Assembly: GCA_028692715.1 (NCBI GenBank)
Contig: JAQUWU010000034.1
Span: 1 to 53,864 of the forward strand
Length of the DNA stretch: 53,864 nucleotides
Direction of reading: 5' to 3'
Origin: Paludibacter sp.
Lineage (GTDB): Bacteria; Bacteroidota; Bacteroidia; Bacteroidales; Paludibacteraceae
Position numbers and translations under genes: made by a program. The notes below the pieces were generated by a model that worked only from the letters and a program-made list of their open reading frames with translations, searched no databases and was not told where the DNA came from. This document shows, one piece after another, positions 1-53,864 of the stretch; the first letter of the stretch is position 1; each line of letters starts with the position of its first letter.

Positions 1-230
1 AATTTCCCAGATAAGGCGCGCATGCCATCGCAAATTTCGCCCATCGAATCGCAACGCGACAATATCCCGAAAAGCATCACTATCAATTGATCCCACGAAA
101 AAAATTGCTTGTAATAACGGTCGCTACCGCACTGGTTTACTAATAAATCAAACTGCTCGCATGGAAGCATTTTGATGATTTGTTTGAAAATCGGCTGACC
201 GACTAAATTTTTTTATTTATCTTTGCCCAT
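1..230 (-). pseudogene. IS4-family transposase, N-terminal end, interrupted and cut by the window edge
   Basis: Reading the minus strand from an ATG at 230-228 gives MGKDK, a TAA stop at 215-213, and then an open frame to the window edge containing GQPIFKQIIKMLP and SWDQLIVMLFGILSRCDSMGE. This matches the N-terminal DUF4372-type domain of IS4-family transposases common in Bacteroidota. The early in-frame stop implies a nonsense mutation (AAA to TAA fits the A-rich context), or else a start at a later codon such as the ATG before LPCEQF. Only about 70 codons are visible, so the catalytic DDE domain and the far inverted repeat lie outside. The family call is moderately sure; inactivity is inferred from the stop alone. 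Confidence 0.6.
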
Positions 231-272
231 ATAGTAAATCTGTTTGTGGTAAAACAAAAGTACTATATCGGG

Positions 273-306
273 GGAAGTTATCTGTTAGATGACTTCCTTT
301 TTTTTT
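273..306 (+). terminator. Hairpin with T tract beside the IS end
   Basis: An 11-bp stem (273-283 with 287-297, one T-G pair, 3-nt loop) is followed by nine T residues. It is a textbook intrinsic terminator on the plus strand. It sits just outside the transposase start and may insulate the IS from read-through. Confidence 0.6.
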
Positions 307-433
307 ACATGTTAATTTATTTGTCGATCAGTAGTGATTTTTAATAAAAAAAATACGACTCCCGAATAGCTATTGAGATTGAATTCTATTACTTATGTGA
401 GATTTTAGGGAGATTTAAGTATAATTAGACTTG

Positions 434-461
434 TTTGGTAGCGGTCTTTTTTTTAATTTTG
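434..461 (+). promoter_or_regulatory. Bacteroidales-type promoter for the PHP phosphatase
   Basis: A TTTG at 434-437 and an exact TAnnTTTG box (TAATTTTG) at 454-461 lie upstream of the ATG at 479. The 16-bp spacer is slightly shorter than the usual 19-21, so the -33 assignment is less certain than the -7 box. Confidence 0.5.
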
Positions 462-478
462 TAAAATAAATATTATAT

Positions 479-1336
479 ATGTATTGGTCAAATTATCATA
501 GTCACTGTACATTTTGCGATGGAAGAAGTTCGATGGAGACGTTTATTCAATTTGCAATAGCAAAAAACGTCAGAAATTACGGTTTTTCTTCACATGCACC
601 ACTTCCATTCCTTACAAAATGGACGATGTTAGAAAGTGATTTACCAGATTATCAGACTGAATTTAAGCGATATAAAGAAAAATACAAAGATAAAATTAAT
701 ATATTTCAAGGTTTGGAAATAGATTATATGGAAGAGTTTCCAACGTTTATAAATAATGTTTTAAAGGATAAAAAGTTTGATTATCTAATTAGTTCTATAC
801 ATTATCTTGATAAAATAGCAGACCGGAAGTATTTGGCAATTGATGGCCCTTTTGACGAATTTGACAATGGGTTAATGACATTGTTTCACTGTGATATTAA
901 AGCGGCCGTATATCGATATTATGAGGCTATTAATCAGATGATTGATAAAGGAGGATTTGATATAGTCGGACATGTAGATAAAATTGCATTACACGGGCAG
1001 TATTATCGTGATTTCGATTTTAAAGCTTTGTGGTACACTAATTTATTTGGTGATGTTCTTGAAAAAATAAAAAAGAAAGGTTTAATATTAGAAATAAATA
1101 CCAAATCGCTTTTAGACAAAGGAGTTACATATCCTAATCAATATTATTATTCTCTGATAAATGAATTGAAAATTCCAATAATGGTGAATTCTGATTGTCA
1201 TTATCCTGATTTGATTACAAATGGTTTTAAGGAAACTTATACTGAACTAAAAAGAGTTGGTTTTAAAACACTACAGCAATTGGTTGACGGAAAATGGCAG
1301 GGTGTAGAATTTGATGAAAATGGTTTGTTTGATTAA
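479..1336 (+). CDS. Histidinol-phosphatase-like PHP-domain phosphoesterase
   Basis: This is a 285-residue PHP-fold metal-dependent phosphoesterase resembling the HisK/HisJ-type histidinol phosphatases, which remove phosphate from L-histidinol phosphate in histidine synthesis. The metal-ligand pattern of the fold is visible: NYHSHCTFCDG at residues 5-15, GLEID near 78, SSIHYLD near 105, a GHVDKIAL segment near 163, and NSDCHYP near 237. The length is typical. It stands alone between an IS remnant and prs, with no other his gene nearby, so the substrate is inferred from family resemblance and a different phosphoester is possible. The start is the ATG just downstream of a good -7 box. Confidence 0.8.
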   Translation: MYWSNYHSHCTFCDGRSSMETFIQFAIAKNVRNYGFSSHAPLPFLTKWTMLESDLPDYQTEFKRYKEKYKDKINIFQGLEIDYMEEFPTFINNVLKDKKFDYLISSIHYLDKIADRKYLAIDGPFDEFDNGLMTLFHCDIKAAVYRYYEAINQMIDKGGFDIVGHVDKIALHGQYYRDFDFKALWYTNLFGDVLEKIKKKGLILEINTKSLLDKGVTYPNQYYYSLINELKIPIMVNSDCHYPDLITNGFKETYTELKRVGFKTLQQLVDGKWQGVEFDENGLFD

Positions 1337-1547
1337 TCAAAGAGTCTTTTTACACTTCAATTTTCAGATCTAGAGTAATTAATACCGATTGCAGAAATAA
1401 TATAGTCCAATTTCGACAATGTCTCATTGTCCTATTTATTTCTATGCATCGGCATTAACCACAGTTGACTTATAAAATAGCTTTGGACTATTTAAAAGTA
1501 CAGATGATATAATTTAAATGATTAAACCAAATTTTTAAAATTATAAA

Positions 1548-1583
1548 AGAAACTCCCTGATTTATTAAAATCAGGGAGTTTCT
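1548..1583 (-). terminator. Hairpin terminator between the convergent PHP gene and prs
   Basis: A perfect 16-bp stem (1548-1563 with 1568-1583) with a 4-nt loop lies 20 bp after the prs stop. The T tract is poor in both directions, but the two convergent genes end here and it can serve either. Confidence 0.6.
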
Positions 1584-1603
1584 AAATATGGTATTGTTTA
1601 TTC

Positions 1604-2548
1604 TTACAACAGATATTGTTCGCTAATAGATTTATGTTCCTGAACACGTTGAATAGTATCTGCAAACATATCAGAAATGGTCAGAATTTTAACCTTTGAG
1701 CATTTTCCACAATCGAAAGGAATTGAGTCGGTAAATGCTATTTCGGTCAATGCCGATTCCATAATTCTCTGTGAAGCATTACCTGACATAACTCCATGAG
1801 AAACAATTGCTCTAACGCTGGTTGCACCACGTTCCATCATTAAGTCAGATGCTTTGCAAAGTGTTCCGGCTGTATCAACCATATCATCGGTAATGATAAC
1901 ATTTTTTCCTACAACATCTCCAATTATGGTCATTTCACCTACAACATTAGCTTTATCACGAGTTTTATGACAAATAACCATTGGAACACCCAAATGCTTT
2001 GAATAAGAACCGGCACGTTTTGATCCACCAACATCAGGTGAAGCAATCACAAGATTTTTAAGCTTTAGCGATTTTACATAAGGCACAAAAATAGTCGAGC
2101 CATATAAATGGTCGACCGGCACATTGAAAAATCCCTGAATTTGATCTGCATGTAAGTCCATTGTGATAATTCTGTCAACTCCCGCCACGCTCAACATATC
2201 TGCTATAAGTTTTGCACCAATTGATACACGTGGTTTATCTTTTCTGTCCTGTCGAGCCCAGCCAAAGTAGGGTATAACTGCAATAATTTTGTAAGCTGAA
2301 GCTCTCTTTGCTGCATCGATCATTAGCAACAGTTCCATCAGGTTTTCCGAATTGGGAAATGTGGATTGAATCAGATAAATGTATTGTCCACGTATAGATT
2401 CTTCGTACGATACTGAAAATTCTCCATCGGAGAAATGTTCAATATTCATTTTACCAAGTGTTATACCTAAAGACGTTGCTATTTTTTCTGCGAGATTACG
2501 GGTTTTTGTACCGGTAAATACTTTAAAAGGGAATTTGGAAACCTCCAT
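1604..2548 (-). CDS. prs: Ribose-phosphate pyrophosphokinase (PRPP synthetase)
   Basis: Makes 5-phosphoribosyl-1-pyrophosphate from ribose 5-phosphate and ATP, feeding purine, pyrimidine, histidine and NAD synthesis in the cytoplasm. The frame stays open further upstream, but the ATG at 2548 gives a 314-residue protein of normal family length starting MEVSKFPFKVFTG, and the extra upstream codons overlap the promoter. Visible motifs are FSDGEFSV, the ATP-binding loop PYFGWARQDRK, the metal-binding MDLHADQIQGFF, and the PRPP loop ITDDMVDTAGTL. It is a single-gene unit with its own -7 box about 40 bp upstream of the start and a hairpin after the stop. Confidence 0.95.
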   Translation of the reverse strand: MEVSKFPFKVFTGTKTRNLAEKIATSLGITLGKMNIEHFSDGEFSVSYEESIRGQYIYLIQSTFPNSENLMELLLMIDAAKRASAYKIIAVIPYFGWARQDRKDKPRVSIGAKLIADMLSVAGVDRIITMDLHADQIQGFFNVPVDHLYGSTIFVPYVKSLKLKNLVIASPDVGGSKRAGSYSKHLGVPMVICHKTRDKANVVGEMTIIGDVVGKNVIITDDMVDTAGTLCKASDLMMERGATSVRAIVSHGVMSGNASQRIMESALTEIAFTDSIPFDCGKCSKVKILTISDMFADTIQRVQEHKSISEQYLL

Positions 2549-2585
2549 GAGTTGTTTTTGTAATATTGTTTTGGGAAATTTTATG

Positions 2586-2593
2586 CAAAAGTA
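2586..2593 (-). promoter_or_regulatory. -7 box for prs
   Basis: On the minus strand this reads TACTTTTG, an exact TAnnTTTG match, placed about 40 bp before the prs start chosen here. No clear -33 TTTG is seen at the standard distance. Confidence 0.5.
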
Positions 2594-2804
2594 CTCAAAT
2601 ATATTTTGAAAAATATAAGAAAACAGGATAAAATGTCTATGAATATTTATTAGTAATAAATACAAAAATATTTCCTTTTTAAATTCAATTGATTATTATT
2701 TCAAACTTCTTGAAAATGATAGATTTAAGAATCGAAACTTTTAATTATTTTTTTCTATATAAAAAATCAGGATAAATTGTTTTTGTATAAATGGATAATT
2801 ACAC

Positions 2805-2832
2805 AACGTTTGAATCAATGCAAACGTTTGAA
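2805..2832. promoter_or_regulatory. Two AACGTTTGAA sites, possible LacI-family operator
   Basis: AACGTTTGAA occurs at 2805-2814 and again at 2823-2832; the second is inside the perfect palindrome CAAACGTTTG (2821-2830). A central CG in such a palindrome is typical of LacI/GalR-family operators. They lie 111-138 bp before the GH77 gene and just upstream of its -7 box. No LacI gene is in the window, so the regulator is unknown. Confidence 0.35.
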
Positions 2833-2886
2833 ATTAAATTATGCATGTTTTAGAGTGTTTGGATTTCGTATTATTTTTTATTGCTG

Positions 2887-2894
2887 TACTTTTG
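2887..2894 (+). promoter_or_regulatory. -7 box for the GH77 gene
   Basis: TACTTTTG, an exact TAnnTTTG match, lies 48 bp before the ATG. The nearest TTTG upstream is about 25 bp away, longer than usual, which would suit an activator-dependent promoter. Confidence 0.45.
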
Positions 2895-2942
2895 ATTTAT
2901 ATTTAAGATTATGGCTCTTAATATATTAAAATTCAGACATCT

Positions 2943-5636
2943 ATGAAAATACACTTTAAAATACCATACTTTACTTATTGGGGACAGCACTTGCTTGTCA
3001 GTGGGAATATTCCCGAGCTTGGAAATGGTGATGTATCAAAAGCATTAAAATTAAATTTTCAATCACCCGAAAATTGGAACGGTATAATTGAAATAAATTC
3101 AGATATTAATATTGAATTCAGATATAAATATGTGTTGTTTAACGAACAAAACAGACAATATACCGAAGAATGGGGAGAGGACAGAATATTAAAGCTTGAA
3201 CCAAAAACGGTTGATCACTTCTTTTGCGAAGATAACTGGAATTCCCCGGGTAGTGTGGAAAATGTATTTCTTACGGCTCCTTTTCAGAAAGTTTTACTCC
3301 AGAAGCCATCAAAAAAGACTTTTAAATCTTCAAATGTAAAAATTACTCATATTTTTAAAGTAAAAATGCCTTTGTTGAAAAACAATGAAACCCTTTGTTT
3401 AATTGGAGATTGTGATGCATTAGGTAACTGGTCGACTGCAAGTCCGGTGTTATTGAATAATGCAGATGATAATTGGTGGACGGTAGAGCTAAATTTGAGT
3501 AAAGTAAAGACAGAAATTCATTATAAATATGGAATTTACGACGAACATGAAAATAAATTTTTATATTTCGAATCAGGTTCGGACAGAATTGCTCAGGTTT
3601 TAAACTCAAAAAAAACAGTAGTTCAGCTTTCCGATGGTTTTGTACGTATTCAGAATAATTCATGGAAAGGCGCTGGTGTCGGACTTCCTGTTTTTAGTAT
3701 TCGTACAAAAAACAGCTTTGGTGTTGGTGATTTTGTCGATATCAAATTGTTGGTAGACTGGGCTTCGAAAGTGGGATTGAAACTTATTCAGGTTCTCCCT
3801 TTGAACGATACTATCGGAACACATACCGACGAAGATGTTTTACCCTATGCTGCCATTTCAGCTTTTGCTTTAAATCCTCTGTTTTTAAATCTTTCGGCAA
3901 TAGGAAAACTACCTGATTTTCACCCACTTCAGAAGAAATATAAATCCACACAAACTCAATTAAATGAACTTGAACTCATTGGATTTATGGATGTTATCAC
4001 TTATAAACTACAATACTCAAAAGAACTTTTCCTTTTACAAAAAGAGAAGTTTCTGGAAAATAAGGATTTTCAGAAATTTTACAATAATAATAGATATTGG
4101 CTTTTCCCTTATGCTGCTTATTGTGTTTTGAGAGATCAGTTTGGGACTTCTGATTATCGTCAATGGAATGAATTTGCTATTTACAAAGAAGAAAAAATTA
4201 CTGAATTTTCGAAGGAATCTCAGCCACATTACGATGATATTGTTCTAAATTATTTCATTCAATATCATTTACACCTGCAACTTTCGGAAGCCGCAATCTA
4301 CGCTCACAAAAATAACGTGGTGTTAAAGGGCGACATTCCAATTGGTGTAAATAGAAATAGTGTCGATACATGGGTTAATCCCGAATTGTTCAATATGAAT
4401 ATGCAGGCCGGTGCACCTCCGGATATGTTCTCGGTAAAAGGACAAAATTGGGAATTACCAACATATAATTGGGAAAAAATTGAACGAACGGATTTTGACT
4501 GGTGGAAAAAACGATTTGCACAAATGTCGAATTATTTTGACACATTCAGAATCGATCATATCTTAGGATTTTTCCGAATTTGGGAAATTCCAACCTATCA
4601 AGTGGAAGGTATTATGGGACATTTAAATCCATCTACTCCAATACATGTTAATGAGTTTGCTGAAAAAGGATTGTGGTTCGATTATAATCGTTTTTGTAAG
4701 CCTTATATAACTGATTCTATTTTGTGGGATTTATTTGGCGAAGAATCTGCTTGGGTGAAAGCAAATTGCCTACAAATTGAGGATGGTTGGGTTCTGCGCT
4801 TAAAACCTGCTTACCAAAGTCAGGTGACAGTGGAAAAACTATATCAAGACAAAAAAATTACCGAAAGAGTGAAATGGGGTTTGTTTGATACAATTTCGAA
4901 TGTACTCTTTTTTGAGTTAGAAGGAAGTAACGGCCAACAGTTTTACCCACGTTTCGGAATGGAATCATTAAGTACATTTCAACATTTGGACAATTATACA
5001 AAAGATCGTTTACGGGAATTATATGTCGATTATTTCTATCGTCGTCAGGATGCAAACTGGTATCAATCAGGAATGGAAAAATTACCTGCATTAAAACGAT
5101 CAACGAATATGTTAATTTGCGGTGAGGATTTAGGAATGATGACTCCTTGTGTCACTTCGGTAATGAATGAATTGGGAATTCTGAGTTTGGAAGTACAACG
5201 AGCTCCAAAAACAAATAAATTGGAGTTTTTTCATCCTTCAAATGCTCCCTATTTGTCGGTTGTTACTCCTTCTACACACGATATGAGCACTATACGTGGC
5301 TGGTGGGAAGAAGACAGAGGAGTGACGCAGCGTTTTTATAACTCACAACTTGGTCATTGGGGCGAAGCACCTTACTTTTGCGAATGGTGGATTTGCAGGG
5401 ATATATTATTACAACATTTGTATTCTCCGGCTGTGTGGTCTATTTTTCAAATGCAGGATTTAATGAGTATTTCTGATAAAATAAGACGCTCTAATCCGCA
5501 CGATGAACGAATAAAGGTACCTTCGAATTCTATGAGTAGTTGGCGTTATCGTGTTCATATTAATATGGAAGATTTATTGAAAGAAACGGAATTTAATGAA
5601 GAATTAAAAAATTATATTATTCAGTCAGGAAGATAA
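2943..5636 (+). CDS. malQ: 4-alpha-glucanotransferase (GH77) with two N-terminal CBM20 domains
   Basis: Transfers maltosyl or glucosyl units between alpha-1,4-glucans, for maltodextrin or glycogen metabolism in the cytoplasm. The 897 residues fit the DPE2-like form: two starch-binding CBM20 domains (about 1-110 and 125-235; note LVSGNIPELG and CLIGDCDALGNW) followed by the GH77 barrel. The family's catalytic triad is present: the nucleophile D538 in FRIDHILGF, acid/base E728 in GEDLG, and D780 in STHDMST. There is no signal peptide. It is a single gene with a hairpin terminator directly behind it. Two AACGTTTGAA sites upstream suggest control by a LacI-type regulator encoded elsewhere. Confidence 0.93.
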   Translation: MKIHFKIPYFTYWGQHLLVSGNIPELGNGDVSKALKLNFQSPENWNGIIEINSDINIEFRYKYVLFNEQNRQYTEEWGEDRILKLEPKTVDHFFCEDNWNSPGSVENVFLTAPFQKVLLQKPSKKTFKSSNVKITHIFKVKMPLLKNNETLCLIGDCDALGNWSTASPVLLNNADDNWWTVELNLSKVKTEIHYKYGIYDEHENKFLYFESGSDRIAQVLNSKKTVVQLSDGFVRIQNNSWKGAGVGLPVFSIRTKNSFGVGDFVDIKLLVDWASKVGLKLIQVLPLNDTIGTHTDEDVLPYAAISAFALNPLFLNLSAIGKLPDFHPLQKKYKSTQTQLNELELIGFMDVITYKLQYSKELFLLQKEKFLENKDFQKFYNNNRYWLFPYAAYCVLRDQFGTSDYRQWNEFAIYKEEKITEFSKESQPHYDDIVLNYFIQYHLHLQLSEAAIYAHKNNVVLKGDIPIGVNRNSVDTWVNPELFNMNMQAGAPPDMFSVKGQNWELPTYNWEKIERTDFDWWKKRFAQMSNYFDTFRIDHILGFFRIWEIPTYQVEGIMGHLNPSTPIHVNEFAEKGLWFDYNRFCKPYITDSILWDLFGEESAWVKANCLQIEDGWVLRLKPAYQSQVTVEKLYQDKKITERVKWGLFDTISNVLFFELEGSNGQQFYPRFGMESLSTFQHLDNYTKDRLRELYVDYFYRRQDANWYQSGMEKLPALKRSTNMLICGEDLGMMTPCVTSVMNELGILSLEVQRAPKTNKLEFFHPSNAPYLSVVTPSTHDMSTIRGWWEEDRGVTQRFYNSQLGHWGEAPYFCEWWICRDILLQHLYSPAVWSIFQMQDLMSISDKIRRSNPHDERIKVPSNSMSSWRYRVHINMEDLLKETEFNEELKNYIIQSGR

Positions 5637-5653
5637 ACTGTTAGTTGAAATTT

Positions 5654-5694
5654 AAAAGCAGATGCAATCGAGAAATTGTATCTGCTTTTTTTTT
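5654..5694 (+). terminator. Intrinsic terminator after the GH77 gene
   Basis: A 12-bp stem (5657-5668 with 5675-5686) with one G-T pair and a 6-nt loop is followed by a run of nine T residues. Confidence 0.85.
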
Positions 5695-5747
5695 CAATAT
5701 TTTTTTTGTTACTTTGTTTGAAATTTACTACCAAAAGAATAACAGAT

Positions 5748-5939
5748 ATGAAAAAAAAACTGAAACGGTCAAAAAATCAACAACTAGCAGGTGTCTGTGC
5801 AGGCATTGCCGAATATTTTGATTGGGATATTACTTTAGTCAGAGTTATATATGCATTATTAACAATTTTTTCTGCCGGATTTCCGGGTTTATTGTTGTAC
5901 ATTGTTATGTGGATAGTTATGCCATTGGATAATGAATGA
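5748..5939 (+). CDS. PspC-domain small membrane protein
   Basis: A 63-residue protein consisting of one PspC domain: KLKRSKNQQLAGVCAGIAEYF, then DWDITLVRVIYALLTIF and a C-terminal hydrophobic segment rich in L, I and M ending VMPLDNE. PspC in enterobacteria is a membrane partner in the phage-shock response; stand-alone copies like this one are common in Bacteroidota and their role is not known. The frame is open further upstream, but those codons fall inside the preceding terminator, so the ATG at 5748 is preferred. No other psp gene is nearby. Confidence 0.8.
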   Translation: MKKKLKRSKNQQLAGVCAGIAEYFDWDITLVRVIYALLTIFSAGFPGLLLYIVMWIVMPLDNE

Positions 5940-6097
5940 TTTTTAATTTTTCAGACCTGTTTTAATTCCTACATTGTTCATTTTATTTATGGCAATGTTG
6001 ATTGCATTTGATGTTTAGATTCTGTTGAATGGAGTTTGATTTATTCCATAAAAAGTCCTTATCTGAACATCTTGTTAATTTTTACTTCAATAGATAA

Positions 6098-8107
6098 ATG
6101 GCATTTAAACTCATATCTCCTTACAGTCCTACTGGTGATCAGCCCGAAGCAATTAAACAACTTGTAGAGGGTTTAAATGCCGGAATCCCTTATCAAACAT
6201 TGCTGGGTGTAACCGGCTCCGGAAAAACGTTTACTATTGCTAATGTGGTAGAACAGATTCAGCGTCCAACATTGATTTTGAGTCATAACAAAACCCTGGC
6301 GGCTCAACTTTACAGCGAATTTAAATCGTTTTTTCCACAGAATGCTGTTGAATATTTTGTCTCCTATTACGACTATTATCAACCCGAAGCTTATTTGCCG
6401 GTTTCCGATGTGTATATTGAAAAGGATTTATCAATAAATCAGGAAATTGAAAAACTTCGGTTGGCAACAACTTCTTCATTACTGTCGGGGAGGAGGGATG
6501 TATTGGTAGTTTCTTCAGTTTCATGTATTTATGGAATGGGAAACCCTGATGATTTCAATAGCAATGTAATTGAAATTTACAAGGGGCAGAAAGTAGTTCG
6601 CAATACATTTTTGCGGACGTTGGTGGATAGTTTATATACCCGAAACGAAATTGAATTAAATCGTGGTAATTTTCGGGTAAAAGGCGATACAGTAGATATT
6701 TTTTTGGCTTATGCTGATTTTGTTCTTAGAATAGTTTTCTGGGGTGACGAAATTGAAGAAATTCAACGGGTTGATCCTTTAAATTTTCATGTGTTAGAAT
6801 CGGTTGAAACCTACAAAATATATCCTGCCAGCATTTTTGTAACCACTAAAGAAGCAATTGCAAAGGCGATAAATCTTATCGAAATAGATTTAGCCAAACA
6901 AGTTGATTATTTTCGTTCAATAGGAAAACCTTACGAAGCTAAACGAATTTACGAAAGGGTGAATTATGACTTGGAAATGATTAAAGAACTGGGGTATTGT
7001 TCAGGAATTGAGAATTATTCACGATATTTCGATGGACGTTCTGCCGGTAGTCGCCCTTTCTGTTTACTCGACTATTTCCCGAAAGATTTTTTGATGGTAA
7101 TTGATGAAAGTCACGTTTCAATTTCTCAGATCAGAGCCATGTTTGGTGGTGATTCAGCGCGGAAACAAAATCTGGTGGATTATGGCTTTCGTCTTCCTTC
7201 AGCCAAAGATAATCGTCCGTTGAAATTCGAGGAATTTGAAGAACTTGCTCCTCAAACCATTTATGTAAGTGCTACTCCCGCCGATTATGAGTTGGCAAAA
7301 AGTGAAGGAGTTATAGTCGATCAATTAATTCGTCCAACCGGACTACTCGATCCGATTATAGATGTACGACCCAGTCTAAATCAGATTGATGATTTGCTGG
7401 AAGAAATTACTGTAAGAACGGAAAAAGATGAACGAACATTGGTTACAACACTTACCAAACGCATGGCTGAAGAGCTGACCGATTATTTAGCAAAAATGGG
7501 TGTTCGTTGTAATTATATTCACTCCGATGTTGATACACTTGATCGGGTTATTATAATGGAAGATTTGCGTCGTGGAGTATACGATGTGTTGATTGGTGTA
7601 AACCTTTTACGTGAGGGATTGGATTTGCCGGAAGTTTCATTGGTAGCCATTTTGGATGCCGATAAAGAAGGCTTTTTACGTTCGCATCGTTCGCTCACTC
7701 AAACGGCAGGACGTGCTGCACGAAATCTGAATGGTCGCGTAATTATGTATGCCGATAAAATGACCGACAGTATGGCAAAAACGATTTCGGAAACAAATAG
7801 AAGACGTGAAAAACAATTGGCTTATAATGAATTACATGGAATTACGCCGACTGCTATTCTAAAAGGGGAGCGAAATTCATTTGCAAAAATAGAACCGAAT
7901 GCTTATGTAGAACCGGATAATTCACAAAGCATTGCTGCAGATCCGGTAGTTCAGTATATGTCCAACACTGCACTTGAAAAAGCAATAGCCAAAACTAAAA
8001 AAGCGATGCAGGAAGCGGCTAAAAAACTCGAATTTCTTGATGCGGCTCAATTGCGCGATGAATTGATAAAACTGGAAGATTTACTGAAATCAAAACAATC
8101 GTCGTAA
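6098..8107 (+). CDS. uvrB: Excinuclease ABC subunit B
   Basis: DNA-damage verification helicase of nucleotide excision repair; it receives DNA from UvrA and recruits UvrC. The 669-residue length is typical. Visible are the Walker A motif GVTGSGKT (37-44), the beta-hairpin region YYDYYQPEAY that locks onto damaged DNA, the DESH Walker B motif (MVIDESHVS), helicase motif TAGRAARN, and a C-terminal UVR coiled coil (near 630-665) that contacts UvrC. It converges with the aldolase gene and shares a bidirectional hairpin with it. Confidence 0.97.
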   Translation: MAFKLISPYSPTGDQPEAIKQLVEGLNAGIPYQTLLGVTGSGKTFTIANVVEQIQRPTLILSHNKTLAAQLYSEFKSFFPQNAVEYFVSYYDYYQPEAYLPVSDVYIEKDLSINQEIEKLRLATTSSLLSGRRDVLVVSSVSCIYGMGNPDDFNSNVIEIYKGQKVVRNTFLRTLVDSLYTRNEIELNRGNFRVKGDTVDIFLAYADFVLRIVFWGDEIEEIQRVDPLNFHVLESVETYKIYPASIFVTTKEAIAKAINLIEIDLAKQVDYFRSIGKPYEAKRIYERVNYDLEMIKELGYCSGIENYSRYFDGRSAGSRPFCLLDYFPKDFLMVIDESHVSISQIRAMFGGDSARKQNLVDYGFRLPSAKDNRPLKFEEFEELAPQTIYVSATPADYELAKSEGVIVDQLIRPTGLLDPIIDVRPSLNQIDDLLEEITVRTEKDERTLVTTLTKRMAEELTDYLAKMGVRCNYIHSDVDTLDRVIIMEDLRRGVYDVLIGVNLLREGLDLPEVSLVAILDADKEGFLRSHRSLTQTAGRAARNLNGRVIMYADKMTDSMAKTISETNRRREKQLAYNELHGITPTAILKGERNSFAKIEPNAYVEPDNSQSIAADPVVQYMSNTALEKAIAKTKKAMQEAAKKLEFLDAAQLRDELIKLEDLLKSKQSS

Positions 8108-8112
8108 AAAAA

Positions 8113-8166
8113 ACGCAGATATTGAATTTGTACAGCATTTAACTGTAAAAATCTCAACATCTGCGT
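8113..8166. terminator. Bidirectional hairpin between uvrB and fba
   Basis: The outer arms ACGCAGAT (8113-8120) and ATCTGCGT (8159-8166) pair, with an inner TACAG/CTGTA stem at 8131-8147. An A-run precedes it and A residues follow, giving T tracts on the minus-strand transcript. Confidence 0.65.
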
Positions 8167-8184
8167 AAAATATGAGAGTCTTAT

Positions 8185-9264
8185 TTATAGACTATCAATG
8201 GCATTCAAATCTTCGAATGCGACTTTCAATCTAGCAATAAGTGATTCTTCACCCTTGCGAAGCCAAACTCTTGGATCGTAGAATTTTTTGTTTGGTTTAT
8301 CTGCTCCGTCAGGATTTCCAATTTGGCTTTGTAAGTAATCATGGTTAGCTGCTTCAAAAGCTCTCACACCATCCCAAAATGCCCATTGAGTATCAGTATC
8401 AATATTCATTTTTATAACACCGTAGCTAATGGCTTCACGAATTTCTTCGTGAGAAGAACCAGAACCGCCATGGAAAACAAAGTTTACCGGATGATCTTCA
8501 GTTAAACCTAATTTTTCTTTGATATAATCCTGAGAATTTTTTAGAATGATTGGCATTAGTTTCACATTTCCCGGTTTGTAAACGCCGTGAACGTTACCAA
8601 ATGAAGCCGCAATTGTAAAGTTTGGAGAAATTTTGCTCAATTCTTGGTAAGCATACAGTACGTCTGAGGGTTGAGAATATAATAAACTATTATCTACACC
8701 TGAGTTGTCAACACCATCTTCTTCACCACCGGTAATCCCAAGTTCAATTTCAAGTGTCATATCTATTTTACTCATACGGGCAAGGTATTTTTTGCAAATT
8801 TCGATATTTTCTTTAATTGGTTCTTCAGATAAATCCAACATATGTGAACTGAAAAGAGGTTTACCATACTGTTCAAAATGTTTTTCTCCTGCATCTAGCA
8901 GACCATCAATCCATGGTAAAAGTTTTTTTGCTGCATGGTCGGTGTGCAATATTACGCGTACGCCATAAGCTTCAGACAAAATATGAATGTGTTTTGCTCC
9001 GGCAACAGCACCTAAAACAGCTGCCTGCTGACCTTCAAGTTTTAATCCTTTTCCTGCGTTAAAAATTGCACCACCGTTCGAAAACTGTATCATTACAGGT
9101 GCATTTACATTTTTTGCGGCTTCCATTATTGCGTTAACCGTAGAAGAACCAACTACATTTACTGCGGGAATGGCAAAACCATTTGCTTTCGCTACTTTAA
9201 AAATATATTGTAAATCACTTCCGGTTACTACACCCGGTTTTACTACTGCTGAAATTTTATCCAT
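8185..9264 (-). CDS. fbaA: Class II fructose-bisphosphate aldolase
   Basis: Zinc-dependent aldolase that interconverts fructose 1,6-bisphosphate with glyceraldehyde 3-phosphate and dihydroxyacetone phosphate in glycolysis and gluconeogenesis. At 359 residues it has the length of the E. coli FbaA subtype. Motifs include VILHTDHAAKKLLPW (zinc ligand histidine and catalytic Asp), LEIELGITGGEEDG, FHGGSGSS and the MNIDTDTQWAFWDG segment. It is a single-gene unit downstream of, and on the same strand as, the rpsF operon, but separated from it by a hairpin. Confidence 0.96.
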   Translation of the reverse strand: MDKISAVVKPGVVTGSDLQYIFKVAKANGFAIPAVNVVGSSTVNAIMEAAKNVNAPVMIQFSNGGAIFNAGKGLKLEGQQAAVLGAVAGAKHIHILSEAYGVRVILHTDHAAKKLLPWIDGLLDAGEKHFEQYGKPLFSSHMLDLSEEPIKENIEICKKYLARMSKIDMTLEIELGITGGEEDGVDNSGVDNSLLYSQPSDVLYAYQELSKISPNFTIAASFGNVHGVYKPGNVKLMPIILKNSQDYIKEKLGLTEDHPVNFVFHGGSGSSHEEIREAISYGVIKMNIDTDTQWAFWDGVRAFEAANHDYLQSQIGNPDGADKPNKKFYDPRVWLRKGEESLIARLKVAFEDLNAIDSL

Positions 9265-9341
9265 AATTTAAATGATTAAATTGTTATTAGTTTGATTCTA
9301 TTTTTAAAACAAATTTATTGACAAAAAGTTAGTTATCAAAT

Positions 9342-9374
9342 AAAAAAAACCGATATACAACGAAGCATACCGGT
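9342..9374 (-). terminator. Terminator of the rpsF-rpsR-rplI operon
   Basis: On the minus strand an imperfect stem (ACCG/CGGT outer pairs, arms 9349-9358 and 9365-9374) is followed by eight T residues, 28-60 bp after the rplI stop. Confidence 0.7.
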
Positions 9375-9401
9375 CTTTTGTCTTGATTTTGAATTGAAAT
9401 T

Positions 9402-9845
9402 TTATTCAGCTACTACTTCAAAGGCTACCTCAACAGTAACTTCTTTGTGTAGTCTTAATGTAGCTTTGTATGAACCAATTTCTTTGACCGGGTCTTTCAA
9501 TGAAATTACTTTGCGATCAACAGTAAAACCTGCTTTTTCGAAAGCATCTGCAATTTGAATGGGACCAACAGCACCAAATATTTTTCCGGTTGTACTTGTT
9601 TTAGCACCAACTGATAAAACAATATCTTTCAATTTTTCAGCTAATTCAGCTGCATCATTTTTAAGACGGTCTAATTTGTGAGCACGTTGTTTCAAATCTT
9701 CCGCTAACATTTTTTTAGCTGATTCTGTTGCTAGAATAGCTTTTTTTGTTGGGATAAGGAAGTTACGTCCGTAACCCGCCTTTACTTTAACAACATCGTC
9801 TTTGTAACCTAAGTTGATTACATCTTCTTTTAATATAATATCCAT
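9402..9845 (-). CDS. rplI: 50S ribosomal protein L9
   Basis: L9 binds 23S rRNA at the base of the L1 stalk. The 147 residues have the family signature at the N-terminus (IILKEDVINLGYKDDVVKVKAGYGRN region), a long connecting helix (about 45-75), and the C-terminal domain with GKIFGAVGPIQIADA. It is the last gene of the rpsF-rpsR-rplI operon, 19 bp after rpsR. A purine-rich AAAGGAGGAAAAAG stretch sits just before the start, an unusually strong Shine-Dalgarno for a Bacteroidota gene. Confidence 0.97.
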   Translation of the reverse strand: MDIILKEDVINLGYKDDVVKVKAGYGRNFLIPTKKAILATESAKKMLAEDLKQRAHKLDRLKNDAAELAEKLKDIVLSVGAKTSTTGKIFGAVGPIQIADAFEKAGFTVDRKVISLKDPVKEIGSYKATLRLHKEVTVEVAFEVVAE

Positions 9846-9864
9846 ACTTTTTCCTCCTTTTTTA

Positions 9865-10134
9865 TTATTTCATCATGTCGGTTACATAAGGAAGCAACGC
9901 TATGTGACGTGCTCTTTTCACTGCCTGAGCTACTTTGCGTTGATATTTCAACGAAGTACCGGTAAGACGACGTGGAAGAATTTTTCCTTGTTCGTTTAAG
10001 AATTTTTTCAAAAATTCGGGATCTTTGTAATCGATGTATTTAATACCGCTTTTTTTAAAACGACAGTATTTTTTCTTTTTTACATCAACTGAAGGTGGAG
10101 TCAAGTATCTGATATCTCCATTGTTTGCTGCCAT
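9865..10134 (-). CDS. rpsR: 30S ribosomal protein S18
   Basis: S18 pairs with S6 on the platform of the small subunit. The 89-residue sequence shows the family core: [22 protein letters not shown] and [29 protein letters not shown]. It lies 3 bp after rpsF and 19 bp before rplI in the usual bacterial order. Confidence 0.97.
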
Positions 10135-10137
10135 GTT

Positions 10138-10488
10138 TTAGTTCTCCTTTACTTCTTTAGATTTAACATTCTTTCTTTTCTCTGCATATTCGTACGCGTA
10201 TTTATCCAAACGGAATGATAAGAAACGCAATACGCGCTCATCACGACGGAATTGGATTTCCAGCGCAGCAATTACAGATGGATCTACATCAAACTGAAGT
10301 AACGAATAAAAACCTGTAGATTTCTTTTGGATTGGATACGCCAATTTGCGCAATCCCCAATTTTCCTCATTGGTAATAGTCGCACCATTCTCTGTAAGAA
10401 TGGCTTTGAATTTTTCTACCGCTTCCTTCATCTGTACATCAGACAAAACGGGAGTTAAAATGAAAACGGTTTCATAATGGTTTAACAT
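10138..10488 (-). CDS. rpsF: 30S ribosomal protein S6
   Basis: S6 binds the central domain of 16S rRNA as a dimer with S18. The 116 residues begin [16 protein letters not shown] and contain the family motifs [17 protein letters not shown] and [15 protein letters not shown], with a short lysine-rich tail. First gene of the rpsF-rpsR-rplI operon; a clear Bacteroidales promoter lies 52-82 bp upstream. Confidence 0.97.
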
Positions 10489-10539
10489 ACTGTTTATTAG
10501 CTTTTTAGTAATTTATAATAAGTCTTTATTAAAGCGGTG

Positions 10540-10570
10540 CAAAGATACAAATAATTCTTTAACTGACAAG
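10540..10570 (-). promoter_or_regulatory. Promoter of the rpsF operon
   Basis: On the minus strand an exact -7 box TATCTTTG (10547-10540) is preceded after 19 bp by CTTG (10570-10567), a one-mismatch -33 box. Spacing and sequence fit the Bacteroidales consensus. Confidence 0.7.
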
Positions 10571-11010
10571 TATTTTGGCTAAAATAGTTATTATTAATGC
10601 TTTTTGAGGCTGCTATTCTAAGTTTTTGTCAATTGTAATTTTTATTTTAAAATTATCTGTATATTTGTTGTCTTTTAAAAAAAAACAGCGTTTTACTCTG
10701 TTTGAAAGTAATTCCCTTTTTCAATGGGTCGTTATAATATTCACGCGAAGGCGGTAAGTCATCCGGAAATCTGTTTAGTTTATACTTTAGGTATGACTTA
10801 ATTGTATCTGAATATCAGATATTTGTATTAATAATTGTGTCTTCAATTCTACCGACACTCGGCATGTGTCATTTGTGCGAATTTTGTGAGGCTAAAAATA
10901 TCGAAACTCGATATTAATTTTACATACTTGTTATTTATCAAAATAAATGATTTTAGGACGGACTTTTGTTTCATTTAAACATAAGAATGTCGAAAATAAA
11001 TATTAAAAAA
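10571..11010. other. Non-coding gap with a candidate promoter and long leader
   Basis: No open frame here looks real. An exact -7 box TATATTTG lies at 10660-10667 on the plus strand; if used it would give a leader of more than 300 nt before the nuclease gene. The region 10690-10830 has mixed composition (for example GGGTCG and GCGAAGGCGG segments) unlike the AT-rich flanks, which could be structured RNA. No known RNA family was recognised. Confidence 0.3.
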
Positions 11011-11607
11011 ATGGAGTTGGAAATTAAATTAACTATAGCAGGCTTAGTGTACAATCAAACAATTGTGGGAACTTATGGATTGGTGTTGAGTGAAGAGTTT
11101 GGTAACAGGCGTTTTTCGGTGATGATAGGTGAACCTGAAGCACAGTCCATTGCCTTGAAAATGAACAATAAAAAATCACCTCGCCCCTTAACACACGATT
11201 TAATTAAAACCCTGATGACTGTTTTTGATGCAGAATTAGTAAAGGTTTTGATTTATGATATGGTAAATGATGTTTTTTTCTCTGAATTGCACATTCTAAA
11301 AGATGATAATATCTTAATTGTTGATGCCAGAACCTCAGATGCTGTGGCGTTAGCTGTCCGTTCAGATTGTCCTATTTTTATTAAATCTGAAATTTTAGAT
11401 ATCGTAGGTACTATTGTAGAAAAGGATACCGAGGAAAAACAAACTGAAAAAAATGTGGACGCCGAGAAAATGTCTAGAGAAGAACTTGATTTTCTGGCTG
11501 AAGATGAATTGAATGTATTACTTGAAATGGCTATTTCAGAGGAAAAATATGAATTAGCAGTAAAATTACGCGATGCTATTGCGCGAAAAAAAAATGAATT
11601 AAAATAA
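11011..11607 (+). CDS. Bifunctional nuclease (DUF151) family protein with C-terminal UVR motif
   Basis: The 198 residues have a BFN/DUF151 domain (about 1-130: LVLSEEFGNRRFSVMIGEPEAQSIAL, then a SDAVALAVRSDCPIF motif) and a C-terminal UVR-like helix (about 160-197: LLEMAISEEKYELAVKLRDAI). Plant and some bacterial members have nuclease activity; the role in Bacteroidota is unproven. The frame is open back to 10966. The ATG at 11011 is preferred because homologous proteins start right before the first beta strand; the ATG at 10987 is the alternative. It is 53 bp upstream of a nucleoside permease on the same strand, suggesting a joint role in nucleic-acid salvage (inference). Confidence 0.85.
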   Translation: MELEIKLTIAGLVYNQTIVGTYGLVLSEEFGNRRFSVMIGEPEAQSIALKMNNKKSPRPLTHDLIKTLMTVFDAELVKVLIYDMVNDVFFSELHILKDDNILIVDARTSDAVALAVRSDCPIFIKSEILDIVGTIVEKDTEEKQTEKNVDAEKMSREELDFLAEDELNVLLEMAISEEKYELAVKLRDAIARKKNELK

Positions 11608-11660
11608 TTGTTTCGATTGTTCAAACTGTAATATATAACTAATTTAATGAATTGAAAATC

Positions 11661-12893
11661 ATGGGATTAAAATTTCGTCTTGTTGTAATGAATTTTCTCC
11701 AATATGCTATTTGGGGCGCATGGCTTATTTCACTTGGAGCATATTTAGGTGGAAATCTTCATTTTGAAGGCTTTCAGATTGGAAGTTTTTTTGCAACAAT
11801 GGGCATTGCATCATTGTTTATGCCAGGACTAGTGGGGATTATTGCAGATAGATGGATACCGGCTCAAAAATTATTAGGTATATGTCATTTCCTTGCTGCT
11901 GCCTTTTTGGTGGCTGCTGCACCTCAAACGGAATACGGAACTCTTTATCCATTGTTGTTGGGAAGTGTAATGTTTTATATGCCAACCATCGCATTGTCGA
12001 ACTCTGTAGCATATAATGCACTTACAAAAGGCGGTTATGATACGGTAAAAGATTTCCCGCCGATTCGTGTGTGGGGAACAGTTGGTTTTATTTTTTCGAT
12101 GATAGCTGTAGATTTGTTAGGTTTTGCTCATTCTGCAAATCAATTATATTTATCAGCTGGAATAGGCTTTGTGTTAGCTGTTTATTCTTTTACACTTCCA
12201 AACTGTGATATAAGTGTTGATAAAAGCAAAAAATCATGGGTCGATCATATGGGTTTAAGGGCTTTTGCTCTTTTCAAACAGAAAAAAATGGCTATTTTCT
12301 TTATCTTTTCGATGATGTTGGGAATGTCACTTCAAATTACAAATGCATTTGCAAATGATTATTTGACGAATTTTTTTGGTGGAAACGAAGTTTATGAAGA
12401 TACATTTGGTGTCGTCCATGCGAATATATTAATTTCTCTTTCTCAGGCATCTGAAACCTTGTGTATTTTATTAATTCCATTTTTTCTGAAAAAATTTGGT
12501 ATTAAAAAAGTTATGCTAATAAGTATGTTTGCTTGGGTGTTACGTTTTGCATTATTGGGTGCCGGAAATCCCGGTGGTGGACTTTGGATGTTGATACTTT
12601 CTATGATTGTTTACGGCGTAGCTTTTGATTTCTTCAATATATCAGGTTCCCTTTATGTCGAAACTGAAACCGATCCATCTATCCGATCGAGCGCTCAGGG
12701 AGTTTTTATGATAATGACAAATGGTTTTGGAGCATTTATTGGTTCATATGCTGCCGGTTGGGTGGTTGAAGCTGCCGGCTGGCCGAATTCATGGTTTATT
12801 TTTGCAACATATTCGCTTGTAGTTGCTATCGTTTTTGCCATCGTTTTCAAATACAAACACGATCCCAATCAAATTAAAATAGTAACACATTGA
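11661..12893 (+). CDS. Nucleoside permease (NupG-type MFS transporter)
   Basis: An inner-membrane major facilitator of the nucleoside:H+ symporter family, taking up nucleosides. It is 410 residues long with about 12 hydrophobic segments. Family features are the N-terminal KFRLVVMNFLQYAIWGAWLISLGAYL, the FMPGLVGIIADRWIPAQKLLG loop and the C-terminal SSAQGVFMIMTNGFGAFIGSY. A TTG nine bases upstream is also in frame, but the ATG at 11661 fits family starts better. It follows the bifunctional-nuclease gene closely and is closed by a strong hairpin. Confidence 0.9.
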   Translation: MGLKFRLVVMNFLQYAIWGAWLISLGAYLGGNLHFEGFQIGSFFATMGIASLFMPGLVGIIADRWIPAQKLLGICHFLAAAFLVAAAPQTEYGTLYPLLLGSVMFYMPTIALSNSVAYNALTKGGYDTVKDFPPIRVWGTVGFIFSMIAVDLLGFAHSANQLYLSAGIGFVLAVYSFTLPNCDISVDKSKKSWVDHMGLRAFALFKQKKMAIFFIFSMMLGMSLQITNAFANDYLTNFFGGNEVYEDTFGVVHANILISLSQASETLCILLIPFFLKKFGIKKVMLISMFAWVLRFALLGAGNPGGGLWMLILSMIVYGVAFDFFNISGSLYVETETDPSIRSSAQGVFMIMTNGFGAFIGSYAAGWVVEAAGWPNSWFIFATYSLVVAIVFAIVFKYKHDPNQIKIVTH

Positions 12894-12910
12894 TTATTTA
12901 ATATAACAAA

Positions 12911-12953
12911 ACAAACAGCGCAGAAATTGATATTCAATTTCTGCGCTGTTTGT
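12911..12953 (+). terminator. Strong hairpin after the nucleoside permease
   Basis: A perfect 20-bp inverted repeat (12911-12930 with 12934-12953) with a 3-nt loop lies 17 bp after the stop. There is no long T run, so it may act partly by stabilising the 3' end. Confidence 0.75.
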
Positions 12954-13403
12954 ATATTACGAATCTTCTACTGTTAATTTAACCCGCTTTACAGCTATCC
13001 GTTCATAAAGTTATAAATTTCAGCGACTTCTTTTTTTTGCGTTTGTAATTTAGGCGCTACAGATTTTTTTTTAGATAAAAGGTGCATATTTATATTTCAA
13101 ATATTATAAATACGTATGACTTTCGCTTCTAGTTCTGAACATTTACGTATGTATTGGAGGACCTTCTAGACTTCAATTACAAAGTCAATTGTGAATTTAT
13201 TTATACTTAATTTTATTGAAATAACTTTCAATATAGTTAATTATTTTCTTTGTGTTGATAATCAGGAAGTTTGTGCAATGGTATTTTCAACTGTTGATAA
13301 CTTGTAATAAATATTTATCGTATAATAATCTAATAATTATTTATTTTTACGTTATTTGCACTAAATTTATTAATAACAAAAAACAAATGTTAAAATTATT
13401 ATT
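12954..13403. other. AT-rich intergenic stretch before the TonB receptor
   Basis: No convincing gene, RNA or repeat. The last 150 bp are very AT-rich and must hold the receptor promoter, but no exact TAnnTTTG box was found (TTATTTGCAC near 13350 is the closest). Confidence 0.3.
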
Positions 13404-15953
13404 ATGCTAAAGAAAACAAAACTATTTATTTTATCAATTTTATTGATGAGTTTTGCCGCACTGAATGCACAAGTTACGACTTCGAGCATGAGCGGACTGG
13501 TAACAGATGCTGAAGGCGCTGTTATTGGAGCAACTGTAATTGCTACCCACACAGCTTCGGGAACTACCTATGGAGCCACAACCAACACGGGAGGACGTTA
13601 TAGTCTAAACGGTATGCGTGTTGGTGGACCTTATACAGTGGTAATTACTTACATTGGATATGGTAAAAGCACAATTAACAACATTACCTTGAGCTTGGGA
13701 GAAAACTACCCTTTGAATGTAGTCCTCTCGGAAGAACCATCAACTTTGAATGAAGTTTTAGTTACTGCAAATCGTACAAAATTTACTTCTGAAAAAACTG
13801 GTGCAGTAACAAATATCACAAACAATCAGATAGCTAACTTACCTACAGTAAGTCGTAGCATTTCTGACATTACCCGCCTTTCACCTTATGGCGGTAATGG
13901 AATGAGCTTTGCTGGTACAGATGGTCGTACGGCTAACTTTACAGTGGATGGAGCTAATTTTAATAACAACTTTGGTTTGAGTTCTTCACTTCCAGGTGGA
14001 GGTAGTCCAATTTCTATTGAAGCCATAGAAGAATTACAAGTTGTAATCACTCCCTACGATGTTCGTCAAACAAACTTTATTGGTGGAGGTGTCAACGCAA
14101 TTACAAAATCCGGTACAAATACCTTTACTGGTAGCGCATACGTTTTTCATAGAAATGAAAACTTACGTGGCGATGCTGTAAATGGTCAACAAATCTTAGG
14201 TGCGCGTGATGTAGACCGCAACACAACTTATGGTTTCACTTTTGGTGGTCCAATTATCAAAGATAAATTGTTCTTCTTTGTAAACGGCGAAATGGCTAAA
14301 ACTCCAACCGTAGCAAATCGATGGAAAGCATCAACAGATGGTGTCGCAGATGCAGACAATTATATTTCTCGTACAACAGAAAGTGACATGCAAACAGTTT
14401 CTGATTATGTAAAGAATAAATATGGATACGAAACAGGATCTTATACAAATTTCCCTGCAGATGAAGGCAACACCAAATTGCTTGTACGTTTAGATTGGAA
14501 TATAAACAAAAACAATCGTCTGGCTTTACGTTACAATTACACAAAAAACCGTTATTGGTCATCTCCTAGTGGAACATCAATGGACGGAGGTACTCGTATG
14601 TCTGAAGATAGAACATCACAGGCCTCTATGGCATTTGCAAATTCGATGTATTCTAAGGACAACCTTGTTCATTCATTCTCTTTGGATTTGAACAGCCGTT
14701 TGTCTGATAATCTATCTAACCAATTTTTGGCAACATTCTCAAAATTGGACGATGTACGCGGAACCAATTCAACAGTATTCCCATTTATTGATATTTTGAA
14801 AGATGGACAAGCCTATATGTCTTTAGGATACGAACTTTTCACTTGGAACAATGCTGTACACAACGACGTTTTAAATATCAAGAACGAACTTACACACTAT
14901 TTAGGCGATCATAAAATTGTAGGTGGAATCGCTTATGAATACAAGATGGCAGATAATGCTTATATGCGTAACGGTACAGGCTACTATCGCTATTCAAGTC
15001 TTGACGACTTCTTAAACGAAGCAACACCTGAAATTGTAAACTTAACTTATGGTTACGATGGAGAAGCCAATCCTGCAGCTCGCATAAGAACAAACAAAAT
15101 TGGAGTTTACGCGCAAGATGATTGGAGTGTTAGTGATAATTTCAAGCTTTCGTATGGACTTCGTATTGATGGACTTTTCTTCAATAATAATGACTTGATA
15201 ACAAACAATGCTATCCTTGCTATTGATTATGATGGTCGTAATATCGATACAGGAAAATGGCCTGCAGCAAATATCATAGTTTCTCCTCGTATCGGTTTTG
15301 TTTGGGATGCAATGGGCGACAAAAGTCTAAAAGTTCGTGGTGGTACTGGTCTTTTCTCAGGTAACCTACCACTTGTATTCTTTACCAATATGCCATCCAA
15401 CGGTGGAATGGTACAATATCAAGCACAAATAAATGCTGATAACGCAGCAGCAGCAGATATACCTTTCACAATGGATGAATTTGCTGGCGGTCTTGTAACT
15501 GATGCGAATGGAAAAGTTACTACTGCTGCTCTTTACAACAAATTAATATCACTAGGATATCCTTCAACTATTTCTCCTGACGATGGAACAGTTCCTTCTG
15601 CTATTGCAGGTGTAGATCCTGATTTCAAAATGCCAGAAGTATGGAAGACTTCAATCGCTGTTGACTATTCATTTAAAACATCGTTCCCATTCTCTGCAAC
15701 GGTAGAAGGAATTTACAACAAAACAATCAACGGAGTTTCTATTTCTGACTGGAGTATTCCTTCTGTAGGTGGTTTTGCTCGTTTCAACGGTGTTGACAAT
15801 CGTCCAATTTATCCTTCTGGATATCGTACTGCAACAAAAGCATTTGTATTAGAAAACACTTCTCGTGGTTATGGATGGACAGGCAACATTACTTTGAATG
15901 CTCAACCAGCAAAATGGATCAATTTGATGGCTGCCTATACACACAGTGGCTAA
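13404..15953 (+). CDS. TonB-dependent receptor (Oar-like), N-terminal and main part; frame broken at the end
   Basis: An outer-membrane active transporter. It starts with a signal peptide (1-22, ending LNAQ), then a carboxypeptidase-like regulatory beta domain (about 27-110, GLVTDAEGAVIGATV), a plug domain (about 115-230) and most of the beta barrel. The frame stops after AAYTHSG at residue 849 while the barrel continues in the +1 frame from 15946 (next entry). Adding two bases in the short ACACACA run at about 15939-15945 would give AAYTHTVAKDVTGMPG and a continuous protein of about 1090 residues, the usual size. So this is a frameshifted gene, either real or a sequencing error. A lipoprotein gene follows it. 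Confidence 0.85.
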   Translation: MLKKTKLFILSILLMSFAALNAQVTTSSMSGLVTDAEGAVIGATVIATHTASGTTYGATTNTGGRYSLNGMRVGGPYTVVITYIGYGKSTINNITLSLGENYPLNVVLSEEPSTLNEVLVTANRTKFTSEKTGAVTNITNNQIANLPTVSRSISDITRLSPYGGNGMSFAGTDGRTANFTVDGANFNNNFGLSSSLPGGGSPISIEAIEELQVVITPYDVRQTNFIGGGVNAITKSGTNTFTGSAYVFHRNENLRGDAVNGQQILGARDVDRNTTYGFTFGGPIIKDKLFFFVNGEMAKTPTVANRWKASTDGVADADNYISRTTESDMQTVSDYVKNKYGYETGSYTNFPADEGNTKLLVRLDWNINKNNRLALRYNYTKNRYWSSPSGTSMDGGTRMSEDRTSQASMAFANSMYSKDNLVHSFSLDLNSRLSDNLSNQFLATFSKLDDVRGTNSTVFPFIDILKDGQAYMSLGYELFTWNNAVHNDVLNIKNELTHYLGDHKIVGGIAYEYKMADNAYMRNGTGYYRYSSLDDFLNEATPEIVNLTYGYDGEANPAARIRTNKIGVYAQDDWSVSDNFKLSYGLRIDGLFFNNNDLITNNAILAIDYDGRNIDTGKWPAANIIVSPRIGFVWDAMGDKSLKVRGGTGLFSGNLPLVFFTNMPSNGGMVQYQAQINADNAAAADIPFTMDEFAGGLVTDANGKVTTAALYNKLISLGYPSTISPDDGTVPSAIAGVDPDFKMPEVWKTSIAVDYSFKTSFPFSATVEGIYNKTINGVSISDWSIPSVGGFARFNGVDNRPIYPSGYRTATKAFVLENTSRGYGWTGNITLNAQPAKWINLMAAYTHSG

Positions 15954-16674
15954 AGATGTAACAGGAATGCCGGGATCTAATGCTGAATCAGCATTTACAT
16001 ACGTTCCAACAGTAGAAGGTCCTAACAACATTAAATTGCACAATTCTCAATACACTACACCCGATCGTTTGGTAGCATCGCTTACTGCTCACGATAAGAG
16101 CGGTAATCACTATAGCCTTATCTACGAAGCATGGCAAGGTGGAGCCAACTATTCATATATGACTGCTAACGATATGAATAGCGATGGCTACAATTATGAT
16201 GCAATCTATGTTCCAACTGATGATGAAGTGGCAAACAATCAATTCCGCTTTGTTTCTGTAGACGATAAAACTCGTTTTATGGACTACGTACATAACAATG
16301 ATTATTTGAAAAACCAACAAGGTAAATATGCAGAAGCTTATAGCGTTTATTCTCCTTGGGTACATCGTGTCGACTTCGGTTACAAACACGATTTTACCTT
16401 TAAAACAGGTAGTGACGAACACAAACTACAACTTAGCTTGGACATCAAAAACGTAATGAACCTATTTAACTCTAACTGGGGTGTAGCTAAATATCTAAAC
16501 CCTGAAATTGGTTCCGATGCCCGTATTCTCAACTACGAAGGCGCTGATGCTGATGGAGTAGCTACATTCTCTACACCATCTTCAATCAATGGTAGTACCG
16601 AAACATTCACGTCAAGTTACACACTTGGTCAATGTTGGTATGCATCAATTGGAATCAAATATATTTTCAACTAA
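15946..16674 (+). pseudogene. TonB-dependent receptor, C-terminal part separated by a frameshift
   Basis: This +1 frame continues the receptor barrel: KDVTGMPGSNAESAF, then YSLIYEAWQGGANYSY, DFGYKHDFTF and the barrel-closing C-terminal strand ending ASIGIKYIFN with a terminal aromatic-plus-Asn end normal for the family. It has no signal peptide of its own and the GTG at 15946 is unlikely to be a true start. It should be read together with 13404-15953 as one gene. Without the joining segment the receptor would lack its final strands and be non-functional. Confidence 0.8.
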
Positions 16675-16693
16675 TTAAAAAGCACTGACAATT

Positions 16694-18208
16694 ATGAAAT
16701 TAAATAAATTATTTCCATTAATTATTGCAATACTTGCCTTAATGACAAGTTGTGTAGATGAAGCAATAGTGACCTTACTTGATGAAATTCAAGTATCGTC
16801 GTCTTACGTGTCTATCCCTGTGGATGGCGGTACTGACACCATTACTGTTACAGCTCAAGATAGCTGGACAATTGAAAAAGTAGTTACCGAAAAAGACAGT
16901 GTAAAATGGTTATCTATATCAACAATGTCAGGAGAAGCTGGAGAAACTGAGCTTATATTTTCAGCTGAATCTACCTTAGACGGACGTACTGCTGAAGTTT
17001 TAATTCTAAGTGGCGGTAAAACTCAGAGGATTAATATCATCCAAGGTTTAGCCGTGGTTGCAACTGCCACATGTGCGGAGGTAATTGCCGGACCTGACAG
17101 CAAGACTTATCAGGTAACCGGAGTTTGTACAGCAATAACCAGCACAACTTACGGCAACTGGTATTTGGAAGATGAAACAGGCTCTGTTTATATATATGGT
17201 ACTCTTGATGCTAAAGGTGCAGCGAAAAACTTTTTAAGTTTAGGACTTGAAGTGGGAGATGAGGTAACTGTTAAAGGGCCAAAAACCACTTACGGATCAA
17301 CGATAGAATTGGTAGATGTAGAAGTTATCGAAATTAAAAAATCACTTATAAAAGTTGATTCGGTAAAAAATGAAGTTCTTCCTCTCGAAGGTGGTGAATT
17401 TACAGCATACCTTACCTGCAAAGGAGAGGGTGTTTCAGTAGAAATTCCTGAAGATGCTAAATCTTGGTTATCAATTTCTTCTATTCAATCAGAAGGAACT
17501 AATGCTGTTGTGAAATTCAAAGCTGAAGCGAATGCAGCTGGAGATCGTGGAACTACTCTTAAATTCAACACTAAAGTAGATTCTAAAAACTATTCTACAG
17601 AAACAAGTCTTACTCAAAAAGGAGCTATTCTCGAAGTATCAATTGCTGATTTCTTAGCAGCTGAAGTTGGTAATATACAATATCGTTTAACAGGTGTTAT
17701 TACTGAAATTGTAAGTGATAAATATGGTAATTTGAACATAAAAGACTTCTCTGGAGAAGCCTATGTTTATGGCCTTAAAGATTTTGAAGCAAAAGGTTTG
17801 AAGGTTGGTGACATCATCACAATCGTTGGTAAACGTGCTGCATACAAAGAAAGTCCTCAAGTTGGTGGTGCTGTTCTGGAAAGTTCTATATCTGTAACTG
17901 TGGCTACCATTGCCGAAATATTGACTAAAGAAGACTCTAGCGATGATTACTTTATGGTAACTGCTGAAATTAAAGAAATTACTAGTGATAAATATGGCAA
18001 CATGTATTTGAAAGATGGAGACAGTGAAATTTTAATGTATGGTTGTTATCCAGGATATGGTGCATCTGGCGATGATAGATATAATTTAGTTACTGACAAA
18101 GGTCTTAAAGTTGGTGATACACTTACAGTTATTGGAACAAAGGGTTCTTATAAAGGAACAAATCAACTTACTAATGGTTTTTACTTTAGTCACGTGAGTG
18201 CTGAGTAA
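16694..18208 (+). CDS. Secreted lipoprotein with alternating BACON and OB-fold-like repeats
   Basis: The 504 residues begin with a lipoprotein signal (lipobox MTSC, Cys20). Reading along: a BACON-type Ig-like domain (about 28-115, typical SWTIEKV and WLSISTMSGEAGE), an OB-like domain (120-215), a second BACON-like domain (218-308), and two more OB-like domains (312-400 and 405-504). The OB-like repeats share TSDKYGN, a YLKD-type strand and GLKVGDTLTVIG. BACON domains in Bacteroidota are linked to carbohydrate or mucin binding; the OB-like repeats resemble DUF5689-type modules found with Oar receptors. It starts 19 bp after the receptor and is likely its cotranscribed surface partner (inference). 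Ligand unknown. Confidence 0.8.
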   Translation: MKLNKLFPLIIAILALMTSCVDEAIVTLLDEIQVSSSYVSIPVDGGTDTITVTAQDSWTIEKVVTEKDSVKWLSISTMSGEAGETELIFSAESTLDGRTAEVLILSGGKTQRINIIQGLAVVATATCAEVIAGPDSKTYQVTGVCTAITSTTYGNWYLEDETGSVYIYGTLDAKGAAKNFLSLGLEVGDEVTVKGPKTTYGSTIELVDVEVIEIKKSLIKVDSVKNEVLPLEGGEFTAYLTCKGEGVSVEIPEDAKSWLSISSIQSEGTNAVVKFKAEANAAGDRGTTLKFNTKVDSKNYSTETSLTQKGAILEVSIADFLAAEVGNIQYRLTGVITEIVSDKYGNLNIKDFSGEAYVYGLKDFEAKGLKVGDIITIVGKRAAYKESPQVGGAVLESSISVTVATIAEILTKEDSSDDYFMVTAEIKEITSDKYGNMYLKDGDSEILMYGCYPGYGASGDDRYNLVTDKGLKVGDTLTVIGTKGSYKGTNQLTNGFYFSHVSAE

Positions 18209-18269
18209 GAATTACGAAACCTTATACTCGTCCTGAAACCCTTATAGGTTTTAATTGACAAATTAATTT

Positions 18270-18317
18270 ATCATCCTCTTTTGAAGGTTAGCCTTCAAAA
18301 GAGGATGATTTTTTTTT
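18270..18317 (+). terminator. Intrinsic terminator after the lipoprotein gene
   Basis: A perfect 18-bp stem (18270-18287 with 18292-18309) with the loop TTAG runs straight into a T tract ending at 18317. It closes the receptor-lipoprotein unit. Confidence 0.9.
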
Positions 18318-18981
18318 AATGATTATCCCCAATGTATACAGTTGTAGTGAATTTTTAGTTGATGAGATTGACCTCGTTCAGTGAGCAAAAAAAAACGAGT
18401 GAAAAAGACGCAAAAACACTCCTGTTTGACGACCAAAGGGAGGAGTTTTGAGGATTCTAGCCTTTCGAGCGATAGTTTTTTTGTCCTTTTTCGGAGTACA
18501 AATTTACTACTCTCGAGTACCTTTTTTGTTCTATTCGATAATTTTCTTAATCTAGTTTCTTCGCGAAGCGTATCTTTTTCTTTCTGAAATGAGGAAAGTC
18601 TTATTAAATTCAAGTCATGTCTTTTCGATAAATCAATTTTATACATTCCGTTTTCAAATAAATAGCCAAAATAAGGCTCATTTTTTTTTATACTGCCGCC
18701 TAACAGCTCATTATAATCTACAGCTCAAAATTCTTGTTTTAGAATACCGCTTACACCTATCATAACAGCCCTTGCATGAAGTTCGTAACTTTCTGTCAAA
18801 CTGATATTGACTTTCCCTTATTCTTAAATCCTCTGATATTTACTACTAAAGATATTGAATAAAGAAAAATGTTCGTTATAATAATTAGTCACCAAATATC
18901 CCATTTAGATGTGATCTAGAAAATGATTCTGAGAATTTGTGTATCTTTGTTGGCTGATTTTTTTTGTTTAATATAAAGAAC
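18318..18981. other. Gene-poor interval
   Basis: Two overlapping short open frames on opposite strands (18323-18646 minus, 18381-18587 plus) look like chance: their products are low-complexity and resemble nothing known. The plus strand has an exact -7 box TATCTTTG at 18942-18949 for the deaminase. Nothing else was recognised. Confidence 0.35.
18942..18949 (+). promoter_or_regulatory. -7 box for the guanine deaminase gene
   Basis: TATCTTTG, an exact TAnnTTTG match, 32 bp before the ATG at 18982. No TTTG at the standard -33 distance. Confidence 0.5.
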
Positions 18982-19449
18982 ATGGATGATATAAAATTTA
19001 TGAAGAAAGCCATAAAGCTTTCCATTGAAAATATAAAAAATGGGGGTGGACCTTTCGGGGCAGTTATTGTAAAAGATGGAAAAATAATTGCAACCGGTGT
19101 AAATCGTGTTACTGCTAATACGGATCCGACAGCACATGCTGAAGTAATTGCCATTCGCAAAGCTTCGAAGAAACTAAAAACTTTTGATTTAAGCGGTTGC
19201 GTGATTTATACATCATGTGAACCTTGTCCCATGTGTTTAGGAGCTATTTATTGGGCGCATTTAGATAAAATGTTCTACGGAAATACAAAATCAGACGCAA
19301 AGAATATAGGTTTCGACGATTCGTTTATATATGATGAAATTGATTTAAAACCTGCAGATAGAAAACTCATTACAACACAATTATTGCAGGAAGAAGCCAT
19401 TGTAGCTTTTGACGAATGGACGAATGCAGAGGATAAAGTGGAGTATTGA
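18982..19449 (+). CDS. guaD: Guanine deaminase (cytidine-deaminase fold)
   Basis: A zinc hydrolase converting guanine to xanthine and ammonia in purine salvage. The 155 residues carry the zinc motifs HAEV (His52, catalytic Glu54) and PCPMC (Cys82, Cys85). The stretch NTDPTAHAEVIAIRKA, TSCEPCPMCLGAIYWA, the GFDDSFIYDEI segment and a C-terminal acidic tail ending EY are those of the Bacillus subtilis GuaD type rather than the tRNA adenosine deaminase TadA. A TTG at 18964 is in frame, but the ATG at 18982 follows the -7 box at a normal distance. Confidence 0.88.
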   Translation: MDDIKFMKKAIKLSIENIKNGGGPFGAVIVKDGKIIATGVNRVTANTDPTAHAEVIAIRKASKKLKTFDLSGCVIYTSCEPCPMCLGAIYWAHLDKMFYGNTKSDAKNIGFDDSFIYDEIDLKPADRKLITTQLLQEEAIVAFDEWTNAEDKVEY

Positions 19450-19590
19450 CCTCACCCCATCCCTCTCTGAAGGAGAGAGAGAACGGAAATAAAAAATTGG
19501 ATCTGCAAAAAAAACAAATAATTTGTAATTACATAAAAAAATAATCAAACCAACTCCTTCCCCCTCCTTTGGAGGGGGAAGGGGAGGTGA
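19450..19590. repeat. Inverted pair of GC-rich palindromes (REPIN-like) upstream of mfd
   Basis: Two C-rich/G-rich hairpin elements face each other about 98 bp apart centre to centre: an imperfect one around 19450-19486 and a near-perfect 14-bp-plus stem at 19554-19584 with loop TTT. Read on the opposite strand, the second resembles the first (CCTC, CCC, then a palindrome with an AAAGGAGGG-type centre). Similar elements lie near 32723, 49451-49604 and 53651. The second hairpin ends 11 bp before the mfd start and includes its G-rich Shine-Dalgarno-like stretch. Confidence 0.6.
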
Positions 19591-19595
19591 ATTTT

Positions 19596-22500
19596 ATGAC
19601 TCTTTCAGACTTTCAACAACTTTACGCCCATCACCCGCAGCTAAAAGCGCTTGTAAACTGGGCAACTTCTCTCGAACAGAATATAAAAATTTCCGGATTG
19701 AGTGGATCTTCATCATCTCTTGTAGTAGCATCATTGTTTAATGAGCGACCAAATACTCATGTATTGGTCATGAATGATGCAGATGAAGCAGCTTATCTCT
19801 ACAATGACCTGAAACAGATGATTTCGCTTGAATCTGTTTATTACTTTCCTTCATCTTTCAAAAAAGCAATCAAACTTTCGCAACTAGATGCAGCCAATGA
19901 TATCCTTCGTACGGAAGTATTAAACCGATTGGCAAATACATCTTCTCCTTGTGTGATAGTGACATATCCTGAATCGTTGATGCAGAAAGTAATTTCAGCT
20001 CAGGGAATGAAAAGTAGGATGTTGAAAATGAAGGTGGGAGAAAAACTGGGAATAGATTTCGTGGTAGAAATGCTAAACGAATATCATTTTGAAAGAGTCG
20101 ATTTCGTTTATGAACCGGGACAATATTCAGTACGTGGAAGCATTGTTGATATCTTTTCATTTGCGAATGAATTACCCTATAGATGTGACTTTTTTGGTGA
20201 TGAAGTTGAAACTATCCGAATATTTGATATTGAAACACAATTGTCAAAGGAAAAGAAATCAGAAATAATTATTATCCCTGATTTACAACGTGATATAAAA
20301 TCGAATCAGGTTTCTTTTCTCGAATTTATTCCTGCGAATAGCTGGCTTAGCTTTGCGAATGCCGGCTATGTTCGTGAACGAATCAATCAGTTGTACAACG
20401 AAGCTTTAGTTAAAGCTAACGAGCAGGAACAGCATACTCCTCATTTGCACAAACATTACATTACTGGTGACGAATTTATAGATGCGTCTAATAATTTTCG
20501 TAAAATGGAATGGGCTGAAAAATCCTATTTCAAAAATGAATCAACCATTGAGTTCAATACTTCTCCTCAACCTATTTTTCATAAAAATTTCGACTTAGTA
20601 GCGGATAATCTGAAACTTAAAATAAATGAGGGGTATAAAATATACATTCTCAGCGATAGTGTTAAGCAAACCGATCGTATTGCAGCCATTTTTTCTGACC
20701 GCAACGATAGTATTCAGTTTCAACCCATAAAAAATACCCTGCACGAAGGATTTGTCGATCACGATTTATCCCTTTTGTGTTATACCGATCATCAAATTTT
20801 CGATCGGTTTCATAAATTCCAGCTTAAAACCGATAAAACCCGACTTGGTAAAGTAGTGATGACACTCAAGGAGCTGAATCAGTTTCAGGTGGGAGATTAT
20901 ATGGTGCATGTGGATCATGGAGTCGGAACGTTTGGAGGATTGGTAAAAACCAATGTAAATGGCAAAATGCAGGAAATGGTGAAGCTTGTATATAAAGACG
21001 ATGACATCATTTTTGTTAGTATTCACGCATTACACCGAATTTCTAAATACAAAGGAAAAGAAGGCGAAGCTCCACGCATTAATAAACTGGGTTCTGGCGC
21101 TTGGGAACGCTTAAAGGAAAGAACTAAATCGAAGGTGAAAGACATTGCACGTGAGCTGATTAAGCTCTATGCAAAGCGAAAAGAAGAACAGGGATTTGTG
21201 TATTCACCCGATAGTTATTTACAGCATGAATTGGAAGCATCGTTTATTTATGAAGATACTCCCGATCAGGTAAAAGCCACAGCCGATTTCAAAAAAGACA
21301 TGGAATCTTCTTTGCCAATGGATCGCCTAATTTGTGGCGATGTGGGATTTGGGAAAACGGAAATTGCCATAAGAGCAGCTTTCAAAGCTGTGACTGATAG
21401 TAAGCAGGTGGCGATATTAGTTCCAACTACTGTGTTAGCATTACAACATTATAATACCTTTAAAGATCGTTTAAAAGACTTTCCCTGTACTATTGAATAC
21501 CTGAGTCGTGCAAAAACAACCAAACAATCTTCAGAAGTCATCGGACGATTGGAAAAAGGGGAAGTGGATATCGTTATTGGTACACATAAATTAGTTGGGA
21601 AAAGTGTAAAATTCAAAGATCTAGGATTGTTGATTATTGACGAAGAACAAAAATTCGGTGTTACGGTAAAGGAGAAGCTCAAGGAAATGAAAATAAATGT
21701 GGATACCCTGACTATGACAGCTACGCCCATTCCCCGAACTTTGCAATTTTCATTAATGGGAGCAAGGGATTTGTCTATTATCAACACACCACCACCCAAC
21801 CGATATCCTGTACAGACAGAAATTCATCAATACGACGAAGATGTGATACGCGAAGCTATTCAGTTGGAAATGAACAGAAATGGTCAGGTTTTCTTTATAA
21901 ATAACCGGATACAAAATATCTACAATATTGAATCGTTGATAAAACGTCTCGTTCCCGGCTGTCGAGTGGCAGTGGGTCACGGACAAATGCCGGCAAATAA
22001 ACTGGAAGAGATTATCATCGATTTTATTGATTATGAATACGATGTGCTGATTGCAACTACCATTATTGAATCGGGGATTGATATACCAAACGTAAACACG
22101 ATAATAATCAATAGTGCTCATTATTTTGGGTTAAGCGATTTGCATCAGTTGCGTGGACGTGTAGGGCGCAGTAATCGGAAAGCATTTTGCTATTTATTAG
22201 CTCCGGAAATGAGTTTACTTACCCCTGATGCACGTCGTCGCTTACAAGCACTGGAAACTTTTGCTGAATTGGGAAGTGGATTTAATATTGCTATGCAGGA
22301 CTTGGATATCCGAGGTGCCGGTAATATGTTAGGAGCGGAGCAGAGCGGATTTATAGCCGACCTTGGATACGAAACCTATCAAAAAATCCTAAATGAAGCG
22401 GTGCATGAACTGAAAGACGAAGAATTTGCCGATTTATATGCCGAAGAACGTGCAGAAAATGCAAAAAATACAGCATTTGTAAACGATTGTCAGATTGATT

Positions 22501-22931
22501 CTGATTTGGCGGTAATGTTTTCAGCTGATTATATCGAAAATGTATCAGAAAGAATAAGTTTATATCGTGAACTGGATAATATCGAAAACGAAGAAGCATT
22601 GATGGATTTTGAAAAACGCCTGGAAGATCGCTTCGGAAAAATACCGGCGGAAGGTCAGAGTTTGATATTGGTGGTTCGATTGCGTTGGATCGCTATGAAA
22701 TTTGGTATAGAGAAATTGCTGTTGAAAAACGAAGGGATGACTACATTTTTGGTTTCTAATCCACAATCACCTTATTATCAATCAGAAAAGTTTGGTAGAT
22801 TGTTGCAATTCATGACTACTCATCCCCGAAAATGTCAATTGCGTGAGAAAAACCACCGACGTTCCATTGTTTTTAACGACGTAAAATCGGTAGAGAGAGC
22901 ATGGGAATTGCTGGAGGAAATTGACAAATAG
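19596..22931 (+). CDS. mfd: Transcription-repair coupling factor
   Basis: An ATP-dependent translocase that removes stalled RNA polymerase from DNA lesions and recruits UvrA. The 1111 residues show the UvrB-like N-terminal region (FVYEPGQYSVRGSIVDIFSF), the CarD-like RNA-polymerase interaction domain (about 420-490, VGDYMVHVDHGVGTFGGL), helicase Walker A GDVGFGKT, the DEEQ box (IIDEEQKFGV), TATPIPRTLQ, and the TRCF domain at the C-terminus. The frame is open to a TTG at 19569, but those codons read through a palindromic repeat, so the ATG at 19596 is chosen. Confidence 0.96.
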   Translation: MTLSDFQQLYAHHPQLKALVNWATSLEQNIKISGLSGSSSSLVVASLFNERPNTHVLVMNDADEAAYLYNDLKQMISLESVYYFPSSFKKAIKLSQLDAANDILRTEVLNRLANTSSPCVIVTYPESLMQKVISAQGMKSRMLKMKVGEKLGIDFVVEMLNEYHFERVDFVYEPGQYSVRGSIVDIFSFANELPYRCDFFGDEVETIRIFDIETQLSKEKKSEIIIIPDLQRDIKSNQVSFLEFIPANSWLSFANAGYVRERINQLYNEALVKANEQEQHTPHLHKHYITGDEFIDASNNFRKMEWAEKSYFKNESTIEFNTSPQPIFHKNFDLVADNLKLKINEGYKIYILSDSVKQTDRIAAIFSDRNDSIQFQPIKNTLHEGFVDHDLSLLCYTDHQIFDRFHKFQLKTDKTRLGKVVMTLKELNQFQVGDYMVHVDHGVGTFGGLVKTNVNGKMQEMVKLVYKDDDIIFVSIHALHRISKYKGKEGEAPRINKLGSGAWERLKERTKSKVKDIARELIKLYAKRKEEQGFVYSPDSYLQHELEASFIYEDTPDQVKATADFKKDMESSLPMDRLICGDVGFGKTEIAIRAAFKAVTDSKQVAILVPTTVLALQHYNTFKDRLKDFPCTIEYLSRAKTTKQSSEVIGRLEKGEVDIVIGTHKLVGKSVKFKDLGLLIIDEEQKFGVTVKEKLKEMKINVDTLTMTATPIPRTLQFSLMGARDLSIINTPPPNRYPVQTEIHQYDEDVIREAIQLEMNRNGQVFFINNRIQNIYNIESLIKRLVPGCRVAVGHGQMPANKLEEIIIDFIDYEYDVLIATTIIESGIDIPNVNTIIINSAHYFGLSDLHQLRGRVGRSNRKAFCYLLAPEMSLLTPDARRRLQALETFAELGSGFNIAMQDLDIRGAGNMLGAEQSGFIADLGYETYQKILNEAVHELKDEEFADLYAEERAENAKNTAFVNDCQIDSDLAVMFSADYIENVSERISLYRELDNIENEEALMDFEKRLEDRFGKIPAEGQSLILVVRLRWIAMKFGIEKLLLKNEGMTTFLVSNPQSPYYQSEKFGRLLQFMTTHPRKCQLREKNHRRSIVFNDVKSVERAWELLEEIDK

Positions 22932-23141
22932 AATTGACTATCAGCAAGTTGTTTTAATTTAAAGTTGAAACTAAGATTAATGTTGAATTTGACTCAAAAA
23001 TAGACGATTACTATCGGTTAAAAAGAAAGAACTGCGGGTTGCACAAATTTTCAGTGAGAATTCATATTTATAATTTGTGTAATTCGTGGTTGAAAAAAAT
23101 GAGTTTAATATTTACAGGAGTTTTTGCGAAAAATCATATAA

Positions 23142-24017
23142 TTACTTCGTTACAGCCCTGACTTTATAGCCTCCTTTTTCGAGTAACTTTATTAAACCGT
23201 TCTTTCCACCAAGATGTAATGCTCCAACAGCAATAAAACAAGGGGATTCTTCCATTAATTGTGGCAATTTTGATACCCAATTGAGGTTTCTTTTGTCAAC
23301 CAGTTTGTCAAACTCTTCGTCAGTCATATCATTCACATTTCCTCTGCGATTCGATAATTCAAGTAATTCGTCTATTTCACCCTTTTTATATAAGCTATTT
23401 ACATATTTTATTTCTGTCAAAACACTATCTTTCTGATGTATTGTTTCAACTAAAATATCAGCTTGACGTTGTAAACTACCGTTTCCAAACAAAATCGCAA
23501 TTTGTTGATCAATTGTTTCTAATCCAATCACTTTTTTTCCTTTTTCGGCTGCTACCAACTGAAAAAATGAATCCGATTGATTATCATCCGTATAACCTGT
23601 TGATTTTTTGAAAATTTCCATCTCATACATGGTTAAAATCATAGTAGGATTCAACATCGATACTTCTTTTAACCCAAATTTAAGAACGGATTTAAGTTCC
23701 TTGTCAACAATTTGATAATCACTATCATTTAACAAATCCTTTATATTTATATGATCCGGTAGCATAGCAGCTTGTTGTATTCTGGCAGTTGCGTCAATAT
23801 TATTCAACACCATTTCACCAACCACTTCATCACATTCATTAAAAGCTTTGTATAATCCGGGTACTGAATCTAAAAATTGAATTGGGATAAGATGATGAGT
23901 TCCAAAGAGGTAGGAGGGATACTTCAATTTTTTTCCGGAGATTTTCCACAATAACTGTGAATTTACAAAAGAAAAAGAAGCAATAAAGAATATTAAAAAC
24001 AAATACGTTCTTTTCAT
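23142..24017 (-). CDS. TraB/GumN family protein
   Basis: A secreted 291-residue protein with a signal peptide (about 1-20, ending FVNS). The TraB/GumN fold is recognised from WKISGKKLKYPSYLFGTHHLIP near the N-terminus, the EVVGEMVLNN segment, the VIGLETIDQQIAIL motif, and the C-terminal CFIAVGALHLGGKNGLIKLLEKGGYKVRAV. GxHH and GAxHL histidines are the conserved residues of the family, related to the Tiki metalloprotease fold; activity in bacteria is not established. It converges with mfd and is divergent from oxyR. Confidence 0.88.
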   Translation of the reverse strand: MKRTYLFLIFFIASFSFVNSQLLWKISGKKLKYPSYLFGTHHLIPIQFLDSVPGLYKAFNECDEVVGEMVLNNIDATARIQQAAMLPDHINIKDLLNDSDYQIVDKELKSVLKFGLKEVSMLNPTMILTMYEMEIFKKSTGYTDDNQSDSFFQLVAAEKGKKVIGLETIDQQIAILFGNGSLQRQADILVETIHQKDSVLTEIKYVNSLYKKGEIDELLELSNRRGNVNDMTDEEFDKLVDKRNLNWVSKLPQLMEESPCFIAVGALHLGGKNGLIKLLEKGGYKVRAVTK

Positions 24018-24185
24018 ACAGAATCAATTTAATTTTTTCACAAAGATACTGAACTAATTGGTTTAGAGTTGAATTTCATTTTACATTTATATTTATTGAT
24101 GATTTTTTCTATTTTAAAAAGAATTTGAAGCTTGAAATAATTTGTGATATTTTTTAATAAATCGATATCAATTTGTAATAATCAT

Positions 24186-24193
24186 TATCTTTG
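24186..24193 (+). promoter_or_regulatory. -7 box for oxyR
   Basis: TATCTTTG, an exact TAnnTTTG match, 21 bp before the ATG. The nearest TTTG is only 10 bp upstream, so the -33 contact is unclear. An ATCGATATCAAT stretch at 24161-24172 could be an autoregulatory site (speculative). Confidence 0.5.
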
Positions 24194-24214
24194 CATAGAT
24201 AAAAACTATAATAT

Positions 24215-25141
24215 ATGACTTTACAACAATTAGAATATGTTTTGGCGTTGGATAAAACGCGTCATTTTGTTAGAGCAGCAGAACTGTGTGGAGTTACACA
24301 GCCAACATTAAGTGCTATGATTCAGAAATTGGAAGATGAATTGGATTGTAAAATTTTTGACCGCTCGCGTCAACCAATTGAAGCTACAGAAATTGGGAAA
24401 CAAATAATTCTGCAAGCTCAACAAGTTATTTTTCAGGCCAATCAATTGAAAGAAAACGTTTATTCTGAAAAAAAATCAATTACAGGTTCATTAAATCTGG
24501 CGGTAATTCCTACTATTGCACCTTATTTAATACCAAAATTTATCGCATCATTTACAAGTTTGTATCCGGGTATACATTTAAAAATAAATGAGTTGCAAAC
24601 TAGTACAATCATCGAAAAACTACGGGTTGCAGAGATTGATATGGCAATACTTTCCACACCTTTAGAAGACCCTAAAATTTTAGAAGTACCTTTGTATTAC
24701 GAGAAATTTGCAGCTTATATATCGCCAACCGATCAAATATATAGCAGAACTGAATTATCTCCCGCAGAAATGCCTCTTGACCGCCTTTGGGTACTGGAAG
24801 AAGGTCATTGTCTTCGAAACCAGGTTTTTAATTTTTGTAACGAAAAAACAATTCATTCATCTACTTACGAGGCTGGAAGCATTGATACTTTAGTGAAAAT
24901 TGTTGATATAAATGGTGGATATACCGTTATTCCAGAATTACATATCGATTTATTAACTGAATCTCAGAAACTGAATCTGCGAAAAATTGTGAAACCCGAA
25001 GCCACTCGTGAAATTTCAGTGGTTATCAGACATGATTTTGTAAGAGAAGGAGTGTTGAATGCTGTTGCTGAATGTATTAAACAAATTATACCTAATCATA
25101 TGTTGGATGCACGATTGAAGAAGTTTGCAATCAAACTTTAA
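24215..25141 (+). CDS. oxyR: OxyR, hydrogen-peroxide-sensing LysR-family regulator
   Basis: A cytoplasmic transcription factor that activates peroxide defence genes when oxidised. The 308 residues have the LysR winged helix-turn-helix (1-60, LQQLEYVLALDKTRHFVRAA, VTQPTLSAMIQKLE) and a substrate-domain fold. The two redox cysteines are in GHCLRNQVFNFC at Cys199 and Cys208, exactly the positions of the E. coli OxyR disulfide, which separates it from metabolite-sensing LysR proteins. No peroxidase gene is adjacent; it is a single-gene unit. Confidence 0.95.
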   Translation: MTLQQLEYVLALDKTRHFVRAAELCGVTQPTLSAMIQKLEDELDCKIFDRSRQPIEATEIGKQIILQAQQVIFQANQLKENVYSEKKSITGSLNLAVIPTIAPYLIPKFIASFTSLYPGIHLKINELQTSTIIEKLRVAEIDMAILSTPLEDPKILEVPLYYEKFAAYISPTDQIYSRTELSPAEMPLDRLWVLEEGHCLRNQVFNFCNEKTIHSSTYEAGSIDTLVKIVDINGGYTVIPELHIDLLTESQKLNLRKIVKPEATREISVVIRHDFVREGVLNAVAECIKQIIPNHMLDARLKKFAIKL

Positions 25142-25144
25142 AAT

Positions 25145-25249
25145 AACAGTAAACAGTGAACAGTAAACAGTAAACAGTGAGCAGAATCAAATGAAAATTT
25201 AAGCAATCAAATTTCAACTACCAACTACCAATTATCAATTATCAACTAT
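25145..25249. repeat. Two short heptamer tandem arrays
   Basis: At 25145-25184 the unit AACAGTA/AACAGTG repeats five times with a decayed sixth; at 25215-25249 the unit CAACTAC/CAATTAT repeats five times. Both have a 7-bp period and lie between convergent oxyR and the TPR gene. Such heptad arrays are seen in intergenic DNA of Bacteroidota and cyanobacteria; no function is known. Unit length and lack of distinct spacers exclude CRISPR. Confidence 0.75.
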
Positions 25250-25254
25250 CTTAC

Positions 25255-27306
25255 CTATTTTTTAAACCGTTGAATCAAATTATAGGCTTTATAAATACCT
25301 AGCTCGCCGGATTTGCTTAAATCAGCTAATCCCTTAGTATCTTCACCTATAAACAGATAGGTCAATCCTCGATTAAAATAAGCTTCTGCAAAATCGTGAT
25401 CCATTTCAATAGCTTTTGAATAATTAGCAATGGCTGTTCTGAAATCTTTTTGAGTACAAAGGATATTGGCTTTATTATAATAGGCAAACGAAAAATCCGG
25501 GTTCAGAGTATTCACTTTATCGTAATCACGCATAATTAACTCCACGTCAAACATCGATTGATTTTCAAGAGCAGCTTTTTTGGATTTTTCTTTTACTGTT
25601 AACGTTTTGTCAATCATGTTACCGGAATTAGTTTCCATAGTGCTTTTTACGTAATCTACCAACTTATAACGAATAGTAGCCCTACAGTAATACGCTAACA
25701 TAAAATCGGGTCGTAACACTATAGCTTTGTTTAAATCATCGATAGCACTATTAAAATCCTGAACAAGTGCAAATTCCAAAGCTCTGTTGAAATATATATC
25801 CGCATTTGTATTATCAGTCGCCAGTTTAGTCGAAATGTCGTTTATCGCTTCAAAATGAGAGTTTATAAGTTCAGCCGTTAGAGGAACTTCATCGTTTGTA
25901 ATTTTAAGAATCGAACTTATTTTCTTTTGTTTATTGTATAATTCCAGCGTAGGATAATACACATTTGTGCGTCTTATTTCATCATTTTTTGCATAATAAG
26001 TCAACACAAAACTTCTTTCGTTTACCACATCGGTATATTTATCCTGAACTGCCCCTCTGGTTTCGTCGCTATATTTCGAATCGGTATCACTATCATCATT
26101 GTTTTGGGTAATAAAGCGGTTAAATAAATTAGTTTTACGACCAGTTGTACCTTCCTGGGCTAAATCAACCATTTTATTCTCGGTTTTAATATTTTCTTTT
26201 GATTTTCTACTGATATAATCTTTGTTTCTTTCAATATTACTTGCCATTTGACGGTACTGAAAAGCAACTTTCTGATTTCCACGAGCTGCTTCTGCTTCTG
26301 CTATACCCTGATAAGCCGGAATAAAATATTCAAATTTTCCGATTATTTTTTTATAATCCAGAATAGCATTCTTATAATCACCAAGTGTCATCTCCAACAT
26401 AGCTTTTTGCAACAAAGCCTCATTGTTAGTAGTGTCAAGCTGAAGTACCATTTTCAAATCCTGAAGTGCATTATTGTTATCTCCCAGGTTTGCTCTTAAC
26501 AATGCACGGTTATAATATGCCAATGCATTTTTATTGTCTAATTTTATTCCACTGTCATAATCACTTAATGCCTGATTAAAATTCTTTTTCTGAACATTGA
26601 CAATTCCTCTGTTTATATAATCACCAACATAAGTTGATTTTCTTTTAATTGCCTGATTATAATCATTCAATGCTCCGTCAAGATCTTTTTTCTGCATTTT
26701 TAATAATGCTCGTGCACTCCAACCCAAGCTGTTGGTACTATCTGTGCTAATAAACTGATTAAATGTATTTTCAGCAGCAATGGTATCATTTAACGAAAGT
26801 TGCAAACTCCCTTTTTCGTACATCATATTGACGTTTTTGGGGTTTAATTTCATGTATGCATCTAAATCGATTAATGCTCCCTCAAAATCTTTGTTTTTTT
26901 CACGGGCATCCATTCTGTTTAATAGCAAGTTAAGATTATTGGGACTAAACTCCAATGCTTTCGAGAAATCAGAAGTGGCTTCAGTAAAATAGCTCATCTT
27001 TTTACGCGCAAATCCGCGGGCATAAAAAGCTTGTGGAATAAATGGATTTAATTCTATTGCTTTACTACAATCTTGATCTGCACCCTGATAATCACCGAGC
27101 TCAATTTTTGCAATAGCCCTGTAAATATAAGGCTCTGGTAAGTAAGATTTTATCTTTATAACCTGATTGAAATATTGAATGGAAAGGACATAGTCTTCAA
27201 AATACAATGCATTTTGACCAATAGTCATTATACGGTCAGTATTCCATTGTGCAAAAACAGAAAACTGACATATAAAAGTGAATGTAATAATTAATAAGTT
27301 TTTCAA
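25255..27306 (-). CDS. Exported TPR-repeat protein
   Basis: The 683 residues start with a signal peptide (1-20, ending SVFA) followed by many tetratricopeptide repeats: about ten in the first 360 residues and about four more near 490-680 (for example AYYNRALLRANLGDNNNALQDL, AEAYFNRGLTYLFIGEDTKGL). Between them is a charged linker (about 380-440). TPR arrays are protein-binding scaffolds. It begins 14 bp after the class A PBP stop, so it is very likely cotranscribed and may help organise the cell-wall machinery in the periplasm (inference). No enzymatic domain is seen. Confidence 0.85.
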   Translation of the reverse strand: MKNLLIITFTFICQFSVFAQWNTDRIMTIGQNALYFEDYVLSIQYFNQVIKIKSYLPEPYIYRAIAKIELGDYQGADQDCSKAIELNPFIPQAFYARGFARKKMSYFTEATSDFSKALEFSPNNLNLLLNRMDAREKNKDFEGALIDLDAYMKLNPKNVNMMYEKGSLQLSLNDTIAAENTFNQFISTDSTNSLGWSARALLKMQKKDLDGALNDYNQAIKRKSTYVGDYINRGIVNVQKKNFNQALSDYDSGIKLDNKNALAYYNRALLRANLGDNNNALQDLKMVLQLDTTNNEALLQKAMLEMTLGDYKNAILDYKKIIGKFEYFIPAYQGIAEAEAARGNQKVAFQYRQMASNIERNKDYISRKSKENIKTENKMVDLAQEGTTGRKTNLFNRFITQNNDDSDTDSKYSDETRGAVQDKYTDVVNERSFVLTYYAKNDEIRRTNVYYPTLELYNKQKKISSILKITNDEVPLTAELINSHFEAINDISTKLATDNTNADIYFNRALEFALVQDFNSAIDDLNKAIVLRPDFMLAYYCRATIRYKLVDYVKSTMETNSGNMIDKTLTVKEKSKKAALENQSMFDVELIMRDYDKVNTLNPDFSFAYYNKANILCTQKDFRTAIANYSKAIEMDHDFAEAYFNRGLTYLFIGEDTKGLADLSKSGELGIYKAYNLIQRFKK

Positions 27307-27320
27307 AAGCCCGGTTTTTA

Positions 27321-29627
27321 TTATTCAAATGACTCTACTTCGCATCCTGAATTGATATTAAAAGAGTTTGGTATATCAAATTGTTCAGAGGCTGAATATC
27401 CTAATTCGCTATTATTCAATACTTTCTTCATATATAATGCCCATATTGGTAAGGCCATACTTGCTCCCTGACCTTCGGCAATATTATCAAAATGAATGGA
27501 ACGGTCTTCGCCACCAACCCAAACTCCTGAAACCAATGAAGGAGTATATCCCATAAACCAACCATCAGAATTATTTTGTGTTGTCCCTGTTTTTCCACCC
27601 ATTGGCATGGTTAAACCATATCGACTTCTTATTCTTCCTCCGGTTCCACCATCAACCACAGCACGCATCATATATATCATTTTATAGGCAGTAGTTTCGC
27701 TGAAAATTTCATGCATTTGTGGCGCAAACGAACCGATTACATTTCCATTGGCGTCTTCAATTCGTGAAACATAAAGCGGTTCAACGCGAATACCTTTGTT
27801 AGGGAATGCAGTATACGCATCTACCATTTCGGCAACCGAAACTTCACATGGCCCTAAGCAAAGCGAAACAACCGGATCAAGCTTATCCTGAATGCCAAAT
27901 GATTGCATAAGTTTTACCAATGCATCGGGTGTAAACAAACTCATTAAATAAGCAGAAATCCAGTTATCTGAGTTAGATAATCCCCAACGTAACGATACAA
28001 TATCTCCTACTTTCTTTCCTTTTGTTGCAGTTCTTGGTGTCCAGGGTTTTCCATTTCCATCAATTAGAGTTATTGGTTGCCAGGCCGTTTTATCGCAAGG
28101 CCACATTCCTTCTTCCATTGCAAGGGTGTACAAATAGGGTTTCACGGTAGACCCAACCTGACGGCGACCTACATTTACCATATCGTATTGAAATTGTTCA
28201 AAATCAGGTCCCCCAACATAAGCTTTTACATGACCACTTCTAGCATCTATCGACATAAAGCCACATCGAAGAAAATGTTTGTAGTAACGAATGGAATCAA
28301 TAGGACTTAAAATGGTATCAATTTTCCCAGTATAGGAAAATACTTCCATTTCAATTGGTTCCTTGAAACTTTTTTCAATTTCTGTTAGAGAAAAACCGGC
28401 AGCTTTCATTTTGTAATACCTGTCAGATTGTTTCATCGACCGATTTAGAATTAAATCAATTTCTTCCTGATTAACTTTTCTTGAAAAAGGAGCGTATGAT
28501 CTGCCTCTTTTCTCTTTGAAAAATGTTTTTTGAAGTGATTGGATATGTTCATCTACGGCCTCTTCGGCATATTGTTGCATTCTGGAATCGATAGTAGTAT
28601 AAATCTTTAAACCATCTGAATAAATATTGTAAGCTGTTCCATCCGGCTTTGTGTTTTTATTGCAAAAGCCATAAAGTGGATTGTTTTCCCAAGCCCAACG
28701 GTCTTCTTTGAATTTTTGATCCTGCCAGCTAGCATAATCACCTCTGAATGGTTCTTTAGCTGTTAGCATCATTCGTAGATATTCTCTGAAATAAGCTGCC
28801 TGCCCTAATTTATGGTCTACTTTCTGATATCGGAGCGTGAGCGGAAGATTCGATAGTGAATCATATTGTTCATCTGTAATAAAATCAGCTTTCAGCATTT
28901 GATGTAAAACAACGTTCCTGCGCCCTTTGGTACGCTCATTATGTCGTACCGGGTTAAACAACGATGGATTTTTACACATGCCAATCAGTGTTGCAGCTTC
29001 TTCAATTTTAAGTTTGTAGGGTGATGTACTGAAATATATTTGTGCAGCCGATTTTATTCCAACAGCATTATTTAAAAAATCGAACTTGTTGAGGTACATA
29101 GTGATTATTTCCTCTTTGGTATACAATTTTTCAAGTTTTACTGAAATTACCCATTCAATAGGTTTCTGAAAAATTCTTTGTATAAAATTATCTGCTTCAG
29201 GAGAGTAAAGTTGTTTTGCAAGTTGTTGCGTAATAGTACTACCACCACCTGAACTTTTTGATTGTAAAATACCTGTTTTAATGATTGCTCTTGTCAAAGC
29301 TCTTCCGTCAATTCCCGAATGGTCATAATAGCGTACATCCTCGGTTGCGACAAGTGCGTTTACAACATTGGATGAGATTTCACTATATTGTACAGCAACA
29401 CGGTTTTCTTTACTATAGAAATATTTTCCCAATAGGACTAAATCAGACGAATAAATTTCAGTTGCATATTTATTTTTGGGGTTTTGCAATTCATCTACCG
29501 GAGGTAAGTAGCCAATCCAACCAATACTGATAAAAGTGAAAACTAAAACAATACAAACAATTGCAATGCTAAAAGCCAGCCAAAAGAAAAGGGTGAATTT
29601 CGAACGAAGATTACTTTTTGATGTCAT
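27321..29627 (-). CDS. Class A penicillin-binding protein (PBP1A type)
   Basis: A bifunctional peptidoglycan synthase anchored in the inner membrane. The 768 residues have a single membrane segment (about 12-38), a GT51 glycosyltransferase domain (EDVRYYDHSGIDGRALTRAI with the catalytic Glu, and the GGSTITQQLAKQLY motif) and a transpeptidase domain with the active serine in GSTVKP (about 493), SDN (about 552) and KTGTT (about 678). It sits between hemW (56 bp upstream) and the TPR gene (14 bp downstream) on the same strand, a probable three-gene operon. Confidence 0.95.
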   Translation of the reverse strand: MTSKSNLRSKFTLFFWLAFSIAIVCIVLVFTFISIGWIGYLPPVDELQNPKNKYATEIYSSDLVLLGKYFYSKENRVAVQYSEISSNVVNALVATEDVRYYDHSGIDGRALTRAIIKTGILQSKSSGGGSTITQQLAKQLYSPEADNFIQRIFQKPIEWVISVKLEKLYTKEEIITMYLNKFDFLNNAVGIKSAAQIYFSTSPYKLKIEEAATLIGMCKNPSLFNPVRHNERTKGRRNVVLHQMLKADFITDEQYDSLSNLPLTLRYQKVDHKLGQAAYFREYLRMMLTAKEPFRGDYASWQDQKFKEDRWAWENNPLYGFCNKNTKPDGTAYNIYSDGLKIYTTIDSRMQQYAEEAVDEHIQSLQKTFFKEKRGRSYAPFSRKVNQEEIDLILNRSMKQSDRYYKMKAAGFSLTEIEKSFKEPIEMEVFSYTGKIDTILSPIDSIRYYKHFLRCGFMSIDARSGHVKAYVGGPDFEQFQYDMVNVGRRQVGSTVKPYLYTLAMEEGMWPCDKTAWQPITLIDGNGKPWTPRTATKGKKVGDIVSLRWGLSNSDNWISAYLMSLFTPDALVKLMQSFGIQDKLDPVVSLCLGPCEVSVAEMVDAYTAFPNKGIRVEPLYVSRIEDANGNVIGSFAPQMHEIFSETTAYKMIYMMRAVVDGGTGGRIRSRYGLTMPMGGKTGTTQNNSDGWFMGYTPSLVSGVWVGGEDRSIHFDNIAEGQGASMALPIWALYMKKVLNNSELGYSASEQFDIPNSFNINSGCEVESFE

Positions 29628-29683
29628 TTTATCTGTATTCGGTGAAACTTAATGAGTTTACAAAAGTAGTAATTTATTTACAA

Positions 29684-30811
29684 TTACAGCTTCATAAGTT
29701 CTGTTAATATTAGATTAGAAATCTGTATTCCAGTGGGTGTTAAACGTAATTTAGAGTCTATTTTATCAACTTTTTCACTATCAATAAATGTTTTTATATT
29801 TTTTAAGCAATAGTTGGCAAGTTCTGTGCCAAAATCAAATTCAATTTTTTGTAAATCAATTCCTTCTTTTGTCCTGAGCGAAATCATAACATAGTCATTA
29901 TATTTGTCGAAAAGGGTTAATTCTTCCTTTTCGAAAAACAATTCATTGTTGTTTAGAGCCTTAATATAATTTGTTATGGAAGCTATATTCCATTGTCTTG
30001 ACTTTATGTTGTAGGAATGCGCCGAAGGCCCCACACCGATATATGGCTCTTGTTTCCAATAAGATGTATTGTGTCTTGAACGAAATCCGGCTAATGAAAA
30101 ATTCGAAATCTCATATCTTTCAAAACCATTCCCATCCATTTTCTTTAGTAATATTGCATACATTTCATTCATTGTATTTTCGTCAACACCTTCTATTTCA
30201 TTGGCTTCTTTTTGTTTCCATAATTGTGTTCCCTCTTCGTATGTCAAACCATAAGCTGAAATATGTTGAATTCCCAAACTCAGTGCAATGTCCAATTGGT
30301 TTACCCAACCTTCCACCGTTTGATAAGGTAAGCCATATATTAAATCAATGCTAATATTAGTAAAACCTGCTCGTTGTGCGTTATTAACTGCAATAATTGC
30401 TTCTTGTGCTGTATGTCGACGGTTAATCCTTTTTAAATCGTCATCGTCAAACGATTGTATGCCTATACTAATTCTATTAAATGGAAGACTTGAAATTGAG
30501 CTAAAAAATTCGGGAGTTAAATCATCCGGATTTGCTTCAAATGTAATTTCTGCATTTTCCTCAACTATAAATAAATGATAGATTGTATCAATAATTTTTT
30601 GAAATTGAGATTTAGATAAAATACTGGGAGTTCCACCACCAAAATATATTGTTTTTATAGATTCTTCTTGTAAATAACTTTTTCTTAAGTGGAGTTCTGA
30701 AACAATAGCATCAACTAAAGAGGGAATTAATTTAGGTGCTATTTCTGTATAAAAGTCGCAATAAGAGCATCTTTTTTTGCAAAACGGAATATGAATATAA
30801 ATACCTGCCAT
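29684..30811 (-). CDS. hemW: HemW, radical-SAM heme chaperone
   Basis: A cytoplasmic iron-sulfur protein, formerly annotated as oxygen-independent coproporphyrinogen oxidase, that delivers heme to target enzymes. The 375 residues carry the radical-SAM cysteines in CKKRCSYC (Cys11, 15, 18), GGGTPS, and the HemW-diagnostic HNxxYW motif (RHNTSYWKQEPYIGVGPSAHSY) that distinguishes it from true HemN oxidases. First gene of a probable hemW-pbp-TPR operon; its -7 box overlaps the divergent tRNA promoter region. Confidence 0.93.
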   Translation of the reverse strand: MAGIYIHIPFCKKRCSYCDFYTEIAPKLIPSLVDAIVSELHLRKSYLQEESIKTIYFGGGTPSILSKSQFQKIIDTIYHLFIVEENAEITFEANPDDLTPEFFSSISSLPFNRISIGIQSFDDDDLKRINRRHTAQEAIIAVNNAQRAGFTNISIDLIYGLPYQTVEGWVNQLDIALSLGIQHISAYGLTYEEGTQLWKQKEANEIEGVDENTMNEMYAILLKKMDGNGFERYEISNFSLAGFRSRHNTSYWKQEPYIGVGPSAHSYNIKSRQWNIASITNYIKALNNNELFFEKEELTLFDKYNDYVMISLRTKEGIDLQKIEFDFGTELANYCLKNIKTFIDSEKVDKIDSKLRLTPTGIQISNLILTELMKL

Positions 30812-30874
30812 TTTTAAGTTTTTAAATTTCAGCGGATTGAGCTAACTGAAAAATATTTTCTAAATAATTTCTTA

Positions 30875-30882
30875 CAAAAATA
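30875..30882 (-). promoter_or_regulatory. -7 box for the hemW operon
   Basis: On the minus strand this reads TATTTTTG, an exact TAnnTTTG match, about 65 bp before the hemW start. No good -33 TTTG at the normal distance. Confidence 0.45.
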
Positions 30883-30892
30883 CAATAAATAG

Positions 30893-30923
30893 TTTGTATA
30901 ATCCGAAAAAGAGAGTATCTTTG
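30893..30923 (+). promoter_or_regulatory. Promoter of tRNA-Pro
   Basis: TTTG at 30893-30896, a 19-bp spacer and TATCTTTG at 30916-30923: a full match to the Bacteroidales consensus, 55 bp before the mature tRNA. This is the clearest complete promoter in the window. Confidence 0.8.
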
Positions 30924-30977
30924 CACTCGCTTTTGAGAAATCATATCAACTGAATTTTTAAAGCAAAACTTATATTT

Positions 30978-31052
30978 CGGGGTGTAGCGCAGTCCGGTTA
31001 GCGCACCTGCTTTGGGAGCAGGGGGTCGTGGGTTCGAATCCCGCTACCCCGA
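30978..31052 (+). tRNA. tRNA-Pro (anticodon TGG)
   Basis: A full cloverleaf: acceptor arms CGGGGTG (30978-30984) and TACCCCG (31045-31051) with discriminator A; D arm; anticodon stem CCTGC/GCAGG with loop TTTGGGA and anticodon TGG at 31013-31015; T arm with GGTTCGAATCC. The CCA end is not encoded. A strong promoter precedes it and a hairpin follows it. Confidence 0.97.
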
Positions 31053-31057
31053 CTGAA

Positions 31058-31092
31058 AATCAGCCACTTACATTAAATGTATGTGGCTGATT
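31058..31092 (+). terminator. Hairpin after tRNA-Pro
   Basis: A 15-bp stem with one T-T mismatch (31058-31072 with 31078-31092) begins 6 bp after the tRNA. The downstream sequence is T-rich but not a clean T run. Confidence 0.7.
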
Positions 31093-31534
31093 CTGTATCT
31101 ATACATTTTTCTATACATTTTTCTGAATCGGGAAACAAATAATAAACACATAGAAAAGTAGTAGCCATAAAGATTTTAGAGACTATTTCGTCTGAAAACT
31201 ATCCAAAATTCCATACAATCCTTTCCTTTCGTATTTATCTTTTTATTTAGAATTTGATAGTTTTTAGTTCCCGATAATAATATCAGTAATGATCTTCGCA
31301 TAGCTTTTTAGCAAACATTATTTCATTGAGATATCTACCATCATACAAATAGTCATAAGTTATCTCCATCCACTTCCTTATTTTAAAACAAGTCATTTTA
31401 TTTAAATTTTCGGTTCAAATACATTCAAATTCTAAATTTTACATTAGTTTAACCAGCTGAATCATAGTCTATTGTTTTGTATTTTTACAGAAAATAATTC
31501 AATAGTGGATTATTTAATCTAAACATTTACAATT
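31093..31534. other. Intergenic stretch past tRNA-Pro, no gene recognised
   Basis: Apart from the tandem CTATACATTTTT pair at 31099-31122 (see the repeat entry), this AT-rich interval holds no recognisable gene or RNA. A promoter for the 268-aa protein must lie in its last 100 bp; the closest -7 match, CTATTGTTTTG near 31469, is imperfect. No integrase gene or fragment is visible next to the tRNA. Confidence 0.3.
31099..31122. repeat. Tandem CTATACATTTTT pair, left copy of a direct repeat
   Basis: CTATACATTTTT occurs twice in tandem here (31099-31110 and 31111-31122), just after the tRNA terminator. The same pair recurs in the same orientation at 32396-32418, so the two copies bracket the 268-aa gene. 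They could be attachment-site remnants or target duplications; no integrase is present to support that. Confidence 0.45.
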
Positions 31535-32341
31535 ATGGCAAGGCAACTTGGTAATGTGAAGTACAAAGGAACGATTGGGGACATTCGTCACTTTAAGATT
31601 AAGGGTTTAAAAGGTAATTTTGCCGGATTAAATGGTGGCGCAAGTGCAGAACAGATAAAAAGTGATCCTGCATTCGTCAGAACTCGTGAAAACATGAATG
31701 AGTTTGGAGGCTGTGCAGCAGTAGGCAAATCAGTTCGTGTTGGATTAGCTCAACTTATGAAACAAATGAGCGACCCGCAACTAACAGGAAGATTAACAGC
31801 TATCATGAAAAAGATTAATTTGGAGGATCAATCTGAAGCTCGTGGTTATCGTGCTATTTTAGTTTCAACTCAATCAAAGTATTTAGTAGGTCTTAATTTC
31901 AACCGTAATAGTTGTTTTGAAGGTTTGTTTACAGCTCCAGTAGAAGTTGCAGTAGGAACCGACCGAAATACAGTGACCATGTCCGTTGAGGCTTTCAACA
32001 CACAAAGTCAAGTGAAAGTACCAGCCGGAGCGACTCATTTTCGTTTAGTGAACGCAATTTCGGTAATTTCTGATTTTGCATACAATGCATCAACTAAAAT
32101 CTATGAACCGATAGATTCAGCTTTGAATGAACTTTCTAATATTACTTATTCAGATTATATTGAAGTTGGAACAACTGTTTCAGACCCAATTTCAATTATA
32201 AGTACTTTACCGGGTAGTCCAACAATGACAACTGACGATAGTCTTTTAAGTTGTATTGGAATTGAGTTTTATCAAAAGGTGGGCGCAAACTATTATTTAT
32301 TTTCCGTTGGAAATAGCATGAAAATCAAAAACGTATTTTGA
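31535..32341 (+). CDS. Conserved Bacteroidota protein of unknown function
   Basis: A 268-residue protein with no signal peptide and no membrane segment. The N-terminal third is basic and glycine-rich (LGNVKYKGTIGDIRHFKIKG, then GASAEQIKSDPAFVRTRENMNEFGG), a pattern I associate with a family of uncharacterised proteins widespread in Bacteroidota; the middle (about 130-200) looks like a beta-rich domain. No enzyme motif is visible. It is a single gene with its own terminator, framed by direct repeats and next to a tRNA, a setting that suggests accessory or horizontally moved DNA (inference). Function is unknown. Confidence 0.75.
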   Translation: MARQLGNVKYKGTIGDIRHFKIKGLKGNFAGLNGGASAEQIKSDPAFVRTRENMNEFGGCAAVGKSVRVGLAQLMKQMSDPQLTGRLTAIMKKINLEDQSEARGYRAILVSTQSKYLVGLNFNRNSCFEGLFTAPVEVAVGTDRNTVTMSVEAFNTQSQVKVPAGATHFRLVNAISVISDFAYNASTKIYEPIDSALNELSNITYSDYIEVGTTVSDPISIISTLPGSPTMTTDDSLLSCIGIEFYQKVGANYYLFSVGNSMKIKNVF

Positions 32342-32362
32342 TAATCTGTCTAAAATTAAAGG

Positions 32363-32391
32363 AAGCTCCGCTGAAAAGTAGAGCTTTTTTT
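32363..32391 (+). terminator. Terminator of the 268-aa gene
   Basis: AAGCTC (32363-32368) pairs with GAGCTT (32381-32386) and is followed by a T run, 22 bp after the stop. Confidence 0.75.
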
Positions 32392-32395
32392 ATGC

Positions 32396-32418
32396 CTATA
32401 CATTTCTATACATTTTTT
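32396..32418. repeat. Right copy of the CTATACATTT direct repeat
   Basis: CTATACATTT at 32396-32405 is followed directly by CTATACATTTTTT at 32406-32418, in the same orientation as the pair at 31099-31122. It lies right after the terminator of the 268-aa gene. Confidence 0.45.
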
Positions 32419-32425
32419 CTATTGA

Positions 32426-32469
32426 GTGGGCTTATGGTGGGCTTATGGTAGGCTTATGGTAGGCTTATC
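32426..32469. repeat. Four tandem 11-bp repeats
   Basis: Units GTGGGCTTATG, GTGGGCTTATG, GTAGGCTTATG and GTAGGCTTATC follow without gaps. An 11-bp period is about one helical turn, so the repeats face the same side of the DNA, as do iterated protein-binding sites. No adjacent gene explains them. Confidence 0.8.
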
Positions 32470-34040
32470 TATGACTTCAAGGTATTTTATTCTGATATTA
32501 AATTTAGGCAGTTGTGCGACAAGGCGGGGACATAAAATGAGCTAAACTACCTATTCACATACAAAACGGAACGTAAACACCTCTTTCTCTTTCTTCACGC
32601 GAAGCGTAAACCATCTTATATTTTATTTCCTTGATTTTATTATAGCGAAGATTAAAGTTGAAGGTGGTAATTCACATTATATTGCACAAAGTGCCAAACT
32701 CGTTTACAAAGAATGAAAAGCGATAAATGCCCCCTCCAAAATGGGGGCTGGGGTTTTCATTTTTTGTATTCCGCTGTCCCCTATTGGTCAAAAGCGGATC
32801 GGCAAAAACCACATTGATAAACTCACCTATTTTTGCCGAACGGCTTTTGCGGGGCATTAAAGTCAATACGTCACATTTCTTATTTTTATTTTTGAAACTA
32901 TTCATCGCTTGCGGTTTTGGAAATAAAAATAAGATATGTGTTCCGCTCTGCCTATTTGAGAAATGGTTTTGATAAGCTATTCGGTTATCAATATCATTTA
33001 TCGGCGATATTGCCGGAACGGCTTTAAACGCAAGCTATGCTTGTTTTATTCTTACCTTACTGGCTTCAGGCGATTAGTTCTTCGGGGGCTAACTCGTCGC
33101 AGGGAAAGAAAATATACCATTGGGTTAGCGTTGAAAAAAAGCATAGGTGGTGAGGGAACAGAATGACACAAGGCGTTAGGGAATGGAATGGAGTTCAAAT
33201 GGTTGCTTTTGTGGGAGGAAGGTTGCAAATCTTGCAAAGTTTGCAAGGTTTTCAAGTGGGTGGATAAGCAACCGTTGAACGAAATGGAATGACAGCGTGG
33301 ATTTGTGGCATGGAGTGACTGAGCCACTTATGCTGTGGGGTGCTGAGGTTGGTGAAATGAATGAGGCGTAATGTAGTGGAAGCAAGTGAAGCTCTTGCGG
33401 AACACTGAAACGAAATGAGACGAAAGAATGAACCTACCGCAAGCACATGGAAATAAACTCGACATATTTTTCTTTTCACTGCACAAATGTTGGGTGGTGG
33501 GGAAATCTTGAGGTCTTATATTGCCGGTACGGCTAAACAACTCACCGATTAGGTGTTTTATTCTTTCCGCTCTCCCTTTAGGGGCTTATTCTTCGGGCAG
33601 CGGAGCGGGGCAAAGCGTTGATTTTGTGCGGCTATTATACATAATTAGGTTATGGGCTTTCCTATTGATTTGCCTATTCGGCAAGGAAACGACCATAACT
33701 ACATGTTATGTATAATAGCTTGGAGTTGTTTTTTTCTGGCACAAATCAGGTACGGTGGTGGCGGTTGGAGTACCTGATGACTTTTTTGCCTGTGGGTGGG
33801 ATTGGCTTATTGATTTTTTTGAGGAACGAGAAAAAGCAATGTGCCAAATAAGCGTGGATTGCAAAAAGTGTGACAGAAAAAAACAACAGCAGGGTGGATT
33901 GTGCGGAAGCCGACAAAAAGACCGTGCAAGCCCAGAGGTACGAGGGGCGGGGATTTTTGTCGGCTGGTGCTTGACCTGCGGAGCTGCCCGTAATTTACTT
34001 ACAGGCTTGCCTGAACGCTTTCTCTAATTTCAAAAACATT
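32470..34040. mobile_element. Gene-poor region of different composition, probable remnant of a conjugative element
   Basis: About 1.6 kb has no credible gene, only short frames on both strands with no recognisable product. Base composition shifts to G-rich segments (for example 33060-33480 and 33870-34010) compared with the AT-rich flanks. Parts resemble, from memory, non-coding stretches found around Bacteroides-type conjugative transposons, but that match could not be checked. No integrase, relaxase or tra gene is visible, so it would be a fragment. A GCCCCC/GGGGGC palindrome lies near 32729-32748. Confidence 0.35.
33631..33719. repeat. 89-bp imperfect palindrome
   Basis: The arms GCTATTATACATAA (33631-33644) and TTATGTATAATAGC (33706-33719) are perfect inverses. 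Beyond them GGTTATGG pairs imperfectly with CCATAACT, and the centre has TTTCC and TTTGCC facing GGCAA and GGAAA. The whole segment can fold into one long bulged hairpin. It could be a MITE, a recombination site or structured RNA; no coding frame crosses it convincingly. Confidence 0.55.
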
Positions 34041-34046
34041 GAACTC

Positions 34047-34113
34047 ATGTATCAAAATTACACGATGATGAAACAAATTTGACAGTTATTGCTGTTTTAT
34101 CCCTCTATTTTTG
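34047..34113 (+). promoter_or_regulatory. Shared PUL operator and promoter, copy 1
   Basis: Direct repeats TGTATCAAAATTACA (34048-34062) and TGAAACAAATTTGACA (34069-34084) start 21 bp apart. The second overlaps TTTG (34078-34081); 24 bp later comes the -7 box TATTTTTG (34106-34113). Same layout, base for base in spacing, at 37105 and 46229. Drives the first T9SS protein gene. Confidence 0.8.
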
Positions 34114-34156
34114 CAACGTGGTTTATTATTACCCCGAACTTAACATCTATTTTTTT

Positions 34157-36820
34157 ATGAAAAAGCACTTAACTACATTGACGGCACTTTTATTTTTTTT
34201 ATTTACTTCAAGTGCACAAATTACAATTTACGATGGTGAAACAATTATTCCCGACTTTTGGGACATAGGTGGTAATCCGCCCAATGGAACTTCATGTCCA
34301 GCAGATGCTGGTTGGACCTTAAACGTGTCCGGCAAAATGGATATACTGACCGATGGATTATTAAATCCATACCCTACAGGTCTAAACACAACAGAGAAAG
34401 TTGTTAGGACTGTGCGCGCAGTAAATGGAGAAGGTTGGGCAGGAGCATCGCTTGATGTATCTGGTCTGGGACTAAATATTTCTACAACAAACAAATTCAG
34501 CGTCCTAATTTATAAAGCCATTGAAGGAAATGTAACCATGAAAATGGAAGGTGCAGGAAGTCAGGAAGTAACTGTTTATTATAATACTCCTGGACAATGG
34601 CAGAAACTGGAATTTACTTTTGACGCCGTAAATTTTACCGGCTCACCTACAACATTGCTTGTATTTCCACACAATCAAACCGGGTTAACTGAAACAATTC
34701 TCACCTATTGGGATGAAGTTACTATGTACGATGCTTCGGATAATCCGACAGTAATTTACAACGGTAATGATCCTGTCTCGGGATTCTTTGTAGATGGTTA
34801 CTGGGGCCCAAACGGCTCATTAAACAATCTTTGTACAGACGTTTTCCCTAATCTTTCAAAAACAGGAATAAATTCATCAAATCATGTTTTACGTTTCCTA
34901 CGTGCAAAAGATGGTGAAAGCTGGTGTGGAATGGGACTGGGAGGATTAGATATTGATGTTAGTTCTACACCAATTGTAAGCTTAATGATTTTGAAATCAG
35001 TGAGCGGAAGAGTGGCGGTTAAACTGGAAGGAGCAGGTTCGCAGGAAGTATATGCAGATTATACGACTCCGGGCGTTTGGGCCAGACTTAACTTTAGTTT
35101 TGATTCTGGCCAATTTTCGGGGCATCCGAATACTATAATCATAATGCCACATTTTGAAGAAACAAATTTGAACAATTTAGCAGATCATACTCCAATGTAT
35201 ATTGATAATGTACTACTCAGAGATGCATCCACTCTTCCGACAGATTATTTTCGAACAAAGAATTCAGGCAATTGGAGTGATGCTGTCACATGGGAATCTT
35301 CTTTTAATAATGCAAATTGGGTTTCTGCAATTTCCAGTCCCGGAAATACTGCATCGAATACTGAAATTAATACGGGATACAATGTTACGGTAGATGAGAA
35401 TGTTAATACAACAGATTTGACATTAAACCCAGGTACAAAACTTACACTAAATTCAGGATTTGTTTTGAACACCTCAACAATAAATCTGCAAAGCGATGAA
35501 ACAAACGGAACAGCAACATTTGTTGATAATGGAACATTTTCAGCCAATAATGTTTTTGTACAACAATATTTAACAGGAGGAAGAAACTGGTATTTGTCAA
35601 GTCCTGTTTCCACCGCCAGCAGTTCTGATTTTAGTTCAGCAGAGACAGTGTATAGTTATAATGAAACAAATGGAAGTTGGGATGCTGAAAATGCTTCTCT
35701 AATTCCGATGAAAGGTTATATTTCTGCTGCCACAACAGGCGATGGCGTTATAACATTAAATGGAACATTAAATACCGGAAATCAATCCATTCTGCTTTCC
35801 AGAAGTACAACAAATACTACTAAACCGGGATTTAATCTGGTTGGAAATCCATATCCCTCATATGTAAATTGGGAATTGGCCGCAAAAACCGACCTGAATA
35901 ATACAATTTGGTATCGAACACAAAATACTAATGGTACTTATGTTTTTGATACATTCAACGGAGTTGGAACAAATAATAATGAATCTGGTGAAGTCACTAA
36001 ATACATTCCACCGTTTCAGGCCTTTTGGGTACGTGTTAATGAAGGAAGTTCTAACGGAACACTTGCATTTGAAAATTCGATGCGCTCGCACGAAAATGGA
36101 ACAAATCGTTTAAAAGCACCAGCTCAGAATTCTACCGACCAACAGGTTGTCAGATTACAGGTTTCAAATGGAACAAACAAAGATGAAACTATCATATTAT
36201 TCAATGAAAGTGCATCTGATGAATTTGACAGTTTTGACTCACCGAAAATGACCAATGCTAATATTCGGATTCCGGAGATTTTTACCACCATTGGAACTGT
36301 AAACCTTGTAATAAACGGAATGAAAAAGTTTTCAGAAAATAATGAACTTCCTTTGGGATTTACAACGGGAGAATCAAATACCTTCACACTTAAAATTACT
36401 GAAGTGAAAAATCTGAGTCCTGATACCCGAATTATTTTGAAGGATAAAATTTTGAATACTGAGACTGATTTAACTGATGGTACTGCTTATAATTTCAGTT
36501 CGGGAATTGTAAACAATTCAACCAGATTCAGTGTAATGTTCAAAACACAGACATCTACTACTCAGGTGAATAAAATAGAAAATCCTTCGAAAGAGAATGT
36601 TGTATTTTTAAATTCGGAAAATCACTTAGTAATAAATAGGAATATGGAGAACAGCAAAGATAATGTGATTTCTATTTTCAATATATCAGGACAGAAAATA
36701 TATAATTCAGTAATGAATGGAAAATCTGTGATTATAGAACAAAAATTTAATCAGGGAACATATCTCGTAAAAGTTGGAAGTTCTGATAATTATTATACTA
36801 CCAAAATCACAATTAATTAA
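34157..36820 (+). CDS. Secreted T9SS-tailed protein with two copies of a putative glycan-binding module
   Basis: After a signal peptide (1-20) two related beta-rich modules follow (about 25-190 and 198-355), each starting with Y-D/N-G and having WxGxxL, GxGxQEVxxxY, PGxWxKLxFxFD, PH and YWDE or YIDN near the end. A middle region (360-780) resembles the beta-helix or repeat passengers of large secreted proteins. The last 80 residues are a type IX secretion sorting domain (FNISGQKIYNS, QGTYLVKVGS, TTKITIN). The frame is open upstream to 34079, but the ATG at 34157 begins the signal peptide, 44 bp after the -7 box. The operator ties it to the fructan regulon, so a surface fructan-binding role is likely but unproven. 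No catalytic motif is seen. Confidence 0.82.
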   Translation: MKKHLTTLTALLFFLFTSSAQITIYDGETIIPDFWDIGGNPPNGTSCPADAGWTLNVSGKMDILTDGLLNPYPTGLNTTEKVVRTVRAVNGEGWAGASLDVSGLGLNISTTNKFSVLIYKAIEGNVTMKMEGAGSQEVTVYYNTPGQWQKLEFTFDAVNFTGSPTTLLVFPHNQTGLTETILTYWDEVTMYDASDNPTVIYNGNDPVSGFFVDGYWGPNGSLNNLCTDVFPNLSKTGINSSNHVLRFLRAKDGESWCGMGLGGLDIDVSSTPIVSLMILKSVSGRVAVKLEGAGSQEVYADYTTPGVWARLNFSFDSGQFSGHPNTIIIMPHFEETNLNNLADHTPMYIDNVLLRDASTLPTDYFRTKNSGNWSDAVTWESSFNNANWVSAISSPGNTASNTEINTGYNVTVDENVNTTDLTLNPGTKLTLNSGFVLNTSTINLQSDETNGTATFVDNGTFSANNVFVQQYLTGGRNWYLSSPVSTASSSDFSSAETVYSYNETNGSWDAENASLIPMKGYISAATTGDGVITLNGTLNTGNQSILLSRSTTNTTKPGFNLVGNPYPSYVNWELAAKTDLNNTIWYRTQNTNGTYVFDTFNGVGTNNNESGEVTKYIPPFQAFWVRVNEGSSNGTLAFENSMRSHENGTNRLKAPAQNSTDQQVVRLQVSNGTNKDETIILFNESASDEFDSFDSPKMTNANIRIPEIFTTIGTVNLVINGMKKFSENNELPLGFTTGESNTFTLKITEVKNLSPDTRIILKDKILNTETDLTDGTAYNFSSGIVNNSTRFSVMFKTQTSTTQVNKIENPSKENVVFLNSENHLVINRNMENSKDNVISIFNISGQKIYNSVMNGKSVIIEQKFNQGTYLVKVGSSDNYYTTKITIN

Positions 36821-36843
36821 AGTAACCAAATCGTATAAATAAA

Positions 36844-37005
36844 ATGGAAAAAATAAAGTATATTCAACCAAAAATTGAGTGGGTAAAACTCGATAATGAA
36901 ATTTCGCTGGCATTGGAATCAACACCACCAACAGGGCCCTACGAATCAAATCTAGCAGCACCGGAATATATTTACAATGATCCTTTCAAATCAACAAATT
37001 GTTGA
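36844..37005 (+). CDS. Small 53-residue conserved-type peptide
   Basis: This frame reads MEKIKYIQPKIEWVKLDNE, then ISLALESTPPTGPYESN and ends FKSTNC. It starts 23 bp after the T9SS protein gene on the same strand. The pattern (charged start with YxxPxIE, a short hydrophobic middle, Pro/Gly/Ser-rich end) resembles small peptides found in many Bacteroidota genomes next to secreted-protein genes; some related families are precursors of modified or secreted peptides, which cannot be shown here. Coding is supported by position and composition only. Confidence 0.55.
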   Translation: MEKIKYIQPKIEWVKLDNEISLALESTPPTGPYESNLAAPEYIYNDPFKSTNC

Positions 37006-37104
37006 TTGAATTTTCCTGATCAGCATCTATATATCTGATTTACATACAAATGAAATTAGTTATTTTTGAAATTTCATGTAATCATTTTTCTAAAAAACTA
37101 CTAT

Positions 37105-37171
37105 CTGAATCAAAATTACATGTTCTTGCAACAAATTTGACAGAGTTCAGGATTTAATGACTCTATTTTTG
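37105..37171 (+). promoter_or_regulatory. Shared PUL operator and promoter, copy 2
   Basis: Repeats TGAATCAAAATTACA (37106-37120) and TGCAACAAATTTGACA (37127-37142) are 21 bp apart; TTTG 37136-37139, 24-bp spacer, -7 box TATTTTTG 37164-37171. This is the only copy before the susC/susD genes, so it probably drives 37219 through to the first GH32-type gene. Confidence 0.82.
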
Positions 37172-37218
37172 CAACGTGATTTTAAACAAACTTTTATCAA
37201 CCAAATAATTTAATCATT

Positions 37219-38469
37219 ATGAAAAAGTATTTTACTCTATTATTAAGCTTACTTCTAATTTCTTTTGCAACTACTGCTCAAACAACTATTTATGATGGAG
37301 AAACCTTCAGTCCGGATTTCTGGGATTTGGGTGGAACTCCTCCCAATGGTGCTGATTGCCCTGCCGGCGAAGGTTGGCTACTTAATGTTTCCGGAAAAAT
37401 GGATCTTTTGACTGAAGGTCTGTCCAATCCATTTTCAACTGGTTTAAACACTACAGAAAAAGTGGTTCGTTCCATACGTGCGGTGAACGGTGAAGGATGG
37501 GCAGGTGCGTCTCTTGATGTTACTGCTCTGAACTTAAATATCAGTTTGACTAACAAATTTAGTATTTTGGTATACAAAGAAATTGATGGAAACGTTACAT
37601 TGAAACTGGACGGAGCAGGTAGTCAGGAAGTAACTGTCAACTATAGTACTCCCGGACAATGGCAAAAGCTGGACTTTACTTTTGATGCAGCCAATTTCAC
37701 GGGTTCGCCTACTAGTTTATTAGTTTTTCCACATAATCAGGGTGGCTTAACAGAAACTATTATCACTTATTGGGATGAAGTAACTATGTACGATGCTAGC
37801 GATAATCCAACAGTAATCTACAACGGTAACGATCCTGTTTCGGGATTCTTTGTAGATGGTTACTGGGGACCAAACGGCTCATTAAACAATCTTTGTACAG
37901 ACGTTTTTCCTAATCTTTCAAAAACAGGAATAAATACATCAAATCATGTTTTACGTTTCCTACGTGCCAAAGATGGTGAAAGCTGGTGTGGAATCGGACT
38001 TGGTGGCTTAAGTATTGATGTAGTAAGTACTCCTGAATTTAGTTTAATGATTTACAAAAGTGTAGCTGGTAGAGTAGGAATGAAACTCGAAGGTGCCGGA
38101 GCTCAGGAAGTCTATGCGGACTATACTACTCCAAACGAATGGGAAAAACTGACCTTTACATTTGATGCTACACAATTTACTGGAAATCCAAATACATTGA
38201 TAATTTTCCCCCATTTTGAGGAAACAAATATCACCAACCTTTCTTATCATACTCCAATGTATATTGATAATGTGACTTATAAAGATACATCTACCAGCGT
38301 TAGCTTCCCAACTGAACAATTAGTTCCTGTATCGTATCAGGTTTACGGTTTGTCAGGAAATTATATCACTGATAATATCTTTAAATTGAAAAATGGAATT
38401 TATATTAAAAGAACTGTTTATGAAAACGGAGAAATTAAAAGTTCAAAACTTATTATCAATAAAAAATAA
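37219..38469 (+). CDS. Secreted two-module putative glycan-binding protein with short T9SS-like tail
   Basis: The 416 residues are a compact paralogue of the protein at 34157: signal peptide (1-20), two modules (about 25-190 and 198-350), then a 60-residue tail with YQVYGLSGNYI, KNGIYIKRTV and SSKLIINKK, which is the pattern of type IX secretion sorting domains although shorter than usual. DNA identity with the 34157 gene is very high in the second module (34741-34930 versus 37798-37990). It is the first gene after operator copy 2 and is followed by susC. Fructan binding at the cell surface is inferred from context. Confidence 0.82.
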   Translation: MKKYFTLLLSLLLISFATTAQTTIYDGETFSPDFWDLGGTPPNGADCPAGEGWLLNVSGKMDLLTEGLSNPFSTGLNTTEKVVRSIRAVNGEGWAGASLDVTALNLNISLTNKFSILVYKEIDGNVTLKLDGAGSQEVTVNYSTPGQWQKLDFTFDAANFTGSPTSLLVFPHNQGGLTETIITYWDEVTMYDASDNPTVIYNGNDPVSGFFVDGYWGPNGSLNNLCTDVFPNLSKTGINTSNHVLRFLRAKDGESWCGIGLGGLSIDVVSTPEFSLMIYKSVAGRVGMKLEGAGAQEVYADYTTPNEWEKLTFTFDATQFTGNPNTLIIFPHFEETNITNLSYHTPMYIDNVTYKDTSTSVSFPTEQLVPVSYQVYGLSGNYITDNIFKLKNGIYIKRTVYENGEIKSSKLIINKK

Positions 38470-38570
38470 TTCAGAATTTTAGCTTATCTCTGCAGAATAA
38501 TATAGTTCGAATGAATGAACTTTATTATTTTGCAGATTCAAAAAACATAATTTTAAATCTATCAAATATC

Positions 38571-41500
38571 ATGAACAAAAAAATCAGGCTTAAAAGCAAC
38601 TTGTTGCGAAAGCTGGGATTGTTGACAATATATTGTGCTTTGAGCACAATGATAATAGCTCAGGCAAGAACAATTACTGGTGTTGTAACTTCATCGGAAG
38701 ATGGCGAAAGCTTAATCGGTGTATCTATCGTTGCAAAAGGTACGACTATAGGAACAATAACGGGCTTAGATGGTGACTATAGCATTAATGTCAATGAGGA
38801 AACCACCACACTGGTGTTTTCAATGATAGGAATGAAAACAACAGAAGTAAAAATAGGTGGCAATAAAATAATAAACGTCATCATGGAACCCGATGCCATT
38901 TCATTGGAACAGGTAGTGGTTACCGGATATTCCTCACAAAAGAAAGCTGATTTAACTGGAGCAGTAACGGTTGTAAACGTTGATGAACTAAAAAAATTAA
39001 ATTCAAACAATCCGATGCAGGCATTACAGGGAAGAGCTCCGGGTGTAAGCATTACTTCGGATGGCTCTCCAAGTGGTTCGGGTACTACTGTCAGAATTCG
39101 CGGTATTGGAACATTGAACAGCAATGATCCGCTTTATATTATTGATGGTGTTCCAACGAAAAGTGGTATGCACGAACTAAATTCTTCGGATATTGAAAGC
39201 ATTCAGGTACTTCGTGATGCATCTGCTGCCAGTATTTATGGTTCACGTGCCGGAAACGGTGTTATTATCATTACGACAAAACAGGGCAAACAGGGCAAAC
39301 CAAAAATAAATTTTGATACCTATGTTTCAACTTCCAATTATGGAAAAGTGATTGACATGCTCAATACAAAACAGTTTGGCGAAGCCCAATGGCGGGCAAT
39401 GATTAACAGCGGTGTTGATCCGAATACGAATCAAATTGGTTACATGTACGATTATGACTATGATACAAACGGGAATGCTGTTCTGAATGGCATTAAAGTT
39501 CCCAAATATATCGATGCCAGAGACGGAACAAATACTATGTTATCTGCTAATACCGATTGGTTTGGACAAATAACCCGTCCGGGAATGGCTCAATCTTATA
39601 ATTTATCCGTAAGTAATGGAACCGAGAAAGGAAACAGTTTCTTTTCACTTGGATATTACGATAATCAGGGAACAATAAAAGACTCCTACTTCAACCGTAT
39701 TTCGAGCCGTTTAAATTCTACATATAAGATATTGGACGACCTGATTACAATTGGTGAAAATCTTTCTGTTAATCATTCTGCAGAGCTACAAGCACCAGGT
39801 GGTGTATTGGATTTGTCTATACTTTCACTTCCAATCATGCCGGTAAAAACAGAGGACGGTGATTGGGGAAGTGTTACTTCTGGTATGCGGGACCGTGACA
39901 ATCCTGCCCGCATTTTGGATGCCAATAAAAATAATCCGTATAGCTACTGGAGAATTTTCGGAAATGCATTTATCGACATTCAACCGCTTAAGAACCTACA
40001 TTTTAAAAGCAGTTTTGGTGTTGATTATTCTAATTATTATCAACGAATACTTACTACCAGCTTTACAGGCCGTCTGGGTTCAGACCTGACCTCTTCGAAA
40101 ATAGTTCAGAGTCATTCAATGAAATGGAACTGGGGTAATATCGCCACTTATGATTTTAAGATTGAAAAGAATAAATTCAATTTGCTGGCCGGTATGGAAA
40201 TGAACAAACAGACTGATATTAATTTCTCAACCGAAAGAAGAACTTATGAACTCGAAAATCCTGATTATATGTGGCCTTCGGCCGGTGTGGGTGAAATGTA
40301 CTCAACGGGAGGTTCTACCGGTTATGCACTCAGCTCATTTTTTGGAAAAGTGGATTACGTATATAGTGAAAAATACCTTGCTTCTGCAACAGTGAGACGC
40401 GATGGTTCTTCAAGATTTGGGATTGACAACCGCTATGCAACGTTTCCGGCTTTCTCAGCCGGATGGCGCATCAATCAGGAAAATTTTATGGATGGATTAA
40501 AAGATGTTGTTTCTGATTTGAAATTACGTGTAGGTTGGGGTCAAACCGGAAATCAGGAGATTGATAATTATGCAAATCAGACGCTAATCATTGCAAATTA
40601 TATTGGTGATACGGGTGCAGGAATAAATTCCGGAACTGCTTATGATATCAGTGGAGATGATTCGGGAATGTTGTTATCCGGTTATCAGTTGATACAACGT
40701 GCCAACGATATGATAAAATGGGAAACTACAACTCAAACAAATGTGGGTGTCGACTTCGGATTATTAAATCAGAAATTATACGGAAGTCTTGAATGGTATT
40801 TCAAAAACACAGAAGATATTCTGGTAAGACCACCTTATCTGGGTGCAATTGGTGAAGGTGGAGACCATTGGGTTAATGGTGCCTCCATGCAAAACAAGGG
40901 AATTGAATTCTCATTAGGTTATAGAGGTAAAACATCATTTGGGTTGAACTACGATCTAACGGGAAATATCTCAGGTTACAGAAATAAAGTAACAAAATTG
41001 CCTGAAAGTGTTGTAAATAACTATGGCGGAAATGGAACCACAGATAATATTCTTGGGAAACCTCTTGGGTCTTATTATGGATATGTGGCTGATGGGCTTT
41101 TCCAGACACAGGAAGAAGTGGATACTTATGCCGAACAAACAGGAAAAGGGTTGGGAAGAATTCGGTTTAAAGATCTGTATGAAGATAATATTATTGATGA
41201 AAAAGACCGTGCCTGGATAGGAAGTCCTCAACCTGATTTTGAATATGGATTGAATATCGTGCTGGATTGGAAAGGATTTGACCTAACCGCATTTTTTCAG
41301 GGAGTATATGGAAACGAAATTAATAATTCGGTAAAACGCTTTACTGATTTCTGGGCAGTTGATGAATTAGGTTCAAATAAAGGTGTACGAGTACTTGATG
41401 CATGGAGTTCGACCAATACCAGTTCTACTATTCCAGCTCTTTCTTTCAGCGATTTAAATAACGAAAAAAGATTCTCGTCGTATTATATTGAACCCGGTTC

Positions 41501-41711
41501 TTACCTGAAATTACGCAATCTTCAAATTGGTTTTTCACTTTCAAATAAAGTTATTAAAAAGTTGAAAATGGATAAAGCACGTATTTACGTAAGTGGACAA
41601 AACCTGATGACATTAAAAAGTAGTAAATTCACAGGACTCGATCCTGAAAATCCTAATCTGGCTTATCCTATTTCCACCACTTTTACTGTAGGACTAAACT
41701 TAGGATTTTAA
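38571..41711 (+). CDS. SusC-family TonB-dependent oligosaccharide transporter
   Basis: An outer-membrane transporter that works with SusD to import oligosaccharides, here probably fructo-oligosaccharides. The 1046 residues have a signal peptide (ending IIAQA), a carboxypeptidase-like domain (GVVTSSEDGESLIGVSI), a plug with the SusC signatures EQVVVTGYSSQKK, RIRGIGTLNSNDPLYIIDGVP and LRDASAASIYGSRAGNGVIIITTK, and a 22-strand barrel. The frame is open to 38511, but the ATG at 38571 begins the signal peptide. It is 102 bp after the module protein with no clear promoter of its own. It corresponds to BT1763 of the B. thetaiotaomicron levan PUL by position. Confidence 0.95.
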   Translation: MNKKIRLKSNLLRKLGLLTIYCALSTMIIAQARTITGVVTSSEDGESLIGVSIVAKGTTIGTITGLDGDYSINVNEETTTLVFSMIGMKTTEVKIGGNKIINVIMEPDAISLEQVVVTGYSSQKKADLTGAVTVVNVDELKKLNSNNPMQALQGRAPGVSITSDGSPSGSGTTVRIRGIGTLNSNDPLYIIDGVPTKSGMHELNSSDIESIQVLRDASAASIYGSRAGNGVIIITTKQGKQGKPKINFDTYVSTSNYGKVIDMLNTKQFGEAQWRAMINSGVDPNTNQIGYMYDYDYDTNGNAVLNGIKVPKYIDARDGTNTMLSANTDWFGQITRPGMAQSYNLSVSNGTEKGNSFFSLGYYDNQGTIKDSYFNRISSRLNSTYKILDDLITIGENLSVNHSAELQAPGGVLDLSILSLPIMPVKTEDGDWGSVTSGMRDRDNPARILDANKNNPYSYWRIFGNAFIDIQPLKNLHFKSSFGVDYSNYYQRILTTSFTGRLGSDLTSSKIVQSHSMKWNWGNIATYDFKIEKNKFNLLAGMEMNKQTDINFSTERRTYELENPDYMWPSAGVGEMYSTGGSTGYALSSFFGKVDYVYSEKYLASATVRRDGSSRFGIDNRYATFPAFSAGWRINQENFMDGLKDVVSDLKLRVGWGQTGNQEIDNYANQTLIIANYIGDTGAGINSGTAYDISGDDSGMLLSGYQLIQRANDMIKWETTTQTNVGVDFGLLNQKLYGSLEWYFKNTEDILVRPPYLGAIGEGGDHWVNGASMQNKGIEFSLGYRGKTSFGLNYDLTGNISGYRNKVTKLPESVVNNYGGNGTTDNILGKPLGSYYGYVADGLFQTQEEVDTYAEQTGKGLGRIRFKDLYEDNIIDEKDRAWIGSPQPDFEYGLNIVLDWKGFDLTAFFQGVYGNEINNSVKRFTDFWAVDELGSNKGVRVLDAWSSTNTSSTIPALSFSDLNNEKRFSSYYIEPGSYLKLRNLQIGFSLSNKVIKKLKMDKARIYVSGQNLMTLKSSKFTGLDPENPNLAYPISTTFTVGLNLGF

Positions 41712-41740
41712 TTTTTTACCTTAAATAATATCAAATAAAA

Positions 41741-43429
41741 ATGAAAACAATAAAAACAACAGTTTTAACGCTGATTACTATATTCTTCTTTCAGTCCTGC
41801 AACGATTTTCTGGACGTCCCATCCTATGGAAATTTGACGGAGAATAATCTTACCGGAGTAAAACAAATTGAAAGTGAAGTAATATCGGCTTATGCCGCTA
41901 TTGGAAATGATGAAATTAACAGGCCATTAAGCTTGTGGAACTATGGCAATGTACGCTCAGATGATGCTTACAAAGGTGGTAATGATCAGAATGATGGCGA
42001 TTTTCTTCACTTCCTCGAAATTTCATCCCCTTCGATAGGTAATGAAACATGGTATACCGATGTGTTTTGGTATAGAAATTATGTCGCCATTTCGCGTGCT
42101 AATTTCGCCTTACAGTTACTGAACAAAATAAGCGAAGAAGAAATGCCGAACCGAAAAGTACGAATTGCAGAAATGAGATTTTTACGTGCTCACATGCATT
42201 TTATTCAGAAAATTATTTTCAATAAAATACCGTTAATTGATGAAACCCTTTCACCTGAAGATATTGCCAATGTTTCGAATGTGGCATTGACAAATGATGA
42301 ATTATGGAAAAAGATCGCTGATGATTTTGAATATGGATATGAAAATTTACCGGAATCGCAAACCGAAGTGGGACGGGCAAATAAATATGCAGCTGCAGCT
42401 TATCTGGCAAAAGTATATTTATATAAAGCCTATCGTCAGGACGAAATGAACAATGTGATATCTGTAGATGCAACTGACATGCAGAAAGTGATCGACATGA
42501 CTACTTTTGTTATGAATTCTCCTTATCGTTTAGAAAATGATTTTGCCTACAATTTTCTTCCGGGCAGTTTCGAAAATGGACCTGAGTCATTATTTGCAGT
42601 TCAATTTTCGCATGATGACGGAACTACTTATGGTCGGTTGAATATGGGAAATGCCCTGACAACACCAACTCCCGGCGGTGACTTCAATAAACCAAGTCAA
42701 AGTCTGGTGAATGCTTATAAGACATCAAACGGACTACCAATGTTTGACGTTTATAATAGTGCAGATTATAACGAAACAACTGATAAAACTGATCCCCGTT
42801 TATTTCATACAGTTGCCATTCCGGATAAACCATATAAATATACGAACATAAATTATGAAAGAAACCAGTCGCGCAATCCGGGAATGTACGGTTATTTTTC
42901 TTCCCTAAAAGAAAATGTTGATCCGGCCAGTGAATTTTATATCAAAACCGGTCCGTGGTATGCAAATTCGAAAAATCAGATTGTTATCCGCTATGCCGAT
43001 GTTATTTTAATGCGTGCAGAAGCACTTATTGAAACAAGTAGATTTGCAGAAGCTTTACCATTAATAAATCAGGTGCGTAATCGTGCAAAAGTAAGTACCG
43101 GTTTAATAGGATTTGCAACCAATGTAAATATTCAAACCTATCAGGACGGAGTGAATTGTACATGGACGGAAGATTATGCAAGAAAAGCATTGCGTTGGGA
43201 ACGAAGATTGGAATTTGCTATGGAAGGCAGTCGCTTTTTCGATTTAGTTCGCTGGGGAATTGCCGATTCAGTTATGAACGATTATTATCTGAAAGAAGCA
43301 CTTGAACATACTTATTATCAGGGTGCTCAATTCATTAAAAACAAAAATGAATATGTACCTGTGCCTATTCAGCAAATTAATTTCAGCAAGGGAATTTACG
43401 AACAGAATTACGGATTTTTAAAAAACTAA
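41741..43429 (+). CDS. SusD/RagB-family glycan-binding lipoprotein
   Basis: A surface lipoprotein that forms a lid over SusC and captures glycan. The 562 residues start with a lipoprotein signal (lipobox FQSC, Cys20), then the SusD fold with an N-terminal TPR-like half (EMRFLRAHMHFIQKIIFNKIPL) and a C-terminal SusD motif (VILMRAEALIETSRFAEALPLINQVRNRA, then ALRWERRLEFAMEGSRFFDLVRW). It is 29 bp after susC and 3 bp before the next lipoprotein, clearly one operon. BT1762 is the positional equivalent. Confidence 0.95.
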   Translation: MKTIKTTVLTLITIFFFQSCNDFLDVPSYGNLTENNLTGVKQIESEVISAYAAIGNDEINRPLSLWNYGNVRSDDAYKGGNDQNDGDFLHFLEISSPSIGNETWYTDVFWYRNYVAISRANFALQLLNKISEEEMPNRKVRIAEMRFLRAHMHFIQKIIFNKIPLIDETLSPEDIANVSNVALTNDELWKKIADDFEYGYENLPESQTEVGRANKYAAAAYLAKVYLYKAYRQDEMNNVISVDATDMQKVIDMTTFVMNSPYRLENDFAYNFLPGSFENGPESLFAVQFSHDDGTTYGRLNMGNALTTPTPGGDFNKPSQSLVNAYKTSNGLPMFDVYNSADYNETTDKTDPRLFHTVAIPDKPYKYTNINYERNQSRNPGMYGYFSSLKENVDPASEFYIKTGPWYANSKNQIVIRYADVILMRAEALIETSRFAEALPLINQVRNRAKVSTGLIGFATNVNIQTYQDGVNCTWTEDYARKALRWERRLEFAMEGSRFFDLVRWGIADSVMNDYYLKEALEHTYYQGAQFIKNKNEYVPVPIQQINFSKGIYEQNYGFLKN

Positions 43430-43432
43430 ATT

Positions 43433-44557
43433 ATGACTAAGCTATTTAATTATATATTCGTCTTATTGGTCTTTGTTACTGCTTTTACTTCTTGCAAAGT
43501 AGATGACAGAGATGTTTTATACACAGCTGCGGATGTTGACATCCATTCCTTTAGTATAAATGGAGTGGAGGGAACAATTAATCCTGATAATTCAACAATT
43601 TCTGTTATTTTGCCTGCAGGTACAAGCCTAAAAAATCTTTCACCAGATATAATGCTAGGAGAAGGTGCAGTAGTAAGCCCAAACACAGGAGAAGCTGTTG
43701 ATTTTACTGATGCCGGTGGAAATCTGACTACAGTAATGTATCTTGTATCTAACAAAGATGTTTATCAGAAATATACTGTTTCGGTGGATGTGGCAAGAGC
43801 CAAAATCACTAAATTTAAAATAGGATCGGTAGAAGGTGACATCGATGATATAACAAAAAAAATCACTTTTTATCTTCCTGTCGGAACAGATCTGACAACA
43901 CTTATTCCGGTTGTTGAATATACCGAAGGTGCAGTTCTTTCACCTGCTTCAGGATCTGTTGTTGATTTTAGCAGTCCTGTTAATTTTAGCCTGGATTATT
44001 TAGGTTCAATATTCACTTACGAAGCAACTGTACACTTGGGCGAAAAACCAACACCTGTACTGACATTATACAATGGTGAAAATATATCACCAACATGGGC
44101 ATCAATTGCAAGTACTTTAAATAACGGCTATGTAAATCCGAAAACAGACGGAATTAATACCACTTCTACCTGCGTTTCAATAATGAGAAAAAAAGAAGCA
44201 ACAGATGATGGAGGTCGTCCTTGGTCCGGAGGTGCATTATGGAACGAAAACAAAGTAAATATCGATCCTGCTATTTACAATAAATTTACGCTTATGGTCT
44301 TGAAAAATATAGCAGGAGATGTACAGCTTGAAGTTCAATCCAATGGAGAACAAAACAAAGACTGGCTGAAAGCGACTTATTCCGCAGATGCTTTGGGTGC
44401 TTGGCAGGAACTGACTTTTGAAATTCCAGCAAGCCGGACTGCTATTATAAACAATATTTTAGTTGCTCCTCATGTGGTTGATACAGAAAACGATGCTAAT
44501 TTTACATCTCAAATGATGTATTGGGACGAACTTAAAGCGTATCCAAAACAACAATAA
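43433..44557 (+). CDS. SusE/F-position lipoprotein with the PUL module at its C-terminus
   Basis: The 374 residues have a lipoprotein signal (lipobox FTSC, Cys21), two Ig-like DUF5018-type domains (about 35-115 and 120-200; each has a PAGT or PVGT turn and a GAVxSPxxGxxVDF strand), and one copy of the beta-rich module also found in the proteins at 34157 and 37219 (about 208-372, starting YNGENISPTW, with PWSGGALW, AWQELTFE, APH and YWDE). Proteins at this position in PULs are surface glycan-binding proteins; BT1761, the levan-binding one, is the positional equivalent. So the module is probably the fructan-binding part (inference). Confidence 0.85.
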   Translation: MTKLFNYIFVLLVFVTAFTSCKVDDRDVLYTAADVDIHSFSINGVEGTINPDNSTISVILPAGTSLKNLSPDIMLGEGAVVSPNTGEAVDFTDAGGNLTTVMYLVSNKDVYQKYTVSVDVARAKITKFKIGSVEGDIDDITKKITFYLPVGTDLTTLIPVVEYTEGAVLSPASGSVVDFSSPVNFSLDYLGSIFTYEATVHLGEKPTPVLTLYNGENISPTWASIASTLNNGYVNPKTDGINTTSTCVSIMRKKEATDDGGRPWSGGALWNENKVNIDPAIYNKFTLMVLKNIAGDVQLEVQSNGEQNKDWLKATYSADALGAWQELTFEIPASRTAIINNILVAPHVVDTENDANFTSQMMYWDELKAYPKQQ

Positions 44558-44563
44558 TCCAAT

Positions 44564-44592
44564 TTTCCCGGTGCTGAAACAGCACCGGGAAA
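44564..44592 (+). terminator. Hairpin between the SusE/F-like and GH32-type genes
   Basis: A perfect 13-bp GC-rich stem (44564-44576 with 44580-44592), loop AAA, sits 7 bp after the stop and ends 15 bp before the next start. A short T-rich stretch follows. It may be a partial terminator or an RNA-processing site that lowers expression of the enzyme relative to SusC/D. Confidence 0.6.
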
Positions 44593-44606
44593 TAAAATTT
44601 GTTTTT

Positions 44607-46181
44607 ATGATCAGAAAATTATATTTGTTACCGGCTTTATTTGTTTTTATGTCATGTACAGGTTGTAAGGGTGATCCTATTGATCCTCCGTCAACTACAA
44701 AAATTGACACTACAACAACTATCAGAGAAATTCAGGAAACAGGAGCATACAGCACGCTTTACAAACCTCAAAGCGGATATGTCGGTGATCCTATGCCCTA
44801 TTATAATGCCGATGATAATTCGTATTACATTTTCTTTCTTCAGGACTGGCGTAATGGAGCTCCTACAGATCATCCGATATATAGTACAAAAACAACCGAT
44901 TATGCAACTTTTCAGGGCTTCAGTCAGGTAATTCCAACGGGAGTTGCTGGTTCTCAGGAAACAATGCTTGGTACTGGAAGTTTTATAAAAGATGCAAGTG
45001 GGAAAATGTATGGGTTTTACACTGGACATAATGGTAGTTTATATCCGGCAGAGAAGGTCATGCTGGCAACTTCTACCGACATGCGAACTTTCATTAAAGT
45101 TCCTTCATTTACTTTTGAAGCACCTGATGGCTACGACAAAAATAATTTCCGCGACCCTTGTGTTTATTATGATCCTACAAGGTCGGCTTATGTAATGCTT
45201 GTTTCAACCATAAAAAATGGAAAAGGAACTCTTGCACGCTACACTTCCGGCGATTTAATGAACTGGTCATTAATTTCTCCACTTACTGATTTTAATTCGG
45301 ATACAGATATTTTGGAATGTCCGGATATTTTTCAAATAGGGAATAAATGGTATCTAGTATTTTCGAGAATTAACCGAGATCAGCATCGTAAAACATTTTA
45401 CCGCATAGCCGATTCGCCTGATGGACCATGGAAGATATGCGAAGATGCTTCTGGACATCACGAAACATTCGACGGTTTATATCTTTATGCAGCAAAAACT
45501 GCCAGCGATGGTAATACTCGTTATCTTTCAGGTTGGTGTTCAACCGGTCAGACAGTGAATGGAAAAAACGAACTGGATTGGGCAGGGAGTCTGATTACAC
45601 ACAAACTGGTACAACAGCCAAACGGATGTTTATACCCGGCAATACCTGAAGCAGTGGATAATAAATTCAACAAAGTGCTGGATTTTGCTAAAATTAAATC
45701 GCAGGGAAATGTTTCAGGAGAAAAGGGCTCGTACACTATTGCTTCGCAAAATGGTCGAAGTTATGCCATGTTCAACAGGAATACTGTACCAGTAAAAATC
45801 TCTATGAAAATTGATGCTTCGCAGTCCGATAATTTTGGGTTCTCATTTGGAGCCGGGGGAGATATGTCTGAGGTTTATTCTGTAGATTTTGATTTAACTT
45901 CAACCAATCATTGGTCAACACCGGCGATTTTCATGAATAAAGAATCAAATTTTGCTACTGGTTCTTATATCAATGAACTGAATTTTACACCACTCATTGT
46001 ACCTGAAAATAAAATTTTTAATGTGAAAATAATAATTGAAAAATCCATTTGTGTGGTATATGTAAACAACAATGTTGCCTTTACAAATCGGATATATAAA
46101 ATGAACCAAAATCCGTGGACTATCTTCTCGGATAAAGGAACAATAAGAATTACAGATATGAATATCAATAAAATACCATGA
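44607..46181 (+). CDS. GH32-type beta-fructosidase lipoprotein, variant subfamily
   Basis: Likely hydrolyses beta-fructan at the cell surface. The 524 residues begin with a lipobox (FMSC, Cys17). The five-bladed propeller motifs of GH32 are there in a variant form: the nucleophile Asp is D61 in GYVGDPMPYY (instead of WMNDPNG), RDP at 182-184 (NNFRDPCVYYD), and the acid/base Glu E237 in ECPDIF. A C-terminal beta-sandwich follows (about 380-520). The ATG at 44607 is chosen because it begins the signal; the frame stays open to 44571. By position it matches the surface endo-levanase BT1760, but its subfamily and linkage specificity are uncertain. Confidence 0.82.
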   Translation: MIRKLYLLPALFVFMSCTGCKGDPIDPPSTTKIDTTTTIREIQETGAYSTLYKPQSGYVGDPMPYYNADDNSYYIFFLQDWRNGAPTDHPIYSTKTTDYATFQGFSQVIPTGVAGSQETMLGTGSFIKDASGKMYGFYTGHNGSLYPAEKVMLATSTDMRTFIKVPSFTFEAPDGYDKNNFRDPCVYYDPTRSAYVMLVSTIKNGKGTLARYTSGDLMNWSLISPLTDFNSDTDILECPDIFQIGNKWYLVFSRINRDQHRKTFYRIADSPDGPWKICEDASGHHETFDGLYLYAAKTASDGNTRYLSGWCSTGQTVNGKNELDWAGSLITHKLVQQPNGCLYPAIPEAVDNKFNKVLDFAKIKSQGNVSGEKGSYTIASQNGRSYAMFNRNTVPVKISMKIDASQSDNFGFSFGAGGDMSEVYSVDFDLTSTNHWSTPAIFMNKESNFATGSYINELNFTPLIVPENKIFNVKIIIEKSICVVYVNNNVAFTNRIYKMNQNPWTIFSDKGTIRITDMNINKIP

Positions 46182-46228
46182 CGTGAGAACTTTTTAAAAG
46201 TTGAATTAGTGTAATTATAAACACTGAA

Positions 46229-46295
46229 TTGTATCAAATTTACACAACGATGTATCAATTTTGACAGTTTTTGTATTGTTGTTAATCTATTTTTG
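46229..46295 (+). promoter_or_regulatory. Shared PUL operator and promoter, copy 3
   Basis: Repeats TGTATCAAATTTACA (46230-46244) and TGTATCAATTTTGACA (46251-46266), the most alike pair of the three, are 21 bp apart; TTTG 46260-46263, 24-bp spacer, -7 box TATTTTTG 46288-46295. Drives the GH32-porter-fructokinase unit. Confidence 0.85.
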
Positions 46296-46317
46296 CTTCC
46301 GAAATTAAATCTATAAA

Positions 46318-48096
46318 ATGAAAATAATGAAAAAGTCAGTTATCTTCTTCATAATCCTCTTGCTAATTACATTTGTAAATTGTCGGTCCGACAAATCAAA
46401 AAATAATCCATCCAATTCAACCGTTGATTTTAAAATAGAATCTTCTTATCTGCTATTGCCTATCGAAGAAAAAGCAAAGGAAGTAAAAATGACGGTACAG
46501 TATAATGACAATGAACCCGTTTCTGCTTTCTTCCTACGGTTAGCCGAAAATAAAATTGATTACTGGGTGAAAATTGATGTGAAAAAATATTTTGGTAAAA
46601 CAATCACACTCCGTTTTGAAGGTGTAGAAAGTTCGCTTTTGGGTATAAACAGCATTAAACAATCCGATAAATTTGAGTTTGAATATGCTGAAAAATTTCG
46701 TCCCGGATTTCATTTTACTCCTGAATATGGCTGGATGAACGACCCGAACGGAATGGTTTTTCTGGATGGTGAATATCACCTTTTTTACCAGTATAATCCA
46801 TACGGAACTATGTGGGGAAATATGCACTGGGGACATGCTGTCAGTATGGATATGACTTCATGGACTTACCTGCCTACTGCCATTGCACCAGATAGTTTGG
46901 GCGATATTTTTTCGGGAAGTACCGTGATTGATGTAAATAACACTGCAGGATTTGGTAAAAATGCCATGATTGCCATTTATACTTCTAATGGAAAAATTCA
47001 GCAACAGTCCATTGCTTATAGTACTGATAAAGGACGCACTTTTACTAAATATGCACATAATCCGGTCTTACCCAATCCGGGAATAACCGATTTCCGTGAC
47101 CCTAAAGTTTCGTGGAATGATATTTCCAATCAATGGATTATGACCCTTGCGACTAAATCAACCATTACTTTTTACGGTTCTCCAAATCTCAAAGAATGGA
47201 CAAGATTGAGTGAATTCTCAAATGAAAAAGGAGCTCACGGCGGAGTTTGGGAATGTCCTGATTTATTTCCATTGACCTACGAAGGCAAAACCAAATGGGT
47301 GTTGTTGGTGAGCATCAATCCTGGTGGACCCAACGGAGGTTCGGCAACGCAATATTTTATCGGTGATTTTGATGGAAAGACATTCACATCTGACTCACTT
47401 CCCTATCCGCTTTGGATTGATTATGGACGCGATAATTATGCCGGGGTAACATTCTGTAATATTCCTCAAAATGATGGGAGACGCCTTTTTATGGGTTGGA
47501 TGAGTAATTGGGATTATGCCAATAATGTTCCGACTAAAAATTTCCGAAGTGCAATGACGGTTGCCCGTGAACTGACATTGAAAAATAATGGTGAACATCT
47601 GGTTTTGAGCAGCTTCCCTGCTAAAGAAGTAAGCAAACTAAGAGCAAAAGAAAATGTTGTTTCAAATCAGATGATTACTAAAGAAAAGTCGATTAGTGGT
47701 TTGTTGAAAGACTATAACGGTCAGTTTGAAATTGAAATGACAATTGATAGACAGAATGCGAAAATTTTCGGATTCGGACTTACCAATTCAAACAGCGACT
47801 ATATCAATTACACCTTTGATCTTGAACAAAACATCCTGAAAGTAGACCGCAGGAATTGTGGAATAAAAGATTTTAATCAGAAGTTTGCTTCTGAACCTAT
47901 TGCACCATTAGCAAAAAGAGATACCTATAAAATCAGATTGTTGGTTGACAAAGCATCCACAGAACTCTTTATCAACGATGGTGAAATAGTTTCAACCAAT
48001 ATCATTTTCCCCACAGGTGGATATGAAGATTTGACATTCTTCACTCCGAATCACAGTTGGAAAGCTGAAAACATAAAAATTTACGAAATAAAATAA
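46318..48096 (+). CDS. GH32 exo-fructanase (levanase/inulinase/invertase type)
   Basis: Releases fructose from fructans, fructo-oligosaccharides or sucrose. The 592 residues have a lipoprotein-like signal (FVNC), an extra N-terminal beta domain (about 35-120) common in Bacteroidota GH32 enzymes, then the propeller with the classical catalytic triad: D142 in WMNDPNG, D261 in FRDP and E312 in WECPD. The C-terminal beta-sandwich (about 440-590) has the usual STELFINDGE motif. Operator copy 3 is just upstream; the sugar porter follows 15 bp later. Periplasmic or surface location depends on lipoprotein sorting, which cannot be read here. Confidence 0.94.
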   Translation: MKIMKKSVIFFIILLLITFVNCRSDKSKNNPSNSTVDFKIESSYLLLPIEEKAKEVKMTVQYNDNEPVSAFFLRLAENKIDYWVKIDVKKYFGKTITLRFEGVESSLLGINSIKQSDKFEFEYAEKFRPGFHFTPEYGWMNDPNGMVFLDGEYHLFYQYNPYGTMWGNMHWGHAVSMDMTSWTYLPTAIAPDSLGDIFSGSTVIDVNNTAGFGKNAMIAIYTSNGKIQQQSIAYSTDKGRTFTKYAHNPVLPNPGITDFRDPKVSWNDISNQWIMTLATKSTITFYGSPNLKEWTRLSEFSNEKGAHGGVWECPDLFPLTYEGKTKWVLLVSINPGGPNGGSATQYFIGDFDGKTFTSDSLPYPLWIDYGRDNYAGVTFCNIPQNDGRRLFMGWMSNWDYANNVPTKNFRSAMTVARELTLKNNGEHLVLSSFPAKEVSKLRAKENVVSNQMITKEKSISGLLKDYNGQFEIEMTIDRQNAKIFGFGLTNSNSDYINYTFDLEQNILKVDRRNCGIKDFNQKFASEPIAPLAKRDTYKIRLLVDKASTELFINDGEIVSTNIIFPTGGYEDLTFFTPNHSWKAENIKIYEIK

Positions 48097-48111
48097 TAAT
48101 CCTACTAAAAA

Positions 48112-49449
48112 ATGAATAACAAGTATTTATATTGGATCACCTTTGTGGCCATTAACGGTGGTTTACTGTTCGGTTTGAACATGGCCGGAATCTCAGGAGC
48201 TGTGGATATGATTAAAGGCGAATTTTCGCTTACTGACAGTGGCTTGGGAACTGTAGCTGCTCTACTTACTTTCGGTTGTTTAATAGGAGCACTTTTTACC
48301 GGTAATTTTACCGAAAAATACGGACGTAAGAAAGTAATGCTTTTCACAGCCATCGTTTATATCATTTCAGCATTTGGATGTGCATTGTCCGAATCGGCTA
48401 CAGTATTGACTATTTTGCGTGTTCTTTCAGGTCTGGCTGTAGGTGCTACTTCTGTTGTTGCACCCATGTATATTTCTGAAATTGCACCTGCACATAATCG
48501 TGGTCGATTGGTTTCGTTCAATCAGTTTGCCATTACGATTGGAATTGTATTGGCTTATATTTTCGATTATTTGCTAATGGGATTAGGTGAAAATAGCTGG
48601 CGTTATATGTTGGCTGTTCCGGGAGTTTTTGGTATTGTATTTTTTGTTTTTCTATTACTTAAATTCCCCGAAAGTCCACGATGGTTATTGGCTCACGGTA
48701 AAAAAGATGCAGCAATAAAAGTTCTCACAAGCATTGGAGGAGAAACTCTGGTGAGAACCGGATTGCCGGAAATGGAAAAAGCCATGCTTGCCGAACAGAA
48801 AAAAGAAAAGATGTCATTCGGTGAACTATTTAAAGGAAAAACAGGAAAAGTTGTATTGATTGGAACTCTGATTGCTGCACTACAACAAATTACGGGTATA
48901 AACGCTGTGATTATGTTTTCACCGGAAATTTTTAAAGCTGCAGGTTCAGCACAAGGTGATTCGGTAATGCAGGCAATGATTGTAGGAATGGTAAATTTCC
49001 TGATGACCATTGTTGCATTGTGGCTGGTGGACAAGAAAGGACGCAAAACCTTGTTGCTTTGGGGTGCTGTAGGTATGATAGTTTCATTGGCCTATTTGAC
49101 GTTGGAATTTTCAAAACCAGTTCAAAATGGCACAGGAGTATTGATAGCTTTATTGGTTTATATTTCCTTCTTTGCAGCTTCGTTTGCCCCGGTTATGTGG
49201 GTTATCATTTCTGAGATTTATCCAAATCGTATAAAAGGTGTTGCCATGTCGTTTTCAACAGCTGTAAGTTGGTTATGTACATTCCTGACTGTTTATTTTG
49301 CTCCTGTTATTCAGGGTTCATTAGGATTAAATTATCTTTTTGCCATATTCGGAGTATTCAGTGTTATTGCATTTATATTTGTAAAAATCTGGATTCCTGA
49401 GACGAAAGGAAAATCATTGGAACAAATTGAGTTGGAACTTGGATTATGA
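48112..49449 (+). CDS. Sugar porter (MFS), probable fructose transporter
   Basis: Inner-membrane proton-sugar symporter or facilitator. The 445 residues have about 12 membrane segments and the sugar-porter signatures: GRKKVMLF, the PMYISEIAPAHNRGRLVSFNQ loop, FPESPRWLLAHGK, QQITGINAVIMFSPEIF, and PETKGKSLEQIE at the end. It lies between GH32 and fructokinase in one operon, so fructose is the probable substrate; BT1758 is the positional equivalent. Confidence 0.93.
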   Translation: MNNKYLYWITFVAINGGLLFGLNMAGISGAVDMIKGEFSLTDSGLGTVAALLTFGCLIGALFTGNFTEKYGRKKVMLFTAIVYIISAFGCALSESATVLTILRVLSGLAVGATSVVAPMYISEIAPAHNRGRLVSFNQFAITIGIVLAYIFDYLLMGLGENSWRYMLAVPGVFGIVFFVFLLLKFPESPRWLLAHGKKDAAIKVLTSIGGETLVRTGLPEMEKAMLAEQKKEKMSFGELFKGKTGKVVLIGTLIAALQQITGINAVIMFSPEIFKAAGSAQGDSVMQAMIVGMVNFLMTIVALWLVDKKGRKTLLLWGAVGMIVSLAYLTLEFSKPVQNGTGVLIALLVYISFFAASFAPVMWVIISEIYPNRIKGVAMSFSTAVSWLCTFLTVYFAPVIQGSLGLNYLFAIFGVFSVIAFIFVKIWIPETKGKSLEQIELELGL

Positions 49450-49450
49450 A

Positions 49451-49604
49451 ATGACCCCCCAACCCGAAGAAGAACCCCCGTCCCCTAAAGGGGAGTAAGA
49501 AATATTACAACAGATTACTTATAAATATTTTATATGAAAAATTCACAAAAAATTAAACAAGACGCAACTAACATCATCTCCCCTTTAGGGGATGGGGGTA
49601 AAAA
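49451..49604. repeat. Inverted pair of GC-rich palindromes (REPIN-like) over the fructokinase start
   Basis: ACCCCCGTCCCCTAAAGGGG (from 49474) and, on the opposite strand, ACCCCCATCCCCTAAAGGGG (49600 back to 49581) are near-identical and face each other with centres about 103 bp apart. The pair spans the intergenic gap and the first 24 codons of the fructokinase gene. Confidence 0.7.
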
Positions 49605-50493
49605 CATTATAGTAGGTATTGGTGAAATATTATGGGATGTATTTCCCGAAGGAAAAGTGTTGGGTGGAGCACCCGCAAATTTCGCATATCATGTATCGCA
49701 GTTCGGATTTGATGGGTGTGCCATAAGTGCCGTCGGGAATGATCAATTGGGCGAAGAGATTATCGAAAATTTAGATAGTAAAAACTTAAAATACATTGTG
49801 GAGAAAACACCTTTCCCTACAGGTACTGTTCAGGTTACTTTATCCGGTAATGGAATTCCGGAATATGAAATTTGTCAGAAAGTGGCATGGGATAATATCC
49901 CGTTCACAACAAGAATGGAAGAGTTGGCCAGGAAAACAAAGACAGTCTGTTTTGGTTCACTGGCTCAGCGCAGTCAGGCATCAAGGCTAACTATCAACCG
50001 GTTTTTAGATTTAGTTCCATCTGAGGCATTAAAAATATTCGATATAAATTTGCGTCAGCATTTTTATTCACAAGAATTGATTGATCATTCGTTAAACAGG
50101 TGTAATATTTTGAAAATAAATGATGACGAAGTTTTACTCGTTGCTAAACTGTTCGATTGGGAAATAAAGAATGAAATGCAGATTTGCAAACAACTGCTAG
50201 AGAGTTATTCTCTTGATATGGTAGTGCTTACTAAAGGAACACAGGGTAGTTTTGTAATCTCAGAAAATGAAATTTCATTTAAACCAACTCCACTGGTAGA
50301 TGTTGCAGACACTGTAGGTGCAGGCGATTCATTTACTGCAGGTTTTGTAGCTTCACTATTAAGTGGAAAAAGCATATCGGAATCGCATGAAATTGCAGTG
50401 GAAGTATCTGCATATATATGCACGCAACATGGTGCCATGCCCATATTGCCCAACAGTTTGTTGTCCAAAGTCAAAGTAAAAACAAATTCATGA
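49534..50493 (+). CDS. Fructokinase (PfkB family)
   Basis: Phosphorylates fructose to fructose 6-phosphate in the cytoplasm. The 319 residues show the PfkB pattern: GEILWDVFPEGKVLGGAPANFAYH near the start, NxxD-type ILKINDDEVLL, and the active-site DTVGAGDSFTAGF with the catalytic Asp265. Homologues begin just before IVGIGEILWD; here about 26 extra codons (containing NIISPLGDGGKN) come from a palindromic repeat, so the N-terminus is unusual. The ATG at 49534 is the only in-frame ATG before the conserved core; GTG or ATT starts near 49600 are the alternative. Last gene of the GH32-porter-kinase unit, with a terminator after it; BT1757 is the equivalent. Confidence 0.9.
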   Translation: MKNSQKIKQDATNIISPLGDGGKNIIVGIGEILWDVFPEGKVLGGAPANFAYHVSQFGFDGCAISAVGNDQLGEEIIENLDSKNLKYIVEKTPFPTGTVQVTLSGNGIPEYEICQKVAWDNIPFTTRMEELARKTKTVCFGSLAQRSQASRLTINRFLDLVPSEALKIFDINLRQHFYSQELIDHSLNRCNILKINDDEVLLVAKLFDWEIKNEMQICKQLLESYSLDMVVLTKGTQGSFVISENEISFKPTPLVDVADTVGAGDSFTAGFVASLLSGKSISESHEIAVEVSAYICTQHGAMPILPNSLLSKVKVKTNS

Positions 50494-50510
50494 ATATGAT
50501 TTCTCACTAT

Positions 50511-50544
50511 AAAAAAACCGGTTGGATTATCAATCGGTTTTTTT
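50511..50544 (+). terminator. Terminator after fructokinase
   Basis: A stem (ACCGGTTG with CAATCGGT, one G-T pair, 6-nt loop) flanked by seven A and seven T residues, 17 bp after the stop. Confidence 0.85.
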
Positions 50545-50799
50545 GTGATTATTAACTAATCAGACAATTTGTAATTTATTAGTAACAAAATAGGTAACTT
50601 GCAACTTTATATTCGATTATGTTGCTTTTTTTCATTACTTTTGGATGTTGCTTGAATGTTAAACTCATAGAAATTATTTAAAAATAAGATAGTTACTGTT
50701 TTAATAAACATAAAAATTCATAATCTTCTGATAAACAATTCTTCTTTCGTATTAACGTTTATTTTTAAACAGTTACATACTCTAATTAACCTTTTTAAG
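50545..50799. other. AT-rich gap before the hybrid regulator gene
   Basis: No gene, no copy of the 39-bp operator, and no exact TAnnTTTG box was found. The regulator therefore seems to be expressed separately and not by the same activation signal. Confidence 0.3.
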
Positions 50800-53565
50800 A
50801 TGAAGAAAATCTGTATAACTCTATTGGTGTTACTTGTAATACTATCTTCCTGCATAAGCAACAAGTCAGACCAAACGAAATCAATAGGTGTATCCCAATG
50901 TAGTGATGATGCCTGGAGGCGAATAATGAATGAAGAAATTATTCGCGAAGCCTCGTTTTATCCTGATATAGAAGTAATAATTAAAACAGCATATGATAGC
51001 AATCAAAAACAAATCCGAGACATCGAAAGCTTTATTGCCGATGGTGTCGATTTAATTATTGTTTCACCTAATGAAGCTGTTCCATTAACTCCGGTTATTG
51101 AAAAAGCAATGAAGGTAGGTATTCCGGTAGTTCTTGTTGACCGAAAGACAAATTCAGTTCAATATACGGCTTTTGTAGGAGCTGATAATTTTCAGATAGG
51201 GAAAGAAGTAGGAGTATATACTGTGAATTTATTGAATGGCAAAGGAAATATTGCTGAAATACAAGGATTAAAAGGATCAACATCAGGAATAGAAAGACAT
51301 AATGGTTTTATGAGTGTGATAAAAAACTACTCTAATATTCATGTTGTATATCAAAATGATGGTGATTGGCTTCGAAAAGTGGCTAAAGAAAAAATGACTG
51401 AAGCACTTACCAAAAACATTCCAATTGATCTTGTTTTTGCACATAATGATGAAATGGCAACCGGAGTCAACGAAGCTATACGCGTTTTTAGTGGAATTAA
51501 AAAACCACTTATTGTCGGAATTGATGCCCTTCCGGGAACAGATGGAGGAATTCAAAAAGTGATAAATGGAACAATTGATGCGACATTTATTTATCCTACC
51601 GGTGGTGAAAAAGCGATTCAGACTGCCGTACGCATATTGAGAAAAGAACCATACGATAAAGAAAATATATTATATACTGCTGTTGTTGATAAATCCAATG
51701 CACGTGTTTTAAAACTTCAGACCGACCAGATTATATATCATCAAAATCGTATAGGACAGCTTAATCAGGTTTTAAATATCAATCTGGAAAAATACAGTTC
51801 CCAACGAAATTTTTTATTCCTTTCCCTTGCTGTTTTAACCTTAATTTTGATTTTATTAATACTCCTTATAAGGTTGTACCGACATAAAAATAAAGTTAAT
51901 AAAGAACTGGAGTTAACCAATATCGCTATCAATAAACAAAAAGAAGAATTGGCCGAACAACGTGATCAGCTTTTAGTTCTGTCGAAAAATCTGGAAGAAG
52001 CAACTCAGGCGAAATTAGTTTTTTTTACCAATATATCGCATGAGTTTCGTACTCCACTTACTTTACTTGTAGGACCACTGGAAAACATTATAACCAACGA
52101 GAATTTAAGTGAAGAAGGTCAGCGACTAACAAAACTAATGCGAAGAAACGTACAGGTTTTACTCAAACTTATTGAACAAATCATAGAGTTTCGCCGATTT
52201 GAAAACGGGAAAATGCAAATGTATTTTACCCTTAGCGATTTAAAATCATTTATAAAAGAAATCTGCGACTCATTTTTCGAATTAAGTAAAAAGAAAAGGA
52301 TACATTTTTCCTTTCATTCCACCAAAGATGACTTTACAGTTTGGTTCGATTCTGATAAAATGGAGAAAATTTGTTATAATATTATTTCTAATGCCTTTAA
52401 ATTCACACCAGAAAATGGCCATATTAAAGTAGACCTTTCAAATCAAAAGATTAACAATGAAATGTATGCTAAAATTATAATAACTGATACAGGAATAGGA
52501 ATTTCTGAGAAATATATTGGTCAGGTGTTTGACCGTTTTTATAAAGTAGATAAGTCTTCTTCGGGTTCAGGTATAGGACTTGAACTCACAAAGGTATTAG
52601 TTGAACTTCATAATGGAACTATAGAGGTTGAAAGTACTGAAGGTAAAGGTACAACTTTCACAATTTCTATACCTTATAAACAAAAGGACATATCCATAAA
52701 TGAACAATTTCCTAAACTAAAAAGTGAAATTGTAAGAAACGAAGAAATTCAAATTCTTGAAGATGAAGATTTTGAACACGAAAATGAAGAAAAAAGAATG
52801 TCAGCTGATAAACCACTGGTATTAATAGTAGAAGACAATAATGACGTACGGTATTACCTGAAAAGTTTATTAAAAGATGACTTTGAGATTATGACAGCCG
52901 AAAATGGTCAGAAAGGCCTGTTAAAAGCAATGAGATTTGTACCAGAACTTATCATAAGTGATGTTTTAATGGACGTTATGGATGGTTTTGAACTTTGTAA
53001 ACAAATAAAAGAAAACCTTTCTACCAGTCATATTCCTGTGATTTTACTTACAGCATATGCCTTGGACGAACAACGCGCAATGGGTTTTGAGAGTGGTGCC
53101 GATGCTTATATACCCAAACCATTCAATGAGCAATTATTAATGATTCGTGTACGTAAACTAGTGGAAAATCGCGAAAGAGTGAAGGAATATTTTCAGAAAA
53201 ACTTGACTTTTGGCGAACGCAAAGAAAATGTAGCTGAAATTGACAAATCGTTTATCACAAAATTTCGGAATTTAATTGAAGAGAAACTAATTGACAGTGA
53301 TTTGAATGTAGATGAAATAGGGAAAAACCTTGGACTTTCCCGTGTTCAATTGTACCGTAAAATCAAATCATTGACCAATTATGCTCCAAACGAATTGGTT
53401 CGTATAATACGGCTTAAAGCAGCTGAACAAATGATAATTAATTCCGAAAAAACTATTTCTGAGATTGCTTATGATACAGGCTTCTCATCTCCATCCTACT
53501 TCACCAAATGTTTTAAGGAGTATTTTAACGAGAGTCCAACTGAGTACATTAATAGAATTAAATGA
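50800..53565 (+). CDS. Hybrid two-component system regulator with periplasmic sugar-binding sensor (BT1754 type)
   Basis: A one-protein sensor and transcription factor in the inner membrane. Order over 921 residues: signal sequence with a Cys at 18 (LSSC); periplasmic-binding-protein domain of the ribose/fructose type (about 28-310: GVSQCSDDAWRRIMNEE, VSPNEAVPLTPV, VGIDALPGTDGG); membrane segment (338-358); coiled coil; histidine kinase with H414 in ISHEFRTP and ATP-binding DTGIGISEKYIG and GSGIGLELTKVL; receiver with D721 (IISDVLMD) and KPF; AraC-type HTH (about 825-921). BT1754 has this build and binds fructose directly, which suggests fructose is the signal. It stands next to the fructan operons and probably binds the 39-bp elements at 34047, 37105 and 46229. 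Confidence 0.94.
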   Translation: MKKICITLLVLLVILSSCISNKSDQTKSIGVSQCSDDAWRRIMNEEIIREASFYPDIEVIIKTAYDSNQKQIRDIESFIADGVDLIIVSPNEAVPLTPVIEKAMKVGIPVVLVDRKTNSVQYTAFVGADNFQIGKEVGVYTVNLLNGKGNIAEIQGLKGSTSGIERHNGFMSVIKNYSNIHVVYQNDGDWLRKVAKEKMTEALTKNIPIDLVFAHNDEMATGVNEAIRVFSGIKKPLIVGIDALPGTDGGIQKVINGTIDATFIYPTGGEKAIQTAVRILRKEPYDKENILYTAVVDKSNARVLKLQTDQIIYHQNRIGQLNQVLNINLEKYSSQRNFLFLSLAVLTLILILLILLIRLYRHKNKVNKELELTNIAINKQKEELAEQRDQLLVLSKNLEEATQAKLVFFTNISHEFRTPLTLLVGPLENIITNENLSEEGQRLTKLMRRNVQVLLKLIEQIIEFRRFENGKMQMYFTLSDLKSFIKEICDSFFELSKKKRIHFSFHSTKDDFTVWFDSDKMEKICYNIISNAFKFTPENGHIKVDLSNQKINNEMYAKIIITDTGIGISEKYIGQVFDRFYKVDKSSSGSGIGLELTKVLVELHNGTIEVESTEGKGTTFTISIPYKQKDISINEQFPKLKSEIVRNEEIQILEDEDFEHENEEKRMSADKPLVLIVEDNNDVRYYLKSLLKDDFEIMTAENGQKGLLKAMRFVPELIISDVLMDVMDGFELCKQIKENLSTSHIPVILLTAYALDEQRAMGFESGADAYIPKPFNEQLLMIRVRKLVENRERVKEYFQKNLTFGERKENVAEIDKSFITKFRNLIEEKLIDSDLNVDEIGKNLGLSRVQLYRKIKSLTNYAPNELVRIIRLKAAEQMIINSEKTISEIAYDTGFSSPSYFTKCFKEYFNESPTEYINRIK

Positions 53566-53570
53566 TGACA

Positions 53571-53703
53571 TGAGGTTACTTTCAGATATTGGGGATATTG
53601 GGGAAACTGGATATTTTGAGTATCCTCTATTTCCTCTATTTCCTCTTAATCCCCAATTTCCTCCTGTAGGAGGAATGGGGAAAATTGCTATTCTAATAAT
53701 ATT
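53571..53703. repeat. Repeat-rich intergenic segment with a palindrome
   Basis: GGATATTGGGGA-like and CCTCTATTT tandem units are followed by a palindrome whose arms TTCCTCCT (53658-53665) and AGGAGGAA (53668-53675) are bordered by CCCC and GGGG. It looks like a further member of the dispersed GC-rich palindrome family. Confidence 0.5.
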
Positions 53704-53864
53704 TTAGATTACAAGTATTCTTTTCACAGCCATTCTCAAATCATGATATTTTTCAATTACCTTTTCACAGGCATTGATTATAGCGTGACTTTCAGCATCA
53801 CATTGATCATAATATGCTCTAATTTCTTCATCAGAACCTCTGTCAGGGTATGGTAATTTACGCA
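53704..53864 (-). CDS. C-terminal end of an unrecognised protein, cut by the window edge
   Basis: On the minus strand one frame is open from the window edge to a TAA at 53706-53704 and reads RKLPYPDRGSDEEIRAYYDQ, then CDAESHAIINACEKVIEKYH and ends KRILVI. It is charged, helical in character and has no chance-like composition, so it is likely a real gene end. The family was not recognised. It converges with the regulator gene. Confidence 0.5.
   Translation of the reverse strand, partial: RKLPYPDRGSDEEIRAYYDQCDAESHAIINACEKVIEKYHDLRMAVKRILVI

Follow-up and report, generated by a model that had tools for sequence, protein, structure and literature searches.

Escherichia coli AraC occupies two direct half-sites 21 bp apart at araI1-I2, and the downstream one lies at the -35 region. 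Among the HTCSs of Bacteroides thetaiotaomicron, direct-repeat operators were predicted in 2013 for 16 of 36 regulators, with two direct sites at an average distance of 21 bp and the dimer sitting on a single DNA face, according to the available text of Ravcheev et al. (PMC3878776), which also gives BT1754 the name HTCS_Fru. In the available text of another study, a reporter carrying the 300-bp region before BT1763 rose 35-fold on levan, and 1.4-fold when BT1754 was missing (PMC9845299). The sigma-ABfr promoters of Bacteroides carry a -7 box TAnnTTTG, and no -33 motif was identifiable at all in Flavobacterium johnsoniae, as far as the available text of PMC7366714 goes.

Here we analysed a window of 53,864 nucleotides, the whole stretch of DNA under study, from an environmental relative labelled Paludibacter. 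Like HTCS_Fru, the regulator found in it fuses a periplasmic-binding-protein sensor to a kinase, a receiver and an AraC domain, and GH32, transporter, fructokinase and SusCD genes are its likely targets. It also shares with HTCS_Fru its regulator class, whose operators are direct repeats spaced by about 21 bp. Unlike the B. thetaiotaomicron system, the present one belongs to another genus, counts among its products a surface protein that weakly matches a T9SS sorting domain, and has its regulator gene behind a terminator-like hairpin. The half-site spacing is the 21 bp of AraC at araI1-I2 too, whereas a sensor-kinase fusion takes the place of the arabinose-binding arm, and the sigma factor and -7 box are those of Bacteroidota. 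A direct-repeat HTCS operator is an already known kind, judging from the available text of PMC3878776, and the present element is one more example; the fixed distance to the -7 box and the missing -33 box described below are not discussed for HTCS operators in that text.

A fructan locus with three copies of a 39-bp element

The regulator encoded at 50800 has the domain set of the BT1754 type, a periplasmic sugar-binding sensor with HisKA, HATPase, receiver and AraC-type HTH domains, and its receiver carries a SHIP motif at residue 743. Its gene adjoins GH32, sugar transporter, pfkB kinase and SusCD genes, the neighbourhood of that type. The sensor matched PDB chain 2x7x (E 1.3e-92), which we take to be the BT1754 fructose sensor, and the HTH domain resembled those of fructan regulators more closely than it did other AraC-type domains.

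Table 1. Features of the fructan locus, in positions of the window
Feature	Positions	Strand	Remarks
Candidate operator 1	34047..34085	+	39-mer; half-sites 34048-34062 and 34069-34085; upstream of the 887-aa surface protein gene
-7 box TATTTTTG, promoter 1	34106..34113	+	20 bp past half-site 2; position kept in relatives
887-aa surface protein	34157..36820	+	weak match to a T9SS sorting domain, under the Pfam cut-off; relative of the protein at 37219; ATG start chosen (longest ORF starts at TTG, 34079)
Candidate operator 2	37105..37143	+	half-sites 37106-37120 and 37127-37143; upstream of CBM/SusC/SusD/hypothetical/GH32 genes 37219-46181
-7 box TATTTTTG, promoter 2	37164..37171	+	
CBM_4_9 carbohydrate-binding protein	37219..38469	+	
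SusC-like TonB-dependent receptor	38511..41711	+	
SusD-like protein	41741..43429	+	
Protein without Pfam family	43433..44557	+	kept in several relatives' fructan loci
GH32, BT1760-like C-terminal domain	44571..46181	+	presumably of endo-levanase type
Candidate operator 3	46229..46267	+	half-sites 46230-46244 and 46251-46267; upstream of GH32/MFS/fructokinase genes 46318-50493
-7 box TATTTTTG, promoter 3	46288..46295	+	
GH32 fructan hydrolase	46318..48096	+	
MFS sugar transporter	48112..49449	+	fructose the probable substrate
pfkB-family sugar kinase	49534..50493	+	probably a fructokinase
Terminator-like hairpin	50505..50546	+	16 pairs including U run, z -6.6; between kinase and regulator genes
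HTCS regulator, BT1754 type	50800..53565	+	Peripla_BP_4 sensor, HisKA, HATPase, receiver, AraC-type HTH

The sequence-only reading had described three 39-mers that align without gaps, each with a pair of direct half-sites spaced by 21 bp. All three were found at the positions it had given, on the + strand, and both points held in 3/3 elements (Table 1). Its half-site pattern, TGnAWCAAAWTT(G)ACA, fitted exactly in five of the six copies; the second copy of element 3 departs from it by one mismatch (CAAT for CAAA). The ACA end is offset by one base between the copies because copy 1 ends in TTACA and copy 2 in TTGACA. A sigma-70-like reading of this TTGACA was dropped, as it is not kept in relatives. 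When 60 bp on either side of the three elements were compared, identity was 23-47%, and these unlike flanks argue that the promoter was not freshly copied.

The three elements were the only strong matches in the 4.85-Mb genome (E 5.5e-17 to 3.1e-13), and the next-best match reached E 0.0039. The first-half-site pattern with a loose continuation retrieved the three elements and nothing else, and the same pattern read backwards had zero matches in the genome. With a leave-out matrix, trained on 20 sites from relatives and none from the window, the elements scored 48.9, 46.0 and 39.3 bits; the maximum on 19.7 million Markov-1 positions was 18.6 bits. The genome-wide motif search proposed beforehand finds strong copies of the element in the fructan locus only. 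A fourth, weak matrix match at 28293 (16.5 bits, intragenic, without a -7 box) scored <10 bits with the leave-out matrix and was taken as chance. An element upstream of the regulator gene itself was looked for in this genome and none was found, giving no sign of autoregulation. For the Cur (BT4338) site, the consensus quoted in the available text of PMC11501099 gave eight matches at three mismatches vs 10.0 expected by chance, and all of them lay more than 4 kb away from the three promoters. The hairpin was absent from the list of a simple terminator scan.

Co-occurrence of the element with the regulator

The search of the genus covered 48 genomes, the own one among them, and scored the best 108 candidates per genome under stricter filters. 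Among these candidates the element was found at E < 1e-6 in 21/48 genomes, and all 21 fell inside the 24/48 genomes, own included, that carry the regulator at E <= 1e-180; at the same threshold and among the same best 108 candidates, it was seen in none of the 24 genomes without the regulator. A strong element was missing, again among the best 108 candidates, from three of the 24 regulator-bearing genomes (G020, G025 and G009); in G020 and G025 the contig with the regulator is short, or starts about 1 kb upstream of it. The nesting in 21/21 genomes lends comparative support to the earlier proposal that the regulator at 50800 has the element as its operator.

The gene downstream was readable at 36 of the 39 sites in relatives. 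SusC-like, GH32-like, surface-protein or regulator genes follow 34 of these 36: 14 SusC-like, 16 GH32-like, two CBM surface proteins, one DUF4960 gene then susC, and one regulator. The two atypical genes are exbB (at 502 nt) and DUF2961. In genome G032 the element stands before the regulator's own gene. As 18 of the 39 sites belonged to the model's training set, we counted by hand those outside it: 16 of the 18 readable ones (21 sites in all) precede genes of the same set. Conserved before PUL genes, rare elsewhere and composed of two direct sites with a spacing of about 21 bp, the element has the features of an operator of the Ravcheev class. Taken with its restriction to this locus in the own genome, this gene context supports the proposed three-promoter fructan regulon, and a regulon known from gut Bacteroides would be extended to environmental relatives with strong comparative support.

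We also used a matrix made from the three window sites without the -7 box. In eight of 20 stretches around orthologous regulators it gave 13 sites scoring over 20 bits, of which 12 exceeded 24, and TA..TTTG stood at the same offset in 13/13. The other 12 stretches had no credible site, 11 having nothing above 14 bits and one a 14.6-bit match without a -7 box. In a second set of 58 loci (L080 upward), 14 matrix matches above 4 bits, in 13 loci, lay at offset 20 from TAnnTTTG, and the remaining 39 offsets averaged 0.05; the other 45 loci had no match at offset 20. A motif-free test saw the 21-bp self-repeat at the operator place for 15 boxes out of 134, where the background averaged 0.39. The same core was seen in three Bacteroides loci (L130, L135 and L137), and of 14 control genomes only Bacteroides ihuae gave a match.

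Spacing between the repeats and the -7 box

The sequence-only reading had measured 24 nt from TTTG to TATTTTTG, and this gap was found in 3/3 window sites. Its interpretation, that half-site 2 overlaps a genuine promoter TTTG followed by a lengthened 24-bp spacer, was not borne out. Of 23 sites, only 8 have TTTG at that place, three of them being the window's own, and the other 15 carry ATTG, AATG, TTTT or others; the conserved feature is instead the 20 bp that separate repeat 2 from the -7 box, kept also in Bacteroides, Phocaeicola and Dysgonomonas. All but one of the 23 sites were picked by a box-free matrix, the remaining choice not being independent of the -7 box. Like the sigma-ABfr promoters of Bacteroides described in the available text of PMC7366714, 23/23 sites have a TAnnTTTG -7 box; unlike those promoters, none has TTTG at the usual spacing of 19-21. 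Over the 23 sites the two repeats carried 1.48 and 1.39 bits per column, and columns 39-55 carried 0.26. A sharper rule, in which the operator keeps a set distance of 20 bp to the -7 box and no -33 box is present, replaces the idea of a stretched promoter.

Most likely the operator stands in for the -33 element, and there is good reason to infer that the three promoters depend on an activator. At other-HTCS loci, TTTG showed only a small excess at spacers 19-20, with 4 and 5 occurrences in 156 boxes, and spacer 30 had 4 as well. In view of this weak signal, and of F. johnsoniae, the absence of a -33 box may be less unusual than it seems.

A candidate mode of control and its alternatives

The 39-bp elements are very probably landing sites of the neighbouring fructose-sensing HTCS. 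We further hold, with considerable confidence drawn from comparison of sequences, that the element would be the operator of the HTCS at 50800-53565, a BT1754 counterpart activated by fructose, replacing the -33 contact and driving three units. Free periplasmic fructose would bind the Peripla_BP_4 sensor, the fused kinase would phosphorylate the receiver, and the two AraC-type domains of a dimer would then bind the direct half-sites, which lie on one DNA face at a distance of two helical turns. The downstream half-site would fill the -33 place, exactly 20 bp before TAnnTTTG, and we propose that the bound regulator therefore recruits the main sigma-factor RNA polymerase to promoters without a -33 box. 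From the predicted start sites, three putative transcription units would be switched on: the surface protein, CBM-SusCD-GH32, and GH32-transporter-fructokinase.

An unlikely alternative is that the operator overlaps a true -33 TTTG belonging to a sigma-ABfr promoter, whose 24-bp spacer would by itself be too long for activity; the TTTG-N24-TATTTTTG arrangement of the window sites fits it, but the variable letters at this position in most of the 23 sites do not, and other-HTCS loci show TTTG at spacer 24 in 2/156 boxes. These genomes contain many other HTCSs, and the element could be read by another DNA-binding protein. The complete nesting of element in regulator presence, the AraC-type direct-repeat geometry, the G032 site and the HTCS precedent in the available text of PMC3878776 speak against such a reader, which we consider very improbable.

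Marginally less probable again is a repressor whose downstream half-site blocks the -33 region until fructose releases it. Half-site 2 does lie where a -33 box would be, and the available text of PMC11253607 presents one HTCS, BT2391, as a repressor; however, there is no -33 box to block in any of the 23 sites, the SHIP motif of the regulator is tied, in the literature text available, to phosphorylation-gated binding, and loss of BT1754 lowers the levan induction of the B. thetaiotaomicron susC reporter cited above. The least credible account is a recent duplication of promoter DNA together with paralogous genes, without shared control. Although the products of 34157 and 37219 are related (common matches, N-termini), the flanks, linker and 20-bp spacer have diverged and the repeats and -7 box have not, the gene after site 3 is unrelated, and the 23 sites show the same split in information content.

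Activation by the HTCS at 50800 through the element is the preferred reading. Its wider form would be a rigid promoter class with half-sites 21 bp apart, 20 bp to TAnnTTTG, no -33 box and an AraC domain replacing the -33 contact. This class might be Bacteroidales-wide and possibly serve all HTCSs, its targets being readable from sequence, including the unlinked exbB operon and the DUF2961 (GH172-type) gene; we regard this extension as tentative and rather doubtful. When the 21-bp/20-bp geometry was examined in 40 stretches with 171 boxes at other-HTCS loci, lag 21 gave 12 boxes with at least 10/16 matches and the other 14 lags gave 2 to 7, which is only a hint that the geometry is common to other HTCSs. 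If the rule were general, targets of many uncharacterised HTCSs would be predictable from DNA alone.

A few look-alikes of the geometry were also noticed at individual other-HTCS loci (L145, L140, L168 and L175).

Elements in the window and in their own genome

We found three 39-mers on the forward strand exactly where the sequence-only reading had placed the operator of a three-promoter fructan regulon, with half-site starts 21 bp apart in all three. The half-site consensus proposed there was fitted exactly by five of the six half-sites and with one mismatch by the sixth. Moreover, TTTG-N24-TATTTTTG, in which TATTTTTG is the -7 box of the three promoters, was found in each element and is equivalent to 20 bp from the end of half-site 2 to the -7 box. 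An alternative, longer ORF that begins at the TTG at 34079 would overlap operator 1.

Candidate operators in the window
Feature	Start	Strand	Placement
Operator 1	34047	+	end 71 nt before likely ATG at 34157
Operator 2	37105	+	inside 398-nt gap before 37219
Operator 3	46229	+	inside 136-nt gap after stop at 46181

A whole-genome motif search, which the sequence-only reading had proposed as a check, gave strong matches only at these three elements. The first half-site pattern with a loose continuation matched three times in 4.85 Mb, always at the window elements, and the same half-site pattern read backwards had no match in the 4.85-Mb genome. Profile R1, built from 23 aligned sites (A3), scored the window elements at E 5.5e-17, 3.9e-14 and 3.1e-13, with no further match in this genome better than E 0.0039. 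Since the three window sites were among those used to train R1, the fairer number comes from a leave-out matrix of 20 sites of relatives only, which gave the three elements 48.9, 46.0 and 39.3 bits and reached a maximum of 18.6 bits over 19.7 million Markov-1 positions.

Distance to the -7 box and promoter architecture

A matrix of the three window sites, with the -7 box left out, was applied to 20 stretches around orthologous regulators. Eight of these stretches yielded a total of 13 sites scoring above 20 bits, and TA..TTTG followed the second repeat at 20 bp in 13/13. In 11 stretches nothing exceeded 14 bits, several of the 20 being short or starting near the regulator; a 14.6-bit match in another stretch (L050), without a -7 box, was taken as chance. 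We then ran a second matrix, made from those 13 and the three window sites, on stretches L039-L137 (1.67 Mb, overlapping loci). There were 29 distinct matches above 15 bits, 25 with TA..TTTG within 60 nt (13 training sites and 12 new) and four with none; the offset was 20 in 25/25, one match also having a second box at 38. In the 58 loci from L080 upwards, mostly other genera going by their titles, offset 20 collected 14 matches above 4 bits, from 13 loci, compared with an average of 0.05 per offset at the remaining 39. In a motif-free test, sequence upstream of TAnnTTTG in fructan loci was compared with itself at lags of 12 to 32, and lag 21 stood out at the operator place (15 of 134 boxes against a background mean of 0.39).

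Across the 23 aligned sites, the information content per column is 1.48 and 1.39 bits in the two repeats, 1.62 in the -7 box and 0.26 in spacer columns 39-55. The sequence-only reading had taken the TTTG as a promoter element with a spacer of 24 bp, longer than usual, which is not borne out: TTTG stood at columns 31-34 in 8/23 sites and at a spacer of 19-21 in 0/23. The TTTG in the window is therefore part of a half-site variant, and these promoters are without a -33 box. With the -7 box assumed to be centred on -7, the two half-sites would span roughly -69 to -55 (half-site 1) and -48 to -32 (half-site 2). The missing -33 box may be less special than it looks. At loci of other HTCSs, TTTG was slightly raised at spacers of 19 and 20 bp (in 4 and 5 of 156 boxes), with 4 at spacer 30 as well. 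For Flavobacterium johnsoniae, PMC7366714 states that a -33 motif could not be identified. Near another HTCS, around 7730 of stretch L145 (minus strand), a different 21-bp-spaced repeat of ATACAACATTCTGA type lies at a distance to TATATTTG similar to that of the fructan elements.

In the accessible part of PMC3878776, BT1754 is named HTCS_Fru, and 16 of the 36 HTCSs of B. theta are predicted to have direct-repeat operators, the spacing averaging 21 bp; on these predictions the operator class is already known, and the window elements are a member of it in another genus. That part makes no mention of the constant 20-bp distance from the -7 box or the missing -33 box, nor did we find either stated in the titles, abstract openings and passages covered by the literature search. 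Others may have been able to see this relation before, because a supplement of PMC5061871, by its legend, has predicted HTCS sites and -7 boxes marked for arabinan genes.

Genes of the locus and the regulator

By Pfam, the locus encodes in order an 887-aa protein, CBM_4_9, SusC, SusD, a protein without family, two GH32 proteins (the first with a BT1760-like C-terminus), an MFS sugar transporter, a pfkB kinase and the HTCS. The 887-aa protein (34157-36820), which is a member of the predicted fructan regulon, has a weak Por_Secre_tail (T9SS sorting domain) match below the Pfam cut-off; a homologue in genome G001 (881 aa, 48% identity) also has a weak operator match of 24.6 bits. Directly upstream of operator 1, positions 33850-34046 (49% GC; window 35%) form a dispersed repeat with two more genomic copies (163 and 173 bp, 87 and 83% identity) and a 29-bp piece, and no Rfam family was matched there at gathering score.

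The HTCS sensor matched PDB chain 2x7x (E 1.3e-92), the receiver-HTH part matched PDB 12aw (1.6e-57), and a SHIP motif lies at residue 743. HTH domains of the compared fructan regulators are 50-90% identical to that of the window, and AraC-type domains from 40 other-HTCS stretches match it at 28-45%. A hairpin between the kinase and regulator genes (16 pairs including the U run, z -6.6), absent from the output of a simple terminator scan, indicates that the regulator gene is probably transcribed separately from operator 3. No operator was found upstream of the regulator gene in the window genome, and in G032 one precedes it (L046:412-477 on contig C21, minus strand), so autoregulation differs within the genus.

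The best-supported mechanism is one in which fructose would be sensed by the HTCS, which would then be phosphorylated, bind as a dimer to a pair of direct half-sites separated by two helical turns, and activate from the -33 position. HTCS DNA binding is described as phosphorylation-dependent, along with the S/CHIP motif, in PMC11253607. According to PMC9845299, levan induced a B. theta reporter carrying the 300 bp upstream of BT1763, a susC gene, by 35-fold, against 1.4-fold when BT1754 was missing.

Occurrence across the genus and beyond

Among 48 genus genomes, counting the one that holds the window, R1 gave 42 matches at E < 1e-6 (3 own and 39 in relatives) in 21 genomes; this cut was chosen after viewing the list, in the gap from 2.6e-7 to 1.1e-4, and some match at E <= 0.1 occurs in 45/48. 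At E <= 1e-180, 24/48 genomes have the regulator (partial in G009), including all 21 that bear the element, and the element at E < 1e-6 was found in 0/24 genomes lacking the regulator. The three regulator-bearing genomes in which no strong element was seen are G009, G020 and G025.

The downstream gene was taken mechanically as the first ORF of at least 80 aa within 600 nt, three of the relatives' 39 sites being unreadable at contig ends. A GH32-like gene followed 16/36 readable sites (25-66%, BLAST) and a SusC-like gene 14/36 (30-79% identity to that of the window), SusC likeness being no proof of a fructan substrate; two preceded CBM surface genes, one DUF4960 then susC, and one the regulator itself (G032). 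Training sites make up 18 of the 39; 18 of the other 21 were readable, and 16 of these precede the usual gene set.

The 14 offset-20 matches in the loci from L080 upwards were sorted by their downstream ORFs. The Bacteroides stretches L130, L135 and L137 have one site each upstream of a transporter, kinase and HTCS set (Pfam for L137), and a second site in L130 has only a 98-aa ORF downstream, at 478 nt. In L095, L098, L107, L112, L120 and L131 (Phocaeicola and other Bacteroidaceae) the site precedes a 772-802-aa protein, without Pfam family in the three tested and followed by GH32 in L095. In L105, L115, L116 and L127 it lies before a SusC-sized gene, SusC-like by Pfam in the tested L105 and L127.

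Two of the 36 readable sites are exceptions, before DUF2961 (G006) and exbB (G071). The G006 site (L235:4381-4445 on contig C16, minus strand, 32.5 bits) lies 41 nt before the DUF2961 gene, with the regulator match on contig C40. We take DUF2961 and GH172 to be the same family. This gene may be a true fructose-linked, unlinked regulon member, because PMC8605356, a paper on a difructose-dianhydride-I enzyme and a new hydrolase family, names both DUF2961 and GH172. The G071 site (L218:1042-1107 on contig C27, 34 bits, with a -7 box) suggests that the fructan regulon may extend to genes that energise TonB; the 502 nt between it and exbB would be a long untranslated leader or hold a missed small gene.
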